Origin: Desulfonatronovibrio hydrogenovorans DSM 9292
Lineage (GTDB): Bacteria; Desulfobacterota; Desulfovibrionia; Desulfovibrionales; Desulfonatronovibrionaceae
Direction: 5' to 3'
NCBI RefSeq assembly: GCF_000686525.1
Contig: NZ_JMKT01000009.1
Coordinates: 248,001-312,000 of the forward strand
Length of the DNA stretch: 64,000 bases
In this document: one piece after another, positions 1 through 64,000 of the stretch
How positions within the stretch are numbered: the stretch's first letter is position 1
Layout of the letters: every line of letters starts with the position of its first letter
Translations under genes and position numbers: made by a program
Notes under the pieces: model-generated
What the model was told of the DNA's origin: nothing
Databases searched by the model: none
What the model saw: the letters and a program-made list of their open reading frames with translations, nothing else

Positions 1-332
1 AAATCATTTTTAAGGGCTGAATCCTCCCGGAAAAGCCTTTCCAGCTCTGTTTCAGAATCAAAACTGATCCTGCCCAGTGATTCAAGAAGATTTTTTCTGG
101 CCTGGATCATTGCCTTGCGTTCAGCAATCATGGCTTTCTCACTCATCCTTTCTCCCTGTCCTGAGTAAGATCCAGATCCTGAAGCAATGACTCGGCCTTT
201 TGTCCAGTTGATGGACCCTGTTTCCAGCTGCCTCACATAGTTTTCCTGGCCCGGCAGATCATTTTCAGCCTGAGTTATGGAATAGGAAAAAAGGAGTAAA
301 GCCACAATAAAGATTGGATATAATTTTTTCAT
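1..332 (-). CDS. LPP20-like exported protein, 3' end outside window
   Basis: The reading frame starts at an ATG at 332 and runs open off the left edge, giving about 110 residues. The N-terminus is a clean signal peptide: MKK, a hydrophobic stretch, then a cleavage-like TQA-E. No lipobox Cys is visible, so it is probably periplasmic. The mature part has a G-x-G-S-Y motif followed by an Ala-rich helix (AERKAMIQARKNLLESLG). That pattern is typical of LPP20/FlgP-type proteins, whose molecular role is poorly defined. The family call rests on pattern only. It is not visibly linked to miaA, which lies 470 bp away on the same strand. Confidence 0.55.
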   Translation of the reverse strand, partial: MKKLYPIFIVALLLFSYSITQAENDLPGQENYVRQLETGSINWTKGRVIASGSGSYSGQGERMSEKAMIAERKAMIQARKNLLESLGRISFDSETELERLFREDSALKND

Positions 333-803
333 GCTTCTGATTCCCGACTGTCCAGAATGCTCCTGGTTAGCTGACCAGGCAAGTGCCGCAACACAGCCTG
401 CTTTTCCAGTGACTAAGTTAATCAAGGCCAGCCTGATCCTGCAGCTCTAAAAAACAGTCATTCAGTATAAATAACAGCCCCTGAATAATCCAAAAACTTT
501 CCAAAGGCAAAACCTGGTTTTGGTCTGCTTGGGCTTGTAAAAACTAAATTGTCAGTATCTGATCTGGTCTGTCTGACCAGGATCTGCAAGCAGCTAAGCC
601 ATCATCCTCAGCCAAGGATTTTTCCCTGAAAATAGTGACCCCTGAAATCCTGGGAGAGGTTCAGAACATGGGAGATCAACTAGAGCAAGCTTCTCCCCTG
701 GTCCAGCCAGTGATCTTTTGAGGCAGCACACTTCAGAGTGAGGCCGGGACAACTGCTGTAGCAAATCTGATAATGAATTAATCTCTAATACTCTTCAAGT
801 AAC
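333..803. other. Intergenic region, no gene seen
   Basis: This 471-bp gap lies between miaA and the LPP20-like gene. Stops occur in all frames and I see no tRNA, no repeat and no strong hairpin with a T-tract. It presumably holds the promoter of the LPP20-like gene, but no convincing -35/-10 pair stands out. No hfq-like frame follows miaA, although hfq is its neighbour in many proteobacteria. Confidence 0.5.
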
Positions 804-1745
804 TCAAAAGACATTTTTCAGAAATTTTTCGACCTGCATACTGGCTTTGGAGAAATCTCCAGGAGCAGTCCAGATTATTCCAGGTTCTTTTCTGAACCAG
901 GTAATCTGGCGTTTGGCATATGCCCGGGTGTTTTTCAGCCAGAGGGATTTAGCCTGCTGGAGGTCCATTTCCTTTTCAATGTATGAGATAATCTCTCTAC
1001 ATCCAATTCCGGAAAAACCAGGAAGGGAAAAATTCTGTCCGGAATACTCATATGCCCTTTGCACTTCGTCGATAGCCCCCCGGCCGATCATTTTCTCGAT
1101 TCTCAAGGCCAGAAAAGGAGTAAGTTCTTCCAGGTCAGTTTTGATTCCAAGTAACAGGGCTTTATAGCGCGGTTTCTTGTTCTGCCTTTCATGCCACTTT
1201 GAAATGGGTTCTCCAGTAGTTCTGTACACCCCCAGGGCCCTGGAAATCTTCTGCCTGTCTCTGGCAGTTATGGTTGAGGAGTAAACAGGGTCGACCCTGG
1301 ACAGTTCTTGGTACAAGGTCTCAATACCGTGGTTAGATAGCTCTTTTTGAATATCTTTTATGATCTGGTCCGGAATTTTCGGGATTTCAGCCAGGCCATA
1401 AATCAGGGACCTCAGATACAGTCCGGTTCCACCAACCAGAAAGGGAAGCTTTTTTCTTGAGGCGGTCTTATTAATGGCTGAACTGGCCATTTCAGTAAAT
1501 TTGCCTGCGCTTATTCCCTTATTGATTTCAAGGAACCCGTAAAGATGGTGAGCACAGAGTTTTTTATCCTCCGGGCTGGGCTGGGCTGTAATTATCTCTA
1601 GGCCCTTGTACACCTGTCTGGAATCAAAATTAATGATTTCCAGAGAAAAATTCCGGCTCAGCTCAAGGGCCAGGTCGTTTTTGCCGCTTCCTGTGGCTCC
1701 CAGTACACAGACAATGGGAGTAAGTCCGGTTTTATCAAAATTCAT
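804..1745 (-). CDS. miaA: tRNA dimethylallyltransferase MiaA
   Basis: This enzyme transfers a dimethylallyl group to N6 of adenosine 37 in tRNAs reading UNN codons (the i6A step before methylthiolation). At 313 residues it is full length for the family. Visible motifs are the P-loop GATGSGK at residues 16-22, the substrate-contact stretch FDSRQVYKGL at about 40-49, GGTGLYLR near 105, the tRNA-binding region RDRQKISRALGVYRTTG near 162-178, and the C-terminal KRQITWFR. It lies 18 bp downstream of coaD on the same strand, suggesting an rsmD-coaD-miaA transcription unit. Function follows from family identity. Confidence 0.96.
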   Translation of the reverse strand: MNFDKTGLTPIVCVLGATGSGKNDLALELSRNFSLEIINFDSRQVYKGLEIITAQPSPEDKKLCAHHLYGFLEINKGISAGKFTEMASSAINKTASRKKLPFLVGGTGLYLRSLIYGLAEIPKIPDQIIKDIQKELSNHGIETLYQELSRVDPVYSSTITARDRQKISRALGVYRTTGEPISKWHERQNKKPRYKALLLGIKTDLEELTPFLALRIEKMIGRGAIDEVQRAYEYSGQNFSLPGFSGIGCREIISYIEKEMDLQQAKSLWLKNTRAYAKRQITWFRKEPGIIWTAPGDFSKASMQVEKFLKNVF

Positions 1746-1763
1746 AACAAGCTGAAAACAGGA

Positions 1764-2258
1764 TCAGAGATGACCGTATTTTTGGTAAAGTTTTTTTTCA
1801 ACTTCAGGTGGAACCAGGCCTTTGATGTCTCCCCCGAGCTTGGCTACATCTTTGATAATGGTCGAACTGATATAAAGCCACTTATAATCGGTCATTAAAA
1901 AAACCGTTTGGATGTTACGGTCCAGTCGACGATTCATCAGGGCCATCTGGAATTCATATTCAAAGTCGGCTACAGCCCGCATCCCCCTTAAAATAGCGCC
2001 GGCCCTCTGGGTACGCACGTAGTCCACCAGCAGACCTTCAAAAGGTTCGACCTTGACTCCGGGCCTGCCATTGAAAGCGCTGGAAGCCATTTCTACCCTT
2101 TCCTCCAGACTGAAAAGCGGATTTTTGGGTGAATGCAGGGCTACCGCCACAATTATCTCATCAAAAATATCCAGACCCCTGAGAACCAGGCTGACATGGC
2201 CATTGGTCAGAGGGTCAAAAGTGCCTGGATAAACTGCTGATTTTATGTTTTTTCCCAT
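1764..2258 (-). CDS. coaD: Phosphopantetheine adenylyltransferase CoaD
   Basis: It catalyses the fourth step of coenzyme A synthesis, joining 4'-phosphopantetheine and ATP to dephospho-CoA in the cytoplasm. The 164-residue length matches the family. The nucleotidyltransferase signature GTFDPLTNGH is at residues 12-21 with the catalytic His, RGMRAVADFEYEFQMA sits mid-protein, and the C-terminal ISSTIIKDVA corresponds to the usual ISSTxIR-type motif. The start overlaps the 3' end of rsmD by 16 bp, implying translational coupling. This rsmD-coaD pairing is common in bacteria. Confidence 0.96.
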   Translation of the reverse strand: MGKNIKSAVYPGTFDPLTNGHVSLVLRGLDIFDEIIVAVALHSPKNPLFSLEERVEMASSAFNGRPGVKVEPFEGLLVDYVRTQRAGAILRGMRAVADFEYEFQMALMNRRLDRNIQTVFLMTDYKWLYISSTIIKDVAKLGGDIKGLVPPEVEKKLYQKYGHL

Positions 2259-2803
2259 AACAATATCCTTGTCTGTCCGAAATTTCTGTCTCTTATCAAT
2301 GCCAGTCCGGGAAAGTGATCCAGAGACTGTGCTGAATCATATTCAGTCTCAGCACTTATCAGGGTTCCAGAGACCAGAGCCGGGCCGAGCAGGAGGTTGT
2401 TGAGCACAGGTTCCATGAGCCCCTGGCCATACGGAGGATCAATAAAAATGAGGTCAAAATGCCCAAGGTCCTTTTTAGCCGAATAATTAAGGGCATCGGC
2501 TTTGATCAGCACAGCCCTGTTTTTTGAAATGTCCAGAGCAGCAATGTTTTCTCTGATAATGGAACAGGCTAAAGCACTCTTTTCAATAAAGTGAACTGAG
2601 CCGGCTCCCCGGCTCAGGGCTTCAAAACCCAGAGAACCGCTTCCGGCAAAAATATCCAGAACCCTGGCCTTGCTCCAGTCAATGCCCATGGACTCCAGCA
2701 TGGAAAAAAGGGATTCCCTGACTTTGCCGGTAGCCGGACGATAGCCGGGACCTGAGCCTGTCTTGATAATTCTTCCTTTAAACTTACCAGAAATTATTCG
2801 CAT
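2243..2803 (-). CDS. rsmD: 16S rRNA (guanine-N2) methyltransferase RsmD
   Basis: It methylates G966 of 16S rRNA using S-adenosylmethionine. The protein is 186 residues, normal for RsmD. The N-terminus RIISGKFKGR is the family hallmark. The SAM-binding loop FAGSGSLGFEALSRGA is near residues 51-66 and the catalytic IDPPYGQG near 121-128. It heads a likely rsmD-coaD-miaA unit, overlapping coaD by 16 bp. The MBL-fold gene upstream ends only 11 bp before this start, so the transcript may be longer. Confidence 0.95.
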   Translation of the reverse strand: MRIISGKFKGRIIKTGSGPGYRPATGKVRESLFSMLESMGIDWSKARVLDIFAGSGSLGFEALSRGAGSVHFIEKSALACSIIRENIAALDISKNRAVLIKADALNYSAKKDLGHFDLIFIDPPYGQGLMEPVLNNLLLGPALVSGTLISAETEYDSAQSLDHFPGLALIRDRNFGQTRILLWEKT

Positions 2804-2814
2804 GAGTCAGCAGA

Positions 2815-4452
2815 TTATTTTTTCCGGGTATCTCCATCAAAGTCTACAGAGGCCAGAAGTCTGGAAAGAATAGTCCCGGCCTCCAAAGCATCGTCACGCA
2901 GTTCAACCTGCTCATTCCAGCCCATGTGGCTTATCCGGTCCTGGCTGTTGCGCAGTCCACTCACCTTGGTTTCAAGTTCTGAAAGCACATAATCCCAGTT
3001 TATCCTGGGTACTTCTTTTTCCGTGGGCATGGAGGCCTCGAAAATCCGATTGGGCTTTAAAATGCATTCTTCCAGGTAATCCGGAATATGCACTTCATGA
3101 CCGAATCTTTTTTCAATGAGCCTGGCCAGGACTTTCTGATTTTCATATTCTCCGTGCATCAGAAAGACCTTCATACCATGGTTCTGAAAACATGAAAGCC
3201 ATTCCAGAAGATGACTTTGACCAGCATGAGCTGAAAAGCCGTTAATGGTGAACACCCTGGCATTGACCGCCAGTTCTTCACCCAGGATCTTTATGGTCTT
3301 GGCACCGTCAACTATTTTTCTTCCAGGTGTGCCCTTGGCCTGAAACCCTACAAAAACAATACTGGCTCCTTTTTTCCAGATATTGTGCCGCAGATGATGT
3401 TTGACCCGGCCAGCATTGGCCATTCCGCTGGCAGAGATGATTATGGCCGGGCCATTGTAGGAATTAATGGCCATTGATTCCTTAGGGCTTTCAGTCAGCT
3501 TGAGCCCGGGTAAGCGCAGAGGATCTTCACCGGCCTTGAAAAGTTTCCTGGTTTTGACATCAAAGTATCTGTAATTTTTGCTGAAAACCTGAGTAGCCCT
3601 GATGGCCAGAGGGCTGTCCAGAAAAATGGGGACATCCTGGGGCAGTCGCCCTTCCTTGTGTAAGAGATAAAGAGAATAAAGGACTTCCTGGGTTCGTTCC
3701 AGGGCGAATGCCGGAATGATGACCTTCTGGCCGTGCTTATAGCTGTAGTCAATCGCTTCCAGGAGTTCATCCCGGCTCTGATCTTCATTTTTGTGGTCCC
3801 GGTTTCCATAAGTTGATTCAAGAAAAAGAAAATCAGCCACCTCGGAATAACTGGGATTTCTGACCAAAAGCTGGTTTGGCCGGCCCAAGTCTCCGGAGAA
3901 AACAAGTTTGACTTTTTTATCGTCCTTTTCATCCACCCTGATTTCAATAATTGATGAACCAAGGATATGACCGGCATCTTTGTACAAAACATTGATGCCG
4001 GGCTTGGGAGTGAATTCTTCATTATACTCCACCGGGGTCAGCATGGCCAGGGCCTTGTCCACATCAGCCTGGGTATAAAGGGGATCCAGTGTGGGCCTCC
4101 CATGCCTGGAGCGTTTCTTATTTTTCCATTCAGCTTCCATCTCTTGAATGTAAGCACTGTCCTTAAGCATGATTTCTAAGAGATCCATGGTTGGGGGAGT
4201 AACATAAACCCTGCCATTGAATCCGTCTCTAACCAGTTTAGGCAACAGGCCGCAGTGGTCTATATGGGCATGGGTAATCATGATGAATTCAAGCCCGCCT
4301 GGATTATACACATCAGTGTTCCAGTTCCTTTTTTCAATTTCACTGTTTCCCTGATGCAGCCCGCAGTCAACTGCGAACCGGGAGCCGTTAACCTCCATTG
4401 CATAGCATGAACCGGTGACTCCTCTGGCCGCGCCTAGAAATTTGACTTTCAT
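2815..4452 (-). CDS. MBL-fold RNA-processing-type metallohydrolase (beta-CASP)
   Basis: This 545-residue protein has a metallo-beta-lactamase fold with beta-CASP and RNA-specificity domains, as in bacterial CPSF73-like and YsH1-type enzymes. Family members act as RNA endo- or exonucleases. The zinc motif THAHIDHCGLLP is near residues 60-71. A further metal His is in DAGHILGSS near 160, Asp in FSGDLGRP near 186, and the beta-CASP Ser/His motif SASGMANAGRVKHHL near 341. GFSAHAG and MHGEYENQ follow in the C-terminal third. About 80 extra residues at the C-terminus look unstructured. The RNA target cannot be told from sequence. Confidence 0.85.
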   Translation of the reverse strand: MKVKFLGAARGVTGSCYAMEVNGSRFAVDCGLHQGNSEIEKRNWNTDVYNPGGLEFIMITHAHIDHCGLLPKLVRDGFNGRVYVTPPTMDLLEIMLKDSAYIQEMEAEWKNKKRSRHGRPTLDPLYTQADVDKALAMLTPVEYNEEFTPKPGINVLYKDAGHILGSSIIEIRVDEKDDKKVKLVFSGDLGRPNQLLVRNPSYSEVADFLFLESTYGNRDHKNEDQSRDELLEAIDYSYKHGQKVIIPAFALERTQEVLYSLYLLHKEGRLPQDVPIFLDSPLAIRATQVFSKNYRYFDVKTRKLFKAGEDPLRLPGLKLTESPKESMAINSYNGPAIIISASGMANAGRVKHHLRHNIWKKGASIVFVGFQAKGTPGRKIVDGAKTIKILGEELAVNARVFTINGFSAHAGQSHLLEWLSCFQNHGMKVFLMHGEYENQKVLARLIEKRFGHEVHIPDYLEECILKPNRIFEASMPTEKEVPRINWDYVLSELETKVSGLRNSQDRISHMGWNEQVELRDDALEAGTILSRLLASVDFDGDTRKK

Positions 4453-4482
4453 AAACAGTTCCTTTTCTTGAACAGCAATGTG

Positions 4483-5418
4483 TTATTTGGGGTGTTCTCT
4501 GATTCCGTTTCTATCCAGGATGGCTTCTCCGCCTAGGATTTCATCCGGCAGATCCTGAATACTGTTAATCCAGTTCCAAAGGTGTTCAAAATAAATTTTA
4601 CTCTCCCTGCCCTGTGCGCAGATTTTAAAACTTTTGAAAATCCCGCAAAGCCCGGTTTCCAGAATCTGACTGTTAGGCAATTTCAGGTCAAGACGGTTCA
4701 TGGATGAATCAATCCTTTTTAATAGGCCTGTAAAGCATTCCAGGTTGCAATCAGCAGCTATTATACATATCCGCCCATGGTCCATGCCAGCTACCTGGTC
4801 GTAGTTGCGCAGGGTACGAAGCAGAAAGGCCATCAACTCTGTCCTGGCCTGCCTGTAGAAATCAGATCCATGGTTGATTTCAATCCAGTCACGCCGATAC
4901 AGGTCCAGGATTGCCACTGACAGCCAGGATTTTTTCCGGCTCAGCCTGTTGACTTCCTCCTGCAATATTCTTTTAAGTCCGGAAATATTCAAGGCTCCGG
5001 TGGACGAATCCAGATAAATCAGTTTCCTGAGCCGCTGCATCTCTTCAACACTGTCCAGGGCCGCCGCCAGCCTCCAACGCAGTTCACAGGCCAGAAAGGG
5101 ACGGATCAGAAAGTCTTTGGCCAGAGGAGTGCTTTCGCATATATCCACCCGCTGGTAATCTTCACCCACCAGAATAAGGTAGGAAAAAACCGTTTTGGCT
5201 GATTCCTGACGCTTTCTGACAATCCTGCAGAATTCCAGGCCGTCTATTCCGGTATAATCAGCAGAAACAAGGGCCACTGAAAACAGTTCGTCTTCCATGG
5301 CAGCCAGTCCGGCAAAATGGGAACTGACCACCACCGATTCCAGCCCCATGGAGTCAGTGACTCCGAGCAATTCTTCCAGACGGGATTCATCAGGCTCTAC
5401 AATAAGTATTTTTTTCAT
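4483..5418 (-). CDS. Response regulator with degenerate GGDEF-like domain
   Basis: A receiver domain opens the protein (KKILIVEPDESR), with the phosphoacceptor region VALVSADYTGIDG giving an Asp candidate. A PleD-like output domain follows after YLDSSTGALNISGLKRIL, which resembles the start of GGDEF domains. The catalytic GG[DE]EF site is replaced by MDHGRICII, so diguanylate cyclase activity is unlikely. I place the start at the ATG at 5418 because the receiver core begins there; an in-frame ATG at 5442 adds eight residues. It lies 50 bp downstream of the NtrY-like kinase gene on the same strand and may be its partner, although an NtrX-type AAA+ regulator would be the usual one. Confidence 0.75.
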   Translation of the reverse strand: MKKILIVEPDESRLEELLGVTDSMGLESVVVSSHFAGLAAMEDELFSVALVSADYTGIDGLEFCRIVRKRQESAKTVFSYLILVGEDYQRVDICESTPLAKDFLIRPFLACELRWRLAAALDSVEEMQRLRKLIYLDSSTGALNISGLKRILQEEVNRLSRKKSWLSVAILDLYRRDWIEINHGSDFYRQARTELMAFLLRTLRNYDQVAGMDHGRICIIAADCNLECFTGLLKRIDSSMNRLDLKLPNSQILETGLCGIFKSFKICAQGRESKIYFEHLWNWINSIQDLPDEILGGEAILDRNGIREHPK

Positions 5419-5468
5419 ATCCAGTCCGCCTGACCCGGTCATCCGGATCTATCCATGTTAATCAGTTT

Positions 5469-7700
5469 TCAGACCATCCTCAGGCTGGTCACCCCCCTGA
5501 CCGGAAGCTCCACCACAAAAATGGTTCCCTGAGGCTTATTGCTCTTGACCCGGACATATCCACCATGATCAGCCACGATGGATTTGACAATGGCCAGACC
5601 CAATCCAGTACCTTCTTTTTTACTGGAATAATATGGTTCGAACATTCTGGCCCTTTCTTCAGAGCTGAGTCCTGGACCGTTATCTGCAACTTGAACAAAA
5701 ACCCTTTTAAGCTGCTCATCAAAATCAAGGTTTACCTCAACAAGACCGTTGGTTTGCCCTGTCAGGGCTTCTGAGGCATTAAGGAAAAGATTAAGAAAGA
5801 CTCTTTTCAGGGCATCCCGGTCAAAGCTGAATTCTGGCACTGGATTGATCTGCTTGAGATCCCAAGTGATTTTTCTGTGACTCTGGCTGAACATAGAGAC
5901 CACTTCCTCCAGAAGTGTATCCAGCCGGTCAAGCTTGAGCCTGACTTCAGGGAGTTTGGCAAAGGCAGAAAATTCTCTGACCATCTCCTGCATATTCTCA
6001 ACCTGCCTGACTATGAGCTGAGTGCTCTGGGTAAAGGAAGGGTCGGTTATCATGCTGCTGAATTTTTTTTCAAGGCGCTGGGCCGAAAGCTTGATGGGTG
6101 TCAGGGGATTTTTTATTTCATGGGCGATGCGTTTAGCCACCTCTCTCCAGGCAGCCAGGCGCTGCATTTTTTCCAGTTCGGTTATGTCTTCAAATACAGC
6201 CACAACACCGTAGTCGTCGCCTTTTTCAGCCTTCAAAATTACTGCATTGACCAGTATTTTGACCATCTTGCCCTGGACATCAATATCCAATTGCCTTTGC
6301 CATTGGGACTCAGGGAGGTCTGAAAGCTGGTTTAGAACCTCCTTGATCAGGGCTCCGTATTCCCCGCTAACCAGGTCCAGGGGATATCTTCCTATGACCT
6401 TGGTGCTGTCCAGTCCAAGGATAAACTCGGCAGCCTTGTTAACAGTAGTAATTTTCCCGTCCTGATCCACTGAAACCACTCCAGCTGTAATGTTATCCAG
6501 AACAGCCTGCATATATCTGCCTCTTGCTTCCAGCTCTTCGTTTTGGGCAGAAAACCTGAGATTGGCCTGGGTCAGGTTATTCTGGGTCTTTTCCAGATCC
6601 ATGGCCATCTTGTTAAAAGACCGTACCAGCAGGCCAAGCTCGTCGTCTGAATGATCCTCCAGCCGGACTTCCAGATCCCCCCTGGCGATTCTCTGAGTGC
6701 CTTCGGCCAAGGCCATGACCGGCTGGGATATTTCCCTGGACAGCTTGAATCCATACCAGATTGAACCGAAAATAATGACCAGGGTTATGACTCCCAAAAT
6801 GGTGTACAGAGCCACTTTTAAAGGATACTTGATGGTTTCAAGCTTTCGGTATTCATCAAGACCCTGGACGATTCCTTCCAGCCTGGCTAAAAGGCCAGGT
6901 TCAACAGTCTGCCCCACAACAAGAAATCCGGTCTTGGCGCTGTCAACAGGCATGACTCCCACGACCAGGTCCCCGGTATCGCTGGGCCACAACCCGGTCC
7001 AATAGATTGGACGCTCCAGAAGGTCGGACCAGGGAATGTTATCTTTAATCAGGGGCCAGTGACTGTCCCATTCATCATTTGCGAACCAGTTCTGCTCCCG
7101 CAGATTCGGAGTAATTACTCCCATAAGGGTCAGATCATACTCCCTGCTTTTTTTATCTTGCAGGAATGAATCCATTCCCCGTCCACCCCAGAGAAATTCC
7201 TGCTGTCTGATTTGATCCAGGGTCGATTCCGCCCTGACCTCAAGACCTTTTTTAACAGAGTTATAAAACAGCTGTCCGACCTCCAGGGCCTGGTTCATGG
7301 AACTGGCCACCTGTTCTTTGAACCAGTAGTCTACTGAGGTCTGGACGAATCTTACAGCAATAAAGAACATGAGCAGGGTCGGGATGATGGATAAAGAAAC
7401 AAAGGCCAGGACAAGACGGGTCCTGAGTTTTGACCCCAGCACCTTTCTGCGCCGCTCAACTATTAGTTTTAATATGTTTCTGACTACCAGAAACAGGACA
7501 AGGAGAAGAAGGATAAAGTTGAGGTTGAAGAAAGCCAGAAAGAGATAGGAATCCAATCCAAAATAGCGCAATTCAACCCAGGTCAGCATGCCAATAAGCC
7601 CGACAGCTCCCAGGACCAGCAGAAAGTCGCGGCGTCTTTTTTTTGTTTCCCTGATCTGGACTTCGGAAAGGGTTGTAGTAGTGTGCAGATTCATGGTCAA
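5469..7700 (-). CDS. NtrY-like membrane histidine kinase
   Basis: The 743-residue sensor kinase has three N-terminal membrane segments between about residues 25 and 115. A roughly 170-residue extracytoplasmic sensor region and a fourth membrane segment near 295-318 follow. A HAMP domain comes next (ISQPVMALAEGTQRIARGDL), then a PAS domain (MQAVLDNITAGVVSVDQDG), the HisKA box AHEIKNPLTPIKLSAQRL with the phospho-His, and HATPase motifs DNGPGLS and GTGLGLAIVKSI. This order and the HEIKNPLTPI box are typical of NtrY. The signal is unknown. The next gene encodes a receiver protein. The upstream gene is DUF4390, which often accompanies such kinases. Confidence 0.88.
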   Translation of the reverse strand: MTMNLHTTTTLSEVQIRETKKRRRDFLLVLGAVGLIGMLTWVELRYFGLDSYLFLAFFNLNFILLLLVLFLVVRNILKLIVERRRKVLGSKLRTRLVLAFVSLSIIPTLLMFFIAVRFVQTSVDYWFKEQVASSMNQALEVGQLFYNSVKKGLEVRAESTLDQIRQQEFLWGGRGMDSFLQDKKSREYDLTLMGVITPNLREQNWFANDEWDSHWPLIKDNIPWSDLLERPIYWTGLWPSDTGDLVVGVMPVDSAKTGFLVVGQTVEPGLLARLEGIVQGLDEYRKLETIKYPLKVALYTILGVITLVIIFGSIWYGFKLSREISQPVMALAEGTQRIARGDLEVRLEDHSDDELGLLVRSFNKMAMDLEKTQNNLTQANLRFSAQNEELEARGRYMQAVLDNITAGVVSVDQDGKITTVNKAAEFILGLDSTKVIGRYPLDLVSGEYGALIKEVLNQLSDLPESQWQRQLDIDVQGKMVKILVNAVILKAEKGDDYGVVAVFEDITELEKMQRLAAWREVAKRIAHEIKNPLTPIKLSAQRLEKKFSSMITDPSFTQSTQLIVRQVENMQEMVREFSAFAKLPEVRLKLDRLDTLLEEVVSMFSQSHRKITWDLKQINPVPEFSFDRDALKRVFLNLFLNASEALTGQTNGLVEVNLDFDEQLKRVFVQVADNGPGLSSEERARMFEPYYSSKKEGTGLGLAIVKSIVADHGGYVRVKSNKPQGTIFVVELPVRGVTSLRMV

Positions 7701-7896
7701 AGTTGCTTCAGGATTGCTGAATTATAAAAATTTGATCCATTCATAACCAGATCAAAAGTCCTTAACCAGAACTGAACTGTTATCTGTAACTGAGCTTTCT
7801 GGCTGTAGTTGCATTCACTCCAGGGGCTGACGGCAGTTTCACCCACCTGACAGAGACTCTCTGGGCATTTTTAAGTTGAGAATAAATCAGTTCAGG

Positions 7897-8496
7897 TTAA
7901 AGGGAAAACTCCATGTCGTACCGGATGGAACTGGCCAGGTCCCAGGACCAGAAGAACAGTGTCCGTTTGATCCATTTAGGGACTCCCTTTGAAATAAGCC
8001 TGGCCTCAATCCTGACAACATGCTTCCGGCCGATATCCAGATCTTCAATAGGCAGAAGGATTGCATCCATTGCATGGAAAAGCTTTGTAAAGTCATCGTG
8101 ATCAAAAGAGGGCAGGCTGCGCCTGTGAGCAGGAAAATTTATCACGTATTCGCCGGACAAAAGATCTTTTTCCAGACCAACTTCAATCTCTTTTGATAAA
8201 AGAGACTTGTCCCGGAGTAAGACCCGGCTTCTGAGTAAATCAACATTGCAGACAAGAGCAACCTTGGTTCCGTTGTCAAGAGCTGTCCTGACCCTTTCAA
8301 AATCGTCTACTTCTACGGAAAATCTGGCTACCAGCCTTCCTTCGTAGGTATCAATGAAAAAGTTAGACAGGTCCAGACGCTGGGCATGAGTAGTCCCAGG
8401 GACCAGTATTACCCACATCATCAGCCCCATGGACATGTAAATAAAAAAGCGGTTGATCATTGACTTCCAGGTGGATATTAAATCTGTCATATCCAA
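7897..8496 (-). CDS. DUF4390 exported protein
   Basis: This 199-residue protein has a basic N-terminus, a hydrophobic segment at about residues 17-33 and a THA-Q cleavage-like site, so it is exported or anchored. The body has the DUF4390 pattern: LDNGTKVALVCNVDLLR in the middle, and ARLISKGVPKWIKRTLFFWS before the end. Its function is not known. Members are commonly found just upstream of NtrY-type kinases, as here, which suggests a link to envelope signalling (inference). The gene starts 3 bp after the dapB stop. Confidence 0.75.
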   Translation of the reverse strand: MDMTDLISTWKSMINRFFIYMSMGLMMWVILVPGTTHAQRLDLSNFFIDTYEGRLVARFSVEVDDFERVRTALDNGTKVALVCNVDLLRSRVLLRDKSLLSKEIEVGLEKDLLSGEYVINFPAHRRSLPSFDHDDFTKLFHAMDAILLPIEDLDIGRKHVVRIEARLISKGVPKWIKRTLFFWSWDLASSIRYDMEFSL

Positions 8497-8499
8497 TGG

Positions 8500-9282
8500 T
8501 TATTCAAACATGTCAGCCATGGCATAAAGCCTGCCGGGCTTTTTATCCGCCAGCCACTTGGCAGCCCTGACAGCTCCCTGGGCAAAGGTCTCTCTTGAAT
8601 GTGCCCTGTGGGTCACCTCAATTCTTTCACCCGGACCGAAAAAATAGACGGTGTGGTCTCCCACCACGTCACCACCCCTTAAGGTCTGCACTCCGATTTC
8701 GCCTTTTCTGCGCTCACCGATCATCCCTTTCCGAGAGAAGACTCCAGCCTCATCCAGGTTAACGCCTTTGGCATCAGCCAGGACCTGAGCCAGCTTTAAA
8801 GCAGTACCCGAAGGCGAATCCTTTTTAAACTTGTGGTGGATCTCCATTAATTCCAGGTCGTATTCATCGCCCAAAAGATTCAGGAGTTCAGGCAATACTT
8901 TCAAAAGAACATTCACGCCTACGCTCATGTTCGGAGCCCAGAACAGCGGGGTCTGCCTGGCCTTGTCCTGAAGAGATTTCAGCTGGTCAACACTAAATCC
9001 TGTTGTCCCCATCACAGCTGAGGCACTACAATGGACACAGATGTCAGCCACTTCCAGACTGGCTTCAGGAGAAGTAAAATCTATGACCACGGCTCCCTTT
9101 TTTCCGGACAGGATATCTTTGAGACTGCTTGAAACAGGGCAGTCAAATCTATCCAGGCCTTGAAGCCGGTCTTTTTTTTCCACGACTCCGGCAAGCTCAA
9201 GGGATGGATCTTCAATCACCAGACCTGCAATGGTCCGGCCCATGCGGCCGTTGACACCGGTTACCACGATCGGCGTACTCAT
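8500..9282 (-). CDS. dapB: 4-hydroxy-tetrahydrodipicolinate reductase DapB
   Basis: It reduces hydroxy-tetrahydrodipicolinate with NAD(P)H in the diaminopimelate/lysine pathway. The protein is 260 residues, close to the usual 265-270. The dinucleotide loop VTGVNGRMGRTIAGLV is at residues 7-22. The catalytic signature EIHHKFKKDSPSGTALKL is near 148-165, with the His pair and Lys expected for proton transfer. GTTGFS, lining the nicotinamide pocket, is near 93. It heads a same-strand run with the DUF4390 gene. Confidence 0.96.
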   Translation of the reverse strand: MSTPIVVTGVNGRMGRTIAGLVIEDPSLELAGVVEKKDRLQGLDRFDCPVSSSLKDILSGKKGAVVIDFTSPEASLEVADICVHCSASAVMGTTGFSVDQLKSLQDKARQTPLFWAPNMSVGVNVLLKVLPELLNLLGDEYDLELMEIHHKFKKDSPSGTALKLAQVLADAKGVNLDEAGVFSRKGMIGERRKGEIGVQTLRGGDVVGDHTVYFFGPGERIEVTHRAHSRETFAQGAVRAAKWLADKKPGRLYAMADMFE

Positions 9283-9374
9283 GAAAACTCCTTTTGAGAA
9301 ATAATTATTCTGTTGTCAGAAGTGGTCAATCATCAAACAGATCACCACTTATCCAGAAGACTAAACTTTGGGAA

Positions 9375-12774
<3,400 letters not shown>

Positions 12775-12861
12775 ATTGCTTTCCTCCGTGGTGAATAAAT
12801 CAGAGCTTAGGGCTGGCAAAGCAGCTGGCTGCTTCCAGCTGCACAAAAACAGATCAGGGCA

Positions 12862-13323
12862 TCAGTATTTTTGCACCAGGACCACACCCATAACCAGAAA
12901 AACCACTCCCAGTATTCGCCAGGCATTAATGGGTTGAACAGGATAACCTATCAGCCCAAAATGGTCCAGAATCAGGGAGGTGGCCATCTGGGCTGCAATT
13001 AACGAAGCCAGAAGCGTTACCGCTCCAAGCTTTGGGGCAAGAATTATGGTTGTGGTAACAAAAAAAGCACCCATTAAGCCACCGGTCCAGAGCCATAAAG
13101 GTAGCTTTGAAAGCATGGGCAGAGACGGCAGAGGCGTACGCATCAACAGGCAGATGCAGGCCAGAGCCAGGGTTCCAACACAAAATGAGACAAGGGCTGC
13201 CAGAAAGGGACTTTTGAGATGGCTCCCGAGAATGGCGTTCACCCCTGCCTGAACAGGCATCATGATTCCTGCGACCATGGCGAAAAGAATATAGAATAAC
13301 TTCATGACCTTCTTCTGGTTCAA
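12862..13323 (-). CDS. YdcZ/DUF606-type small membrane protein (DMT superfamily)
   Basis: This 153-residue protein has about five hydrophobic segments. Its N-terminus reads AGIMMPVQAGVNAILGSHLKSP, the signature of the DUF606/YdcZ group, which resembles half of an EamA-type drug/metabolite transporter. Such proteins probably act as homodimers or pairs; substrates are unknown. A TTG at 13323 is one possible start. The ATG at 13305 (MKLFYILFAMV) is the other and would be 147 residues. Confidence 0.75.
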   Translation of the reverse strand: MNQKKVMKLFYILFAMVAGIMMPVQAGVNAILGSHLKSPFLAALVSFCVGTLALACICLLMRTPLPSLPMLSKLPLWLWTGGLMGAFFVTTTIILAPKLGAVTLLASLIAAQMATSLILDHFGLIGYPVQPINAWRILGVVFLVMGVVLVQKY

Positions 13324-13585
13324 GGTTTGGAGATAATTATTCTGGAAAACTTGGCTAACTGCTGCTGGATAATTTTTCAGACTCAGAAAAAGTCATTTCC
13401 TGGATCATCGACTTTATGATCTGCCTGTGTTAAAAAATAAAAAAGGAGCTTTCTCTAAAGAAGAAAAATACCATGTCCTCTTACTTCAAGAAAAAGTGCA
13501 AATTATGTCTTTCTGATCCAGCAAATATTTAACCAGCTGACCCGAATCTATTTATTCTAGTAAAAACTTTTCAAAACGGCAAACA

Positions 13586-14941
13586 ATGCGCGTCTCCCCA
13601 GAAAGAATCCAAAAAGTCAAGACCGGGCCATACACCAAAGGCCCGGTTGTGTACTGGATGAGCCGGGATCAACGGATCTTTCACAATTGGGCTCTGCTCC
13701 ATGCCCAGGACCTGGCCCTGGATATGGACCGTGAGCTGCGGATATTATTCTGCCTTGCACCTGGTTTTCTAGGGGCTGGTTTCAGGCAGTATGATTTTAT
13801 GCTCAAAGGACTGCAGGAGTGTTTTACCCAGGCCAGGGAATTGAATATTCCCTTTGACCTGATCTGTGGAGAACCAGAAATATCTGTTCCGAGCTATCTG
13901 GACAACCTGAAGCCCGCATTTCTGGTCATGGATTTTGATCCATTGAGGATTAAAAGGGACTGGCAGAAAAAAGTACTGGATAATTCTCGTGTTTCAGCCT
14001 GTCTGGTGGATGCTCACAATATTGTTCCAGTATGGACGGCATCGTCAAAACAGGAATATGCAGCCAGGACCATTCGACCCAGAATTCATAAAAAACTGGC
14101 TCAGTTTCTTGAGCCCGTTCCAGAAGTAGCTGTTCAGAAAAAAAATACCATAGATTTCCCCAATAAGCCTGATTTTTACCAACATATCCCAACCCATGCA
14201 GGCAAGCCAGTTGACTGGATCAAGCCTGGAACTGCTGCCGGATTAAAGCAGCTCGATTTGTTTCTGGCCAAGAGAATTTCCAGTTACAGTGGATACCGTA
14301 ACGATCCCAACCGCGAGGTATTATCCGATCTGTCCCCTTACCTCCATTTTGGACAGATCTGCTCCCAGACAGTTGCCCTTGAAGTCCAAAAAAATATTGA
14401 CATACACCCGGAAGACAAGGACGCCTTTCTGGAGGAGATTATCATCAGAAAAGAACTGGCAGATAATTTTTGCCATTTTAATCCTGATTATGACAACTTT
14501 CATGGATTGCCCCAATGGGGTCAAAAAACCCTGAACAAACACCGAATTGATCCAAGGCCCTACCTTTATTCCCTGGAGGACCTTGAAAGTTCCAGTACCC
14601 ATGATGCATTGTGGAATGCGGCCCAGCAGGAGATGATTGTCCGGGGCAAGATGCATGGATATATGCGCATGTACTGGGCCAAAAAAATACTGGAATGGAC
14701 CAGAACCCCGGAAGAGGCCATTTCCTGGGCAGTGTATCTCAATGACAAATATGAGCTGGATGGCCGTGATCCCAACGGCTATACCGGGATTTTGTGGTCC
14801 ATGGGCGGCCTTCATGACCGTCCCTGGAAAGAAAGGCAAATTTTCGGTACTGTCAGGTATATGAGTTATGAAGGATGCAAAAGAAAATTCAATATAAATG
14901 AATACATTGAAAAGTGGAATAATCCCGGGAGGCGGTCATGA
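13586..14941 (+). CDS. phr: Class II CPD photolyase
   Basis: It repairs cyclobutane pyrimidine dimers in DNA using blue light and FADH-. The protein is 451 residues, a normal length for class II photolyases. The opening WMSRDQRIFHNWALLHAQ and the C-terminal block AKKILEWTRTPEEA are class II signatures. ELDGRDPNGYTGILWSMGG and the W-rich tail PWKERQIFGTVRYMSYEG contain the FAD/electron-transfer region. Class II enzymes occur in several anaerobic bacteria and archaea. The last 4 bp (ATGA) overlap the next start, so the SDR gene is co-translated. No clear Shine-Dalgarno precedes the ATG at 13586. Confidence 0.92.
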   Translation: MRVSPERIQKVKTGPYTKGPVVYWMSRDQRIFHNWALLHAQDLALDMDRELRILFCLAPGFLGAGFRQYDFMLKGLQECFTQARELNIPFDLICGEPEISVPSYLDNLKPAFLVMDFDPLRIKRDWQKKVLDNSRVSACLVDAHNIVPVWTASSKQEYAARTIRPRIHKKLAQFLEPVPEVAVQKKNTIDFPNKPDFYQHIPTHAGKPVDWIKPGTAAGLKQLDLFLAKRISSYSGYRNDPNREVLSDLSPYLHFGQICSQTVALEVQKNIDIHPEDKDAFLEEIIIRKELADNFCHFNPDYDNFHGLPQWGQKTLNKHRIDPRPYLYSLEDLESSSTHDALWNAAQQEMIVRGKMHGYMRMYWAKKILEWTRTPEEAISWAVYLNDKYELDGRDPNGYTGILWSMGGLHDRPWKERQIFGTVRYMSYEGCKRKFNINEYIEKWNNPGRRS

Positions 14942-15852
14942 GCTATTTCATACTCGGCGGCACTGGATTCATCGGCAACTTTCTGGTTAAGCACCTTCTG
15001 GACCAGGGAGAAGAGGTAACAGCCCTGGTCAGGGATGATTCCAGGATCAAGACCAGGTCACCAGGCCTGAAGCTTATCAAGGGCGATCCTCTCAAACCCG
15101 GTCAGTGGCAGAAAGCAGTTCCTGATCACCAAACAATCATCAACCTGGTTGGTTCACCCATAATGGCCAGCTGGACTGATCAGGCCAAAGAAAAGATATT
15201 TGCTTCCAGAGTTGATTCCAGCCTGAATGTTGTCTCTGCTTTACAGGACGCTGAACACAAGACATTCATCTGTGCCAATGCTGTGGGATTTTACGGGCCG
15301 AGAGGAGATGAAATCATTAATGACCATGTGGGTCCTGGAAGCGGGTTTCTGTCCACAGTGGCTGTAAAATGGCAGGAGGCTGCCCTGGGTGCTGAAAATT
15401 TCGGTCACCGGGTTGTAATAACAAGATTTCCAGCTGTTCTTGGCCCTGGAGGCGGAGCCCTGGCCCAGATGATACCGGTGTTCAGGTTCGGTCTTGGCGG
15501 AAGACTTGGAACCGGCAGCCAGTGGTTCCCCTGGGTCCATATCCTGGATCTGGCCAGAGCCATGCAGTTTCTGAGTCAGTACAAGGAGATAAGGGGACCG
15601 GTTAATCTTTGTGCTCCCAAACCAGTCACCAATGCTCAGTTTACCAGGGCCCTGGGTAAAGCCTTGAACAGGCCTGCTTTTTTTATTGTTCCGGGATTCG
15701 GGCTTCGTCTTATCTATGGAGAAGTGGCTGATATGCTCTTATCGGGCCAGAGATGTGTCCCCAAGGTTCTTCATGATGCAGGTTTTAACTTCAGGTTTGA
15801 GGATATTGACTCAGCCCTGGCTGATATCATGGCTCGTCTAGCTCAGAAGTAG
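14938..15852 (+). CDS. TIGR01777-type SDR epimerase (YfcH-like)
   Basis: The 304-residue protein is an extended short-chain dehydrogenase-like protein. The N-terminal nucleotide loop is GGTGFIGNFLVKHL. NLVGSPIMA and WTDQAKEKIFASRVDS match the TIGR01777/YfcH group. ANAVGFYGPRGDE contains the usual Y-G, and the C-terminal part has the DUF1731-like stretch VPKVLHDAGFNFRF. Its substrate is unknown. It overlaps the photolyase gene by ATGA. Its 3' end overlaps the convergent PAPS-reductase-family gene by 10 bp. Confidence 0.85.
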   Translation: MSYFILGGTGFIGNFLVKHLLDQGEEVTALVRDDSRIKTRSPGLKLIKGDPLKPGQWQKAVPDHQTIINLVGSPIMASWTDQAKEKIFASRVDSSLNVVSALQDAEHKTFICANAVGFYGPRGDEIINDHVGPGSGFLSTVAVKWQEAALGAENFGHRVVITRFPAVLGPGGGALAQMIPVFRFGLGGRLGTGSQWFPWVHILDLARAMQFLSQYKEIRGPVNLCAPKPVTNAQFTRALGKALNRPAFFIVPGFGLRLIYGEVADMLLSGQRCVPKVLHDAGFNFRFEDIDSALADIMARLAQK

Positions 15853-16514
15853 CCCATGCTCCTGAGCAGGTCCAGGCTCTCTTCCTTGTCTCCTGCCCTC
15901 CCGGACCGTTCCTGTCCTGTGGATCTGCAAGTACAGGGCATGCAGCCCAGTGAACTGTACCCATGGTTGTATAGGGTACAGTACGGAAGATTTTTTTGAA
16001 CGATAAATGACCAGATATCCATTTCAGTCCAGTGCAAAATGGGGTTGATCTGGACATAGTCAGGAGATTGTTTCTGTTCAATCTGGTCCCTGGTGCTTCT
16101 GGAAGGATGTTCATCACTCCTGATGCCTGACAAAAGGGTATCGACCTTCAGCTCTGTTATGGCCTGTTTCAGGGGGGTAACCTTTAAATCCCGGCAGCAG
16201 TTTATCTTGTCCTTTGCCACTGGGTATTCGGAAATTTCCAGATCCGGTACAACAATGTTGAGTTCAATGTCCCACCTTAAAGCTATTTCATCCCTGAACC
16301 GGATGATTTCGGGAAATTTCAGGCCTGTGTCCAGGTTAATGGCTTTTGGCTTGTCATCTACCCCGTTTTCCTCTAAGAAGTGCGTCCAAAGGCTGAGGAC
16401 CACAGTGGAATCCTTGCCTCCGGTCCAGGCAACATATATATTTTCCGGATCAGAAGAGGACAGAGCCCGCTCAAAAATTCCCTTGGTCAAATTTATTTTT
16501 TCCTGCAAATCCAT
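15843..16514 (-). CDS. PAPS reductase / CysH-CysD-family PP-loop protein
   Basis: This 223-residue protein has the PP-loop ATP-pyrophosphatase motif WTGGKDSTVV near residues 29-38, CCRDLKVTPL near 107, SGIRSDEHPSR near 129, PILHWTEMDIW near 157 and GYSSLGCMPCTCR near 184. These match phosphoadenosine phosphosulfate reductase-like proteins. Dissimilatory sulfate reducers do not need this enzyme for respiration, so it may serve assimilatory or tRNA-thiolation-type chemistry (inference). The two Cys pairs could hold a 4Fe-4S cluster as in APS reductases. It is convergent with the SDR gene and overlaps it by 10 bp. Confidence 0.8.
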   Translation of the reverse strand: MDLQEKINLTKGIFERALSSSDPENIYVAWTGGKDSTVVLSLWTHFLEENGVDDKPKAINLDTGLKFPEIIRFRDEIALRWDIELNIVVPDLEISEYPVAKDKINCCRDLKVTPLKQAITELKVDTLLSGIRSDEHPSRSTRDQIEQKQSPDYVQINPILHWTEMDIWSFIVQKNLPYCTLYNHGYSSLGCMPCTCRSTGQERSGRAGDKEESLDLLRSMGYF

Positions 16515-16587
16515 GCTGCTTTTATTACCTTAACCTGGCTGATTATCTTTCACCACAAAACAGATCCCCAAGCAGGTTCATTTATAA

Positions 16588-17091
16588 ATGAAAGGAACAT
16601 TCGTCTTTATACTCATTTTGTGCCTTACTGCAACCTTTATTGCCTTTAAAAAAGATCCACAGCTCGCCCACGACGGCCTCATCCAGGGTCTCAAAATGCT
16701 TTGGAAAATTCTTCCCATCCTGGTTCTGGCCTTTATCCTGGCCGGGATGATGGAGAAAATCATTCCCAGGGATTTCCTGGCCCAGCTTCTGGGATGGGAT
16801 TCCGGCCTCAAGGGTTTGATCCTGGGAACAATGGCCGGAGCAGTAATGCCTGGAGGACCATTTATTCTCTTCCCCATGATGGCGGTCCTGATGAATGCCG
16901 GTGCCGGGATCGGTCCCTTGGTCGCCTTTTTAAGCTCCTGGGCCCTGGTCGGGCTGCACAGAGTAGTGATCTATGAAGCCCCGATTATGGGCTGGAAATT
17001 CACATTGGTCAGACTGGGAGCAAGCCTTATTTTTCCAGTGATTATCGGGTATCTTTCAGATGTGATCTGGAGAATGTATTCAAAATTATGA
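16588..17091 (+). CDS. Half-size permease (YraQ/ArsP-like, DUF318 type)
   Basis: The 167-residue membrane protein has four or five hydrophobic segments. GLKMLWKILPILVLAFILAGMM opens the conserved half and GTMAGAVMPGGPFILFPMMAVL carries the P-G-G-P motif characteristic of DUF318/YraQ permeases. Those are normally about 300 residues with two such halves; this is one half, so it probably dimerises. ArsP and related proteins export organoarsenicals or metals. The next gene encodes an ArsD-like protein 66 bp downstream, which supports a metalloid-related role (inference). Confidence 0.7.
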   Translation: MKGTFVFILILCLTATFIAFKKDPQLAHDGLIQGLKMLWKILPILVLAFILAGMMEKIIPRDFLAQLLGWDSGLKGLILGTMAGAVMPGGPFILFPMMAVLMNAGAGIGPLVAFLSSWALVGLHRVVIYEAPIMGWKFTLVRLGASLIFPVIIGYLSDVIWRMYSKL

Positions 17092-17157
17092 CAGCAGGAT
17101 ATAATTCGGTTCAGTCTCTGCAGGTTAAAGCTTGGGGGCTAATCAGCAGGAGGATTT

Positions 17158-17487
17158 ATGGCAAAGTATGACCTGGAGATCTATATCCCGTACATGGGCT
17201 GTCCGTGCGGGCCGTCAGCTTCGGAGCAGAACGGTCCTGCTGAAGAATTTCAGCAGGACCTGTCCAGACTCAAGGCCAAGTTCAAAGGAGAATTATCCGT
17301 TATAATCTATGCCCTCAACCTGCACCTCAACCAGTTTAAAACCAGAACTGAGCTGGCTGAAATCCTTCAAACCCAAGGGAAAAAAGGTCTGCCTGCTATT
17401 TTTGTCAACAATTGTCTGGTGATGCAGGGTGAATATCCTGACCAGAAAAGGCTGGAACACATTCTGTATTCCCTGGATAAACAGTGA
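17158..17487 (+). CDS. ArsD-like metallochaperone/thioredoxin-fold protein
   Basis: This 109-residue protein has a Cys-rich N-terminal site MGCPCGPSASEQNG at about residues 13-26 and the ending KKGLPAIFVNNCLVMQGEYPDQKRL (split by the fold's cis-Pro), which parallels GLPLLLLDGETVMAGRYP in ArsD. ArsD carries arsenite to the ArsA ATPase. No arsA is present here, so the partner may be the half permease just upstream. AGGAGG lies a few bases before the ATG. The stop overlaps the start of the flavoprotein gene by 4 bp. Confidence 0.6.
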   Translation: MAKYDLEIYIPYMGCPCGPSASEQNGPAEEFQQDLSRLKAKFKGELSVIIYALNLHLNQFKTRTELAEILQTQGKKGLPAIFVNNCLVMQGEYPDQKRLEHILYSLDKQ

Positions 17488-18758
17488 TGAAAAATCCCGA
17501 CGTGATCATTGTGGGTGCTGGGCCGGCTGGACTCATGGCTGCTGTTCAATCCGCTGGAAAAGGCCTCAGGACTATTGTTCTGGAGAAAAAACACCTTCCA
17601 GCCAGAAAGCTCGGTATCACGGGCAAAGGTCGTTGCAATCTGACCAATACAGCAGATCCCGATCTTTTTTTAAAAAAAATCAGATCAGGCGCAACATTCA
17701 TTCGATTCAGCCTGGGCCGGTTCAGCAACCATGATCTGGTAGATTTTTTTAATGGGATCGGGGTGGAAACTGTGGAAGAACGGGGTGGAAGGATTTTCCC
17801 GGCTTCCCAGAAGGCCTCCACCATAGTCCGGGCCTTAATTAACCAAGCCAGAAAACAAGGAGCAGTTATTTGGACAAACTCCTCAGTCAAAGAGATACTT
17901 ACAGTGGACGGACGGGTTTCTGGGGTGGTTGTTCTGCAGTCCGGGAATAAAGATGAATCCGGTCCGGTCAGGGAAGAAGTGTTGCTGACCCGGAACCTGA
18001 TCCTGGCAACAGGCGGGGCGTCCTACCCGGCCACAGGTTCCACAGGAGATGGCTATGTACTGGCTAAGACTCTGGGACATGAAGTTGTGCCCGTCAGACC
18101 CGCTCTTGTCCCTTTGGAAACTGCAGATGACCTTGCTCCCAGGATGCAGGGTCTCAGCCTGCGTAACGTGTCTGCTGCAATCCTGGTTCAGAACAAGAAA
18201 AAGGATCAGGAATTCGGAGAAATGATTTTCACCCATTTCGGTGTTTCCGGCCCAATTGTCCTCAGCCTGAGCAAAACAGCTGTTCTGGCCCTGGATCAGG
18301 GTAAAGATGTCTCTCTGCTCCTGGACCTCAAACCCGCTGTTTCCCATGCCCAGCTCAAGTCAAGAATAGCCAGACTAATGCATGAGCAGGGAAAGAAAAA
18401 AATCGTCAACATCCTTAAAGAAATTTTGCCGGTTAAGATGATTTCGGTCTTTCTCCATACAGCAGAAATAGACCCGGATAAACCCGGCAATTTGATTACT
18501 GGCCCAGAGCAGCAGAAACTCCGTCTCTGGTGTAAGGAATTGAAGCTGGATATTTGCGGCTACCGGTCTTTTAATGAAGCCATTGTCACCTCCGGAGGAG
18601 TAAAGCTTGCTCAGGTCAATCCCAGGACCATGGCCTCAAGACTGGTTGATGGACTTTATTTTGCCGGCGAAGTTCTTGACGTTGACGCAGACACTGGAGG
18701 CTACAATCTTCAAGCAGCCTTTTCAACAGGATGGGTGGCTGGGAATTCAGTAGAATAG
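17484..18758 (+). CDS. HI0933/YhiN-family NAD(P)/FAD-dependent oxidoreductase
   Basis: The 424-residue flavoprotein has an N-terminal Rossmann motif VGAGPAGLMAAVQSAGKG and then ARKLGITGKGRCNLTNTA, the HI0933 family signature. The second FAD motif ATGGASYPATGSTGDGY is near residue 174 and the C-terminal GLYFAGEVLDVDADTGGYNLQ binds FAD. The reaction of this family is not established. It overlaps the ArsD-like gene by 4 bp, so the three genes 16588-18758 probably form an operon. Confidence 0.85.
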   Translation: MMKNPDVIIVGAGPAGLMAAVQSAGKGLRTIVLEKKHLPARKLGITGKGRCNLTNTADPDLFLKKIRSGATFIRFSLGRFSNHDLVDFFNGIGVETVEERGGRIFPASQKASTIVRALINQARKQGAVIWTNSSVKEILTVDGRVSGVVVLQSGNKDESGPVREEVLLTRNLILATGGASYPATGSTGDGYVLAKTLGHEVVPVRPALVPLETADDLAPRMQGLSLRNVSAAILVQNKKKDQEFGEMIFTHFGVSGPIVLSLSKTAVLALDQGKDVSLLLDLKPAVSHAQLKSRIARLMHEQGKKKIVNILKEILPVKMISVFLHTAEIDPDKPGNLITGPEQQKLRLWCKELKLDICGYRSFNEAIVTSGGVKLAQVNPRTMASRLVDGLYFAGEVLDVDADTGGYNLQAAFSTGWVAGNSVE

Positions 18759-18940
18759 CCGGACAGTTCAGGTATTGATCCATCCGAGTTCCAGGAATAA
18801 ATTACCGGCACGATATTTGAATAATACCGGACATGAATATCCAGTCCTTGTTTCAGGCCAAGACACATTCCGGTCATCGCACATCCAGACAGACCAATGG
18901 TCGGCTCGAATCAAACAATTATGCATCAGAGCCAGGCAAA

Positions 18941-19636
18941 ATGAACAGAGTAATTTTTCTGCTTGTAATTCTATTCATCCTGGCCGGCAATTCAGGTTGC
19001 GCCTACATGGAATCCAGGTTTGAACAACGGGTTGAGCCTCATCTGGACCAGGTTATCTTCTACCAGCGGCCTGTTTTGGAAAAAGCTGCCAGCGGAGTCC
19101 ATGTCCACCCGGTCAGCCAGGCCCCAGCCCAGATTAAAGCGGTTTTTTTCCCTTTTTACAACAGTCCCAGGACCGGTGGAACTCATGACACCGGCCGGAG
19201 AATCGGACATATTTTCTGGCGCACCTGGCTTGGACAGGAAGTTTTTTCCACCATGATCTACCAGGATGCCCAGGAATGGCCGGGCCGGGCCAGGGCTGGA
19301 CAGACTGCCAGGAGTCTGGGGGCTGATCTCTATGTTATGGGTCAGGTAAACCACTATCTGCATGGTGGGACCCAGAGCACCACTTCAATTGCCATTCTGG
19401 TCAACATCTTTTCCGCCCGGGACGACAGCCTGATCTGGTCCATGGAACACGCCGGACGGATGGATAACCGGGGAGAAATGGATTTCATCCTGGCCAAGCG
19501 CAGGACCTGGATGCCTGAGTCACCAGAATACGTCATTGTCAACAGTCTGGCATACGAACTGGCTCAACCCGTAAAAATGTGGAGCCATGGTTTCATGTTT
19601 GATCAGAACATGCCAAAACTTTCGGACAGGTATTAG
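18941..19636 (+). CDS. Predicted outer-membrane lipoprotein
   Basis: I place the start at the ATG at 18941 because it gives a typical lipoprotein signal: MNR, a hydrophobic core and the lipobox AGNSGC with the lipidated Cys near residue 18. An upstream in-frame ATG at 18833 would bury this signal. The mature protein (about 213 residues) has VFFPFYNSPRTGGTHDTGRR and YVMGQVNHYLHGG stretches, reminiscent of GNA1162/DUF799-like and CsgG-like periplasmic proteins, but I do not recognise it firmly. Its 3' end overlaps the convergent site-2 protease gene by 4 bp. Confidence 0.65.
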   Translation: MNRVIFLLVILFILAGNSGCAYMESRFEQRVEPHLDQVIFYQRPVLEKAASGVHVHPVSQAPAQIKAVFFPFYNSPRTGGTHDTGRRIGHIFWRTWLGQEVFSTMIYQDAQEWPGRARAGQTARSLGADLYVMGQVNHYLHGGTQSTTSIAILVNIFSARDDSLIWSMEHAGRMDNRGEMDFILAKRRTWMPESPEYVIVNSLAYELAQPVKMWSHGFMFDQNMPKLSDRY

Positions 19637-20775
19637 TCGGAAAAACTGCCGTCCCCTTCCAGTTCCATCCTGGCTGAAAGATAGGCCATAATATCCTTCA
19701 GGGATATGATCCCTAGAAGTTCCCCATTTCTGACCACCATCATCCGGCTGAGTCCTGTCCGGTTCATCTTGCCCAGCACTTTGACCACGTCTTCATCAGG
19801 ACCAACTGTATTTTCCATAGAGCATTGTCTGGTTATTTCCCGAACCAGGATGCCAGGCCAGTTCTGTCGTTCGATCTCCCCCACCTGCCTGGTGGTAATG
19901 CACCCGGTCAGGGTTTTTCCATCCCGGACCGGAAACATCTTAAAGTGGTATCTGTAGACATAGTCTTCTACCAGCTCCTGTAGAGTGATCTCTCCAGGCA
20001 CGTAAACCGGCTCTTTCATCAGGCTCTGCACTGTTTCCCCTGCCAATGCCCTTTTTACCATAAGCTGACGATATGAATTCTGGGCCACAAATCTGATGAA
20101 CATTCCAATAACAAAATACCAGAGTCCGCCCACCAGATTCCCGGTCAGCATGTTCAAAAGACCCAGACCGATGAGGACCAGGCCGAAGATAGAACCCATG
20201 TTGGCTGCAGTCCTGGTTGCCCAGGGCAAATCTTTTTTCAAATGCCACAGGGCGGCCCGCAATATCCTGCCTCCGTCCATGGGAAAGGCTGGAATGAGGT
20301 TGAAGATGGCCAGAATCAGATTGATAAGGGCCAGGTACATGAAAACACTGATAATACCCGGGGCCATTTCCATGCTTCTGGCCAGATCAAAAACCAGGTA
20401 AAAGACCAGGGCCAGAAAAAAACTGGCCAGGGGACCGGCAATGGCAATCCAGAATTCGCTTCTTGGGGTCTTGGGATCATCTTCCATCTCAGCCACTCCA
20501 CCGAATACGAAAAGAGTAATTCCCTTGATGGAAACGCCCATTTTTCTGGCAACATATGAGTGCCAGAACTCATGGAAAACTATGGAAAAAAACAGGCCCA
20601 AGGCTCCAAACACCGCCAGGATCCAGTAGTCCATGGTCCTCAGCCCTTCAATATAATGGGGGAAAAAACCTACAGCCAGGGACCAGGTCACCAGCACTGC
20701 TATGATTATCCAACTCACATCCACCTTGATTTGGAATCCCATCACCTTGACCAGATTAATACTTTTACCGAACAT
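19633..20775 (-). CDS. Site-2 protease-like M50 membrane metalloprotease with CBS pair
   Basis: The 380-residue protein has several membrane segments. The zinc motif FHEFWHSYVAR (HExxH) is near residues 66-76. The second metal motif FNLIPAFPMDGGRIL near 158-172 provides the Asp. Two CBS domains occupy the last 130 residues (EPVYVPGEITLQELVEDY and CSMENTVGPDEDVVKVL). Such site-2 proteases cut transmembrane helices, often of anti-sigma factors; the CBS pair may sense nucleotides. The substrate is unknown. Confidence 0.88.
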   Translation of the reverse strand: MFGKSINLVKVMGFQIKVDVSWIIIAVLVTWSLAVGFFPHYIEGLRTMDYWILAVFGALGLFFSIVFHEFWHSYVARKMGVSIKGITLFVFGGVAEMEDDPKTPRSEFWIAIAGPLASFFLALVFYLVFDLARSMEMAPGIISVFMYLALINLILAIFNLIPAFPMDGGRILRAALWHLKKDLPWATRTAANMGSIFGLVLIGLGLLNMLTGNLVGGLWYFVIGMFIRFVAQNSYRQLMVKRALAGETVQSLMKEPVYVPGEITLQELVEDYVYRYHFKMFPVRDGKTLTGCITTRQVGEIERQNWPGILVREITRQCSMENTVGPDEDVVKVLGKMNRTGLSRMMVVRNGELLGIISLKDIMAYLSARMELEGDGSFSD

Positions 20776-20821
20776 TGTTCACCTCAATGCAAGTCATTCT
20801 TGTTTCAACTCTAGACCATGT

Positions 20822-21874
20822 TTATCTGCTTACTCCTGCCTGGTCAAACGTGGCCATTTCATTGAATATGTTGGCAGCGCTTTTCAAGATGAAGTAAGCC
20901 AGAGCAGCTCCTGTACCTTCACCCAGGCGCATGTCCATGTTCAGAACAGGCCTGGCCTGGATTTTTTCCATGACCATGATGTGCCCCTTTTCAGCTGACA
21001 GGTGAGAAAAAAAACAATAATCCTCAACAAAAGGATTAAGTTTCCATGCCGAGACGTAGGCAGCACTAGAAATGAATCCGTCAATAATTACATTCATCCC
21101 TTTCCAGGCTCCGCCAAGAATTATTCCGGTCAGGCAGGCTATTTCCAGCCCGCCCAGGGCAGCCAAAATTTTGATGGGATCTTTGCTGTTGAGAATTTCT
21201 GCGTTGACCTCCAACCCTTTGGCAATAACCCGGGCCTTTTTTTTGATCCCATCGGACTCAAGGCCTGTTCCTGAACCGGCCAGATCATGAGGTTCAAAAC
21301 CCAGAAAGGCACAATAAAGAGCTGTGGATGGAGTAGTGTTTCCTATTCCCATCTCACCGGTGCACAAAGTCTTGATTCCTTTTTCATAAGCCTGCTTAGC
21401 CAGGTCAATTCCCAGCTCAATTGCTTTTTGGCATTCCAGCTCACTCATGGCCGGGCCGGCAGAGAGATCCCCTGTTCCTGAGCGGATCCTGTTTTGAATC
21501 AACAAATCATGACCAGGAAAGGACGGCCCGGCAACACCAACATCCACCACTTTCAACTGCAGGCCGGAAGTCCTGGCCAGAACATTGACGGCAGCACCTC
21601 CATTCAGAAAATTGGTGACCATCTGCCTGGTAACTGCCCTGGGAAACAGACTGACTCCGGCCTGGGCCACCCCGTGGTCTCCGGCACAGGTAAAAATGAT
21701 GCCAGGCTCGACTTCTGGCTTTTTTGCACAACTGATGGCGTATAGTCTGGCCGCCAGTTCTTCCAGCCGTCCCAGACTTCCCCTGGGTTTGGTCAGGTTG
21801 TCCAGATGCAGTTCAGCCTTTTTTAAAAGATCCTTGTTGATAGGAGAGATTTCTTTAAGTACATGTTTCAGCAT
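20822..21874 (-). CDS. cobT: Nicotinate-nucleotide--dimethylbenzimidazole phosphoribosyltransferase CobT
   Basis: It activates the lower-ligand base to alpha-ribazole phosphate for cobalamin assembly. The ATG at 21874 gives 350 residues, the normal CobT size; the open frame upstream to 22003 has no family match. Motifs are LTKPRGSLGRLEELA near residue 24, FTCAGDHGVAQAGVSLFP, NGGAAVNVLA, CTGEMGIGNTTPSTAL, GGLEIACLTG and the C-terminal MRLGEGTGAALA with the catalytic Glu. No other cobalamin gene is nearby and I see no cobalamin riboswitch in its leader. Confidence 0.95.
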   Translation of the reverse strand: MLKHVLKEISPINKDLLKKAELHLDNLTKPRGSLGRLEELAARLYAISCAKKPEVEPGIIFTCAGDHGVAQAGVSLFPRAVTRQMVTNFLNGGAAVNVLARTSGLQLKVVDVGVAGPSFPGHDLLIQNRIRSGTGDLSAGPAMSELECQKAIELGIDLAKQAYEKGIKTLCTGEMGIGNTTPSTALYCAFLGFEPHDLAGSGTGLESDGIKKKARVIAKGLEVNAEILNSKDPIKILAALGGLEIACLTGIILGGAWKGMNVIIDGFISSAAYVSAWKLNPFVEDYCFFSHLSAEKGHIMVMEKIQARPVLNMDMRLGEGTGAALAYFILKSAANIFNEMATFDQAGVSR

Positions 21875-22066
21875 TGTTACTCCCGATATTTTTGGAACTA
21901 CCCAGTTTGGTTTGAGCAGCTTAGATTTTTTTATTATGAGATCAAAATAACAACCAGTTGAACTGGGGTAAGGAAATTGGTTTCCATATTCCAACCTCCT
22001 CAATCTTATAAAAATTATACTGAATCATGTAAACCTGAAACTAGATACCGGAAAGGAGCGCTTAGA

Positions 22067-22192
22067 ATGAAAAGCCATCGTCAGGAATTATGGATGAATG
22101 TCCCGGCCAGGATGGACTTTGTCAACATAACCACTGAAGTCCAACTGGCTGTTGACCAGAGCGGCATTGTCGAAGGTCTGGTCCTGGTCAAT
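22067..22192 (+). pseudogene. yjbQ: Host yjbQ, 5' fragment split by the element
   Basis: An AAAGGAG site precedes the ATG at 22067. The frame encodes [18 protein letters not shown] and continues to GLVLVN, the N-terminal 42 residues of a YjbQ/UPF0047 protein. It then enters element DNA and stops after one residue (TAA at 22196). The missing remainder continues exactly in phase at 32484, 10.3 kb away. The joined host product would be about 139 residues. YjbQ-family proteins have weak thiamine-phosphate-synthase-like activity in vitro but their role is unclear. A TATACT -10-like box sits at about 22016. Confidence 0.92.
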
Positions 22193-22214
22193 ACCTAACA
22201 AAACTACCTTCAAC
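22170..22214. other. Left attachment junction (attL)
   Basis: Host yjbQ sequence (GGTCCTGGTC) meets element sequence (ACCTAACAAAAC) around a 3-bp core AAT at 22190-22192, which is repeated at the right junction. The host side is recognised because the yjbQ frame resumes at the right end. The same bases encode the end of the recombinase on the minus strand. Confidence 0.85.
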
Positions 22215-23735
22215 ACCCTTTTCTTCAATCAATTCAATTATTTGTTCAAGCACAGCGCGTATTTCAAACTTGAAAGGTCTGTCTTTATCCCCGGTCTGGA
22301 TGACATAAACCCCCAGCCGGTTTCCCTGCCGGTCCTTTCCTGCAAAGGCCCTTTCCAGGATTTTTCGTTTCTTTTCCCAAGGCCCGTCCATTAACTTCTG
22401 AACCGTCTTTGCACCGGGTCTTTTCAATGCGTCCACAATGACCCCCCTGGCAAGTTTTGACTTCTTGTTGATGTCTGCCGGACTGGGTTGATCTTTTAAT
22501 TGTAGTTCTAAATATTCAAGCCGTTCATCAATGGCTTTCAGACTTTCCCTGATAGGTGTAATCCTGAGTTTAATTTCGTCCTTGGATAAAGTTCCGTCAG
22601 CCGCCATATCAACCAGATTATTCCGCTGTTTGATTATGTCCTGCTTTTGCTTCTTCAGGTCTTCCACTTCATCAAGCATGGCCTGGACTTTATTCAGGTC
22701 TGGGGTTGCCCGTCTGATGGCCTGTTCAATCCTTTCCTGATCCCCGAACATTTCAAAGATAGCTTCCAGGACAGCATTTTCGATCTTTGGAGCTGATACC
22801 CAGTTCTTTAACTCACATTCGTATTTTCTGTGTCTGGGGTGTCTGTAATATTGGTTGCCGTTCTTATTGGTCTGACCAACCAGGGTATAATTGCAAGCCT
22901 TACAAAAGATCATCCTGGACAGTAAATAACGGTGCTTAATCTCCCCGTGTGTGTAGGTCTTGTTTGCAGCTCCTTTTTCCTTTATAGCCTGGATGGTTTC
23001 ATCATCCAATAGTCGTGGGATTTTCAGGGTCACAGTTTCATCAACATTCAACCGTTCATTTCTAAATCGACATTGCCATTCCGTCCCTGATCTATGATTC
23101 AGGATTTTCCATAGATTGGTAAAGTTCATCCCGGCAAGTTTACCGACTTCAGGTATTGGCATTCCCTCAAGATAACGCTTTGCTGCTGTCTGGATGATCT
23201 TAACCTTTTCAGGGTCCAGGCCCCAGCCCTTTTCAGGGTCAAAAGTCCGTCCGTATGGTAACTTGCCGCTTGTGGGGATATTCCTTTTGGCCCGGTTTAT
23301 CCGGTTGATGATAGATTTCAGGCTTTGTTGCCGTGCCTGGAATTCGCCGATTTCAGCCGACATCCCCAGGATAAAACTATGCTCTGGGTTGAATAAATCA
23401 TATTCCATAGTGCCGACAAAAAACTTTATGCCGTGTGATCTAAGGACGTTCAAGCCTTCTTTGCTCTTCTGGTTGTCCCTGGACCATCTGGAAGTGTCTG
23501 CAACAATGACTGCGTCAAACTTATCCTTGGCTGAATCCGATAACAGCTTTTCCAGTAGTTGCCGTTCATATTCCGGGGTGGCGTGCTCCTGGCCTGAATA
23601 TTGCCAACAGATCTCCGGGATTTCCCCGCCCAAGGATTTTACATATTGGGTGATTTGTTCTTTCTGGGTCCGTAAGGATTCGCCTTTTTCCTTTTGGCCC
23701 TCGGTGCTGACCCTGATTAATGGAGCATATCGCAT
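22188..23735 (-). CDS. Large serine recombinase (element integrase)
   Basis: The start at 23735 follows a GGGAGG site and gives 515 residues. The resolvase domain has the catalytic Ser in RVSTEGQKEKGESL (residue 9) and VIVADTSRWSRD near 83. A recombinase domain with IPTSGKLPYGRTFDPEKG follows, then a zinc-ribbon-like segment with CKAC and a Cys in HRKYEC, a coiled-coil (VEDLKKQKQDIIKQRNNL) and a C-terminal tail. This architecture is that of large serine integrases, which act on short non-identical att sites. The stop TGA overlaps the left junction; its first base is in the core and the rest is host DNA, so the native C-terminus differs (see findings). Confidence 0.93.
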   Translation of the reverse strand: MRYAPLIRVSTEGQKEKGESLRTQKEQITQYVKSLGGEIPEICWQYSGQEHATPEYERQLLEKLLSDSAKDKFDAVIVADTSRWSRDNQKSKEGLNVLRSHGIKFFVGTMEYDLFNPEHSFILGMSAEIGEFQARQQSLKSIINRINRAKRNIPTSGKLPYGRTFDPEKGWGLDPEKVKIIQTAAKRYLEGMPIPEVGKLAGMNFTNLWKILNHRSGTEWQCRFRNERLNVDETVTLKIPRLLDDETIQAIKEKGAANKTYTHGEIKHRYLLSRMIFCKACNYTLVGQTNKNGNQYYRHPRHRKYECELKNWVSAPKIENAVLEAIFEMFGDQERIEQAIRRATPDLNKVQAMLDEVEDLKKQKQDIIKQRNNLVDMAADGTLSKDEIKLRITPIRESLKAIDERLEYLELQLKDQPSPADINKKSKLARGVIVDALKRPGAKTVQKLMDGPWEKKRKILERAFAGKDRQGNRLGVYVIQTGDKDRPFKFEIRAVLEQIIELIEEKGVEGSFVRY

Positions 23736-23751
23736 GGCCTGTCCCTCCCGG

Positions 23752-24168
23752 CTATTCGCCAATGATCTTGATCAGGACTCGCTTTTTCCTGCGTCCGTCA
23801 AATTCGCCGTAAAAAATCCTTTCCCAAGTTCCAAAGTCCAGCCGACCATCCGTAATTGCAACTGTTACCTCCCGGCCCATGATCTGTCTTTTCATATGAG
23901 CATCTGCATTATCCTCGCCTACATTATGCCTGTACCCTGATACTGGTTCATGTGGAGCCAGCCTTTCCAGCCATATCTTGTAGTCGTGATGCAGGCCGGA
24001 TTCATCATCGTTGATAAAGACTGACGCTGTTATGTGCATTGCGTTAACGAGTACGAAGCCATTTTGAACGCCTGATTCGTCAATAGCTTTCTGTACTTCT
24101 CCGGTAATATTAACAAAGTCCATCCTGGCCGGAACATTCATCCAAAGTTCTTTCCTATAATGCTTCAT
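23752..24168 (-). CDS. yjbQ: YjbQ/UPF0047 protein, element-borne complete copy
   Basis: The 138-residue protein is complete, with a GGAGGA site before the ATG at 24168. The conserved C-terminal half contains [30 protein letters not shown] and [18 protein letters not shown], with the His/Asp/Arg residues conserved in the family. It differs from the reconstructed host copy at only four of the last 95 residues, while many codons differ synonymously. It ends 16 bp before the recombinase start, so the two are almost certainly co-transcribed. It would supply YjbQ while the host gene is split. Confidence 0.93.
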
Positions 24169-24244
24169 AGCCTGTTCCTCCTTTTTCCTTTCAAAAAACT
24201 TGGGGGGTTACGGGCGGATTTTTCATCTATACTGCCTTTCACAA

Positions 24245-24427
24245 TCATTTTGGATACATGGTCCCTGGAGAAGATTTTTTAGCCCTTTTAGCCAAGTATT
24301 CCGCAATTAATTCTTCCATCTTATGCCCAGCCTGTACGCCATCTTCCAAACAAGTTGCGCGGAACTTGCGCCAGAGTTCGGTGTTAATGTGGATACCTAC
24401 TTGCTTGCGTGCTTTTTCCTCTGTCAT
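24245..24427 (-). CDS. Small ribbon-helix-helix-like protein
   Basis: The 60-residue protein reads KQVGIHINTELWRKFRATCLE and then EELIAEYLAKRAKK, the beta-strand plus two helices layout of ribbon-helix-helix DNA-binding proteins. GGAGGATAAGAA precedes the ATG. It may regulate the yjbQ-recombinase pair just downstream (inference). It sits immediately after a decayed recombinase 3' end. Confidence 0.55.
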   Translation of the reverse strand: MTEEKARKQVGIHINTELWRKFRATCLEDGVQAGHKMEELIAEYLAKRAKKSSPGTMYPK

Positions 24428-24440
24428 TTCTTATCCTCCG

Positions 24441-24534
24441 TTAAAGCCAGCCTAGCGATTTTGTAAGGTCTGTTTCCTCTGTCGTTTCAATGTAATACCG
24501 CAGACTGTCTATTGACTTGTGCGGAGCATATTTG
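24441..24534 (-). pseudogene. Remnant 3' end of a second tyrosine recombinase
   Basis: Read on the minus strand this stretch encodes HKSIDSLRYYIETTEETD and then LTKSLGWL plus stop. It matches the last 27 residues of the intact tyrosine recombinase gene at 24866 (HKSIDSLKYYIETTEETS, LTKELNWI). Upstream homology ends near 24534, so only the tail with the nucleophile Tyr remains. In both copies the stop is followed by an identical-looking CGGAGG ribosome site for the next gene. Confidence 0.8.
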
Positions 24535-24562
24535 CGATCCCGCTAACAATCATCTAGGAACA

Positions 24563-24853
24563 TTAGCCATAGTCCATATCTCTTTTTTGACTTCCTTCAA
24601 TATAACCTTGAGCATAATTTCTTAGTTCCTCATAATAAATTGCCATCCACTTGGCTTTAGCTTCAGATTTTGGAAGAGGACCATGTTCATCTAAATGTAT
24701 ACTCAATCTAGAATTTGCTGCTTGTTCTGCACCGTCAAGAAAATGTTCAAATATAAAAGACGGAATATCTTTTTTCGGTTCAATGCCATGAGATCTGAAT
24801 ATCCTGACTAAGTAAGGTGTTCCTTTCATCCATTTTGTCCACCATCCATTCAT
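24563..24853 (-). CDS. Hypothetical protein of element
   Basis: The 96-residue protein is not recognised. The ATG at 24853 has CGGAGG at a good spacing; a GTG at 24859 is also possible. It is Trp-rich at the start (NGWWTKWMKG) and charged, with no membrane segment. The gene lies directly downstream of the tyrosine recombinase with a 12-bp gap, in the position that the small ribbon-helix-helix gene occupies after the decayed copy. Confidence 0.6.
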   Translation of the reverse strand: MNGWWTKWMKGTPYLVRIFRSHGIEPKKDIPSFIFEHFLDGAEQAANSRLSIHLDEHGPLPKSEAKAKWMAIYYEELRNYAQGYIEGSQKRDMDYG

Positions 24854-24865
24854 AATCACCCTCCG

Positions 24866-25432
24866 TTATATCCAGTTTAGTTCCTTGGTTAATGATGTTT
24901 CCTCTGTCGTTTCAATGTAATACTTCAAACTATCAATTGATTTATGACCCGTATAAACTGCCGTCTGGACAAGGTTATTGTTAGTCAACTTGTGAATTTT
25001 GGTTGTAAAACTCTTCCTGAAACTATGCGCTGAAATCCGTTCATCCAGTCCGTACCGTTCCCTCATGCCCTTGATTGTCAAACAGGCGTGTTCCCTGGTT
25101 ATTGGCCTGCAACTCCCGTCCTTGTTCTTTATCTGGCTCAGGAAAAGCGGGGTCTGGTCATTTACTGGACAGCCCTTTAACAGGTAATATCCCCTCAGCC
25201 GTTCCAATTCCTGCCTGAACTCATCCGGTATCTGCAAAGTCCTGTCATTGGACTTTTTGACTGATTTGATTTTGACATATCTGCCCCGGAAATCTCCAAA
25301 GGTCAATGCGACCGTCTCGCTTATCCTGGTTCCGAAATACAGCCCAACAATTATTAGCATCCGATTTCGCTGGTTCTCTTCCTGCAACATGGTCCTGATT
25401 TCTTCCTGGGTTATCAATCGTGCGCCTTGCAT
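24866..25432 (-). CDS. Minimal tyrosine recombinase (catalytic domain only)
   Basis: The 188-residue protein contains the whole catalytic set: Arg in YFGTRISETVALTFGDF, His-x-x-Arg in SAHSFRKSFTTK, His in VYTGHKSIDS and nucleophile Tyr in LKYYIETTEE. The usual N-terminal core-binding domain of about 100 residues is missing; the protein starts at MQGARLITQEEI with an AAAGGAGG site 7 bp upstream. Such short forms are known in some plasmids and phages. It could resolve multimers or invert/shuffle DNA within the element. The element already has a serine integrase, so integration itself is probably not its job. Confidence 0.85.
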   Translation of the reverse strand: MQGARLITQEEIRTMLQEENQRNRMLIIVGLYFGTRISETVALTFGDFRGRYVKIKSVKKSNDRTLQIPDEFRQELERLRGYYLLKGCPVNDQTPLFLSQIKNKDGSCRPITREHACLTIKGMRERYGLDERISAHSFRKSFTTKIHKLTNNNLVQTAVYTGHKSIDSLKYYIETTEETSLTKELNWI

Positions 25433-25456
25433 TGTCTGGCCTCCTTTGATAGCCAA

Positions 25457-25669
25457 TTATTCGACCTCGACATAGGTCATTGTTGCATGGAGCAGGTTAT
25501 CGTAGCTACCACTCGTTGCCTGCTCCATGTACTTCCCGATAAATTCCTTGTCATATCTGACCTGCCTTAGTGCTTTCTGAACTCTGCCCAAAATTGCAAA
25601 GGCATTGCCATCCTCGCCAATTATCTTGACCCGCACATCAGTGATTGGCCTTCCCACTGGGTTTGTCAT
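25457..25669 (-). CDS. Hypothetical protein of element
   Basis: Start chosen at the ATG at 25669, which has AAAAGGAGGA just upstream; 70 residues. The N-terminus NPVGRPITDVRV has a GRP tripeptide that could touch the DNA minor groove. The rest (AFAILGRVQKALRQVRYD, YDNLLHATMTYVEVE) looks like a small alpha/beta protein. Not recognised. It precedes the tyrosine recombinase by 24 bp. Confidence 0.6.
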   Translation of the reverse strand: MTNPVGRPITDVRVKIIGEDGNAFAILGRVQKALRQVRYDKEFIGKYMEQATSGSYDNLLHATMTYVEVE

Positions 25670-26088
25670 CTTGGTTCCTCCTTTTCTTATTGGTTGCATG
25701 GATAAACCTCCTTGTCATATTATATGGATAACCCTGGTACACGACTTATTCATATTATATAGCTTAGAAAAAATCAAGTTTTTTGCAAGAAATCTAATCA
25801 TAAAAGAAAGTTTTTGTGCTTAAAATCTAGATGTTTACCAGAATATTAAATTATCTGGAAATTTAATGGTTTGGTCAGGAAAGTTGTCCGATTTACTGCT
25901 ATGAACAAGCCTAGGAAAGTTCAAAATATCTGACCGGGAGGAAAAGCAACCCCCGGTCAGACTGCGCTTCATCCGGCAATATCCAGATGAAAAGTACCAA
26001 TCAATGCAACCTCATAATGATTGATACGGCCCCCTGAACCAACAACAAGGGGCGCCAAGGCACCAAAGGAGGTAAAATGCCTTGGCAA
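25670..26088. other. Intergenic region with four successive hairpins
   Basis: There is no convincing gene in these 419 bp. From 25930 to 26086 lie four inverted repeats: CTGACCGGG/CCCGGTCAG (25930-25938 and 25952-25960), TTCATC/GATGAA (25968-25973 and 25986-25991), CAATCA/TGATTG (25998-26003 and 26018-26023) and GCCAAGGCA/TGCCTTGGC (26054-26062 and 26078-26086). None is followed by a good T-tract. 25700-25850 is AT-rich and probably carries the promoter for the leftward recombinase operon. Confidence 0.6.
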
Positions 26089-26778
26089 TTATTGTGCATA
26101 AGCCTGCCGCAACCTTTCTTTGGGATCTGCTGCAAACTCACTGCGGGAGAGACCCGGCCCTGGTTCCTGCCCAGAGTCAAGGATTTGTTTTATCGCCTGG
26201 AACTCCCTGCCCAGGGTCATCTTGTCCTCTAGACTTCCCTCTATCAAATCCAATGCCTGCAACTGGGCCTGGACTGCTGCAAATTCAATTTCAGCGGCAC
26301 TCCTGGCCTCTGCCTGATCTGTGAATTCTTTAGTCAGTTCCCGCAGTTCATTAAGCAATCCACCTTTATGTTTTGGGTCTGTAAATTCCTGGTTGCTTAT
26401 GACCTTCTGAGCTTTCAAAATAAGATGCGGGTCTTTGAACAGACGACAAATCTCCACCAGCTTTTCAGGTGCAAAAATATCCAGGGAATCAAGAAGGGCA
26501 GCAACCTGTGGTTTAATCTCCCGCTGATATGATGCCTTGAATATGGACAAAGCCGGGTCTGAGGCCCTGGCCCTGACTGACTGAAAGTGTTTTTTCCCGG
26601 CCTGGACAATACATGCCAGTTCAATCGCCTTTCTTCCGTATTTCTCCCTGACTGCCTGTTTCCTCTGCTTTTGGACCTTGTCTGGCAATTCAGGATCAAT
26701 CCTGTTAAACTCTTTTTTAATGTCTTCCATCAATACCCGATAAGCGTTAATCTGCCTGTGCATTTCATCTTTATTCAT
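26089..26778 (-). CDS. Hypothetical coiled-coil protein of element
   Basis: The 229-residue protein is almost entirely helical and charged, with no Cys-rich or membrane region. Segments such as ELPDKVQKQRKQAVREKYGR and ELRELTKEFTDQAEARSAAE look like coiled coils. I do not recognise a family. It is followed by the hairpin-rich gap and preceded at 26806 by another unknown gene on the same strand. Confidence 0.6.
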   Translation of the reverse strand: MNKDEMHRQINAYRVLMEDIKKEFNRIDPELPDKVQKQRKQAVREKYGRKAIELACIVQAGKKHFQSVRARASDPALSIFKASYQREIKPQVAALLDSLDIFAPEKLVEICRLFKDPHLILKAQKVISNQEFTDPKHKGGLLNELRELTKEFTDQAEARSAAEIEFAAVQAQLQALDLIEGSLEDKMTLGREFQAIKQILDSGQEPGPGLSRSEFAADPKERLRQAYAQ

Positions 26779-26805
26779 TTTTCGTATCTCCTTTTATGTT
26801 ATAGG

Positions 26806-27006
26806 TTATCTACCACCAACCCAGCCAAAGTCTGACGATCTTGTTTTTTCATGTTCTGTCCTTTCCCGTGGTGTTGTGGGATGCTGCAAAGGTGCTTTCC
26901 TAACTGGCTTATAGTCCAGGGAGTCAGCCCCGCCCGGTGAATTCTTGACTGACTGTTCAGCCGTCCTTACCCTGTGCCGTGTAAAACTCGGAAATGGTAA
27001 ATTCAT
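26806..27006 (-). CDS. Hypothetical small basic protein
   Basis: The 66-residue product is Pro/Arg-rich, unlikely to be a compact fold and not recognised. AGGAG lies 10 bp before the ATG. It sits between two plausible element genes on the same strand, which is the main support. Confidence 0.35.
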   Translation of the reverse strand: MNLPFPSFTRHRVRTAEQSVKNSPGGADSLDYKPVRKAPLQHPTTPRERTEHEKTRSSDFGWVGGR

Positions 27007-27025
27007 CTCTTATTGCTCCTATTGG

Positions 27026-27259
27026 TTAGTCCCCTTCATAAAGTTCCTTCAATGTTCTAAAGGCTCTATCAACAAAATAATCTTGCGTTTCCCCATCCCG
27101 GATAAAAAGGGAAAGGCCTACTTTTTGGCTATTAAGGCCAGGGATAACAGCAATGATTATATGGTTGTCCAAATCCTGGACAAAGATAATATCTTGCAAA
27201 CCCGGTCTTGTGATATCCTGCGCTTCGAGCTGGGCTATTCTTAAATCTGTCTTAATCAT
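27026..27259 (-). CDS. Hypothetical small protein of element
   Basis: The 77-residue product (MIKTDLRIAQLEAQDI start, GLSLFIRDGETQDYF in the middle) looks like a small alpha/beta protein. Not recognised. It lies 9 bp after the preceding gene's stop at 27269, consistent with an operon. Confidence 0.5.
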   Translation of the reverse strand: MIKTDLRIAQLEAQDITRPGLQDIIFVQDLDNHIIIAVIPGLNSQKVGLSLFIRDGETQDYFVDRAFRTLKELYEGD

Positions 27260-27268
27260 GTTTTTGCC

Positions 27269-27523
27269 TCATACGGGAAGATATATTTTGATTACTGGGA
27301 ACTCTATTCGGCTCAAATATTTCTGCCTACAAAGCTCCATGCTCCGGGCCATATAATCACGGCTTGACTCCTCCGGTCCCTGCTCAATTACTTCATCAAG
27401 GACTGCAAAGGTCAGCTTTGCCTGTGCTGGCAAATCCTCCCAATCAAAATCAAAAAACGGTAATGCCCCGTTCTTGGCCATTAGGATTTGCTCAAGCATC
27501 TCGATCCGTTTTTCAAGCTGCAT
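27269..27523 (-). CDS. Hypothetical small protein of element
   Basis: The 84-residue product starts MQLEKRIEMLEQILMAKNG, a short coiled-coil, followed by PFFDFDWEDLPAQAKLTF. Not recognised. Its start overlaps the 3' end of the gene at 27513 by 11 bp, indicating coupled translation. Confidence 0.5.
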   Translation of the reverse strand: MQLEKRIEMLEQILMAKNGALPFFDFDWEDLPAQAKLTFAVLDEVIEQGPEESSRDYMARSMELCRQKYLSRIEFPVIKIYLPV

Positions 27524-27809
27524 TGCTCTTCCTCTTGAACTGCCCCTGGAACTGTTTTTCCAACTGCCCCTGCAACTTGTTTTCCAATGCCTCTACCCTG
27601 GCCTCAAGTCCGCTATCCTTGATAACTCCTGCCAGGATATTCAGTGCATAGGATATAGTCCGCAACTTCTCAGCATTGCATTTGCCGTGATCATATTCGT
27701 TGACTATCCTTGCAAGGAATCTGCGAATATCGGTCAGATTCCTTAATTGTTTGGCTCTCATTTTGGGCCTTCCTGCTTTTGGTGTCGCTGATTTCGTTCT
27801 TATCATCAT
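27513..27809 (-). CDS. Hypothetical basic protein of element
   Basis: The 98-residue protein begins with an Arg/Lys-rich tail (TKSATPKAGRPKMRAKQLRN) and has a helical body RRFLARIVNEYDHGKCNAEK ending in a coiled-coil with a short tandem (LQGQLEKQFQGQFKRK). It resembles small phage/plasmid proteins of unknown role. It heads the same-strand run 27809 to 26089. Confidence 0.55.
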   Translation of the reverse strand: MMIRTKSATPKAGRPKMRAKQLRNLTDIRRFLARIVNEYDHGKCNAEKLRTISYALNILAGVIKDSGLEARVEALENKLQGQLEKQFQGQFKRKSNAA

Positions 27810-28120
27810 CCCCCCTGGGTATAGTTTTGAATTCTATTGTGGTCTTTGGGCTAACCATCATTACTTTTTCTTAAAAACTTATGCTTAAGGGATAGACTTT
27901 AATTAAAAAAGTAACATTTAAGGTTATACGGGTACATACAATATATAAAGTGTGAAATGGGTAAAATTTGATCCTTCCTGGATAGATTCCCCCTGGATCA
28001 ATTTTCTCCACAAAAAATATTCGAAGAAAATAACACCGTCTGAACTAAAGTTCAGACCATAATATACTTATATATACTTATTTTTTCTTAATAATACTTA
28101 TATATATTCCTAAATTTTAT
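27810..28120. other. AT-rich region, candidate DNA-unwinding element
   Basis: There is no gene in these 311 bp. From about 28055 to 28120 the sequence is nearly all A/T and repeats ATACTTATATA three times (near 28064, 28073 and 28094). It directly adjoins the iterons. An AT-rich stretch beside iterons is the usual layout of a plasmid replication origin. Confidence 0.5.
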
Positions 28121-28209
28121 TAGGGCAACGCCGAATTTTTAATAAGAGCAACTCCGAATATTTAATAAGCCAACTCATAATTATTATTAGGGCAACTCCG
28201 AATTTTAAT
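28121..28209. repeat. Four tandem 22-23-bp repeats (candidate iterons)
   Basis: Four head-to-tail copies of a unit like TAAGAGCAACTCCGAATATT start near 28121, 28144, 28166 and 28188. Their GCAAC/CCAAC cores are at 28125, 28148, 28170 and 28192, a spacing of 23, 22 and 22 bp, i.e. about two helical turns. The third copy is degenerate. They overlap the last 16 codons of the initiator-like gene. The period and position fit Rep-binding iterons of a theta-replicating plasmid. Confidence 0.7.
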
Positions 28210-29028
28210 TTGCGGTTTTAGATAAACCTTGAAAACTGGCTCCATCCATTCTGCCAGTCTATAATGTTCAAGCTGGTCCAAAACGGGTTTGATATTGCTT
28301 CTGCCAATATCAGCAAATCTGCAAAGCTCCGATAATGAAAGTTCGCAGACATCCCATTTCCGATTCCTGAACTGCCCATCTATGTTGTAAAGGTCATTCA
28401 ATGCCATTCCGTCCAGATCAACATTTTCCACCATGCTATAAATTTCTGGATCAAAATTTGCTTTTGACCGCATTGCCAGATAAAGGGCCTTTGCTCTTGG
28501 ACTCAGTTTTGCCCAAATCCCGCTATCTATAATACAGGTATAGAATATGAAATAAGTGCCTTTGCAAGTCTGCATTTGTTCCCTGCGGATAAACCCGGCT
28601 TTGTAGATGTAAAAATGCCGTGCCCCCTCAGTAACTTTTTGCCTGCGAAGTAACGGAATTTCGATTTCGTCTTTCCCAACATGAACATATCCTTTTGCCA
28701 CAAGGTTATTGATCCCCTTTGCTACAGTATCAATGCTTAAACCTGCCATCTTTGCAATATGCTCTTGTGGTAACTGTATCCATGCATCCCATTCAAAATT
28801 CGCCTTGGAACAGATGACCGGATATACAGCCAATGCGCTCTTGCTCATGTGCTGAAAAAACTTTTCTGGTAAGTTTGGAAGATAGACATGTTTTTCCATG
28901 TTGATCTTGTCCTTGCTTGGGAAATGAAATTCTTTTGTTTTGTTGTATTTTTCAGCAAAAAGTTTTTTTTGTTCCTGCTTTTTCTGCCGTATCTGCCTTC
29001 TTGCATTTCTGATAACTTGTAATTTCAT
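28162..29028 (-). CDS. Replication-initiator-like protein with two winged-helix units
   Basis: The 288-residue protein starts with a Lys/Arg-rich segment of about 45 residues. Two related halves follow: ALAVYPVICSKANFEWDAW with an HTH-like HIAKMAGLSIDTVAKGINNL, and ALYLAMRSKANFDPEIYSM with LCRFADIGRSNIKPVLDQL. The repeated SKANF motif points to internal duplication of a winged-helix domain, as in Rep_3-type plasmid initiators. There is no strong match to a named Rep family by eye. The adjoining iterons and AT-rich DNA support an initiator role. A simple transcription regulator is the alternative. Confidence 0.6.
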   Translation of the reverse strand: MKLQVIRNARRQIRQKKQEQKKLFAEKYNKTKEFHFPSKDKINMEKHVYLPNLPEKFFQHMSKSALAVYPVICSKANFEWDAWIQLPQEHIAKMAGLSIDTVAKGINNLVAKGYVHVGKDEIEIPLLRRQKVTEGARHFYIYKAGFIRREQMQTCKGTYFIFYTCIIDSGIWAKLSPRAKALYLAMRSKANFDPEIYSMVENVDLDGMALNDLYNIDGQFRNRKWDVCELSLSELCRFADIGRSNIKPVLDQLEHYRLAEWMEPVFKVYLKPQIKIRSCPNNNYELAY

Positions 29029-29201
29029 TTGCTTTCCCTCGCCAGGCCTTCCTTTTTGTATTTGAGTTAAAGGCCGGGCGGGGCGGGAAAGCTTCGCCTT
29101 TCAGCTGGGGGATCAGCCCAGCCTATCCCGGCCAAATATTAATTTTGCTTAATGGATTTTGCAGGAATAAAGTATTAAAATACAGGCTTTTTTAATAGTA
29201 T

Positions 29202-29399
29202 TCATGCCTTGTCCTTACGGTTTTCCTCTGGCAATTCCGGCTCTCCCCTTTCACGCCTGAGCCTGTTTTCCTCAGCTCGTAGCTCGTCAAACTCAGCCAG
29301 GATTTGTTCCAGGGTCTTATCCTGTTCTAAAAATTCAACATCCCCAAATTTTGTGGTAAACTTATCAATCCGTTTATTCCGTTTATCTTGGTCTGACAT
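29202..29399 (-). CDS. Hypothetical charged small protein
   Basis: The 65-residue product is very acidic/basic (DELRAEENRLRRERGEPELP) and helical. Not recognised. It lies 36 bp downstream of the Cys-rich gene at 29436 on the same strand. Confidence 0.45.
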   Translation of the reverse strand: MSDQDKRNKRIDKFTTKFGDVEFLEQDKTLEQILAEFDELRAEENRLRRERGEPELPEENRKDKA

Positions 29400-29435
29400 A
29401 AGCCTGTCCTTTTTCTTTAATATAATCCTGCCACC

Positions 29436-29840
29436 TCACTCAGACCTGTGGCCCGAATCCGGATAGCCGTTAGGGTCTAAAACTTTCTCAAAACGACTTT
29501 CATCTGGCTCATTAAATTTTCGTTTCAAATCACGCAATGCCAGACTCATTAAATCATCAATCTCCCCAGGGTCCTTGAAATTTCTCCACTCTGAATTATT
29601 CCTGTTAATTTTATTTCGGTCCTTAAACATGGCTCTATTCCCTGCTATGCCGTTCTCGGCAGCCCCTGGACGAAAACCGCCCATTATCCTACGGTTTTTG
29701 CAAAGTTCTGGACATGGATCGCTATTCAAAAAATCCCCCTGGCAGTCGTGGACAGCCCTTGGACCGCCTGCACATTCAACGCAAAACTTTCTAATTGATT
29801 CTTTTATTATCACTATCTTTTTTTGTCGTACCTGCGTCAT
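29436..29840 (-). CDS. Hypothetical protein with N-terminal Cys cluster
   Basis: The 134-residue product has IRKFCVECAGGPRAVHDCQG followed by a further pair in PCPELCKNRR. This CxxC-x8-C-x9-C-x3-C pattern is a small zinc-binding motif seen in many phage and plasmid proteins. The rest is basic and charged. It is the first leftward gene, divergent from the DUF3102 gene at 30144. Confidence 0.55.
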   Translation of the reverse strand: MTQVRQKKIVIIKESIRKFCVECAGGPRAVHDCQGDFLNSDPCPELCKNRRIMGGFRPGAAENGIAGNRAMFKDRNKINRNNSEWRNFKDPGEIDDLMSLALRDLKRKFNEPDESRFEKVLDPNGYPDSGHRSE

Positions 29841-30143
29841 ACAGCTTATATATATAATATTTTAAGGAAAAAATCAAGGAGAAAAAATAATTTTTTAGCT
29901 TTTATTTCAATAGGTTATCATAAAATATTTTGAGCTTATTATGTTGTGGCATGTATATTGCTTAGCGCAATAATATTTGTTTTTTCTAAATGCTGATGCT
30001 AACCGGAAAAAAGGGCAGTATGGCAAAAAGAAAAACGAGTGCTGGGGAAAAATGGAACGTGGACAATATCAATTCCGTCAGGAAAATTAGATATGAATTA
30101 GCCAAACATAGCCTGATAAGTACCCAGAAAAGGAGGAACGGCT
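29841..30143 (+). promoter_or_regulatory. Divergent promoter region
   Basis: This 303-bp AT-rich gap separates leftward and rightward element genes. It contains ATTGC-ttagc-GCAAT near 29958-29972, an inverted repeat that could be an operator, next to a TAATAT -10-like box. A short frame inside it (30020-30205) is annotated separately. Confidence 0.45.
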
Positions 30144-30205
30144 ATGCCAAACACAAGACAACCACAAGGAACAGCATGGGATACAAAGTCAATAAAGCCT
30201 GTTAG
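30020..30205 (+). CDS. Possible small Lys-rich leader protein
   Basis: An ATG at 30020 (MAKRKTSAGEKW) is preceded by AAGGG and gives 61 residues, rich in Lys, Arg and Thr. It overlaps the next gene by 62 bp in another frame. It may be a leader peptide or chance; support is weak. Confidence 0.25.
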   Translation: MAKRKTSAGEKWNVDNINSVRKIRYELAKHSLISTQKRRNGYAKHKTTTRNSMGYKVNKAC

Positions 30206-31178
30206 TAATAGAGAATTACAAGAAAAAAGGGACACCCAAGCCGAAACCTTTTATCAGAAGAAAATATCTGAACTTGCAGCAAAGCGGAAAAGACAATCCG
30301 GGCCTTGGGGTAAAAGAGCAGAAGACGCCCTCCAGGAACGTCTTGACCTCTTAGCAACTGAAATCAAATACAGAATCAAACTTACTAAGCATCATATCTT
30401 TACAATCGGTGAATTGCTGTATGAAGCAAGGATAATGCTGTCAGGTAAGTACCAAGCCTGGGTAGAGGAAACCTTTGATTTCAGTTATCATACAGCCAAT
30501 AACTTTATGAATGTTTATGAGCAGTTACTTGGTCATAAAGATATTGTTGAAAAAATCCCCGCCTCAATTCTCTACAAACTTGCAACAAAGTCCTTTCCAG
30601 AAGATTTACGCCAATTCCTCATAGCAAGCGGTCTGCTTGATAAAATGACAAACAAGCACTTTGATGAAGTTGTCAGCAAGTACAAGGACCAGGGATTTGA
30701 AGCTGTTAAAAAGGAATTCAACTGTCTGCATAGAAAAACACGCATTTATGAGCAAGTTAATTACAATCTAAATCAACTAAATGCCGCTATCAAAGCCTTA
30801 GAGAAGTCCAGGGCCAATATCGAACAATATGGACAGAGCCGAAACAATTATGGAGAAGACCCAGATGCAGACAAAATTAACTGGAAGATTTCTGATACCC
30901 TGGATGAAATTGCTAAACAATTGAAATTAGCTTGGTCTGAAAACACACAAGCATTAAGAAACCTTTTAGATGTGGACAGTAAAGAAATTAAGGAGAAATA
31001 CGGTCCAACATTGGAATCCTTTAGAAACAAAATCATATTAAATGCAAAGAAACAAATTGCTGAACGCTCCGAATATGATGTTGAAGATGATGAATTTGAA
31101 AGGGAACAGGCTGGAATGTTTGAAAATGAAATGAAGATCATCGCAGAGGAAAGGAAAGCAGACCTGGAAGGATGGTAG
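30144..31178 (+). CDS. DUF3102-like protein of element
   Basis: The 344-residue protein has an excellent AAAGGAGGAA site before its ATG. IFTIGELLYEARIMLSGKYQ followed by WVEETFDFSYHTANNFMNVY closely follows the DUF3102 pattern, a domain common in phage and plasmid proteins with likely DNA-linked roles. The C-terminal half is helical and acidic (EYDVEDDEFEREQAGMF). The gene lies 43 bp upstream of the clamp homologue, so the two probably form an operon. Function unknown. Confidence 0.65.
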   Translation: MPNTRQPQGTAWDTKSIKPVSNRELQEKRDTQAETFYQKKISELAAKRKRQSGPWGKRAEDALQERLDLLATEIKYRIKLTKHHIFTIGELLYEARIMLSGKYQAWVEETFDFSYHTANNFMNVYEQLLGHKDIVEKIPASILYKLATKSFPEDLRQFLIASGLLDKMTNKHFDEVVSKYKDQGFEAVKKEFNCLHRKTRIYEQVNYNLNQLNAAIKALEKSRANIEQYGQSRNNYGEDPDADKINWKISDTLDEIAKQLKLAWSENTQALRNLLDVDSKEIKEKYGPTLESFRNKIILNAKKQIAERSEYDVEDDEFEREQAGMFENEMKIIAEERKADLEGW

Positions 31179-31221
31179 CTTTTCAATTACTTGAAAATTT
31201 CTATTTCTTGAAAATATCTAT

Positions 31222-32289
31222 ATGAAAACAACCATTGACAGAAAAACATTCCTTGATGCCCTGGAACTTACAAAGCCAGGACTGGCCAACAAAGATGTTA
31301 TTGAGCAATCCACGCATTTCGCTTTCATGGATGACCGGGTTGTAACTTACAATGACCGGATCAGCATTTCTCATCCATTGCCCTTGGGTATTGAGGGCTG
31401 TATTCCGGGTAAAATCTTACTTTCCGTTTTGAAGAAAGACAAATCTAAAGAACTTCAAGTTGAAGCCGTTGGCGATCAATTACTTATCCAGGCAAGTAGC
31501 ACCTCTTACAATTTTAATTTAGAACCATTTAGAAATAAACACCTGTTCAAACAAATTAACAGACCCAGGACTTGGAAGAAAATCACCGATCCTGACAAAT
31601 TCATGATTGCCCTGCGTTTCTGTTGCGAAACTTATTCAGAGGATGCATGTAATCCCCTTTTCTGCCACATTCATGTCAATAAAGACCTGGTTGAATCAAC
31701 GAACAAAATAAAAATGACTTGGTGCAATGTGCCGGAAATTCCTATCAAGTCGTTTCTTATTCATGGTACTTCGGCGTTGGATTTACTTAAATACCGCCCC
31801 TCTTATATCGCAAGAGGTGGAGAATGGGTTTACTTTAAGTTAACGCAAGATACTAAATTTGCTTCCAGGATTTTTGATAAAAAGTACAAAGACTGTTCCC
31901 ATATCCGTGAACAGGCATTGAACCTTGATAATGCTGTCAAGGTCGTTTTCCCTCCCGATATAAAGAAAATGATTGAACGGGCTTATGTTTTTGCAAAGAG
32001 AGATTATTTCCTTGAAGAAACTATTTATCTTGGTTTTCAGAATGATGGTATGACCATAAAAGCAAGCAATGAAACCGGGTATGGGGCTACACCAAAGAAA
32101 GAGGGTTGGTTTGAGGAATCCACAAAGGTAAGGGTTGATGGCGATATCCCTGAATTTATTATTCACCCAAGGTATCTTTTAGAAGCAATAAAGCATAACC
32201 TGGAATGCTACATACATAACGACATGATTTTATTTCAAGGTGAGGGGTGGAATAGATTGCTTTCTATAACTCCCACAAAAAACCCCTGA
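31222..32289 (+). CDS. DNA polymerase III beta (sliding-clamp)-like protein
   Basis: The 355-residue protein starts MKTTIDRKTFLDALELTKPG and continues with VVTYNDRISISHPLPLGIEG, which matches the first domain of bacterial beta clamps. IPGKILLSVLKK and a clamp-like middle and C-terminal part follow (KVRVDGDIPEFIIHPRYLLE). The length is close to the 366 residues of DnaN but identity is clearly low. Plasmids and phages rarely carry a clamp; it may replace or sequester the host clamp, or recruit polymerase to the element origin (inference). It is the last gene before the right end. Confidence 0.7.
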   Translation: MKTTIDRKTFLDALELTKPGLANKDVIEQSTHFAFMDDRVVTYNDRISISHPLPLGIEGCIPGKILLSVLKKDKSKELQVEAVGDQLLIQASSTSYNFNLEPFRNKHLFKQINRPRTWKKITDPDKFMIALRFCCETYSEDACNPLFCHIHVNKDLVESTNKIKMTWCNVPEIPIKSFLIHGTSALDLLKYRPSYIARGGEWVYFKLTQDTKFASRIFDKKYKDCSHIREQALNLDNAVKVVFPPDIKKMIERAYVFAKRDYFLEETIYLGFQNDGMTIKASNETGYGATPKKEGWFEESTKVRVDGDIPEFIIHPRYLLEAIKHNLECYIHNDMILFQGEGWNRLLSITPTKNP

Positions 32290-32368
32290 CATTTCTGCCT
32301 GGGTCCTTAATAAATACCATTAAGAAATACCCTTTCTTAATATTTTCAGGTCAATAAAAGTAATCCAC

Positions 32369-32406
32369 AAAAAAACCCCGCCCTGGCGATATGCCCGAGC
32401 GGGGTT
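32369..32406 (-). terminator. Rho-independent terminator, leftward
   Basis: An 8-bp perfect stem AACCCCGC/GCGGGGTT (32374-32381 and 32399-32406) is followed on the minus strand by T7 (32369-32375). It therefore ends leftward transcription, but no leftward gene lies upstream of it in the integrated form. In the circular form it would follow the recombinase stop by 18 bp. Confidence 0.8.
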
Positions 32407-32463
32407 GATTGAAAGTCCAGAAAATCAGGCAGCCAATACGCCTTCCAATACGAATAGATCATT

Positions 32464-32500
32464 ATTATTAGTTTTATGTTGTGAATGCCATGCATATCAC
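32464..32500. other. Right attachment junction (attR)
   Basis: Element sequence (GTTTTATGTTGTG) meets host yjbQ (GCCATGCATATC) around the core AAT at 32484-32486. Joining this element side to the left one gives GTTTT-N18-AAAAC, an imperfect dyad centred on the core, as expected for attP of a serine integrase. Confidence 0.85.
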
Positions 32501-32777
32501 TGCCAGTGTATTTATCAACGACGATGAATCCGGGCTGCACCACGATTACAAGATATGGCTGGAAAAACTGGCCCCCCACGAACCGGTTTCTGGTTATCGT
32601 CACAACGTAGGCGAAGACAATGCTGATGCCCACATGAAAAGGCAGATCATGGGTCGGGAAGTGGTTGTGGCCATCACCAAAGGCCGCCTGGACCTTGGAA
32701 CCTGGGAAAGGATATTTTATGGAGAATTCGATGGACGCAGAAAGAAAAGGGTTTTGATTAAAATTATCGGGGAATAA
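32484..32777 (+). pseudogene. yjbQ: Host yjbQ, 3' fragment
   Basis: The frame resumes in phase with the 5' fragment and encodes [19 protein letters not shown] through [12 protein letters not shown] and stop, the C-terminal 97 residues of YjbQ. It has no ribosome site and no promoter of host origin, so it is probably silent. All residues conserved in the element copy are kept, so excision would restore a working gene. Confidence 0.92.
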
Positions 32778-32779
32778 TT

Positions 32780-33152
32780 TTCAATACCTGAAATCTCTAT
32801 CCCTGGATATTTCACATCCAGGGCAAAAGCTTAAAAGTATTTTTCCTCTTTTGAGAAGAAAAGCCACAGCAGGGTCCAGGGGCCGTTTAAATGGCTCAGG
32901 ATCTATTCTAAGGGTCCTTTTCCAGTGCATCCTTAGGCGGCTTCCTGCCTAGTAGCCTTGAGCATATAGAGACTGATCTCCCTAACTCAACCTACCCTAT
33001 TTAAAAATCCATAGATTATCCCAATAAAAAACATAACTATCTATAGTTTTATTATATTGGACTATAGATTGGCTCTGGTTGTATTAGAAAAATATTTAGC
33101 AATATTTTTGATTACCATAGATAACTTGAACCATTCTAACTCAGGAGGCAAC
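32780..33152 (+). promoter_or_regulatory. pst leader region; hairpin and CATAGAT repeats
   Basis: This 373-bp gap follows yjbQ. CCCTGGAT/ATCCAGGG (32801-32808, 32816-32823) is a strong hairpin that may end yjbQ transcription, though no T-tract follows. Further on, CCATAGATTATC (33009), CTATAGATTG (33062) and CCATAGATAAC (33115) are direct copies, and an inverted copy lies at 33037-33046. These may be a PhoB-like or other operator set before pstS (inference). Confidence 0.5.
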
Positions 33153-33995
33153 ATGACCCTTAAAACCCGGCTTCAAATACCTTTATCTTTGATAGTTTTG
33201 TCATTTATACTTTTAATTTCAGGACCTGCCTGGGCTATATCCCTGGATGACTTTGATCAGTATCAGGGAACAATTGAAATCGCAGGAGGAACCGCTCATA
33301 TTCCTGTAATGAACGAAGCTGCCCAGCGCATTATGACTCGCAATTCCGGTATAAGGATTTCAGTTGCAGGGGGCGGAACCGGCATTGGAGTCCAAAAGGC
33401 GGGTGAAGGTCTGGTTGATATTGGCAATACAGGACGTGCCCTTTCTCAAGAAGAAATTAACCGCTTCGGACTGAAATCCTTTCCATTTGCCATTGATGGC
33501 GTAGCACCTGTTATTCACCCTTCCAATCCTGTTTCCGGTCTTAGTGCCGAACAAATCAGGGCTGTTTTTTCCGGTGAGATAACCAACTGGAAGGAAGTGG
33601 GAGGAAGGGATGCCCGTATAAACTTATACGGCAGGGAGGAAGCTAGCGGAACTCATGATGTTTTTTGGAAAAGACTCCTGGACAGGGGTGATATAGCCCT
33701 GACTGCCAACATAGTTCAGTCCAATGGTGCCATGAAAGTAGCTGTTTCTAATGATGCCAACTCGATTGGCTATATGAGCATCGGACATATCGACGATTCC
33801 ATCAAACCGTTGGAAGTTGACGGTGTACTGCCTTCCCAGGAAACTGCCATCGATGGCAGCTATTCTGTTGTCAGACTGCTTTACATGAACACCAAAGGGG
33901 ACCCCTCTACTTTGGTCAAGGCTTTCATTGACTATATCTATTCAGATGATGGAGCTGAAATAATTCGCGCAGCTGGATATATTCCAACAAAATAA
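33153..33995 (+). CDS. pstS: Phosphate ABC transporter substrate-binding protein PstS
   Basis: The periplasmic phosphate-binding protein of the Pst importer. The start at 33153 has AGGAGG and a signal peptide (MTLKTRLQIPLSLIVLSFIL, cleavage after AWA); an open frame upstream to 33057 lacks both. The mature part has AGGTAHIPVMNEAAQRIM, GGGTGIGVQKAGEGLVDIGN with phosphate-contact residues, and YGREEASGTHDVFWKR with the Arg/Ser/Gly/Thr phosphate loop. It is 280 residues, the short PstS type. It is first of pstSCAB; phoU is not in the cluster. Confidence 0.94.
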   Translation: MTLKTRLQIPLSLIVLSFILLISGPAWAISLDDFDQYQGTIEIAGGTAHIPVMNEAAQRIMTRNSGIRISVAGGGTGIGVQKAGEGLVDIGNTGRALSQEEINRFGLKSFPFAIDGVAPVIHPSNPVSGLSAEQIRAVFSGEITNWKEVGGRDARINLYGREEASGTHDVFWKRLLDRGDIALTANIVQSNGAMKVAVSNDANSIGYMSIGHIDDSIKPLEVDGVLPSQETAIDGSYSVVRLLYMNTKGDPSTLVKAFIDYIYSDDGAEIIRAAGYIPTK

Positions 33996-34007
33996 GAAGG
34001 ATTAACC

Positions 34008-34865
34008 TTGCAGAGCCTGGAGTTAAGAGAAAGGCTGATCAAGGCCACTTTGTTTGCCGCTACTATGGTCTCCGTAGTAGCGGCATTGTCAATCTTTGCC
34101 CTGCTGCTGTACTTTTCCCTTCCCTTGTTTTCCATTGAAGGTTTAAGAACGGTTATTTCCTGGGAGTGGAGACCTTTTAGTGGTCATTTCGGCATAATGC
34201 CCATGATGGTAGGATCCCTTCTACTGTCCACTGGAGCCTTGCTTATCGCCTGCCCTGCTGGCATAGGCATTTGTGCCTTTATCTCAGTCCTTGCTCCGGG
34301 TAGATTTGCCAGGCCGGTTTCAGCAATAGTCCATTATATGACCAGCATTCCAACGGTCATTTATGGCTTTGTCTCCATTTTTCTACTAGTCCCGTTAATC
34401 AGGGACTGGCTGGATAAAGGAACCGGACTCTCCTTGTTGACCGCAACAATAACTCTGAGTCTGCTAATTCTGCCAACAATAGTGCTGGTTTACTCAGCGT
34501 ATATAAGAGAAAAGGACAAAGAGCTAAAATTGACTGGTGCAGCCTTAGGTTTCTCAAAAAGCCAGTATTTTTTGTTTATCCTTTTTCCCCTGACTAAGAA
34601 AGGTCTAATTATAGCCAGTATACTCGGATTCGGTCGCGCAGTCGGGGATACCTTGATTTCTTTAATGCTCGCTGGAAACACTCCTTTGGTTCCCCAATCA
34701 ATCTTTGACTCGATAAGAACTTTGACCTCCCATATAGCGCTTGTAATAGCTACCGACAGCCAAAGTACTTTCTATCACTCCGTATTTGCTGCAGGCCTGC
34801 TTCTTTTCATTTTAATGACTGCAATTAACATCATAATCCGAAAGATTGGTAATAGCAGTCAATAA
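34008..34865 (+). CDS. pstC: Phosphate ABC transporter permease PstC
   Basis: The 285-residue inner-membrane protein has six membrane segments and the ABC-permease EAA-type loop (ELKLTGAALGFSKSQYFLF). MPMMVGSLLLSTGALLIACP and PTVIYGFVSIFLLVPLI are typical PstC stretches. The start is a TTG at 34008 with AAGGAT upstream, 12 bp after the pstS stop. It forms the channel with PstA. Confidence 0.92.
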   Translation: MQSLELRERLIKATLFAATMVSVVAALSIFALLLYFSLPLFSIEGLRTVISWEWRPFSGHFGIMPMMVGSLLLSTGALLIACPAGIGICAFISVLAPGRFARPVSAIVHYMTSIPTVIYGFVSIFLLVPLIRDWLDKGTGLSLLTATITLSLLILPTIVLVYSAYIREKDKELKLTGAALGFSKSQYFLFILFPLTKKGLIIASILGFGRAVGDTLISLMLAGNTPLVPQSIFDSIRTLTSHIALVIATDSQSTFYHSVFAAGLLLFILMTAINIIIRKIGNSSQ

Positions 34866-34933
34866 CCTTATGTCTTCAACCCATAATCAACAAAAAAACG
34901 ACATTGCACTTATCATGTTTTCTTTGTGATGAA

Positions 34934-35824
34934 ATGAAAAATATAATGCGCTTTTTTCTGGAAAAATTTTTTACCGCTTTTGCATGGCTGGCCACCTTTA
35001 CCGCAATGTCAGCCATATTCATCCTTATTGGATTTCTTGCATTAAGAGGTTACTCTACTATAAATTTGGAACTTTTTTTTGGTCAGGCCAACTGGCTCAA
35101 GGCCATCACAGGGGCACAGCCGGTATTCGGTGGCCTATGGCCAGCCATGGCCGGAACTATCGCTCTGGTCCTCCTGTCCTGTTCAATAGCTATCCCTGTT
35201 GGGGTTGCAGCTGGTATCTACCTGTCGGAGTACGCTTCTCCCAAAATACAGTCTGCCGCTGGTTTTGCTGTTGACCTCATGGCTGGGATCCCATCAATTG
35301 TTATGGGTCTTTTCGGATTCAGCATTATAATTCTCCTGAAAAACACTTTTCTACCCCAAGCCAGAACCTGCCTGATGCTGGCAGCAGTATGCATAGCTCT
35401 TTTGGTCATGCCCTATCTTATCCGCACCACCCAGAACTCCTTGCAAAGTATCTCTGAAGAAAGAAGACTGCTTGGCATAAGCTTGGGCTTTTCAACCTGG
35501 CAAAACATCAGACATATTCTGTTACCGTCTTCCAGTAAGGGAATACTTAGCGGCATCATACTGTCCATTGGCAGGGCTGCGGAAGATACCGCAGTCATCC
35601 TTCTGACCGGGGTTGTTTCTCAGGCCTTTGTGCCCAGGAGTCTTTGGGATAAGTTTGAGGCTATTCCTTTTAGGATCTATTATCTGGCTGCTGAGCATAG
35701 GTCTTCAGCTGAACTGGAACAGGCTTATGGTGCGGCCCTGGTTCTGCTTATCATAACAGGACTCCTTTTTATCCTGGCCTTTCTTTTTCAAAAAAGTATA
35801 GAAAAAAAATGGATCATAAGATGA
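34934..35824 (+). CDS. pstA: Phosphate ABC transporter permease PstA
   Basis: The 296-residue permease partner of PstC has six membrane segments. AGIYLSEYASPKIQSAAGFA and LMAGIPSIVMGLFGFSI are strongly PstA-like. The EAA loop is RRLLGISLGFSTWQNIRHIL, and GRAAEDTAVILLTG follows. I prefer the ATG at 34934; one at 34904 adds ten Cys-containing residues. Its TGA stop overlaps the pstB ATG (ATGA). Confidence 0.93.
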   Translation: MKNIMRFFLEKFFTAFAWLATFTAMSAIFILIGFLALRGYSTINLELFFGQANWLKAITGAQPVFGGLWPAMAGTIALVLLSCSIAIPVGVAAGIYLSEYASPKIQSAAGFAVDLMAGIPSIVMGLFGFSIIILLKNTFLPQARTCLMLAAVCIALLVMPYLIRTTQNSLQSISEERRLLGISLGFSTWQNIRHILLPSSSKGILSGIILSIGRAAEDTAVILLTGVVSQAFVPRSLWDKFEAIPFRIYYLAAEHRSSAELEQAYGAALVLLIITGLLFILAFLFQKSIEKKWIIR

Positions 35825-36588
35825 CTCAGCTGACAAGCCCTCAAGTGAGAACTAGAGACCTGTCTGTATCTTTCAACGGCAACCGTGCTTTAAAAAAAAT
35901 AAGTCTGGAGATTTTTCCAGGGCGCATAAATGTGGCAGTTGGACCGTCCGGTTCAGGCAAGACTACCTTTCTTCGCTCTCTGAACAGACTGAATGAATTC
36001 TATCCAGGATGCTCTACCAAAGGCGAGATCACTATCCAGCTAAGAGAAGGCCGGATTGAATGCAACAGTAATACCTTTCCACTTTCCCGACTTAGACAGA
36101 AAGTGGGCATGGTTTTTCAACATCCCAGTCTTCTTCCCTTTTCCATTGAAAAAAACCTTGCCTTACCCTTAAAGCTTACTCTTGGCCTGAACAAAATGGA
36201 GGTTAGTGAACGGATTGAGAGTTCACTGAAGGAAGTTGGGCTCTGGAAAGAAGTCAAGGATCGTCTGAATGCAGGAGCTCTTGAGCTTTCTGGAGGCCAG
36301 CAGCAAAGACTTTGTTTGGCCAGAGTAATCAGCTTGAAGCCTGAAGTAATTCTGCTTGATGAGCCTTCAGCTTCACTTGATTTCAGATCCACTGCAAAAA
36401 TTGAGGAAATGATCCTGAATCTAAAGAATAAATACACTGTACTGGCTGTCACGCACAGTCTGAGCCAGATGCAGCGTCTGGCAGACACTGTGTTTGTGTT
36501 TAAGGACGGTCTGGTGAGTTCAGTGATAGAAGAATTTGATCCACACCAGTCAAAGGAATGCCTGGATTTAATCCAAAGTGCGTTCTAA
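35821..36588 (+). CDS. pstB: Phosphate ABC transporter ATPase PstB
   Basis: This cytoplasmic ATPase drives phosphate uptake through PstCA. Walker A is GPSGSGKTTFLRSLNRLNE, the Q-loop is VGMVFQHPSLLPFSI, the ABC signature LSGGQQQRLCLARV, Walker B VILLDEPSASLD and the switch His in AVTHSLSQMQRLAD. The ATGA overlap with pstA decides the start at 35821; an ATG at 35809 would add four residues. It is about 255 residues, full length, and ends 3 bp from the convergent MetE-like gene. Confidence 0.93.
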   Translation: MTQLTSPQVRTRDLSVSFNGNRALKKISLEIFPGRINVAVGPSGSGKTTFLRSLNRLNEFYPGCSTKGEITIQLREGRIECNSNTFPLSRLRQKVGMVFQHPSLLPFSIEKNLALPLKLTLGLNKMEVSERIESSLKEVGLWKEVKDRLNAGALELSGGQQQRLCLARVISLKPEVILLDEPSASLDFRSTAKIEEMILNLKNKYTVLAVTHSLSQMQRLADTVFVFKDGLVSSVIEEFDPHQSKECLDLIQSAF

Positions 36589-36591
36589 GTA

Positions 36592-37767
36592 TCAGGAGTA
36601 TTCTTTTCGCAGTATGTCTGCAGCCTGAACAATGGACTTGATTTTGGCCGCAGCAACTTCTTCTACATTAACACAGCGGTTGGCAAAACATCCGAATCCG
36701 CAGTCAGTGTTCAGAAAGATCTGTTCCGGCTTGTAGTGCTCCAGGGCCATTCTGGTCTTGGCTACAATTTCCTCAGGGGTTTCTGCAGTACTGGTCCTGG
36801 GATTGACCACTCCAAGTCCCAGCTCTCTAAGCTTCTGGGTTCCAGGAACGTTTCCAGCCAAGGCTTGGCCCACGACCCTGATTTCACCTGCCCTGGGCGT
36901 GGCATACTCAAGAACATACTGGTCAACTTTCATCCTGGTCAGGGCAGGCAAAAGCGGAGTATAGTCTCCGGTCAGCAGGACATCCTCCCTGGTGCTCCAG
37001 TTGCCCCGGCAGATATGAATGCCGATGCGTGGCCCACTGACTCCATCAATGATCCTGTTCATAAGCTGGGCAGCGTATTCAAGTTCAACACCCACGTCAC
37101 GGCGGGTGGCCAGGGTGGCTCACATGAAGGTCCGTCGACCACACTCCTGGGACATGACTATTTCCGTAAGAACCGGCTCATCGAACTGGACAAACTCGCA
37201 CCCGGCCTCTGCCAGTTCTTTAAGTTCGCTGCGCAGGATGTGCACCACATCATCACCCATCTCAAACTGATCTTTGTAAATCTTGCCTGCGTATCTGGTA
37301 ACCCACATGGACCGAGACAGCAGATATGGTCCGGGCAATGTTATTTTTACCGGTTTCGGGGTGATGTTTTTGACAAACAGATAATCTTCCAGGGCCAGGG
37401 GCTCTCTTCTTTTCAGACGTCCAACACAGGTGGGATTGCGAATGGCTGATGCCGGGACATCCAAAGTGTCCAGCATTTCCTCAAATCCTGACTTATCCTC
37501 CACCTCATCAAGCATCTCAGCCAGTGACATGAGCCTGGTGCCTTCAACCTTGTCCGTGATAAAGGAGTAGAAGTTATCCCTTCTGTGCTCACCGTCCACC
37601 ACCATGTCCAGGCCTGCATCCTCCTGGATTCTTACAGTCCGTTCCACTTCCTGGTCGGCAATTGTGTTGAACTCCTGCCTGGATATCTTTTCCAGACGCC
37701 TGTCCCGGAGTGCCTTTAACATTTCTCTTGAACGCGGCCAGCTTCCAACCTGAGTAGTTGTAAACAC
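36592..37767 (-). CDS. Short MetE-like methyltransferase with in-frame TGA (candidate selenoprotein)
   Basis: Read through one TGA at 37120-37122, this is a 391-residue cobalamin-independent methionine-synthase-like protein (UROD/MetE C-terminal fold). FTTTQVGSWPRSREMLKAL opens it, DMVVDGEHRRDNFYSF and FVQFDEPVLTE follow, then RRTFM-TGA-ATLATR with the TGA as codon 216. Putative zinc ligands come after it: H251 and C253 (GIHICRGNW), E287 and C356 (NTDCGFGC). No other stop or frameshift is present and all motifs beyond the TGA are kept. The GTG start at 37767 lies 1 bp after the OsmC-fusion stop. Homologues, as far as I recall, have Cys at this position. The alternatives are a nonsense mutation or sequence error. 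Confidence 0.75.
37089..37108 (-). promoter_or_regulatory. SECIS-like hairpin after in-frame TGA
   Basis: On the minus strand CACCCGC and GCGUGGGUG-side bases pair to give a 7-bp stem with a 6-nt loop CGUGAC. The loop begins 18 nt after the TGA, within the 16-37-nt range for bacterial SECIS elements, and has G in its first two bases as that consensus asks. The stem includes one G-U pair. Confidence 0.5.
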
Positions 37768-37768
37768 T

Positions 37769-38530
37769 TTACACCACCAGCAGTTTGATATTGACTTGAG
37801 TTGCCTTGGCAAGGGTCACCGCAATAGGAGATCGCTTGACTGTCTGCTCCCAAACCTGGCGGACCTTGGTTTCATCGTCCATGGTTGATGCAAAGCATTT
37901 GACCTCAATACTGGAAAAGCCAGGATCACCATCTTCAAGCCCCAGATGAGCCAGAACATTAATCAGCCTGGCCCGCACGGTGATTTCAATATCATCAATT
38001 TCCAGACCGCTTTTGGAGCATTCAGTTGCATAGGCAGTACTCAAGGACGAGCCCAAAGCACCGAGCATGGCTTCCACTGCACAGGGATGAGTATCCTTTT
38101 CTTCAAAGCTGACTGGCTGGCCGAGTTTCCAGGAAAAATTGCGGCAATATACTGTACTTTCCAGATGACCTGTGGAGCGGGTCCTGACCCGCCATTCATA
38201 TTCCTTGGCCTGCTCCTTGTCCTTTTGTAGAGCTTCCTGTTCAGAGTCTTCTCCACTTTTGGGCTCTCCCCTGCGGATAAAATAGCGCACATAGCCCTTG
38301 CCTTCCAATTGACCCAAATAGTGGTGACCGGACATCCGGCACCATGGGGGCAAATCATCAGCAACAGTCGGCTCGCTGCTGCGCATTTCCAGAATCCCGC
38401 CTAGCTGGACCTTGAGCATATTTTCCCGGATCAGCAGGATCAGCCCTGATCCGCAGTCCAGATCCCCCCCATCAAACACCTGGTCTGGAGTTACTTGTTC
38501 AAGATTGGTTTGTCCTGATTGTGCTGTCAT
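37769..38530 (-). CDS. TusA-like/OsmC fusion protein
   Basis: The 253-residue protein joins an N-terminal TusA/SirA-like domain (FDGGDLDCGSGLILLIRENM and PPWCRMSGHHYLG) to a C-terminal OsmC/Ohr-like domain. The latter has HPCAVEAMLGALGSSLSTAY and the second Cys in ATECSKSGLEID. TusA proteins relay persulfide sulfur; OsmC proteins are thiol peroxidases. A fused pair could pass sulfur or reduce persulfides/peroxides (inference). The TusA Cys is in DCG rather than the classical CPxP. It sits between the DsrE-like gene and the MetE-like gene, with only 1 bp to the latter. Confidence 0.8.
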   Translation of the reverse strand: MTAQSGQTNLEQVTPDQVFDGGDLDCGSGLILLIRENMLKVQLGGILEMRSSEPTVADDLPPWCRMSGHHYLGQLEGKGYVRYFIRRGEPKSGEDSEQEALQKDKEQAKEYEWRVRTRSTGHLESTVYCRNFSWKLGQPVSFEEKDTHPCAVEAMLGALGSSLSTAYATECSKSGLEIDDIEITVRARLINVLAHLGLEDGDPGFSSIEVKCFASTMDDETKVRQVWEQTVKRSPIAVTLAKATQVNIKLLVV

Positions 38531-38594
38531 GGGATGACCTTTTGGCTGATAGTTGATGCTTACAATATTTATAAAATATCCAGAGATAGATGAA

Positions 38595-38644
38595 ATAACC
38601 CACAGGAAACCGGACCGGACAGTCAGTGTCCCTGCGGGTTATTT
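38595..38644 (-). terminator. Hairpin between dsrE-like and tusA-osmC genes
   Basis: ATAACCC-x-CAGG pairs with CCTG-x-GGGTTAT across 38595-38644, with an inner GGAC/GTCC pair. On the minus strand it is followed by TTATTTC. It may attenuate transcription between the two genes of the sulfur cluster. Confidence 0.55.
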
Positions 38645-38656
38645 CCGGATTACGAA

Positions 38657-39022
38657 TCAATAACCAACGCAGGGAGAACCGGATGAAAGCCATTCCACCA
38701 GTGCTGCTCCGCCAGCTGGGGTAGCCCCATCAACCAGGTCGTTTTCCCCGAGTCCGCGTTTTTTCAGACAAGGAGTGCAAACGTATACCTTACCCCCTGC
38801 ATTGACAAATTTGCCAACCAGTTCTTTAAGCGGTGCAAAGGGCGCGCCCTCATCAATCTTTTCAGCTTCCCCTTTGACAGCGCAGTAAACACCGTCAGAG
38901 CTGAGAAAAACCATGGTTTCCTTTTCACTACCCTGAGCAGCGTTGGCTACCACAAATCCAAGAGTGGCCTTATCACCGTCAGTCCGGCAATGGGTAATAG
39001 TTACGCAGAATTTGTCAGCCAT
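38657..39022 (-). CDS. DsrE-family sulfur-relay protein
   Basis: The 121-residue protein has the DsrE/F fold pattern: FCVTITHCRTDGDKATLGFV, MVFLSSDGVYCAVKG and KVYVCTPCLKKRGLGENDLV. The Cys pair CTPC is where DsrE-type proteins bind persulfide. Members shuttle sulfur with TusA partners, and a TusA-like gene lies 3 bp upstream, a TusA-OsmC fusion downstream. It is not a dsrEFH operon member; no dsrF or dsrH is here. Confidence 0.8.
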   Translation of the reverse strand: MADKFCVTITHCRTDGDKATLGFVVANAAQGSEKETMVFLSSDGVYCAVKGEAEKIDEGAPFAPLKELVGKFVNAGGKVYVCTPCLKKRGLGENDLVDGATPAGGAALVEWLSSGSPCVGY

Positions 39023-39025
39023 GTT

Positions 39026-39283
39026 TCACTCCTTTTTTAGTTCAGGTTTGTATTCTACAAGGTAGTATGGATGGACCATGTCCAAAAGGGCATTTTTGGT
39101 CATCCTGCACCATGCGGGAAACTCAATCGGAGCTGCCGGATCTTTGGAAATAAGAAGAATCCTGTAACCCGGAGGCATTGGTTTCAGGTAAGTGTACAGA
39201 TTGATGATCACCCGGCCGCAGGTTTCATCTCCACCATCAAATTCATCATCAAATTCCCAATGATCAGGATAGGCTTCAGACAT
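39026..39283 (-). CDS. TusA-like sulfur-carrier protein
   Basis: The 85-residue protein resembles the N-terminal domain of the neighbouring OsmC fusion: FDDEFDGGDETCGRVIINLY and PAWCRMTKNALLDM. It is the size of TusA (about 80), with the sulfur-carrying Cys in TCG instead of CPxP. It is the first gene of the leftward sulfur cluster. Confidence 0.65.
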   Translation of the reverse strand: MSEAYPDHWEFDDEFDGGDETCGRVIINLYTYLKPMPPGYRILLISKDPAAPIEFPAWCRMTKNALLDMVHPYYLVEYKPELKKE

Positions 39284-39523
39284 CAGCTCCTCAAAAAACA
39301 GCTTATTAAAAACGTATATATTTTACCTTTTGATTTATAGTGTAGGACACCATTCAAAAAATGGTCAAATTGATAATAATAATTCAAGAAGTATAAAACT
39401 ATTCAGGATTTTTATGAGAGGTTTTTTATTTAATGCTTGATTATGACCAAAAGAAAGAATGGACGGTAATGGAGGTGACCTGCCAAGTCTTGCTGACAGG
39501 CAGAATTGATGGATAGGTGGCAG

Positions 39524-40624
39524 TTAGTCTTCAGTGGGGCAAATGTTCAACGGTTGGATGAGTTGGCTTTCAACAGTTTTCCGGACCCAGTCCTTGCCCC
39601 TAGTCTGTCCCTGGAGATGCCAGGCTGTGAGCTTTTGAGCCAGTTCAACAGCTCTTGTCAGACCATGTTGACGGATCCTTTCCAGCTCGTTCCAGTCTGA
39701 ACCGGAGCTTATCAATTCAAAGGCCCGGATGAGTTCTGGAAACAAAGCCCGGGAAAGAGGCTGGATCAGGCAGAGATAAAAACCCATTGAAGCCTTTTTT
39801 TCATGCCTGATGATATGCGCCAAAAGTCCCTGTTCATGGGTGTCTGCCAGGAGATCCTTGACCGCCCTGGCAACTCTTTCCACCAGGGTGTTGGCATGGA
39901 GAGCCACAAGCTCTTGCCAGATCTGCAGGTCGAATTCCTGCTGGAGTGCTTCTCCCAATTCATGGTGCACCCAGGTATCTGACTCATCCAGGGCCATCTT
40001 CCACAGGGTTTTCCGATGACTTTTGGATACGTCCATCATGTTGTCCACATCCAGATCATACTGGGCAAGAGCAAACCTCAAGGCTTCCAGGGTAGAGGCT
40101 TTTTTTTCAATAATAACATCCCACAGGTAAGCAGCCATGACCTGGGGCCTGATGATGATATGGTCACCCTGGCGCATGGCCGGAGATGCAAACAGGTCCC
40201 TGGCCAGCTCCTTGTCCAGAATGTGGACATGCATATTTTTGATGGTCTTACTTTCTAAAACAGTAGCCAGAAAAAAAGTTGGTTTCATGCCGGTGGCATA
40301 CCCGGCTCCGTAGAACAGTCCGCTCTCTGAAATCCTTGCGTTGATCAGATCAGTATCAAAAGGATCAAGGTCCTGCCCGTTGATCCGGATGGCATTCAGA
40401 TCCTTGCGGTTGGATCTCTCCCACTTGTCCTCCCTCATCTCCACCCAGGAAAGAAGATCCTGGTAGTCAGGCTCATCCCAGGGTTCAAGGCCTTTTTCCC
40501 ATTTGTAGTAATCTCTCATCCGGAGCAGAAAACCGCACAGGGAGAATACACCGCCGAATCGAGCATCAGAGATAAGGCAGTTTAAAAGGACCTGATCTTT
40601 AATGTTGTCCGAGTCACAGTCCAT
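39524..40624 (-). CDS. Unknown protein in hydrogenase cluster
   Basis: The 366-residue cytoplasmic protein has no signal, membrane segment or metal motif. Stretches like GVFSLCGFLLRMRDYYKWEK and TWVHHELGEALQQEFDLQIW are well-formed helices. It resembles an uncharacterised family limited to sulfate reducers and relatives, which I cannot name with certainty. It lies 178 bp after the hynA-specific protease gene on the same strand, so a hydrogenase-linked role is possible but unproven. Confidence 0.7.
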   Translation of the reverse strand: MDCDSDNIKDQVLLNCLISDARFGGVFSLCGFLLRMRDYYKWEKGLEPWDEPDYQDLLSWVEMREDKWERSNRKDLNAIRINGQDLDPFDTDLINARISESGLFYGAGYATGMKPTFFLATVLESKTIKNMHVHILDKELARDLFASPAMRQGDHIIIRPQVMAAYLWDVIIEKKASTLEALRFALAQYDLDVDNMMDVSKSHRKTLWKMALDESDTWVHHELGEALQQEFDLQIWQELVALHANTLVERVARAVKDLLADTHEQGLLAHIIRHEKKASMGFYLCLIQPLSRALFPELIRAFELISSGSDWNELERIRQHGLTRAVELAQKLTAWHLQGQTRGKDWVRKTVESQLIQPLNICPTED

Positions 40625-40802
40625 GATGCAATGTCCAGGAGGTTAAAACCAAAGGTTTAATTGTCAGAAATAGGAACAAGACCTGATAAGGCCAAGATGC
40701 TTAATGGAATCATGATTCAGCTTTAAACTCAAGAAAAAAACAGAATCTTCTCCATTAAGCATTCTGGAGGACAAGGCAGTGTTGAACAGAGCAGAATTTG
40801 AA

Positions 40803-41294
40803 TTATGAAGTCTGGTCTTTTGACTGATACGTTCCACCAGCCAGCTCGACCTCACTAAGGACCATCTCAGTCAATTCATCAATTTTAACCTGAACCTCAG
40901 GAGTCAGCTTTTCGCTCCAGGGAGCAAATTCCTTGGGCTCAACCCCGATAATCACGCATTCTGGACGGCTGCCAATGAGCTCACAATGGGTCAGGGTTTC
41001 CACCAGGTCAGCCTGATGCATGGAGTCTTTAAAGGCCATGCTTTTTCTGAGATCATCTCCAATCAGCCGGTAAACCGTACCTGGAGGCATTTTATTCAGG
41101 ACAGCGTCCACAACCACAAGATAATCACACTCCATGATATAGTCCATGAGCCGGATGCCCAGGGTGCCCCCGTCCATGACCCGGACATTGTCTGAAAATT
41201 CGAACTCAGACTCCAGCTTTTCAACAACCCGGACCCCTACCCCTTCATCTCCAAGAAGGATGTTTCCTACCCCTAGAACCAAAATTTTCTTCAT
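40803..41294 (-). CDS. hynC: Hydrogenase maturation endopeptidase (HyaD/HynC type)
   Basis: It removes the C-terminal tail of the [NiFe] large subunit after Ni insertion. The start MKKILVLGVGNILLGDEGVG is canonical for the family, which is why I prefer 41294 over an ATG at 41306. The nickel-sensing residues are Glu in GDEGVGV, Asp in VVVDAVL and His in ALTHCELIG-like context near 99. At 163 residues it is normal in size. It follows hynA, whose tail (VIDPKTNEVYKFKAS) is its expected substrate. Confidence 0.88.
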   Translation of the reverse strand: MKKILVLGVGNILLGDEGVGVRVVEKLESEFEFSDNVRVMDGGTLGIRLMDYIMECDYLVVVDAVLNKMPPGTVYRLIGDDLRKSMAFKDSMHQADLVETLTHCELIGSRPECVIIGVEPKEFAPWSEKLTPEVQVKIDELTEMVLSEVELAGGTYQSKDQTS

Positions 41295-41376
41295 TCCACT
41301 ATCCATAACAGATTAAGGTTTATCCGGAATAACAGCCTACTGCAGCTGAGAACAATAAACAGCTTGCCAAAAAGCA

Positions 41377-41451
41377 CAAAGGACACAGGGCTCTGAGGGG
41401 TCAGGCATCAGTACCTGTGCCGCCCCCTCTCAGTAACCACTGCGTCCTTTG
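41377..41451 (-). repeat. Large imperfect hairpin after hynA
   Basis: CAAAGGAC (41377-41384) pairs with GTCCTTTG (41444-41451), and CTGAGGGG inside pairs with CCCTCTCAG. It lies between hynA and its protease gene. No T-tract follows, so it may stabilise or partly end the hynBA message. Confidence 0.55.
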
Positions 41452-41500
41452 TAGCAGCAAGTAGAATTGTTCTGATTTTCAAAATTGTGGCCAGCTGAAC

Positions 41501-43201
41501 CTAGCTGGCCTTGAACTTATAAACCTCGTTGGTTTTCGGGTCAATGACATGCACTCCGCAGGCAATGCATGGATCAAAAGAATGAATGGTACGCAGGATC
41601 TCCACCGGTCTTTTGGGATCAGCCACTGGAGTTCCGATAAGTGCCTGTTCAACCGGGGCAAGTATTCCCTTGGCACATCTGGGACCAAAGTTCCAGGTGG
41701 TGGGAACAACCAGCTGAAAATTTTCAATCTTGCCGTCTTTGATTTTAATCCAGTGGCTGAGGCCACCCCTTGGTGCGTCTGCGAACCCGACACCTTCAGC
41801 CTCATCCGGCATCTCCCAGTCCTGGGCGATTTTGGTGTCTCCAGCAGCCACATTATCTTCAAGCTCTCTTAGCCAGTCAGCAGTTTTTTGGGCAATTACC
41901 AAGGCCTTGACTCCCCTGGCTGCTGTCCGGCCCAGGGTTGAGTGCAGGGCTTCAGGCCCAACCCCTAAGTGTCTGAGCACTGTGTCCACAGCATTGACAA
42001 TTTCCGGCTGACCTTTGGCATAGGCCACCAGCACTGAAGCCAGAGGGCCAACTTCCATGGCCTGATCATTGTACCTGGGAGCCTTGGACCATGAATAGCG
42101 TTCCTTGTCGTCATAACTGGTGTACTTAGGTTCAGTCACACCTTCATAGGGATGCTTGGCTTCTTTACCTTCATACCAGCTGGCTGCCACATGTTCATAA
42201 ATTGCACCCGGATCAACAGTATCCACCCTGGACAGATTTCTGTTCAAAATCACTCCAGGAGGAATCCACCTGCTTTCAAGGTCCTGTTCATTTTTAGGGA
42301 ATTCCCCGAAGCTCATGTAATTATGGGTTCCACCGATCCCTGCCCAATCCTTATAAAATGAGGCCACAGCCAGGAGGTCGGGAATATAAACGTCTTCGAT
42401 AAAATCCCTTGTTTCTTTTAACAACTCTGCAAACTGGTCAATTCGTTCCTTTCTCAGCCCATCATAACAGGTTACCCCGCCTACAATAGTAAACTGGGTA
42501 TGGGGATTTTTTGAGCCATAGATGGCCATCATTCTGGCTGCCTTGACCTGGAGACGCAGAGCTTCCAGGTAGTGGGCCGTGGCAATCAGGTTGACTTCTG
42601 GTGGCAGGTAATAGGCTGGATGCTCATCCAGAAAGTAAGCGTTGGTAAAAGGTCCGAGCTGCCCGCTCTCCACGAACTTGGTCAGCCTTTCCTGGACTGC
42701 TTTCAACTCCTGAGGAGTTGTTTTTCGAGGAGATATATCATTGGCAATCTGGGCTGCTTTCCTGGGATCTGCCTTGAGGGAACTGGTCACATCCACCCAG
42801 TCCAGGGCATGGAGCACGTAGAAGTGGACCACATGGTCATGCATGAACTGGGAAGCCATGACCAGGTTCCGGATTATTCTGGCATTCTCTGGAATCTCCA
42901 CTCCAACCGCATTATCAACACACCTTGTGGAAGCAAGGGCATGGACATAAGTACAGACTCCACAGGCCCTCTGTGTGATATGCTGGGCATCTCTTGGATC
43001 CCGACCCTTCAGAATGATCTCCAGGCCCCGGAAGAGCTGTGAACTGGACCAGGCATTCTTGACCCGTCCGTTCTCAACCTCCACCTCCATTTTCAAGTGG
43101 CCTTCTATCCTGGTAACCGGATCAATGATAATGGGTCCGGAAAAATCGCTTTTGGGGGTCACCGGAATCACCGGTGCCGCCTGGGGTTTACAACCGGCCA
43201 T
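41501..43201 (-). CDS. hynA: Periplasmic [NiFe] hydrogenase large subunit
   Basis: The 566-residue subunit carries the Ni-Fe active site for H2 oxidation, exported by Tat on the small subunit. MAGCKPQAAPVIPVTPKSDF and IIDPVTRIEGHLKMEVEVEN open it. L1 is RACGVCTYVHALASTRCVDN near 84 and L2 is FDPCIACGVH near the end, giving the four Ni ligands, all Cys (so not NiFeSe). The 15-residue tail after GVH is removed on maturation. It is very like Desulfovibrio HynA. A 201-bp spacer separates it from hynB. Confidence 0.95.
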   Translation of the reverse strand: MAGCKPQAAPVIPVTPKSDFSGPIIIDPVTRIEGHLKMEVEVENGRVKNAWSSSQLFRGLEIILKGRDPRDAQHITQRACGVCTYVHALASTRCVDNAVGVEIPENARIIRNLVMASQFMHDHVVHFYVLHALDWVDVTSSLKADPRKAAQIANDISPRKTTPQELKAVQERLTKFVESGQLGPFTNAYFLDEHPAYYLPPEVNLIATAHYLEALRLQVKAARMMAIYGSKNPHTQFTIVGGVTCYDGLRKERIDQFAELLKETRDFIEDVYIPDLLAVASFYKDWAGIGGTHNYMSFGEFPKNEQDLESRWIPPGVILNRNLSRVDTVDPGAIYEHVAASWYEGKEAKHPYEGVTEPKYTSYDDKERYSWSKAPRYNDQAMEVGPLASVLVAYAKGQPEIVNAVDTVLRHLGVGPEALHSTLGRTAARGVKALVIAQKTADWLRELEDNVAAGDTKIAQDWEMPDEAEGVGFADAPRGGLSHWIKIKDGKIENFQLVVPTTWNFGPRCAKGILAPVEQALIGTPVADPKRPVEILRTIHSFDPCIACGVHVIDPKTNEVYKFKAS

Positions 43202-43233
43202 ATATAATTCCTCCTGATTTCATAAAATTTTTA

Positions 43234-43292
43234 TTACAGAGAGGGCAGAGGCAGTTGAGTACAGCTGGCCTGACCTTGTTGCTCCTCTGTAA
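43234..43292 (-). repeat. Inverted repeat between hynB and hynA
   Basis: TTACAGAG (43234-43241) and CTCTGTAA (43285-43292) form a perfect 8-bp stem around 43 bases. It lies in the unusually long gap between the two subunit genes and could affect mRNA processing or stability. Confidence 0.4.
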
Positions 43293-43402
43293 CTGCAGAT
43301 TATTCTCTGTGGTGAACTTTCTATTCAAACCATTGTTCTTGCAGACCGGAAACCTAAGCAGCAGATTCTGACCAGTCTGACCCTTGAACTGCTTAAAAGG
43401 GT

Positions 43403-44353
43403 TTACAGGTCATAAAAAGGACTCATTGTATCCCAGAAGTCCGGCTCGCTGCAGCCTATACAATGATGTCCGGCCTCAACCGGCCAGTTGGTCTGATTAA
43501 ACTTGATCTTGGGACAATTGTTATAGGTCCAGGGCCCGCGGCAGCCCAGCTCATACAAACAATATCCCTTTTTGGCTTCTTCAGAATCAAAGGAATAGGC
43601 GAATTCTCCATTAATGTAGTGATCAAGTCGTTCGCACAATTCATGGACTGAAGTTCCATAAAACATGGTTGGCCGCATGAGCGAATCAACCTGAGGCATT
43701 CCTTCTGTCAGAAGATGGACAACGGTTCCCACAAAATTGTAAGGATTGGGTGGACATCCAGCAATGTTAATGGCCTTGATGCCTTTATCCTTTAAAAAGT
43801 CATTGACGCCCTTGGCTCCGGTGGGATTTGGAGCTGCAGCCTGTACCCCGCCAAAGTTGGCACAGGCACCAATGGCGATGGTGGCCTGGGCTTTAGGGAT
43901 GATTTCATTGGCCATTTGGAGCATGGTGTGTCCGCCAACCTTGCCGTAAATCCCGTTTTCCTTGGTTGGAATAGCACCCTCCACAACGCAGATAAATCCT
44001 TGGGGAGCGTTTATTGCCTGCTCCAGGGCCTCTTCAGCCGCATCTCCGGCAGCAGCCATGATGGTTTCGTGATAATCCATGGAAATGGTGTCCAGGATAA
44101 GATCATCTACATAAGGCTGAATTGTCCGCAGCACCGACTCGGAACAGCCTGTGCATTCGGCAAAATGAAGATAAACCACTGAGGGCCTTCTTGGAGCTGT
44201 CAAGGCCTGGGCAACCTTGGGTGCAAAGGTTGCATCCATTCCCATAACAGCAGCCACAGTGGCACAGAACTTCATGAAATCACGCCTGGAGACACCATTT
44301 TGCTCCAGTCTCTTTTCTCCGCCTTCTTTACCAAGGCCTACACTGAATTTCAT
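43403..44353 (-). CDS. hynB: Periplasmic [NiFe] hydrogenase small subunit
   Basis: The 316-residue electron-transfer subunit has a Tat signal ([20 protein letters not shown]) with cleavage near AQA. The Fe-S Cys set is complete: [25 protein letters not shown] and [12 protein letters not shown] for the proximal cluster, and C-terminal [17 protein letters not shown] and [13 protein letters not shown] for the distal ones. It passes electrons to periplasmic cytochrome c3. AAGGAGGGG precedes the ATG. It follows the protease gene by 33 bp. Confidence 0.94.
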
Positions 44354-44386
44354 ACCCCCCTCCTTATTAAATGGTAATCAACTGCA

Positions 44387-44887
44387 TTATGTCGATCCAA
44401 CCTGGCAAAAAGGCTGGCAGGACATTTTCTCACCCTTTATTCTTGCTGCTATTGAGGCCACTGCCCTGTCCACTCCATTCTCAACAACCTCGGTCATAAC
44501 ATTTGTAAATTCTTCAATTTTTTCAACTTCAATCAGTAGAATGTATATCTCCCCGGGCATTTGATCCGGAAAAAGTTCATATCCGGTTTTCAGGGTAGCT
44601 CCCAGAGTTATTGCATGGGAATTGGATAATGAGTGGGAAGAAAAAATATCGTCAACAGTTACCTCAACCACGGTCCCAGGCTGGTAACCCAGTTTACAGG
44701 CGTCAACTACAAAGGCCCGGTCATATCCCATGAGCCGGTCCAGGACATCCAGGCCTACAGTGTACAGCTCCTGAATATCCACTGAGAGGTCCATACTGGA
44801 AAGTCTCTGAACAACTTCAAGACCAGCCCTGTCATCCTGAAGAAGAGGGTTGCCTATGCCTAACGCGATGGTTTTACTGCAATTCAT
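44387..44887 (-). CDS. Second hydrogenase maturation endopeptidase
   Basis: This 166-residue protein belongs to the HyaD/HycI family: LGIGNPLLQDDRAGLEVVQR holds the first metal acid (Asp for the usual Glu) and RAFVVDACKLG the second. The metal His is in SNSHAITLG. Lying 150 bp after mvhA and 33 bp before hynB, it most likely processes MvhA, while the gene at 40803 processes HynA (inference). An in-frame TTG at 44890 is an alternative start. Confidence 0.85.
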   Translation of the reverse strand: MNCSKTIALGIGNPLLQDDRAGLEVVQRLSSMDLSVDIQELYTVGLDVLDRLMGYDRAFVVDACKLGYQPGTVVEVTVDDIFSSHSLSNSHAITLGATLKTGYELFPDQMPGEIYILLIEVEKIEEFTNVMTEVVENGVDRAVASIAARIKGEKMSCQPFCQVGST

Positions 44888-44964
44888 CAAAGTGCCGCCA
44901 TGATATGGTTATTGGATTCAATGAAATTATTATTCTGGATTGTTCTCAAAGCTTGATAGCTTCG

Positions 44965-45027
44965 TCCTGGAATCGCGGAGAAGCATGAAGCGATCAAAGG
45001 AATATCCATGCTCTCCGCATTCCGGGA
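44965..45027 (-). repeat. Long hairpin downstream of mvhA
   Basis: The arms 44965-44987 and 45007-45027 contain TCC, GGAAT, GCGGAGA and GCATG and their complements, about 19 paired bases with single-base bulges, around a 19-nt loop. It starts 17 bp after the mvhA stop. No T-tract is visible, so it may be an mRNA-stabilising or processing site. Confidence 0.55.
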
Positions 45028-45044
45028 CTGATTATATTAAGGGT

Positions 45045-46511
45045 TTAGAAGTTTTTCATTTGCCTTAGGATCTCACCGTCACTCTTGTAGATATTCACCT
45101 CAACTGGAAGCTGTCCAGCTGTGACCGTGTGGGTGGCACAGGCCAGACACAGGTCATACGGTCTGAAGGCCATTTCCACATGATTGAGAAGTCCTTCGGA
45201 AACATTTCCATCCTTGATGAAATGCTTGGCTGCAGTCTTGACAGCCAGATTTATGGGCGCATTGTTGTGGGTAGTTGATACGATGAGGTTTGCATTTTGA
45301 ACTATACCGTTATCATCTGTGATATAGTGATGAATCAGGGTTCCCCGGTTGGCTTCGATGATCCCGACACCTTCACCAGTGCAGGAAGTAGGCTTGTTCC
45401 AGGTGTCTGAACCAGTAATTTCAGGATCTCTGGAAAGCTCAAGACACTTTTCAGCTGCAGCCAGTATTTCAATGGCCCTGGCCCAATGGTAACCGAGGAT
45501 GTAATGAACTGGCTTTAATCCAAAAGTGTTATGAAACTTTTCAAAATGTTCCTGAGCCAGGGGAGTGCTCATGGAGTCTACCACGTTCATCCTGGCCAAA
45601 GGGCCCACGCAATAGATATTGGTGTCTGGTCCGCTCTTAATGCCGTCCCAGCTGCCAAGTTTCTTGTTATAAGGGAATTTAAGATAAGACCATGGTAGCA
45701 CTCTTTCAGAGATAAAATCAAGGTACTCTTTACCGGTGAAAGTACCGACAAGATCACCTTTGGCGTCTATGACTTTCTGGGTACCGTCGTATAGGGTGAA
45801 TCTGTTCTGTTCATCCACAGAAGCCATGTAGCCCACCTCGACCTTGTACATATCCCCTGTGACCAGTTCCATGTACTTGGGATTTTTAAGGACAACATCC
45901 TCAAAGACCTGAAGGGTCAGCTTACCCAGTTCAACCAACTCTTCTGACCATTTCTCAATCTGGGCCCTTTCCTCCTCACTCAGCCTCTTGGACCACCCAC
46001 CAGGCAGTGCAGCAACAGGATGATTGGGTTTGCCTCCAAGAATCTCAAATATTTTGACTGCCAGACTGCGTTTTTGAAGGACCATCCTTCCTGTCTCAAC
46101 ACCTACAGCGTTGATGAGTCCGATAAGATTGCGTTCAGCAGGAGAGGCATCCGGACCGACCACAAAATCCGGGAAACCAAGGGCATACAGAATTGCCGTG
46201 TGGTCTTCTACGGTATGGGCGCTGTAGAAGAGTTCCCGTAGCTTCCTGCCCGTGGGCGGAGGAGTTACCCCGTACACGTTATCAGATGCTTTCATGGAAC
46301 ACAGAAAATGCACTGCCCTGCACACTCCGCAGACCGTGGATACGGTCCTTGGCACCTCTTCAATGGGCATGCCCTGCAGGAATTTTTCATACCCGCGAAA
46401 TTCGACTGTCTGGAAAAAGGCGTCGTCAACATTGCCGCTTTCATCAAGGAAAATGGCGATCTTGCCGTGCCCCTCCAGGCGGGTCATGGGATTGATTTCT
46501 ATTTTTTTCAC
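45045..46511 (-). CDS. mvhA: Cytoplasmic [NiFe] hydrogenase large subunit (MvhA/F420-non-reducing type)
   Basis: The large subunit of the hydrogenase that feeds HdrABC. L1 is STVCGVCRAVHFLCSMKASD and L2 is YDLCLACATH near the end, with four Cys ligands; the tail TVTAGQLPVEVNIYKSDG is the maturation peptide. I prefer the GTG at 46511 (488 residues) because AAAGGAG lies 8 bp upstream and the family core (KKIEINPMTRLEGHGK) begins at once. An ATG at 46583 would add 24 residues, also with a fair GAGG site. It is last of hdrA-C-B-mvhD-G-A. Confidence 0.92.
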   Translation of the reverse strand: MKKIEINPMTRLEGHGKIAIFLDESGNVDDAFFQTVEFRGYEKFLQGMPIEEVPRTVSTVCGVCRAVHFLCSMKASDNVYGVTPPPTGRKLRELFYSAHTVEDHTAILYALGFPDFVVGPDASPAERNLIGLINAVGVETGRMVLQKRSLAVKIFEILGGKPNHPVAALPGGWSKRLSEEERAQIEKWSEELVELGKLTLQVFEDVVLKNPKYMELVTGDMYKVEVGYMASVDEQNRFTLYDGTQKVIDAKGDLVGTFTGKEYLDFISERVLPWSYLKFPYNKKLGSWDGIKSGPDTNIYCVGPLARMNVVDSMSTPLAQEHFEKFHNTFGLKPVHYILGYHWARAIEILAAAEKCLELSRDPEITGSDTWNKPTSCTGEGVGIIEANRGTLIHHYITDDNGIVQNANLIVSTTHNNAPINLAVKTAAKHFIKDGNVSEGLLNHVEMAFRPYDLCLACATHTVTAGQLPVEVNIYKSDGEILRQMKNF

Positions 46512-46610
46512 TTTGCTTTCTCCTTTGATTTGTCCTCGACACATCCCTACTGCTTTTTTCAGCAGTTCTGTCACTTTACTCATGACTACCCCTCACGGGT
46601 TAAAAGAAGA

Positions 46611-47591
46611 TCATTTGCCCGGGGTCAACTTCTGGTTAAGTATTCCTGCCGAATATGAGTACCGATAGCAGAATTTAGCCATATCATTAAATTTTTTAAC
46701 AAATTCCTCCGCTGTTTCATCATCCTTCAAGCTGGAAGTAATGGTTGAAACACACCTTGCCCCGTAATCTCTGACACCGGGAATAGGACCTCCACAGCCA
46801 CGGCATGGTATATTCACATTCAGACAGGATGCACCGCAATCACCCTGAGTGACAGGACCAAAACAGATATATCCCTGCTGAAGAAGACACTTATCTTCAT
46901 CCGGGCGGCCGTCCACAGTCCTGAACACCTCTCCGATAGGCAGTCTTTTCTGATCATGGTCAGCTGGATTGCGTTTGCAAATGTCACAAACAGCTTTGCC
47001 CGAGGTGAGCCAAGATCCCTTGGCAGGCAGGTTTCCACTGACAATGGCCTGAACCAGCTGGGCAATGAAGTCATGGTGAGGAGGACAACCGCCTACAAAA
47101 TAGTCAACCTCAACCAGCTGATCTATAGTACTGACCCGGTTGGTGAAAGCCGGAAGGGTCAAATCATACTTTCCTTCCCAGGTGCATTCGGGCTGAGGAT
47201 AAATCCCGTCAGGGTTGTCAGTGCTGAAGGTGTCTTTATAAGCCTGACTGAACAGCTCCTCCTGGGAGTGACAGTCGCCCAGGGCTGCAATGCCGCCAAG
47301 GCTTGCACAGGCGCCAAAAGCTACCAGAGTCTTGGATTTCTGCCTCAGAACTTTAACAGTATGTTCGTTTTCCGTGTTTCTGATCATTCCATCAACAAAA
47401 GCCAGGTCAATGTACCCGTCTTCCATGGCTTCCAGGTCTTTGTACTTGACGTCAGCTACTGTGGGCGCCCAGAAAACCACATCCAAATGCCCCAGGGCGT
47501 CCAGTAATTTCTCTGACATGTCCACCAAAGCCATTTCACAGCCAGCACAACCGCCGGCCAGCAGAAAACCGAATTTTATTTTTTCAGCCAT
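46611..47591 (-). CDS. mvhG: Cytoplasmic hydrogenase small subunit MvhG-like
   Basis: The 326-residue protein carries Fe-S clusters between MvhA and MvhD. LLAGGCAGCEMALVDMSEKL, GACASLGGIAALGDCHSQEE and CPPHHDFIAQLVQAIVSGNL form the proximal cluster. Later Cys are in AVCDICKRNP, GDCGASCLNVNIPCRGCGGP. It has no Tat signal, so it is cytoplasmic. It directly follows mvhD with no gap. Confidence 0.92.
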   Translation of the reverse strand: MAEKIKFGFLLAGGCAGCEMALVDMSEKLLDALGHLDVVFWAPTVADVKYKDLEAMEDGYIDLAFVDGMIRNTENEHTVKVLRQKSKTLVAFGACASLGGIAALGDCHSQEELFSQAYKDTFSTDNPDGIYPQPECTWEGKYDLTLPAFTNRVSTIDQLVEVDYFVGGCPPHHDFIAQLVQAIVSGNLPAKGSWLTSGKAVCDICKRNPADHDQKRLPIGEVFRTVDGRPDEDKCLLQQGYICFGPVTQGDCGASCLNVNIPCRGCGGPIPGVRDYGARCVSTITSSLKDDETAEEFVKKFNDMAKFCYRYSYSAGILNQKLTPGK

Positions 47592-48005
47592 TTATGCATC
47601 CTCCTTGACAGGATTGGGACCAAGCTCCTGCAGCTCTCTGGTGAATTCCTCCACCACTTCGGCAAACCGCTTGCCCTCGGCTCCGGATATCCATTCCAGT
47701 CTGAAACGCCTGGGATCGAACCCTGCGTCTTCAATCATTTTCTTAAGTACGGTCATCCGGCGGGAAGTCTTGTAGTTGCCATCCTTGTAGTGGCAATCAC
47801 CATAGTGACAGCCACCAACAAGTACACCATCAGCGCCCCTGGCCAGTGATTCAAGGATATACTCCGGTTCAACACTGCCAGAACAGGGTACTTTGATGAG
47901 TTTAATGGTGGGAGGGTATTTGCAGCGCAGGTTACCAGCCAGGTCAGCCCCGGCATAGGTGCACCACTGACAGGCAAACCCCACAATATTCGGATTGAAA
48001 GACAT
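47592..48005 (-). CDS. mvhD: Electron-transfer subunit MvhD
   Basis: The 137-residue protein links the hydrogenase to HdrA through a [2Fe-2S] cluster. FACQWCTYAGADLAGN opens the core, CSGSVEPEYILESLARGADG and VGGCHYGDCHYKDGNYKTSR supply the remaining Cys. In several relatives one of the first Cys is selenocysteine; here all codons are Cys and there is no internal TGA. It is 16 bp after hdrB. Confidence 0.92.
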   Translation of the reverse strand: MSFNPNIVGFACQWCTYAGADLAGNLRCKYPPTIKLIKVPCSGSVEPEYILESLARGADGVLVGGCHYGDCHYKDGNYKTSRRMTVLKKMIEDAGFDPRRFRLEWISGAEGKRFAEVVEEFTRELQELGPNPVKEDA

Positions 48006-48021
48006 TTAATTATCCTCCTGG

Positions 48022-48936
48022 TTATCCCTTATTTATTTTTCTCTTTTCACTCTGGATTTCCGAGATGACTGCATCCCTGGGGGTCTGGCTGATGGCCGCA
48101 ACCTGGGCAGGATCAAAACCCTGGGCCAGGGCCAGAACCTGGGTATAGTAGAACACTGGAATGGTGAAATCGATCATTCCACGTTCCTTGAGTATCTGCT
48201 GAGACATGTCGAATTGCAGAAAACAGGAGGAACAAGTGGTCACGATCATGTCCGGATCAATCTCTTCCTTCATGGACATGAGCTTATCTGTAAACAGCTT
48301 CAAAGACTTTTCTACGTCAGTTGAACGCATCCCGCCCATGCCGCAGCAGAACTCCAGCCGGCTGTAATGGGGAACCTCAGCTCCAAGAGCTTGAGTAAGT
48401 TCCTTGAGAATAGTCGGGAAAAACGAGTTCTTTTCCTTGACGTGATACACATCAGACGGCCACAGGATATGACAGCCAGGCTGGATAGCAGCCTTGAGGC
48501 CATCCAGAGAATAGACCAGGCTTTCCTTAATCTTTTCCGGACCAACCTTTTCATAAAGAACATGAGAAATATGATAGATGTTAGAGGTGCCTTTGAACTC
48601 ACGATCAATGGCCTTGAGGTTCTCATTAACCCTTTTTTTCCGGGCCGGATCATCTTCAATAAAGTGCTTGGCCTCGCTCATGATGCCAAAGCAGCTGTTG
48701 CAGCCGGTCATCAGATCGATATTCTTATCTTCAGCCAGGATGATGTTTCGCGATGAGATGGCGCACCATGTATCCAGATCAAATGATGGGGCGGTTCCCC
48801 AGGCCGGACAGCAGGTGGCACCTTCCAGGTCTTCCACTTCAATCCCAAGGACGGGAAAGGTCTTGCGGAAGGACTGTTCAATGTCCGGAGCTTTGAACGG
48901 GATATTGCATCCCAGATATAAACCGAGTTTTTCCAT
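48022..48936 (-). CDS. hdrB: Heterodisulfide reductase subunit B
   Basis: The 304-residue subunit holds the two non-cubane [4Fe-4S] clusters that reduce the disulfide. The two CCG domains are visible: GATCCPAWGTAPSFD with GCNSCFGIMSEAKH, and LEFCCGMGGMRSTDVE with TTCSSCFLQFDMSQ. In sulfate reducers the disulfide substrate is unknown; DsrC trisulfide or another thiol carrier is often proposed. It follows hdrC by 11 bp. Confidence 0.93.
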   Translation of the reverse strand: MEKLGLYLGCNIPFKAPDIEQSFRKTFPVLGIEVEDLEGATCCPAWGTAPSFDLDTWCAISSRNIILAEDKNIDLMTGCNSCFGIMSEAKHFIEDDPARKKRVNENLKAIDREFKGTSNIYHISHVLYEKVGPEKIKESLVYSLDGLKAAIQPGCHILWPSDVYHVKEKNSFFPTILKELTQALGAEVPHYSRLEFCCGMGGMRSTDVEKSLKLFTDKLMSMKEEIDPDMIVTTCSSCFLQFDMSQQILKERGMIDFTIPVFYYTQVLALAQGFDPAQVAAISQTPRDAVISEIQSEKRKINKG

Positions 48937-48947
48937 TTCCAGCCTCC

Positions 48948-49463
48948 TTAATATAATCCCAGTTCGCCCATGGGGCTGTTTTCCAGTAGTGTCTGAATTT
49001 CCTTCTGCGCCTTTTCATTATAGGCTGAAGTAGGGGCTTCAGGTGCAAGACCGACTTTCTTCCTCAGTTCCCTGGCATCGCTGAAAACCGCATGGCCATA
49101 AGAATGAAGATTCATCTGGCTGGTGATGGCCGAGGTGGAAAAGGCCAGTTCATTGGCCTGATAACGCCTGAAGGCAAACACTACTTCCTGGGGTCTGACC
49201 CCCTGGGGACAGACTTCTGTACACCTGTTGCAGGCCTGACAGCCCCAGGATGAACTCTCCTCGATCATTTCTTCCAGCTGACCATCCAGAACCTTCTTGA
49301 TGAGCAGCCGGCACAGGACCGGGAACCCGGCCTTGACTCCAGGGCAGACCGCTGAGCAGGCCCCGCACTGGACACACTTGAGTATGCCGTGCCCCCCAAG
49401 CTCCGTGATGGTCTTGACCCCCTCGGATATCTTTTCACTGTCTAATTTGATATAATCGGACAT
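48948..49463 (-). CDS. hdrC: Heterodisulfide reductase subunit C
   Basis: The 171-residue iron-sulfur protein has two [4Fe-4S] motifs, CVQCGACSAVCPGVKAGFPV near 36 and CQACNRCTEVCPQGVRPQEV near 76, that wire HdrA to HdrB. Its length is normal. It lies 9 bp downstream of hdrA, with a GGAGGA ribosome site. Confidence 0.93.
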   Translation of the reverse strand: MSDYIKLDSEKISEGVKTITELGGHGILKCVQCGACSAVCPGVKAGFPVLCRLLIKKVLDGQLEEMIEESSSWGCQACNRCTEVCPQGVRPQEVVFAFRRYQANELAFSTSAITSQMNLHSYGHAVFSDARELRKKVGLAPEAPTSAYNEKAQKEIQTLLENSPMGELGLY

Positions 49464-49472
49464 GTCTTCCTC

Positions 49473-51494
49473 CTAAGCAGTTAACGCGGCTATCTGGGCG
49501 TAAATCTGATCTTCTTCGTATCCATGCAGAATAATGGCTGCTGATGGACAGGCCGTGGTGCATACTCCGCACCCTTTGCAGGCTGTCATGTCGATCTCAG
49601 CCCTGGGACGGTCAGCCACCATCCTGAAGGTGATGGCATCATAGGGACAAAGAGGGATGCAGATGCCGCATCCACTGCACTTTTCAGCGTGAACTTCGGA
49701 TATGATGGGATCGATCTTGACCTTGCCCTGAGCCAGAGGAACTGCAGCAACTGCTGCTGCACCCTTGGCCTGGGACACGGTGTCCGGAATATCTTTGGGA
49801 CCCTGACAGCATCCAGCCAGGAAAAGACCACGGACTGAAGTTTCCACAGGTCCAAGCTTGGGATGGAGTTCGCGGTAAAAATGAGATCCGCAGAACTGCA
49901 GGCCTGTGGCCTGGGCCAGCTTCTTGGCGGTTTCGGGCAGCTCTATGGCTGTGGCCAGAACAACCAGGTCGGATTCGTATTCAATGGGTACAGCTCCTTC
50001 CATGTCATAGGCCAGAACCCTGAGCCGGTCTTCCGGCAGGACTTCCAGACCGCCTACTTTACCCTTGAGTATATTAATGCCCATCTTCCGGGCTCCGGTA
50101 TAGTACTCATCATATTCCTTACCTGCGGCCCGGACATCAATGAAATGCATATTGATATTCAGGTCCGGATATTTCTCCTTGAGCAGCCTGGCCTGTTTGA
50201 TCATGTACATGCAGCAGACCCTGGAGCAGTAGGTATGGAAATTCTCATCCCTGGAACCGACACAGGACACAAAAGTGATGGTCTTGGGTTTTTGCTGGTC
50301 TGAGGGACGGACAAGCTTGCCTCCGGAAGGACCAGTGGCTGATATGATCCTTTCCAGCTGCAGGGCTGTTACCACATTGGGGGAATCAGGGGCCAGCTCC
50401 TTGAACCACTTCTTGTCCATGACCTGATAGCCCGTGGCCACCACAATTGATCCAACCTTTATCTCTTCAATGGTTCCATTGGGATCAAACTGCTGGCTGC
50501 GGTCAATGGCATCAGCCGGACAGGCCTCCTGACAGGGGGCAATCATGGGCTTGCCTGTTTTCTTGCTGATCTTGGGTTCCTGACCAAACTTATGGCCTTT
50601 ACAGCTGATACAGTTGGCAGCATCCACTACTGCCTTCTTGGGCACAGCCTGGGGAAAATGAATATAGGCTGCTCCCCTGGGTGACAGACCCTGGTTGAAT
50701 TCATCCGGGATCCTGCCCTTGGTCTGCTCTACACAGACCTCGGCACAATCGCCGCAACCAGTACACTTCTTCCAGTCTATATAGCTCTGCTTATGGCGGA
50801 CCTTGACAGTGAAGTTACCTATAAAACCCTCGACCTCTTCCACTTCGCTGTAGGTCATCAGTTTGATGTTGGGGTGATTGCCCACATCCACCATCAAAGG
50901 AGTCAGGATACAGGCTGAACAGTCGTTGGTGGGAAAGGTCTTGTCCAGCTGGGCCATGATCCCGCCAATGGACGGTTCCTTTTCCACCAGATAGGTGGTG
51001 TAGCCCATGTTGGCCAGCTCCAGGGCTGATGATATCCCGGCTACGCCTCCGCCAATGACCAAAGCTGCCTGGGTCACATCAACATACTTGTCCTCCAGAG
51101 GCTTGAGCCTGGATGCCTTGCCCACTGCACTGGCCAGAAGCTTCATGGCCTTTTCTGTGGCCTGCTCCGGATTGTCCGGATGGACCCAGCTGTCCTGATC
51201 CCGGATGTTGGCCATCTCAAACAGATACTTGTTCAGACCGGCTGACTCCACAGCCGCCCTGAATATGGGCTCATGGGTCCTGGGAGTACAGGCAGCTACC
51301 ACAACCCGGTCCACCAGACCCTCCCTGATATCCTGCTTGACCAGCTCCTGACCCGAATCCGAACACATAAACAAATCCTTGCGGGCCACCACCACCTCAG
51401 GCAAGGCCTCGGCAAACGCCCGAACAGCCTCCACGTCGATGACGCCGGCGATGTTCGTCCCGCAATGGCACACATATACGCCAACTTTAGCCAT
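49473..51494 (-). CDS. hdrA: Heterodisulfide reductase subunit A (flavin-bifurcating)
   Basis: The 673-residue FAD protein is the bifurcation core: H2 electrons are split to ferredoxin and to HdrBC. VGVYVCHCGTNIAGVIDVEA is the N-terminal part. GGGVAGISSALELANMGY is the FAD loop near residue 150, CTGCGDCAEVCVEQ a [4Fe-4S] site, VSCVGSRDENFHTYCSRVCC a Cys-rich site, and the C-terminus ends with two ferredoxin motifs (CSGCGICIPLCPYD, CKGCGVCTTACPSA). It has Cys where some methanogen HdrA has selenocysteine. It starts the leftward hdr-mvh operon. Confidence 0.94.
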   Translation of the reverse strand: MAKVGVYVCHCGTNIAGVIDVEAVRAFAEALPEVVVARKDLFMCSDSGQELVKQDIREGLVDRVVVAACTPRTHEPIFRAAVESAGLNKYLFEMANIRDQDSWVHPDNPEQATEKAMKLLASAVGKASRLKPLEDKYVDVTQAALVIGGGVAGISSALELANMGYTTYLVEKEPSIGGIMAQLDKTFPTNDCSACILTPLMVDVGNHPNIKLMTYSEVEEVEGFIGNFTVKVRHKQSYIDWKKCTGCGDCAEVCVEQTKGRIPDEFNQGLSPRGAAYIHFPQAVPKKAVVDAANCISCKGHKFGQEPKISKKTGKPMIAPCQEACPADAIDRSQQFDPNGTIEEIKVGSIVVATGYQVMDKKWFKELAPDSPNVVTALQLERIISATGPSGGKLVRPSDQQKPKTITFVSCVGSRDENFHTYCSRVCCMYMIKQARLLKEKYPDLNINMHFIDVRAAGKEYDEYYTGARKMGINILKGKVGGLEVLPEDRLRVLAYDMEGAVPIEYESDLVVLATAIELPETAKKLAQATGLQFCGSHFYRELHPKLGPVETSVRGLFLAGCCQGPKDIPDTVSQAKGAAAVAAVPLAQGKVKIDPIISEVHAEKCSGCGICIPLCPYDAITFRMVADRPRAEIDMTACKGCGVCTTACPSAAIILHGYEEDQIYAQIAALTA

Positions 51495-51968
51495 GATCTA
51501 CCTCCTAGGACCTTGGGTTTTAAAAAGACCCATCTGTTTTTGATGAGCCTTGGGACAGTAAGAAAATTTCAAAAATAGAATGCAGAGTTAACACGCCAAA
51601 TCGGCATTGTGTGTTATTATGGAATATCCTGTGCTGCATGCGTACTTACTCCATGGAATTAGTTTTATTTCTGAAACTATGTCCAATACTTATTTTTAAT
51701 CTTCTCTGATCGTAGCAATTGATTAAATCTATGAATATTTTTTGGCATAAAAGTAGGATAAGAATCCAAGCTCATGGTCAATTCGATCTTTCCAGGTCAG
51801 TTCAACAATGGCTGAACGATTTCTACTGGAGGGTTTAATAAAGGTTTTACAAACAATTCTTGTTGGGGTATTAAATTTTGCCTTTTTTAACTTTGCTTTT
51901 TTGAATCGTGGTGACCAAAAAGGCCTTGGGTGGTATTTCATCTTTAACTTTTTGCGAGGTAGGAAGTT
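51495..51968. promoter_or_regulatory. Divergent hdrA/dctP promoter region
   Basis: This 474-bp AT-rich gap holds the promoters of hdrA (leftward) and dctP (rightward). TAACAC at 51589-51594 and GTGTTA at 51611-51616 form a 6-bp inverted repeat spaced by 16, a possible operator. A 70-codon minus-strand frame at 51729-51941 has no ribosome site worth noting and is not counted as a gene. Confidence 0.45.
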
Positions 51969-53045
51969 ATGAAATCGAAATTCACGCTCTGGATTGGAAT
52001 TGCGTTTCTGGCAATGACGCCTTTTCTGTGGAGCTGCGCTTCAGATGAAGCCGCGGATCCCCATGGTGAGCCAGCCCAGGTATTCAGACTTTCCATGGCC
52101 ACCTTCTGGCCATCCACTGCTTTTCAGGTGGCAGAAATGCAGAGACTCTGGATAGATGAAGTAGCCAGACGTACCGAGGGCAGAGTCGTAATAACCCTTC
52201 ATTCAGGTGAAGTTCTGCTTGGAGCCAGGGAGATCTATAACGGGGTTGTCAGTGGTGTTGCTGACATAGGAACAACCTGCCCATCCTACACACCGGGCAT
52301 GTTTCCACTGACCGAAGCCTTTGAGCTGCCTGGATATCGCAATGTCAATGCTGCTGCTGCTTCAGCTACCATCAATGAGGGATATAAGAAGATCAGAGAT
52401 GACTTGGGAATAGATGAATTTGAAGATGTAAAGGTCCTGTTTCTTTGGGCCACCGGACCAGGGAATATAATGTCCAAAGCTCCGGTCAGAACCCTGGAGG
52501 ATATGGCAGGAATGGAAATACGGGCTGTGGGCGGCACAGTTCCTTCCATTGAAAGCCTTGGAGCCACCACCCATGCCATGCCTATGTCTGAGTCCTATCT
52601 TGCCCTGGACCAGGGGCTGGTCAACGGGATACTTGCCCCCAACGAGACTTTGCGTGCTTTCAGACTGTCCGAGGTAATCAGCCATGTCACCAACACTCCT
52701 TTTCTTTATAATGTTGCTTTCATCAAGATCATGAACAAAAGGACCTGGGATTCTTTGCCTGCTGACATACAGGCCATTTTAGAGGAAATGAATGATGAAT
52801 TCGCCATCAAGTATGCCACCATGATGGATGAATTCTCTCAGGACATCCTGGATCAGGCTGTTGAAGAAAGAGGAATTGAGGTAATCAACCTGACTGATGA
52901 TGAGAGGCAGAGATGGCTGGCCAGAGTTGAGCCAGTGGTTGACAAATGGATTCAGAGAAGGGAAGGCCAGGGGCTTCCGGCCTCAGATGTGGTTGAGATA
53001 GTCAGGGAACTGGATGAAACATATTCGGATTATTACGGAAATTAG
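51969..53045 (+). CDS. dctP: TRAP transporter substrate-binding protein DctP
   Basis: The 358-residue periplasmic binding protein has a lipoprotein signal (FLWSC lipobox, lipidated Cys near residue 24). RLSMATFWPSTAFQVAEMQR, GEVLLGAREIYNGVVSGVAD and GAREIY-type contacts match DctP7-like TRAP receptors for organic acids. The conserved Arg that binds carboxylate is in MEIRAVGGTVPSIESLG. The substrate is probably a carboxylate but is not determined. It is first of dctPQM. Confidence 0.9.
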   Translation: MKSKFTLWIGIAFLAMTPFLWSCASDEAADPHGEPAQVFRLSMATFWPSTAFQVAEMQRLWIDEVARRTEGRVVITLHSGEVLLGAREIYNGVVSGVADIGTTCPSYTPGMFPLTEAFELPGYRNVNAAAASATINEGYKKIRDDLGIDEFEDVKVLFLWATGPGNIMSKAPVRTLEDMAGMEIRAVGGTVPSIESLGATTHAMPMSESYLALDQGLVNGILAPNETLRAFRLSEVISHVTNTPFLYNVAFIKIMNKRTWDSLPADIQAILEEMNDEFAIKYATMMDEFSQDILDQAVEERGIEVINLTDDERQRWLARVEPVVDKWIQRREGQGLPASDVVEIVRELDETYSDYYGN

Positions 53046-53065
53046 AAACTGATCTGAACTCGATT

Positions 53066-53102
53066 TCCCCGGACCGGCTGCAGACAATGGTCGGTTCGGG
53101 GA
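53066..53102 (+). terminator. Attenuator hairpin between dctP and dctQ
   Basis: TCCCCG-x-ACCG pairs with CGGT-x-CGGGGA (53066-53102), followed by GTCATTTTTATTT. Partial termination here would leave more binding protein than membrane subunits, as is common in binding-protein transporters. Confidence 0.65.
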
Positions 53103-53126
53103 GTCATTTTTATTTGGAATGTTCAA

Positions 53127-53624
53127 ATGTCCAGACTCGAAAAATTCATATTTGCCATGACCAGAAAGACCTCCCAGGTGGCCCAGGCTGCTCTGGTTCT
53201 GGTCATGCTGGTCATTGTAGCCAACATCATCATGCGCTCCTGGTGGAAACCCCTGCCTGGAAGTTATGAACTGGTTGAACTTTTGGGAGCTGTCATCCTG
53301 TCCATGGGGGCTGCTTATTGTGCCATGACCAGAGGACATGTTACTGTGAGCCTTTTGGTGGATAAACTTCCTAAGACCGGACAGGCAATTGTCGACCTTT
53401 TCACCAGTCTTGTCTCTTTTATATTCATTTCAGCCATCGGCTGGGGCCTCATCAAATACGGAACCATGGTTTCCAAAAGAAGCCTTGAAACCTCGACCCT
53501 GGGCATTCCGCTTTACCCTTTTTACTACCTGGTGGCCATCGGACTCATGATGCTGGCCCTGACCGCTTTGCTGGAACTGCTTAAATCCGTTCTCATTCTT
53601 ATTGGTAAAAGGAATATAAAGTGA
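53127..53624 (+). CDS. dctQ: TRAP transporter small membrane subunit DctQ
   Basis: The 165-residue protein has four membrane segments. NIIMRSWWKPLPGSYELVEL and MGAAYCAMTRGHVTVSLLVD are typical DctQ features. It couples DctP to DctM. Its stop overlaps the dctM start by 4 bp (GTGA). The start is the ATG at 53127, 82 bp after dctP, following the attenuator. Confidence 0.88.
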   Translation: MSRLEKFIFAMTRKTSQVAQAALVLVMLVIVANIIMRSWWKPLPGSYELVELLGAVILSMGAAYCAMTRGHVTVSLLVDKLPKTGQAIVDLFTSLVSFIFISAIGWGLIKYGTMVSKRSLETSTLGIPLYPFYYLVAIGLMMLALTALLELLKSVLILIGKRNIK

Positions 53625-54928
53625 CTCCCACCCAGGTCGGAATTCTGTCGGTTGTTCTTGTTTTTACCCTGATCATTTCCCGGATGCCGGTTGCCTATGT
53701 CATGCTGGTCATCGGGGTGGGCGGATACGCTTATCTCATTTCTCCGGAAGCGGCCCTGTCCATAGCCGCCTCATCCATTTACAATACTTTTGCTTCCTAC
53801 TCCCTGATCGTGGTTCCCCTTTTCGTCTGGATGGGGTATATTGCCTACCATGCCGGAATAAGCAGACGCATTTATGATGCAACTTACAAAGTCATGGGTA
53901 GCCTGCCAGGAGGACTTGCCCTGGCTACCATCGGCGCCAGCACTGCCTTTGGTGCTATTTGCGGATCAACAACCGCCACAGCAGCCACCATGAGTGCTGT
54001 GGCGGTTCCGGAAATGAAGAGGTACAATTATTCCCGCTCCCTGGCCACTTCTGTGGTGGCCTCTTCAGCCATTTTGGGAGTAATGATCCCACCGAGCGTA
54101 ATTTTTATCATCTACGGCATAGCTACCGGTGAATCCATTGCCCGGCTTTTTCTGGCCGGGATCTTCCCAGGCGTTCTGCTCATGACCCTGTTCATGCTGG
54201 TCACTTATGTCATGGTCCGTAGAAATCCCAAGCTTGCACCCACCGGACCCAGGGTAAGCATGAAGAAAAAGCTTAAGGCTGTGCTCAACGGGGGAGTAGA
54301 GGTCATATTAATATTTCTGGCTGTTATCGGGGGGCTCTTCATGGGCTTCTTCACCCCTACCGAAGCTGGAGCAGTAGGAGCTGCAGCCACCCTGGCTGTG
54401 GCAGTAGTCCGGCGTCAGCTGTCCTGGAAGGGTTTTTTTGACTCATTGCGGGATTCCATCCGTATTTCAGCCATGATCATGTTTCTGGTGGCTGGAGCCA
54501 CGGTTTTTGGCCGATTCCTGGCAGTGACCAACATTCCCATGACCATGGCCCTGTGGGCTGCTGAACTGCCCATCCATCCGGTAGCTGTACTGGCAGTAAT
54601 CCTGCTAATATATTTGATCCTGGGCTGTTTTATTGATGCCTTGGCCCTGATTCTGCTGACCATACCCATTTTTTATCCTGTTGCAGTCCAATTAGGATTT
54701 GATCCCATCTGGTTCGGGGTGATCATTGTCCTGGTGGTAGGCATGGGGGTCATCACTCCGCCTGTAGGGGCCAATGTTTATGTTGTGGCCGGGATAGTCC
54801 ATGACACCCCGGTTACGACAATCTTCCGGGGAGCCTGGCCATATTTGTTGACTATAATGGCCTGCATCGCCATCCTGACTGCTTTTCCTCAGATCGCCCT
54901 TTTTCTGCCAGGTTTTTTCAGCGGTTGA
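53621..54928 (+). CDS. dctM: TRAP transporter large permease DctM
   Basis: The 435-residue permease has about twelve membrane segments. GASTAFGAICGSTTATAATM, ASSAILGVMIPPSVIFIIYG and FFTPTEAGAVGAAATLAVAV are core signatures of the ion-binding and translocation region, with GVITPPVGANVYVVAGI near the end. The start is GTG in the GTGA overlap with dctQ. It uses Na+ or H+ to drive uptake. Confidence 0.92.
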   Translation: MTPTQVGILSVVLVFTLIISRMPVAYVMLVIGVGGYAYLISPEAALSIAASSIYNTFASYSLIVVPLFVWMGYIAYHAGISRRIYDATYKVMGSLPGGLALATIGASTAFGAICGSTTATAATMSAVAVPEMKRYNYSRSLATSVVASSAILGVMIPPSVIFIIYGIATGESIARLFLAGIFPGVLLMTLFMLVTYVMVRRNPKLAPTGPRVSMKKKLKAVLNGGVEVILIFLAVIGGLFMGFFTPTEAGAVGAAATLAVAVVRRQLSWKGFFDSLRDSIRISAMIMFLVAGATVFGRFLAVTNIPMTMALWAAELPIHPVAVLAVILLIYLILGCFIDALALILLTIPIFYPVAVQLGFDPIWFGVIIVLVVGMGVITPPVGANVYVVAGIVHDTPVTTIFRGAWPYLLTIMACIAILTAFPQIALFLPGFFSG

Positions 54929-55264
54929 TCTGCTGAATTTTCATGATCAAAGTCACCTTCTGACTGAAGGCTCAGCACACTGGAACCCAGAACTTAACAA
55001 AGCAGGGAATCAAAACCCGGCCTTGAAACAACCCAGCTAAATTCATCAGCCTTCAGCCGGGATCCCCTTCTGAGCAGACCACCAGCCATAAACTCTGATT
55101 TATAATTCAATTTCTTTTTTGTCTGCTAACAGATTCAGAAATCAGTATCTTTTAGTAATTTATCCAATATTTTTTCTGATCTGGAGTTGACCCTTGATGT
55201 CAGAGGCAGATCAGTGTTAATAGGAAATCCTAAACTGATAATCCTTATTATAAGGAGGAATTGT
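54929..55264. other. Intergenic region with inverted repeats
   Basis: There is no gene in these 336 bp. CTGAAGGCT (54964-54972) and AGCCTTCAG (55048-55056) are perfect 9-bp complements 75 bp apart. CCTTAT-T-ATAAGG (55243-55255) is a 13-bp palindrome that overlaps the ribosome site of the next gene. Confidence 0.5.
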
Positions 55265-55705
55265 ATGGAGAAAATTTGGGTTTTAGCAGCAGACAACAGC
55301 CGGGCCAGGTTATTTGAAACCACTAAACGCACCGCCCTGGAAAAAGAAATCCAGTCAATGGTGCATCCAGCCGGAAGAAAAAGCGTTCATGATCTGGTGG
55401 AGGACCGTCCCGGACGAAACCCTCATGTGGCGGATTCTGAAAAGCGGGTTGCTTATGCCCCCTCGGTTGATCCCAAAAAACATGAAGCCCATCAGTTTGC
55501 CAGGTCTCTGGCTGGAATTTTGAACAAGGCTGCAAGGAATAATGAATTCCAGAAACTATACATCCTGGCTCCGCCGAGCATGCTCGGCATGCTCAGGGCC
55601 GAGCTGGACCATCATTCCAAAGAAAAGTTGCTGGCCCAGGTTGATAAAAACGTTACCCAGCTTAAAATGGAAGAAATCAGAAAACAACTGCCTGAATACA
55701 TGTAA
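55265..55705 (+). CDS. Host-attachment-family protein (PF10116 type)
   Basis: The 146-residue protein begins [20 protein letters not shown] and continues with [20 protein letters not shown] and [20 protein letters not shown], which match the 'required for attachment to host cells' family. Its fold resembles release-factor eRF1 domain-like proteins; the name comes from plant pathogens and need not apply here. ATAAGGAGG lies 7 bp before the ATG at 55265. sodB follows after 37 bp, so the two are probably co-transcribed. Confidence 0.8.
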
Positions 55706-55742
55706 TACCTTATACAACCATAACTTTTACAAGGAGGAAATC

Positions 55743-56336
55743 ATGAGTTTCACCCTGCCTGAACTGCCCTATTCCAAGGACGCCCTGGCTCCTCATATCA
55801 GTGTCCAGACCCTGGAGTTTCATCATGGAAAACATCACAACACTTATGTAGTTAATCTGAACAAGCTGATCCAAGGAACTGATCTGGCCAGCGAATCCCT
55901 GGAAACGATCATTCAGAAGTCAGCAGGTGTTCCTGACAAATCCGGGATCTTCAATAATGCAGCCCAGGTCTGGAACCACACATTCTACTGGAACTGCATG
56001 AAGCCGGGTGGAGGAGGAAAACCATCAGGACCTGTATCAGAAAAGATTAATCAGGATCTTGGTGGATATGAAAAGTTCGTGGAAGAATTCAAAAATGCCG
56101 GTCTGACTCAGTTTGGAAGCGGATGGGCCTGGCTGGTGCTCAAGGGAGGCAAGCTGGAAGTAATGAAGACCCTTAATGCTGACACTCCCCTGGCCCACGG
56201 CATTAAGCCCCTTTTGACCATGGATGTCTGGGAACACGCCTATTATCTGGATTATCAGAACAGACGGCCGGACTACATTGATACCTTTATCAGCAGCCTT
56301 ATCAATTGGGAATTTGTCAATTCCGGCTTAAGTTAA
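55743..56336 (+). CDS. sodB: Superoxide dismutase, Fe type
   Basis: It converts superoxide to O2 and H2O2, defending an anaerobe during air exposure. The 197-residue protein has [18 protein letters not shown], the metal His in [37 protein letters not shown], and [20 protein letters not shown] with Asp and His ligands. The GGGG insert and overall size fit the iron form. No export signal is present. AAGGAGG precedes the ATG at 55743; a longer frame upstream overlaps the previous gene and is rejected. Confidence 0.93.
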
Positions 56337-56342
56337 TCACTC

Positions 56343-56378
56343 AGGAGCGCCGGGCATAGCCTTGTTCCGGTGCTCCCT
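56343..56378 (+). terminator. Hairpin after sodB
   Basis: AGGAGCGCCGG (56343-56353) pairs with CCGGTGCTCCCT (56367-56378) with one G-T mismatch. Followed by TTATC. It separates sodB from the convergent ABC transporter gene and may serve both. Confidence 0.55.
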
Positions 56379-56415
56379 TATCAAAAAGTACCCTGAAAAA
56401 AACCGGAAAGCATCT

Positions 56416-57171
56416 TTACTCCCTGGGCACGACTACCATCTGACCGGCATGGGAAATAATATCCACATCCACCCCGTAGACTTCTTTGATCATTTTCGAT
56501 TTCAGTTCAGCAGCCCGGCCATGGTGAAACACCCGGCCATTTTTTAAAAACAGAAACTTATCCGTAAACCTGAAGGCCATGTTCAAGTCGTGCATAGTCA
56601 TGACCGCTGCTATATCATGACCCTTGACCACCATCTTGATGGTCCGCATTATTTCCAGCTGATTCTTGAGATCCAGACTGCTGGTTGGTTCGTCCAGAAG
56701 AATGACTGTGGGCTCCTGCACCAGAGCTCTGGCAATGCACACCTTTTGCAATTCTCCCCCGCTCATCTGATCGATATGCCTGAGAGCCAGGTGTTCCAGT
56801 CCCATACGTTTGATGGCTGCGTCCACAATGCTCAGGTCATGGTCAGAAACCTTCCAGCGAAGATAAGGTTTTCGCCCCAGTAAAATAGCGTCAAAAGCAG
56901 TCATCCGTCCGGCTTCACTTTTCTGGGCGACATAACCCAACCGCCTGGCTATCTCTCCGGCGCTCATCCTGAAGACATCGGCGTCTTCAACCATGATCAC
57001 GCCCTTGCTGGGGTTCAGAATTCTATTGACACATTTTAAAAGGGTTGTCTTGCCCACACCATTCGGTCCCAGGATAGTCAGCATTTCCCCGGGATCAACG
57101 CTGAAATCAAGATCCTGCAAAACCAGACACCTGTCATATCCAATACAGAGCTCACGTACGGCAAGGATCAT
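56416..57171 (-). CDS. FepC/BtuD-type ABC transporter ATPase
   Basis: The 251-residue ATPase has Walker A GPNGVGKTTLLKCVNRIL, the Q-loop-containing YVAQKSEAGRMTAFDAILLG, signature MSGGELQKVCIARALVQEP, Walker B VILLDEPTSSLDLKNQLE and switch His in MTMHDLN. It pairs with the FecCD permease upstream, overlapping it by 4 bp. Substrates of this class are ferric siderophores, heme or cobalamin; the binding protein is not nearby. Confidence 0.9.
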   Translation of the reverse strand: MILAVRELCIGYDRCLVLQDLDFSVDPGEMLTILGPNGVGKTTLLKCVNRILNPSKGVIMVEDADVFRMSAGEIARRLGYVAQKSEAGRMTAFDAILLGRKPYLRWKVSDHDLSIVDAAIKRMGLEHLALRHIDQMSGGELQKVCIARALVQEPTVILLDEPTSSLDLKNQLEIMRTIKMVVKGHDIAAVMTMHDLNMAFRFTDKFLFLKNGRVFHHGRAAELKSKMIKEVYGVDVDIISHAGQMVVVPRE

Positions 57172-58241
57172 CTGATCCTCCTCCTGATAAGCAGGTAAAG
57201 GAACGTGGGGGCCCCTAGAAAAGCAGTAAGAATTGAAACCGGCAGAACGTGGGGTGCAAGCATGAGTCTGGCTACGGTATCCGAGGCCAGAAGCAAAATT
57301 CCGCCGGTCAGGCAGGATGCAGGCATTAGAAAGCGGTGATCATCCCCGATTACTCTGCGGACTATATGGGGACAAATAAGCCCCACAAAACCAATGATTC
57401 CAAGGAAAGAAACTATGGTCGCAGTAACCAGGGAGGCTACCATCATTCCGGCCATCCTGACTACTTCAACCCTGACTCCCAGGCCTTTGGCAGTTTCGTC
57501 CCCTGCATCAATGGCATTATAATTCCAGCGGTTGTAGATGAAGAACAGCACTGATACGCCAACCACTGCCGCCATAATCCTGATCTCACCCCAGCCGGCC
57601 CGGGCCACATCTCCAAAGGTCCAGAAGACCATGGCCGCCAATTGAACATCATCGGCAAAATACTGGAGGAACATCGTACCAGCCCCAAAAAGTGACCCCA
57701 GGGCCACCCCGCTCAGAACCATAACCTCAGGGGTTGCTCCCCTGAGCCTGGCTATGGCCACGATGACCATGGAAGCAATCATGCAGAATATAAAGGCGAT
57801 GATGGTCGTTAAATATGGATTGGCAATGGTTACAGCCCCAACCTGGGTACTCTGCATGACTCCGCTGCCCATGATCATGACCGCAAAAGCAGCTCCAAAT
57901 GCTCCTGCCTGGGAAATACCCAGGGTAAACGGAGACCCCAGAGGGTTACGCAGGATTGACTGCATGGCTGCACCGGCAGCTGCCAGGCCTGCGCCGGCCA
58001 GCAAAGCAGCCAGGGCATGGGGAAGTCGGATATTGAGGATGATTATGTTAAACCTGGGATCAGAAGATAAACCAAAAAAAGTCTTGACTACTTCCAGGGC
58101 TGGAATGCGAACCGCACCAAGAGAAACTGCCAGGATAAAGAAAAACATACAGAGTACAAGAAGCAGGAAAAGGAATATGCATTTCCGCCCTATGTAAGCG
58201 TTGTATTCCTCTGGGCTGCGACCATTTTCAAAGTGGGACAT
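57168..58241 (-). CDS. FecCD/BtuC-type ABC transporter permease
   Basis: The 357-residue protein has nine or ten membrane segments. RLPHALAALLAGAGLAAAGA and NPLGSPFTLGISQAGAFGAA are the FecCD hallmark. GVALGSLFGAGTMFLQYFAD and GIIGFVGLICPHIVRRVIGD (the loop that meets the ATPase) follow. No substrate-binding gene is adjacent. Closeness to Fe-SOD hints at iron but is not proof. Confidence 0.9.
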   Translation of the reverse strand: MSHFENGRSPEEYNAYIGRKCIFLFLLLVLCMFFFILAVSLGAVRIPALEVVKTFFGLSSDPRFNIIILNIRLPHALAALLAGAGLAAAGAAMQSILRNPLGSPFTLGISQAGAFGAAFAVMIMGSGVMQSTQVGAVTIANPYLTTIIAFIFCMIASMVIVAIARLRGATPEVMVLSGVALGSLFGAGTMFLQYFADDVQLAAMVFWTFGDVARAGWGEIRIMAAVVGVSVLFFIYNRWNYNAIDAGDETAKGLGVRVEVVRMAGMMVASLVTATIVSFLGIIGFVGLICPHIVRRVIGDDHRFLMPASCLTGGILLLASDTVARLMLAPHVLPVSILTAFLGAPTFLYLLIRRRIR

Positions 58242-58682
58242 GTTAAAATTATGCTCGGATTGAAATTAATGGATGAATACAAAGCCTAAGCCCAACCACA
58301 TTGTTTTCTTTGCACCTGTTTCATTATAATTGAAACAGGATCATGTCAAAATTAAAATATTTTTTCCAAAATAGTAACACAATGCCTCAGATCCATGTCA
58401 CATTGAGCAATCAAAGAGATCAGTCTTTCGGCATCACCCGGCATTAATTTACCCAAAGATATGGCCAGTTCCAAGATGCATATTTGACTGATGTTGACAT
58501 CCTACTCTCCCTGAACCACGCTTTCATCGTGGCAGGTGAAGGGGTCTTACGGCGAAGATGATAAAATATTGCTATCAAATTTCGCCACTGACAGGCAGAA
58601 TGAGCTGGCCATACCTGTTTGACCAAAGGGCCTGATCAAGGAAAAAACAAAGTCCAGACTGATGCTGAAAAAGGGAAGCAAC
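58242..58682. other. Intergenic region before FNT gene
   Basis: There is no convincing gene in these 441 bp. The centre holds an IS200/IS605-like end relic (separate entry). The left part is AT-rich and presumably carries the leftward promoter of the ABC transporter, the right part the promoter of the channel gene. Confidence 0.5.
58493..58555 (-). mobile_element. IS200/IS605-like end relic
   Basis: GTTGACATCCTACTCTCCCT and, further on, GTCTTACGGCGAA resemble the subterminal sequence common at the right end of IS605-family elements (TTGACATCCTCCCC... with TACGGC). Between them CCACG-CTTTCAT-CGTGG (58516-58532) is a stem-loop. No transposase gene remains. Confidence 0.45.
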
Positions 58683-59543
58683 ATGACAGATGATCAAGCT
58701 AAGAACGACAAATCTAAACTGCCTGTTTTCGGATTGGACGCTTATTCTCCAGAAGAAATTGCTCATCGGGTGGAACATGTCGGGGCCAAAAAGGCTAAAC
58801 TTCCAGTAACAACTACTTTGATGCTGGGCATTCTAGGGGGCGGTTTTGTTTCCCTTGGTGCCATGTATCAGCTGGTGGTCCTGGGCAACCCCTTATTAAG
58901 CCAAGGAAGTGCAGCCATCCTCAGTCCAATTTTCTTCTCCATGGGATACATGCTGGCCATGCTGGCTGGGACAGAAGTGTTTACCACCAATAACCTTCTG
59001 GTCATGAGCTGGGCTTCGAAAAAGATCTCCTCCCTGGATCTGATCCGGAATTGGAGCCTGGTCCTGCTTGCCAATGCTGTTGGAGTTGCCGGAGTAGTAA
59101 TCATGTTCATTCTTTCTGGTCAGTCCGGTGCTCATGGGGGTGCTTTGATTGAAACAGCTCTCAACATCAGCTCTGACCGGCTTTCATATACTCCGGTCCA
59201 GATATTTTTTCAGGGTGTGCTTGGAAACCTTTTGCTCTGCACGGCTGCATGGGTGGCCATGGCCGGAAGGACAGTCACCGACAAGACCCTAGGGATGATA
59301 CTCCCGATATCAGCAGTATATGCAGGAGGATTTCAACACTGTACCGGCAATATGTTCAACATGCTCCTGGCTGTTCTGGCCGGCTTGATAAAGAAAGATG
59401 GGGTGCAAAGAGTTGATATCAGCGTGACAGAGGCACTATTCAGTTTAAGTCTTGTTGCCTCCGGAAATATCGTGGGTGGCGGCGTCCTGATAGCCCTGGT
59501 CTATTATTTCATTTATCTGCGGAAAAACAGCCTTAAAAAATGA
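58683..59543 (+). CDS. Formate/nitrite-family channel (FocA type)
   Basis: The 286-residue membrane protein has six segments. LMLGILGGGFVSLGAMYQLV, LAGTEVFTTNNLLVMSWASK and LGNLLLCTAAWVAMAGRTVT match the FNT repeats, and GGFQHCTGNMFNMLLAVLAG carries the central His of the pore. Formate, nitrite, hydrosulfide or acetate may be the anion. Starts at 58683 with AAGGGA; an ATG at 58662 would add seven residues. Confidence 0.88.
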   Translation: MTDDQAKNDKSKLPVFGLDAYSPEEIAHRVEHVGAKKAKLPVTTTLMLGILGGGFVSLGAMYQLVVLGNPLLSQGSAAILSPIFFSMGYMLAMLAGTEVFTTNNLLVMSWASKKISSLDLIRNWSLVLLANAVGVAGVVIMFILSGQSGAHGGALIETALNISSDRLSYTPVQIFFQGVLGNLLLCTAAWVAMAGRTVTDKTLGMILPISAVYAGGFQHCTGNMFNMLLAVLAGLIKKDGVQRVDISVTEALFSLSLVASGNIVGGGVLIALVYYFIYLRKNSLKK

Positions 59544-59590
59544 TCCGGCCAGGGGATGACCCATGTCAGAGATCAGCTTGTTATTAAATG

Positions 59591-61156
59591 CTATACTTGG
59601 TGGTTTTCATGAGTCTTTTGCCTGGACCTGACCATTGCCTGCTTAAGATTCCAGAGCTCACGGCTTAAGGATACATGGTAGATGTGAGGATTGATGAGTC
59701 TTTTGACGCCGGGATCAAGATGATTCAGGTCAGCATCCCTGATCTTCCTGATCCGGTCAATGCTAGGGTGTTCCCTGCAGGGTCTGCCTTTTAAAAACAC
59801 CTCTTTAAGAAGACATTCAATCCTGGAGATTCCTGATCGGTTCAGACTTCGATAAGTCTGAGCCTCCACTGGATGATGGAGAAAGATGGACTCCTCTTGA
59901 TCCGGGCGCTCATGGTCCAGGCAAATGAGATCCACTGTAGCTTTACCCCTCTGGTCGTAGATTCTCCAGTTTTTCTTGAATCCCGGGTTGATGGTCTTGG
60001 CCGGAGTTTCAGAAATTTTAATGGCTGGTTTCCAGACCTGGTTCTTTTTTATGGCAGTAAGTTTGTATACCCCATCCAGGGCGCACTGCCCAGATGAAGT
60101 CAGCATCCTGGTTCCAACGCCAAAGACAAGGCGGTTAACTACATGGTCAGGATCAACCCCGTAACTCGGTGCTTCTTCAATGATCTGGTTGATAATCTGG
60201 GTGATGACCATTTCATCCAGCTGATTGGAAAGGGTGATGAAGGTCTTGGAAAAGCCATTGGCATCAAGCATTTTGCGGGCCAGAACGCTTAGATGGGCCA
60301 GATCCCCGGAATCTATCCGGACTCCCCTTGGCTCATGTCCTTTTTTCTTGAGTTCTTCAAACACCTTTATGGCATTGGGCACACCACTTTCCAGAGTATT
60401 GAGCGTGTCCACCAGGAGCACGCAATCATCCGGATAAACCTGAGCAAAGGCCCTGAAGGCATCAAGTTCAGAATACCCAAGAGCCATGAATGCCTGGATC
60501 ATGCTGTGGGCATGGGTCCCTTTGGGAGGAAAGCCAAGCACATGGGAAATACCTACATTGGAGGTAAAATCTGCACCACCGATCAGGGCTCCCCTAGCTC
60601 CGGCATTGGCTCCCAGATCCTGCCCTCTGCGCATGCCGAATTCCAGCACTACCCTATTCCGGCCGGCCTGGCGGATTCTGGAAGCTCTGGTGGCTACCAG
60701 AGACTGATAATTCAGGTGGTTCAACAGGGAGGACTCCAGGATCTGGGCCATGGCAAACGGTCCTTGGACCACGGCAACCGGAACATTGGGATGAATGACC
60801 CGACCCTCAGACATGGACCTGATGGAAATCTGATCAAACGAACCGTTATCCTTTAACCAGGCCAGAAAGGACGGATCATAAAAGGGCTTGCCTGATGAGG
60901 ACTTCTGATTTTTCAGCAGGTCCAGTTCCAGGTCTCTGAACTTGACATCACCCATCCAGTCCAAAAGCCATTCAAGTCCGGCAAAGATGCAGTAGCCAGC
61001 CTTGTGGGAACCGTAGTCAGGATATTTCCGAAAGAAATACTCAAATTGAACCTCATTTTTATGCAGCCCCATCTGAAAATAAAACTGAGCCATGGTCAGC
61101 TGATACTGGTCAGTATAGAGAATGCCCGTGGCTATTTTTTTCTGTTCCTGATTCAT
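59591..61156 (-). CDS. pncB: Nicotinate phosphoribosyltransferase
   Basis: It converts nicotinate and PRPP to nicotinate mononucleotide in NAD salvage. The 521-residue protein has LYTDQYQLTMAQFYFQMGLH at the start, the EFGMRRGQDLGANAG region near 174 and GVRIDSGDLAHLSVLARKML near 278, with the catalytic His expected in SHVLGFPPKGTHAHSMIQAF. It is longer at the C-terminus than E. coli PncB, as in the type 2 NAPRTases. Overlaps pncA by ATGA, so both are translated from one message. Confidence 0.93.
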   Translation of the reverse strand: MNQEQKKIATGILYTDQYQLTMAQFYFQMGLHKNEVQFEYFFRKYPDYGSHKAGYCIFAGLEWLLDWMGDVKFRDLELDLLKNQKSSSGKPFYDPSFLAWLKDNGSFDQISIRSMSEGRVIHPNVPVAVVQGPFAMAQILESSLLNHLNYQSLVATRASRIRQAGRNRVVLEFGMRRGQDLGANAGARGALIGGADFTSNVGISHVLGFPPKGTHAHSMIQAFMALGYSELDAFRAFAQVYPDDCVLLVDTLNTLESGVPNAIKVFEELKKKGHEPRGVRIDSGDLAHLSVLARKMLDANGFSKTFITLSNQLDEMVITQIINQIIEEAPSYGVDPDHVVNRLVFGVGTRMLTSSGQCALDGVYKLTAIKKNQVWKPAIKISETPAKTINPGFKKNWRIYDQRGKATVDLICLDHERPDQEESIFLHHPVEAQTYRSLNRSGISRIECLLKEVFLKGRPCREHPSIDRIRKIRDADLNHLDPGVKRLINPHIYHVSLSRELWNLKQAMVRSRQKTHENHQV

Positions 61157-61764
61157 TTTAATTCCTTGCTGCTAAGGACCTTTATCCCTCTGGTTAGCAT
61201 ATCTGCGTATGCCCTGTCGACATCCCCTGGATTCAGATCCACTCCCTGACATGCATCTTTGATGACATAAGTCACTAATCCCAGATCTGCAGCATCCAAC
61301 GCAGTGAATTTAACGCAGACATCTGTTGCCAGGCCGACAATATAGACTGAATCCACCTTATTTTCAGCCAGAAACCTGTCCAGGCCGGTGGATTTCAGTT
61401 TTTGATTGTCAAAAAAAGCAGAATAACTGTCAATATCTGGTTCTGTCCCCTTTTTTACTACCAACTGGACTTGAGCTGTATCAAGCTTTGGATGAAACTC
61501 CGCCCCCCAGGTATCTTGCACACAGTGCTCAGGCCAGAGCATCTGTGTTCCTGCAGCAGTTTCAATGGTTTCACCAGCTTTCTTGCCATGCGTCGAGGCA
61601 AAGCTGACATGCTCCCTGGGATGCCAGTCCTGAGTGGCAACAATGAGCTCGAACCTGTCCTGAATTTTATTGACCACAGGAATTATTTCATCCCCGCCAG
61701 GCACTGCCAGGGAACCTCCTGGACAAAAATCATTCTGGATATCAACCATGATCAAGGCTTTCAT
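61153..61764 (-). CDS. pncA: Nicotinamidase
   Basis: It hydrolyses nicotinamide to nicotinate, supplying PncB. KALIMVDIQNDFCPGGSLAV has the catalytic Asp; ATQDWHPREHVSFASTH and WPEHCVQDTWGAEFHP provide metal ligands and Lys neighbourhood, and IVGLATDVCVKFTALDAADL contains the nucleophile Cys. It is about 203 residues. The ATG at 61764 (MKALIMVD) fits the family better than one at 61776. Confidence 0.93.
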   Translation of the reverse strand: MKALIMVDIQNDFCPGGSLAVPGGDEIIPVVNKIQDRFELIVATQDWHPREHVSFASTHGKKAGETIETAAGTQMLWPEHCVQDTWGAEFHPKLDTAQVQLVVKKGTEPDIDSYSAFFDNQKLKSTGLDRFLAENKVDSVYIVGLATDVCVKFTALDAADLGLVTYVIKDACQGVDLNPGDVDRAYADMLTRGIKVLSSKELK

Positions 61765-61912
61765 GAGACCTCCCAATATTGCGGACTTTCATGACCAAAC
61801 CGGTCAACTCATCTTTCCTTTTTCTGCATTTTCAAGTAATAATACCCCTGTAGTCAAGACCAGATCAAAATGGACCCTTCAATTTCCATCAACCATACCC
61901 TGAGATGACTCT

Positions 61913-64000
61913 ATGACCCTAGAAATAGCTCTGGTTCTTGTTATTCTGCTCATAGCAGTTTTTCTTTTGGTAACTGAAGTCATACCCATGGAGGCCACAG
62001 CCCTGCTGGTTCTTAGCAGTCTGGCCATCACCGGACTGGTAAGTTATTCAGAAGCCCTGTCCGGATTCAGCAGCCCGGCAGTGGTCACGGTCTGGGCTGT
62101 TTTTATTCTTAGCGGCGGTCTCACTCAAACCGGTGTGGCCAACGCAATAGGAAGGCAGGTCATGCGCTTTTCAGGCCAAGGAGAAGCCAGGCTGATCATC
62201 CTGATCATGATCAGTTCCGGGGTCATGTCCGCCTTTATGAACAACGTGGCAGTAGCTGCGCTGCTGCTGCCGGTGATAATGGACATCACCAGAAAAACAG
62301 GGCATTCGCCGTCTCGGCTTTTGATGCCTCTGGCTTATGGTTGTCTTTTAGGGGGGTTGACCACCCAGATCGGGACCCCTCCAAACATACTGGTCAGCGA
62401 GGCCCTGCGAGATAATAACCTGACTCCTTTTTCCATGTTTGACTTCACTCCCATCGGCGGAACAATCATGGTGGGCGGAATTATTTTTCTAAGTTTTTTC
62501 GGCAGACACTTTCTTCCATCCAAGAGCCTGGCAGGCTCAGCCGGCATTCCCCAAGCGGACCTGACCAGTCAGTACGACATCAAGAACCACCTTCTCAACC
62601 TCAGGGTCCCCAGGGACTCCTATCTAGCCGGGAAAAATCTGATCCAGAGCAGGCTGGGCGAGGTTCTGGGTATAACTGTTCTGGGCATAACAAGACATGG
62701 ACAGTCCCTGCTGGCCCCGCCTCCGTCCACCTTAATCCAGCCTGGGGACATTCTTGTCTGCGGCGGACGGGAAGACCTGGTCAGGGAAATACTCGACTGG
62801 AGCGGACTTCAGGCTGATGAACCTGATCACAATATGCTGAAACTTGTTCTCAGTCAGTACAAGATAGCCGAGATAACCATAAAACCTGATTCGCCTGTCA
62901 TAGGAAAAAGACTTCTAGACCTTGACCTGTATTCCAGGCACGGGCTGACCATTCTTGCCTTTTATTCCGACCAGGAAGGAACACAGACTGAACTGCAGGA
63001 TCTGGTCGTGACTGGAAAAGAAACTGTCCTGGTTATTGGTGACAGCCAGTCCCTGACAAAGGCCGGTAATGATGAAAACCTGGTGCTGAAGGAAGTTCCG
63101 GTTTCAGGGGTCCTTGAGCAACAACTAAGACAGGCTGATCAACTTCTGGCCATGAAGGTTCCGGAAGAAACCTTTCTTGCCGGCAGAACCCTGGGCCAAA
63201 GCGGGCTGGGAAACACCCTTGGCATGCGAGTAATTCTGATCGTCCGCAATAAGACCAGGGTTCTCAAACCTGATCCGGATACTGTCCTTGCTCCCGGAGA
63301 CATGCTCATCATCACAGGAGCCAGAGAACGGCTGGCCTTCCTCAAGCTTATGGCAAAGCTGGATGTCAGTCCTGCAGAAGCTGATTATGTCCAAGGCATT
63401 GAAAATGAGAAGGTCGGCTTGATGGAGGTAATGCTTTCTCCTCATACCACCCTGATTAACAAAACACTCAGCCAGATAAACTTTCGGGAAAAACATGGCT
63501 TGACAGTCCTGGCCATCTGGCGGGAAGGAAAAGCAATTTTCAGCGGCATTCGGGATATTCCCCTGCGCCTGGGTGACGCCATTCTTACCCACGGGTCCAG
63601 GGAAAAGCTTAAGGTTCTAGGCAAAGAGCCCGACTTCCTGGTACTCACCGAATCGGCTCAGGCCAAACTGCGGACCAGCAAACTTCCTGTGTCTGTGATG
63701 ATTATGGCAAGTGTTCTTTTCCCGGTTATTATGGGCTGGCTTCCCATAAGCATCGCTGCTGTCTGCGGTGCATCCCTGATGGTCCTTTCAAAGTGTCTGA
63801 CCATGGAAGAGGCTTATCGTTACATAGAATGGAAAGCCATATTTCTCATTGCCGGCATGATGCCATTGGGCGTAGCTCTGGACCAGACCGGTGCTGCCAG
63901 GCTTATCGCCGAAAACATAGTTACTCTGGTCGGCCCTTATGGACCGCTGGCAGTAATGTTTGGCATGGTGGTCATGACTTTTGCCGCCACCTGCGTCATC
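61913..64000 (+). CDS. SLC13-type/ArsB-like transporter with TrkA-C domains, cut by window end
   Basis: The frame is open from the ATG at 61913 to the window end (696 codons). Five or so membrane segments come first (MTLEIALVLVILLIAVFLLV, GLTTQIGTPPNILVSEALRD with the SNT-like motif). Two or more TrkA-C/RCK_C units follow in the cytoplasmic middle (DIKNHLLNLRVPRDSYLAGK; PGDILVCGGREDL; PGDMLIITGARERL), then the second membrane half begins. This layout fits SLC13/DASS-like anion transporters, e.g. sulfate or dicarboxylate uptake. Sulfate would suit the organism but is not proven. Confidence 0.85.
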   Translation, partial: MTLEIALVLVILLIAVFLLVTEVIPMEATALLVLSSLAITGLVSYSEALSGFSSPAVVTVWAVFILSGGLTQTGVANAIGRQVMRFSGQGEARLIILIMISSGVMSAFMNNVAVAALLLPVIMDITRKTGHSPSRLLMPLAYGCLLGGLTTQIGTPPNILVSEALRDNNLTPFSMFDFTPIGGTIMVGGIIFLSFFGRHFLPSKSLAGSAGIPQADLTSQYDIKNHLLNLRVPRDSYLAGKNLIQSRLGEVLGITVLGITRHGQSLLAPPPSTLIQPGDILVCGGREDLVREILDWSGLQADEPDHNMLKLVLSQYKIAEITIKPDSPVIGKRLLDLDLYSRHGLTILAFYSDQEGTQTELQDLVVTGKETVLVIGDSQSLTKAGNDENLVLKEVPVSGVLEQQLRQADQLLAMKVPEETFLAGRTLGQSGLGNTLGMRVILIVRNKTRVLKPDPDTVLAPGDMLIITGARERLAFLKLMAKLDVSPAEADYVQGIENEKVGLMEVMLSPHTTLINKTLSQINFREKHGLTVLAIWREGKAIFSGIRDIPLRLGDAILTHGSREKLKVLGKEPDFLVLTESAQAKLRTSKLPVSVMIMASVLFPVIMGWLPISIAAVCGASLMVLSKCLTMEEAYRYIEWKAIFLIAGMMPLGVALDQTGAARLIAENIVTLVGPYGPLAVMFGMVVMTFAATCVI

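Follow-up and report, generated by a model that had tools for sequence, protein, structure and literature searches.

We conclude that a gene of Desulfonatronovibrio hydrogenovorans DSM 9292, located on the minus strand at 36592..37767 of the analysed stretch of 64,000 nucleotides (the window), encodes a genuine selenoprotein in which UGA codon 216 (37120..37122, minus strand) is read as selenocysteine (Sec); on the comparative sequence evidence we put the probability of this at about 97%. The product, 391 aa from a GTG start with the TGA read through, is a MetE-like protein (PF01717), hereafter Sec-MetE. This assignment draws on the Pfam match and on homologues in which this codon is likewise TGA, and that of the Sec codon on the frame and the homologue column. 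Sec-MetE appears to add a selenoprotein family, found across several phyla, in the MetE TIM barrel fold, for which none has been recorded. Ordinary ORF calling splits the gene in two, with the result that the zinc site is lost from annotations.

Evidence that TGA 216 encodes selenocysteine

The reading frame runs from the GTG at 37767 to a terminal stop at 36592, with the TGA at 37122-37120 as its sole internal stop, and thus bears out the initial annotation, which had described a frame open on either side of a single TGA at codon 216. Beyond being open, the part downstream of the TGA is constrained by purifying selection just as the part upstream is: compared with homologue L010, substitutions per codon position were 0.144/0.037/0.488 before the TGA and 0.109/0.080/0.486 after it, the third position dominating on both sides. 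A convergent set of pstS-pstC-pstA-pstB type phosphate transporter genes lies on the plus strand (window 33057-36588), its stop and that of the Sec-MetE gene being a few bases apart.

The column of codon 216 is TGA in 39 distinct homologous sequences (38 aligned, plus L097). By their record titles, in which labels of metagenome-assembled genomes (MAGs) can be wrong, these come from Desulfovibrionales, other Desulfobacterota, Anaerolineales, Acidobacteria, Armatimonadetes and Bacteroidota, with one further record each from Rhodospirillales and a Betaproteobacteria MAG. The culturable strains Desulfopila aestuarii DSM 18488 and Fundidesulfovibrio agrisoli are among the bearers. Seventeen more distant homologues (11 from Poribacteria, 1 from Dehalococcoidia and 5 from Desulfobacterota) have Cys at this position within the same FMC motif, as do, in addition, copies on Paracoccus plasmids. 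Two homologues more distant still than the Cys forms (L065 and L066, matching at 3001-4149 on the plus strand with 42-44% identity) have Arg, which indicates that the residue is dispensable for some activities of the wider family; no TusA, DsrE or OsmC neighbours were found beside these two, which may be a sister group, possibly showing an older function. Inside the family, the column holds TGA or Cys and no random residue.

The D. hydrogenovorans genome encodes the Sec machinery that such a reading requires, with matches for tRNA-Sec (82 bits), SelB (403 bits), SelA (618 bits) and SelD (377 bits); these genes are located elsewhere, away from the Sec-MetE operon, and the selD gene carries an in-frame TGA of its own. 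We found tRNA-Sec in all 18 TGA-form genomes tested within the order and in 6/6 further members of the phylum. Of 12 other genomes or records with homologues, 11 had it as well, the twelfth (G644) giving no match. The Poribacteria and Dehalococcoidia genomes with the Cys form have tRNA-Sec too. As 87% of the genomes of the phylum (343 of 395) carry tRNA-Sec, its co-occurrence with the gene is uninformative at that level, and we dropped it as a special signal there.

A SECIS-like hairpin (37089..37108, minus strand) follows the TGA, and its description in the initial annotation proved exact: it begins 12 nt after the TGA (an 11-nt spacer) and has a 7-bp stem (arms 37108-37102 and 37095-37089, with one G-U pair) and a hexaloop, CGTGAC (37101-37096), whose second base is G, the loop lying 18 nt after the TGA. 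The hairpin is part of the minimum free energy structure. Folded as a single sequence, it does no better than chance (z -1.2, with 24/200 shuffles as good), and the evidence for its relevance is therefore comparative. In TGA forms the stem codons are almost fixed at synonymous sites (ACC in 37/38, CGC in 35/38 and GGT in 34/38), with free variation in the codons for Ala, Thr and Leu that separate the TGA from the stem. Across the 38-sequence alignment 94.4% of cells are paired, compared with 31-53% after sliding one arm, and compensatory change is seen at two of the stem pairs. The covariation score was reached by none of 500 shuffles, a test which is inflated by relatedness, whereas the slid-arm control preserves it. 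RNAalifold recovered the inner five pairs unaided. Several stem pairs are broken in two Bacteroidota sequences, and no such hairpin was found in the Poribacteria Cys forms.

Two other readings of the TGA must be considered. A mechanical ORF list gives two ORFs here, as would be expected if the TGA were a real stop or a mistake, that is, if we were dealing with a truncated pseudogene, a sequencing error or two separate genes; this is the least credible reading, since the TGA is shared by independent genomes from several phyla (which excludes sequencing error), constraint is equal on both sides of it, Cys replaces it at the same column, and the zinc ligands all lie downstream of it. We regard pseudogene, sequencing error and split gene as ruled out by these comparative data. 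Scarcely more credible is the decoding of the TGA as some other residue, by a suppressor tRNA or by context-dependent insertion of Trp or Cys. Nothing specific speaks for it; the hairpin is kept with the TGA and missing in the Poribacteria Cys forms, the replacements are Cys and not Trp, and practically all bearers of the gene have the Sec machinery. The selenocysteine interpretation is strongly supported, none of the computational refutation tests that were run having gone against it. We suggest that UGA 216 would be decoded as Sec by the host SelA, SelB, SelD and tRNA-Sec, the hairpin acting as a bacterial SECIS element.

A MetE-type barrel with a selenocysteine loop

The read-through product matches PF01717 (Meth_synt_2) with 104.3 bits, against a gathering score of 21, and its sequence matches in the PDB are cobalamin-independent methionine synthases. 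The best NCBIfam match is the methionine synthase model PRK04326 (170.7 bits, below the cut-off of 406). The full-length MetE model TIGR01371 gives 91.7 bits against a cut-off of 929.95, the protein having 391 aa against about 750 aa, and Sec-MetE scores under the cut-offs of all NCBIfam methionine-synthase models. AlphaFold predicts a confident barrel (pLDDT 87, pTM 0.90), to which the closest PDB structures are MetE of T. maritima (1xpg) and the Shewanella enzyme 3rpd, which has been named MesD (PMC7857596).

In E. coli MetE the zinc ligands are H641, C643, E665 and C726, and the homocysteine residues are S433, E484 and D599 (PMC7857596). As the initial annotation had anticipated, the zinc ligands of Sec-MetE all lie beyond the TGA: they are H251, C253, E287 and C356, invariant in 42 homologues, of which H251-I-C253 (37009..37017, minus strand, coordinates from codon numbers) forms an HxC motif corresponding to H641/C643 of E. 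coli MetE. The homocysteine-residue counterparts S9, E60 and D196 are also invariant in the 42-sequence alignment.

Sec216, in the motif TFMU(A/G), is not among the zinc ligands and is found 20 residues past D196 and 35 ahead of H251. Against the MetE encoded in this genome, the residues surrounding Sec are aligned to a gap of 14 residues; the Sec loop is therefore specific to the Sec-MetE family. The predicted order of elements (strand 192-196, helix 199-209, loop 210-224, helix 225-240, strand 247-252) places this loop in a strand-to-helix connection, that is, on what would be the catalytic face of the TIM barrel, although the model is at its least certain in the loop itself (block pLDDT about 54-65). 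The suggestion made initially from the sequence, that Sec could take part in methyl transfer, is plausible. The D. hydrogenovorans genome also encodes a separate, full-length canonical MetE (C16:148377, 766 aa), and so the Sec-MetE gene may be dispensable for making methionine.

An operon with TusA-type sulfur carriers

The Sec-MetE gene is the last of a four-gene unit on the minus strand. The probable first gene encodes a TusA-like sulfur carrier (39026..39283, 85 aa), and is followed by genes for a DsrE-family sulfur carrier (38657..39022, 121 aa), like the first a conserved neighbour, and for a TusA-OsmC fusion protein (37769..38530, 253 aa), which adjoins Sec-MetE in most TGA loci and whose TAA stop is 1 base ahead of the GTG start of the Sec-MetE gene. 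The same gene order is seen at nearly all TGA loci with enough flanking sequence, the exceptions being L052 and L053, and related genes are found beside Cys forms in Poribacteria (L058, L061 and L062) and Desulfobacterota (L098-L102). Rhodaneses adjoin the locus in L046, L053, L104 and L105. The Cys form is itself fused to a TusA domain in Desulfobacterota (L106:4591-6123 and L107:5325-6923) and in Paracoccus. The operon partners are identified through guilt by association; together, fusion and operon give good reason to think that a TusA-type carrier is the working partner of the enzyme.

Upstream of the operon, the window contains a gene for a DUF6866/Sfum_1244 family protein of unknown function (39524-40624, minus strand), with no match in the other loci compared, whose flanks are short, and genes for two sets of subunits of nickel-dependent hydrogenases, together with a maturation protease (40803-47591, minus strand).

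Sec-machinery genes beside the gene set

In four groups of loci, Sec-machinery genes adjoin the gene set. In L049, selD immediately precedes the operon. Downstream of Sec-MetE lie selA and selB in L053, and selA in L052. After the gene for the Paracoccus TusA-MetE protein, a Cys form, come selA and a thioredoxin reductase gene, with tRNA-Sec on the same plasmid at a distance of some 8 kb, beyond ordinary SDR genes, an AraC regulator and an IS element. In L103 a second tRNA-Sec (6802-6897, minus strand, 65.6 bits) is immediately upstream of TusA, the better-scoring tRNA-Sec of that genome (G526) being on a different contig; a neighbouring AIR-synthase-type protein in L103 was considered as SelD and proved to be PurM.

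On Paracoccus ferrooxidans plasmid pFER4 (L109, 4881-11571) there are genes for TusA, DsrE, two unannotated proteins, TusA-MetE with Cys, selA and trxB. The set looks like an operon for sulfur/selenium, and a gene for a SufS-type cysteine desulfurase lies on the opposite strand. One unannotated protein is a membrane protein of 168 aa; the other, of 522 aa, has by eye an apparent signal peptide and a C-terminal membrane segment; neither gave a family match.

Where the Sec form is found beside sel genes, a client may possibly just sit with its machinery. The link to selA in Paracoccus is not explained by the status of a Sec client, since the enzyme there has Cys, and this case gives a hint that the enzyme acts in selenium metabolism itself.

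Possible functions of Sec-MetE

We propose that Sec-MetE is probably a zinc-dependent thiol/selenol alkyl-transferase served by a relay of sulfane sulfur (or selenium). What the analysis shows is the conserved UGA with its SECIS and machinery, the fold, the ligands, the operon and the fusions; the reaction, its substrate and direction and the role of Sec we infer. The enzyme would be a stand-alone MetE catalytic barrel, with the zinc site (H, C, E, C) and the homocysteine residues, in which zinc would activate a thiol or selenol, and an alkyl group, most likely methyl, would be moved on or off it. Sec216, in the loop that separates the homocysteine Asp from the zinc His, could be the nucleophile meeting relay-borne sulfane sulfur or selenium, or alternatively could be the acceptor of the alkyl group. 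TusA, DsrE and TusA-OsmC of the operon would form the relay carrying the sulfane sulfur or selenium to Sec216, a partnership which in relatives is covalent, as a TusA-MetE fusion.

Two other functions deserve weighing, and the likelihoods that we attach to alkyl transfer, to a role in selenium metabolism and to methionine synthesis are those of readings which overlap in part. The gene neighbourhoods described above (selD in L049, selA/selB in L053 and selA in L052, the selA, thioredoxin reductase and tRNA-Sec genes near the Paracoccus Cys form, and the tRNA-Sec upstream of TusA in L103), together with the presence of tRNA-Sec in genomes of Poribacteria and Dehalococcoidia with the Cys form, would suit an enzyme that demethylates or activates a selenium compound, such as methylselenol or selenomethionine, with TusA, DsrE and rhodanese carriers moving selenium towards SelD. 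We consider this unlikely as the main purpose, given that the clustering of machinery genes with a client selenoprotein gene may account for the Sec-form cases, that the sel genes of D. hydrogenovorans are elsewhere in the genome, and that tRNA-Sec co-occurrence in this phylum is uninformative. A little less likely again is a core methionine synthase, like MesA-D, which happens to contain Sec and methylates homocysteine from a corrinoid protein donor. In favour of this, Sec-MetE keeps every zinc and homocysteine residue, lacks the folate-binding N-terminal domain and has a methionine synthase model, PRK04326, as its top NCBIfam match; but its score is under every methionine-synthase cut-off, the genome also encodes a full-length canonical MetE, and the Sec loop, the sulfur-relay operon and the TusA fusions would be left unexplained. 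Returning to the alkyl-transferase that we favour, we tentatively suggest, as a broader idea that we think less probable than the activity itself, that Sec-MetE may found a chalcogen-transfer module, in which sulfur or selenium from TusA-type carriers is used when a C-S or C-Se bond is made or broken.

Relation to known proteins

MetE (PF01717; TIGR01371) is the top structural and Pfam match of Sec-MetE, which shares with it the barrel fold (TM-score about 0.75 to 1xpg) and the zinc and homocysteine residues; Sec-MetE differs from MetE in having no N-terminal folate domain, an identity of about 21% and a score far under the curated cut-off, a Sec-bearing insert of about 14 residues and a sulfur-carrier operon. 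Like the core methionine synthases MesA, MesB, MesC and MesD, it is a stand-alone catalytic domain of similar length with all functional residues kept, although neither Sec nor TusA is mentioned for those enzymes (PMC7857596); the solved MesD structure, 3rpd, is 20% identical to Sec-MetE, in a sequence comparison which covered MesD only. With known prokaryotic selenoprotein families it shares the UGA, the hairpin directly downstream and the Cys homologues (PMC13188914), but many of those have UxxC-type redox motifs, in contrast to TFMU(A/G) in a TIM barrel. TusA, DsrE and rhodanese are also partners in the TusA/DsrE relay of sulfane sulfur, which is here tied, by operon and fusion, to a MetE-type enzyme.

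A 2026 inventory of 119 prokaryotic selenoprotein families, which by its own statement integrates earlier literature, lists OsmC-like, DsrE-like, rhodanese and arsenite-methyltransferase selenoproteins (PMC13188914); PF01717/MetE is not in it, nor is Sec-MetE among the new families that were reported in 2025 with deep-Sep (PMC12013277), and NCBIfam 20.0 has no seleno model matching it. We found no paper on a MetE selenoprotein or a TusA-OsmC-MetE operon in a search of the main texts of open-access papers, and prior notice is possible.

If there is a chalcogen-transfer module of the kind suggested, it would link one-carbon chemistry to the delivery of sulfane sulfur or selenium, possibly feeding SelD. 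The TusA fusion and the sel-gene neighbours make the channelling of sulfane sulfur or selenium in anaerobes a testable idea, and Sec-MetE opens the question of whether selenium serves in alkyl transfer, as opposed to redox chemistry.
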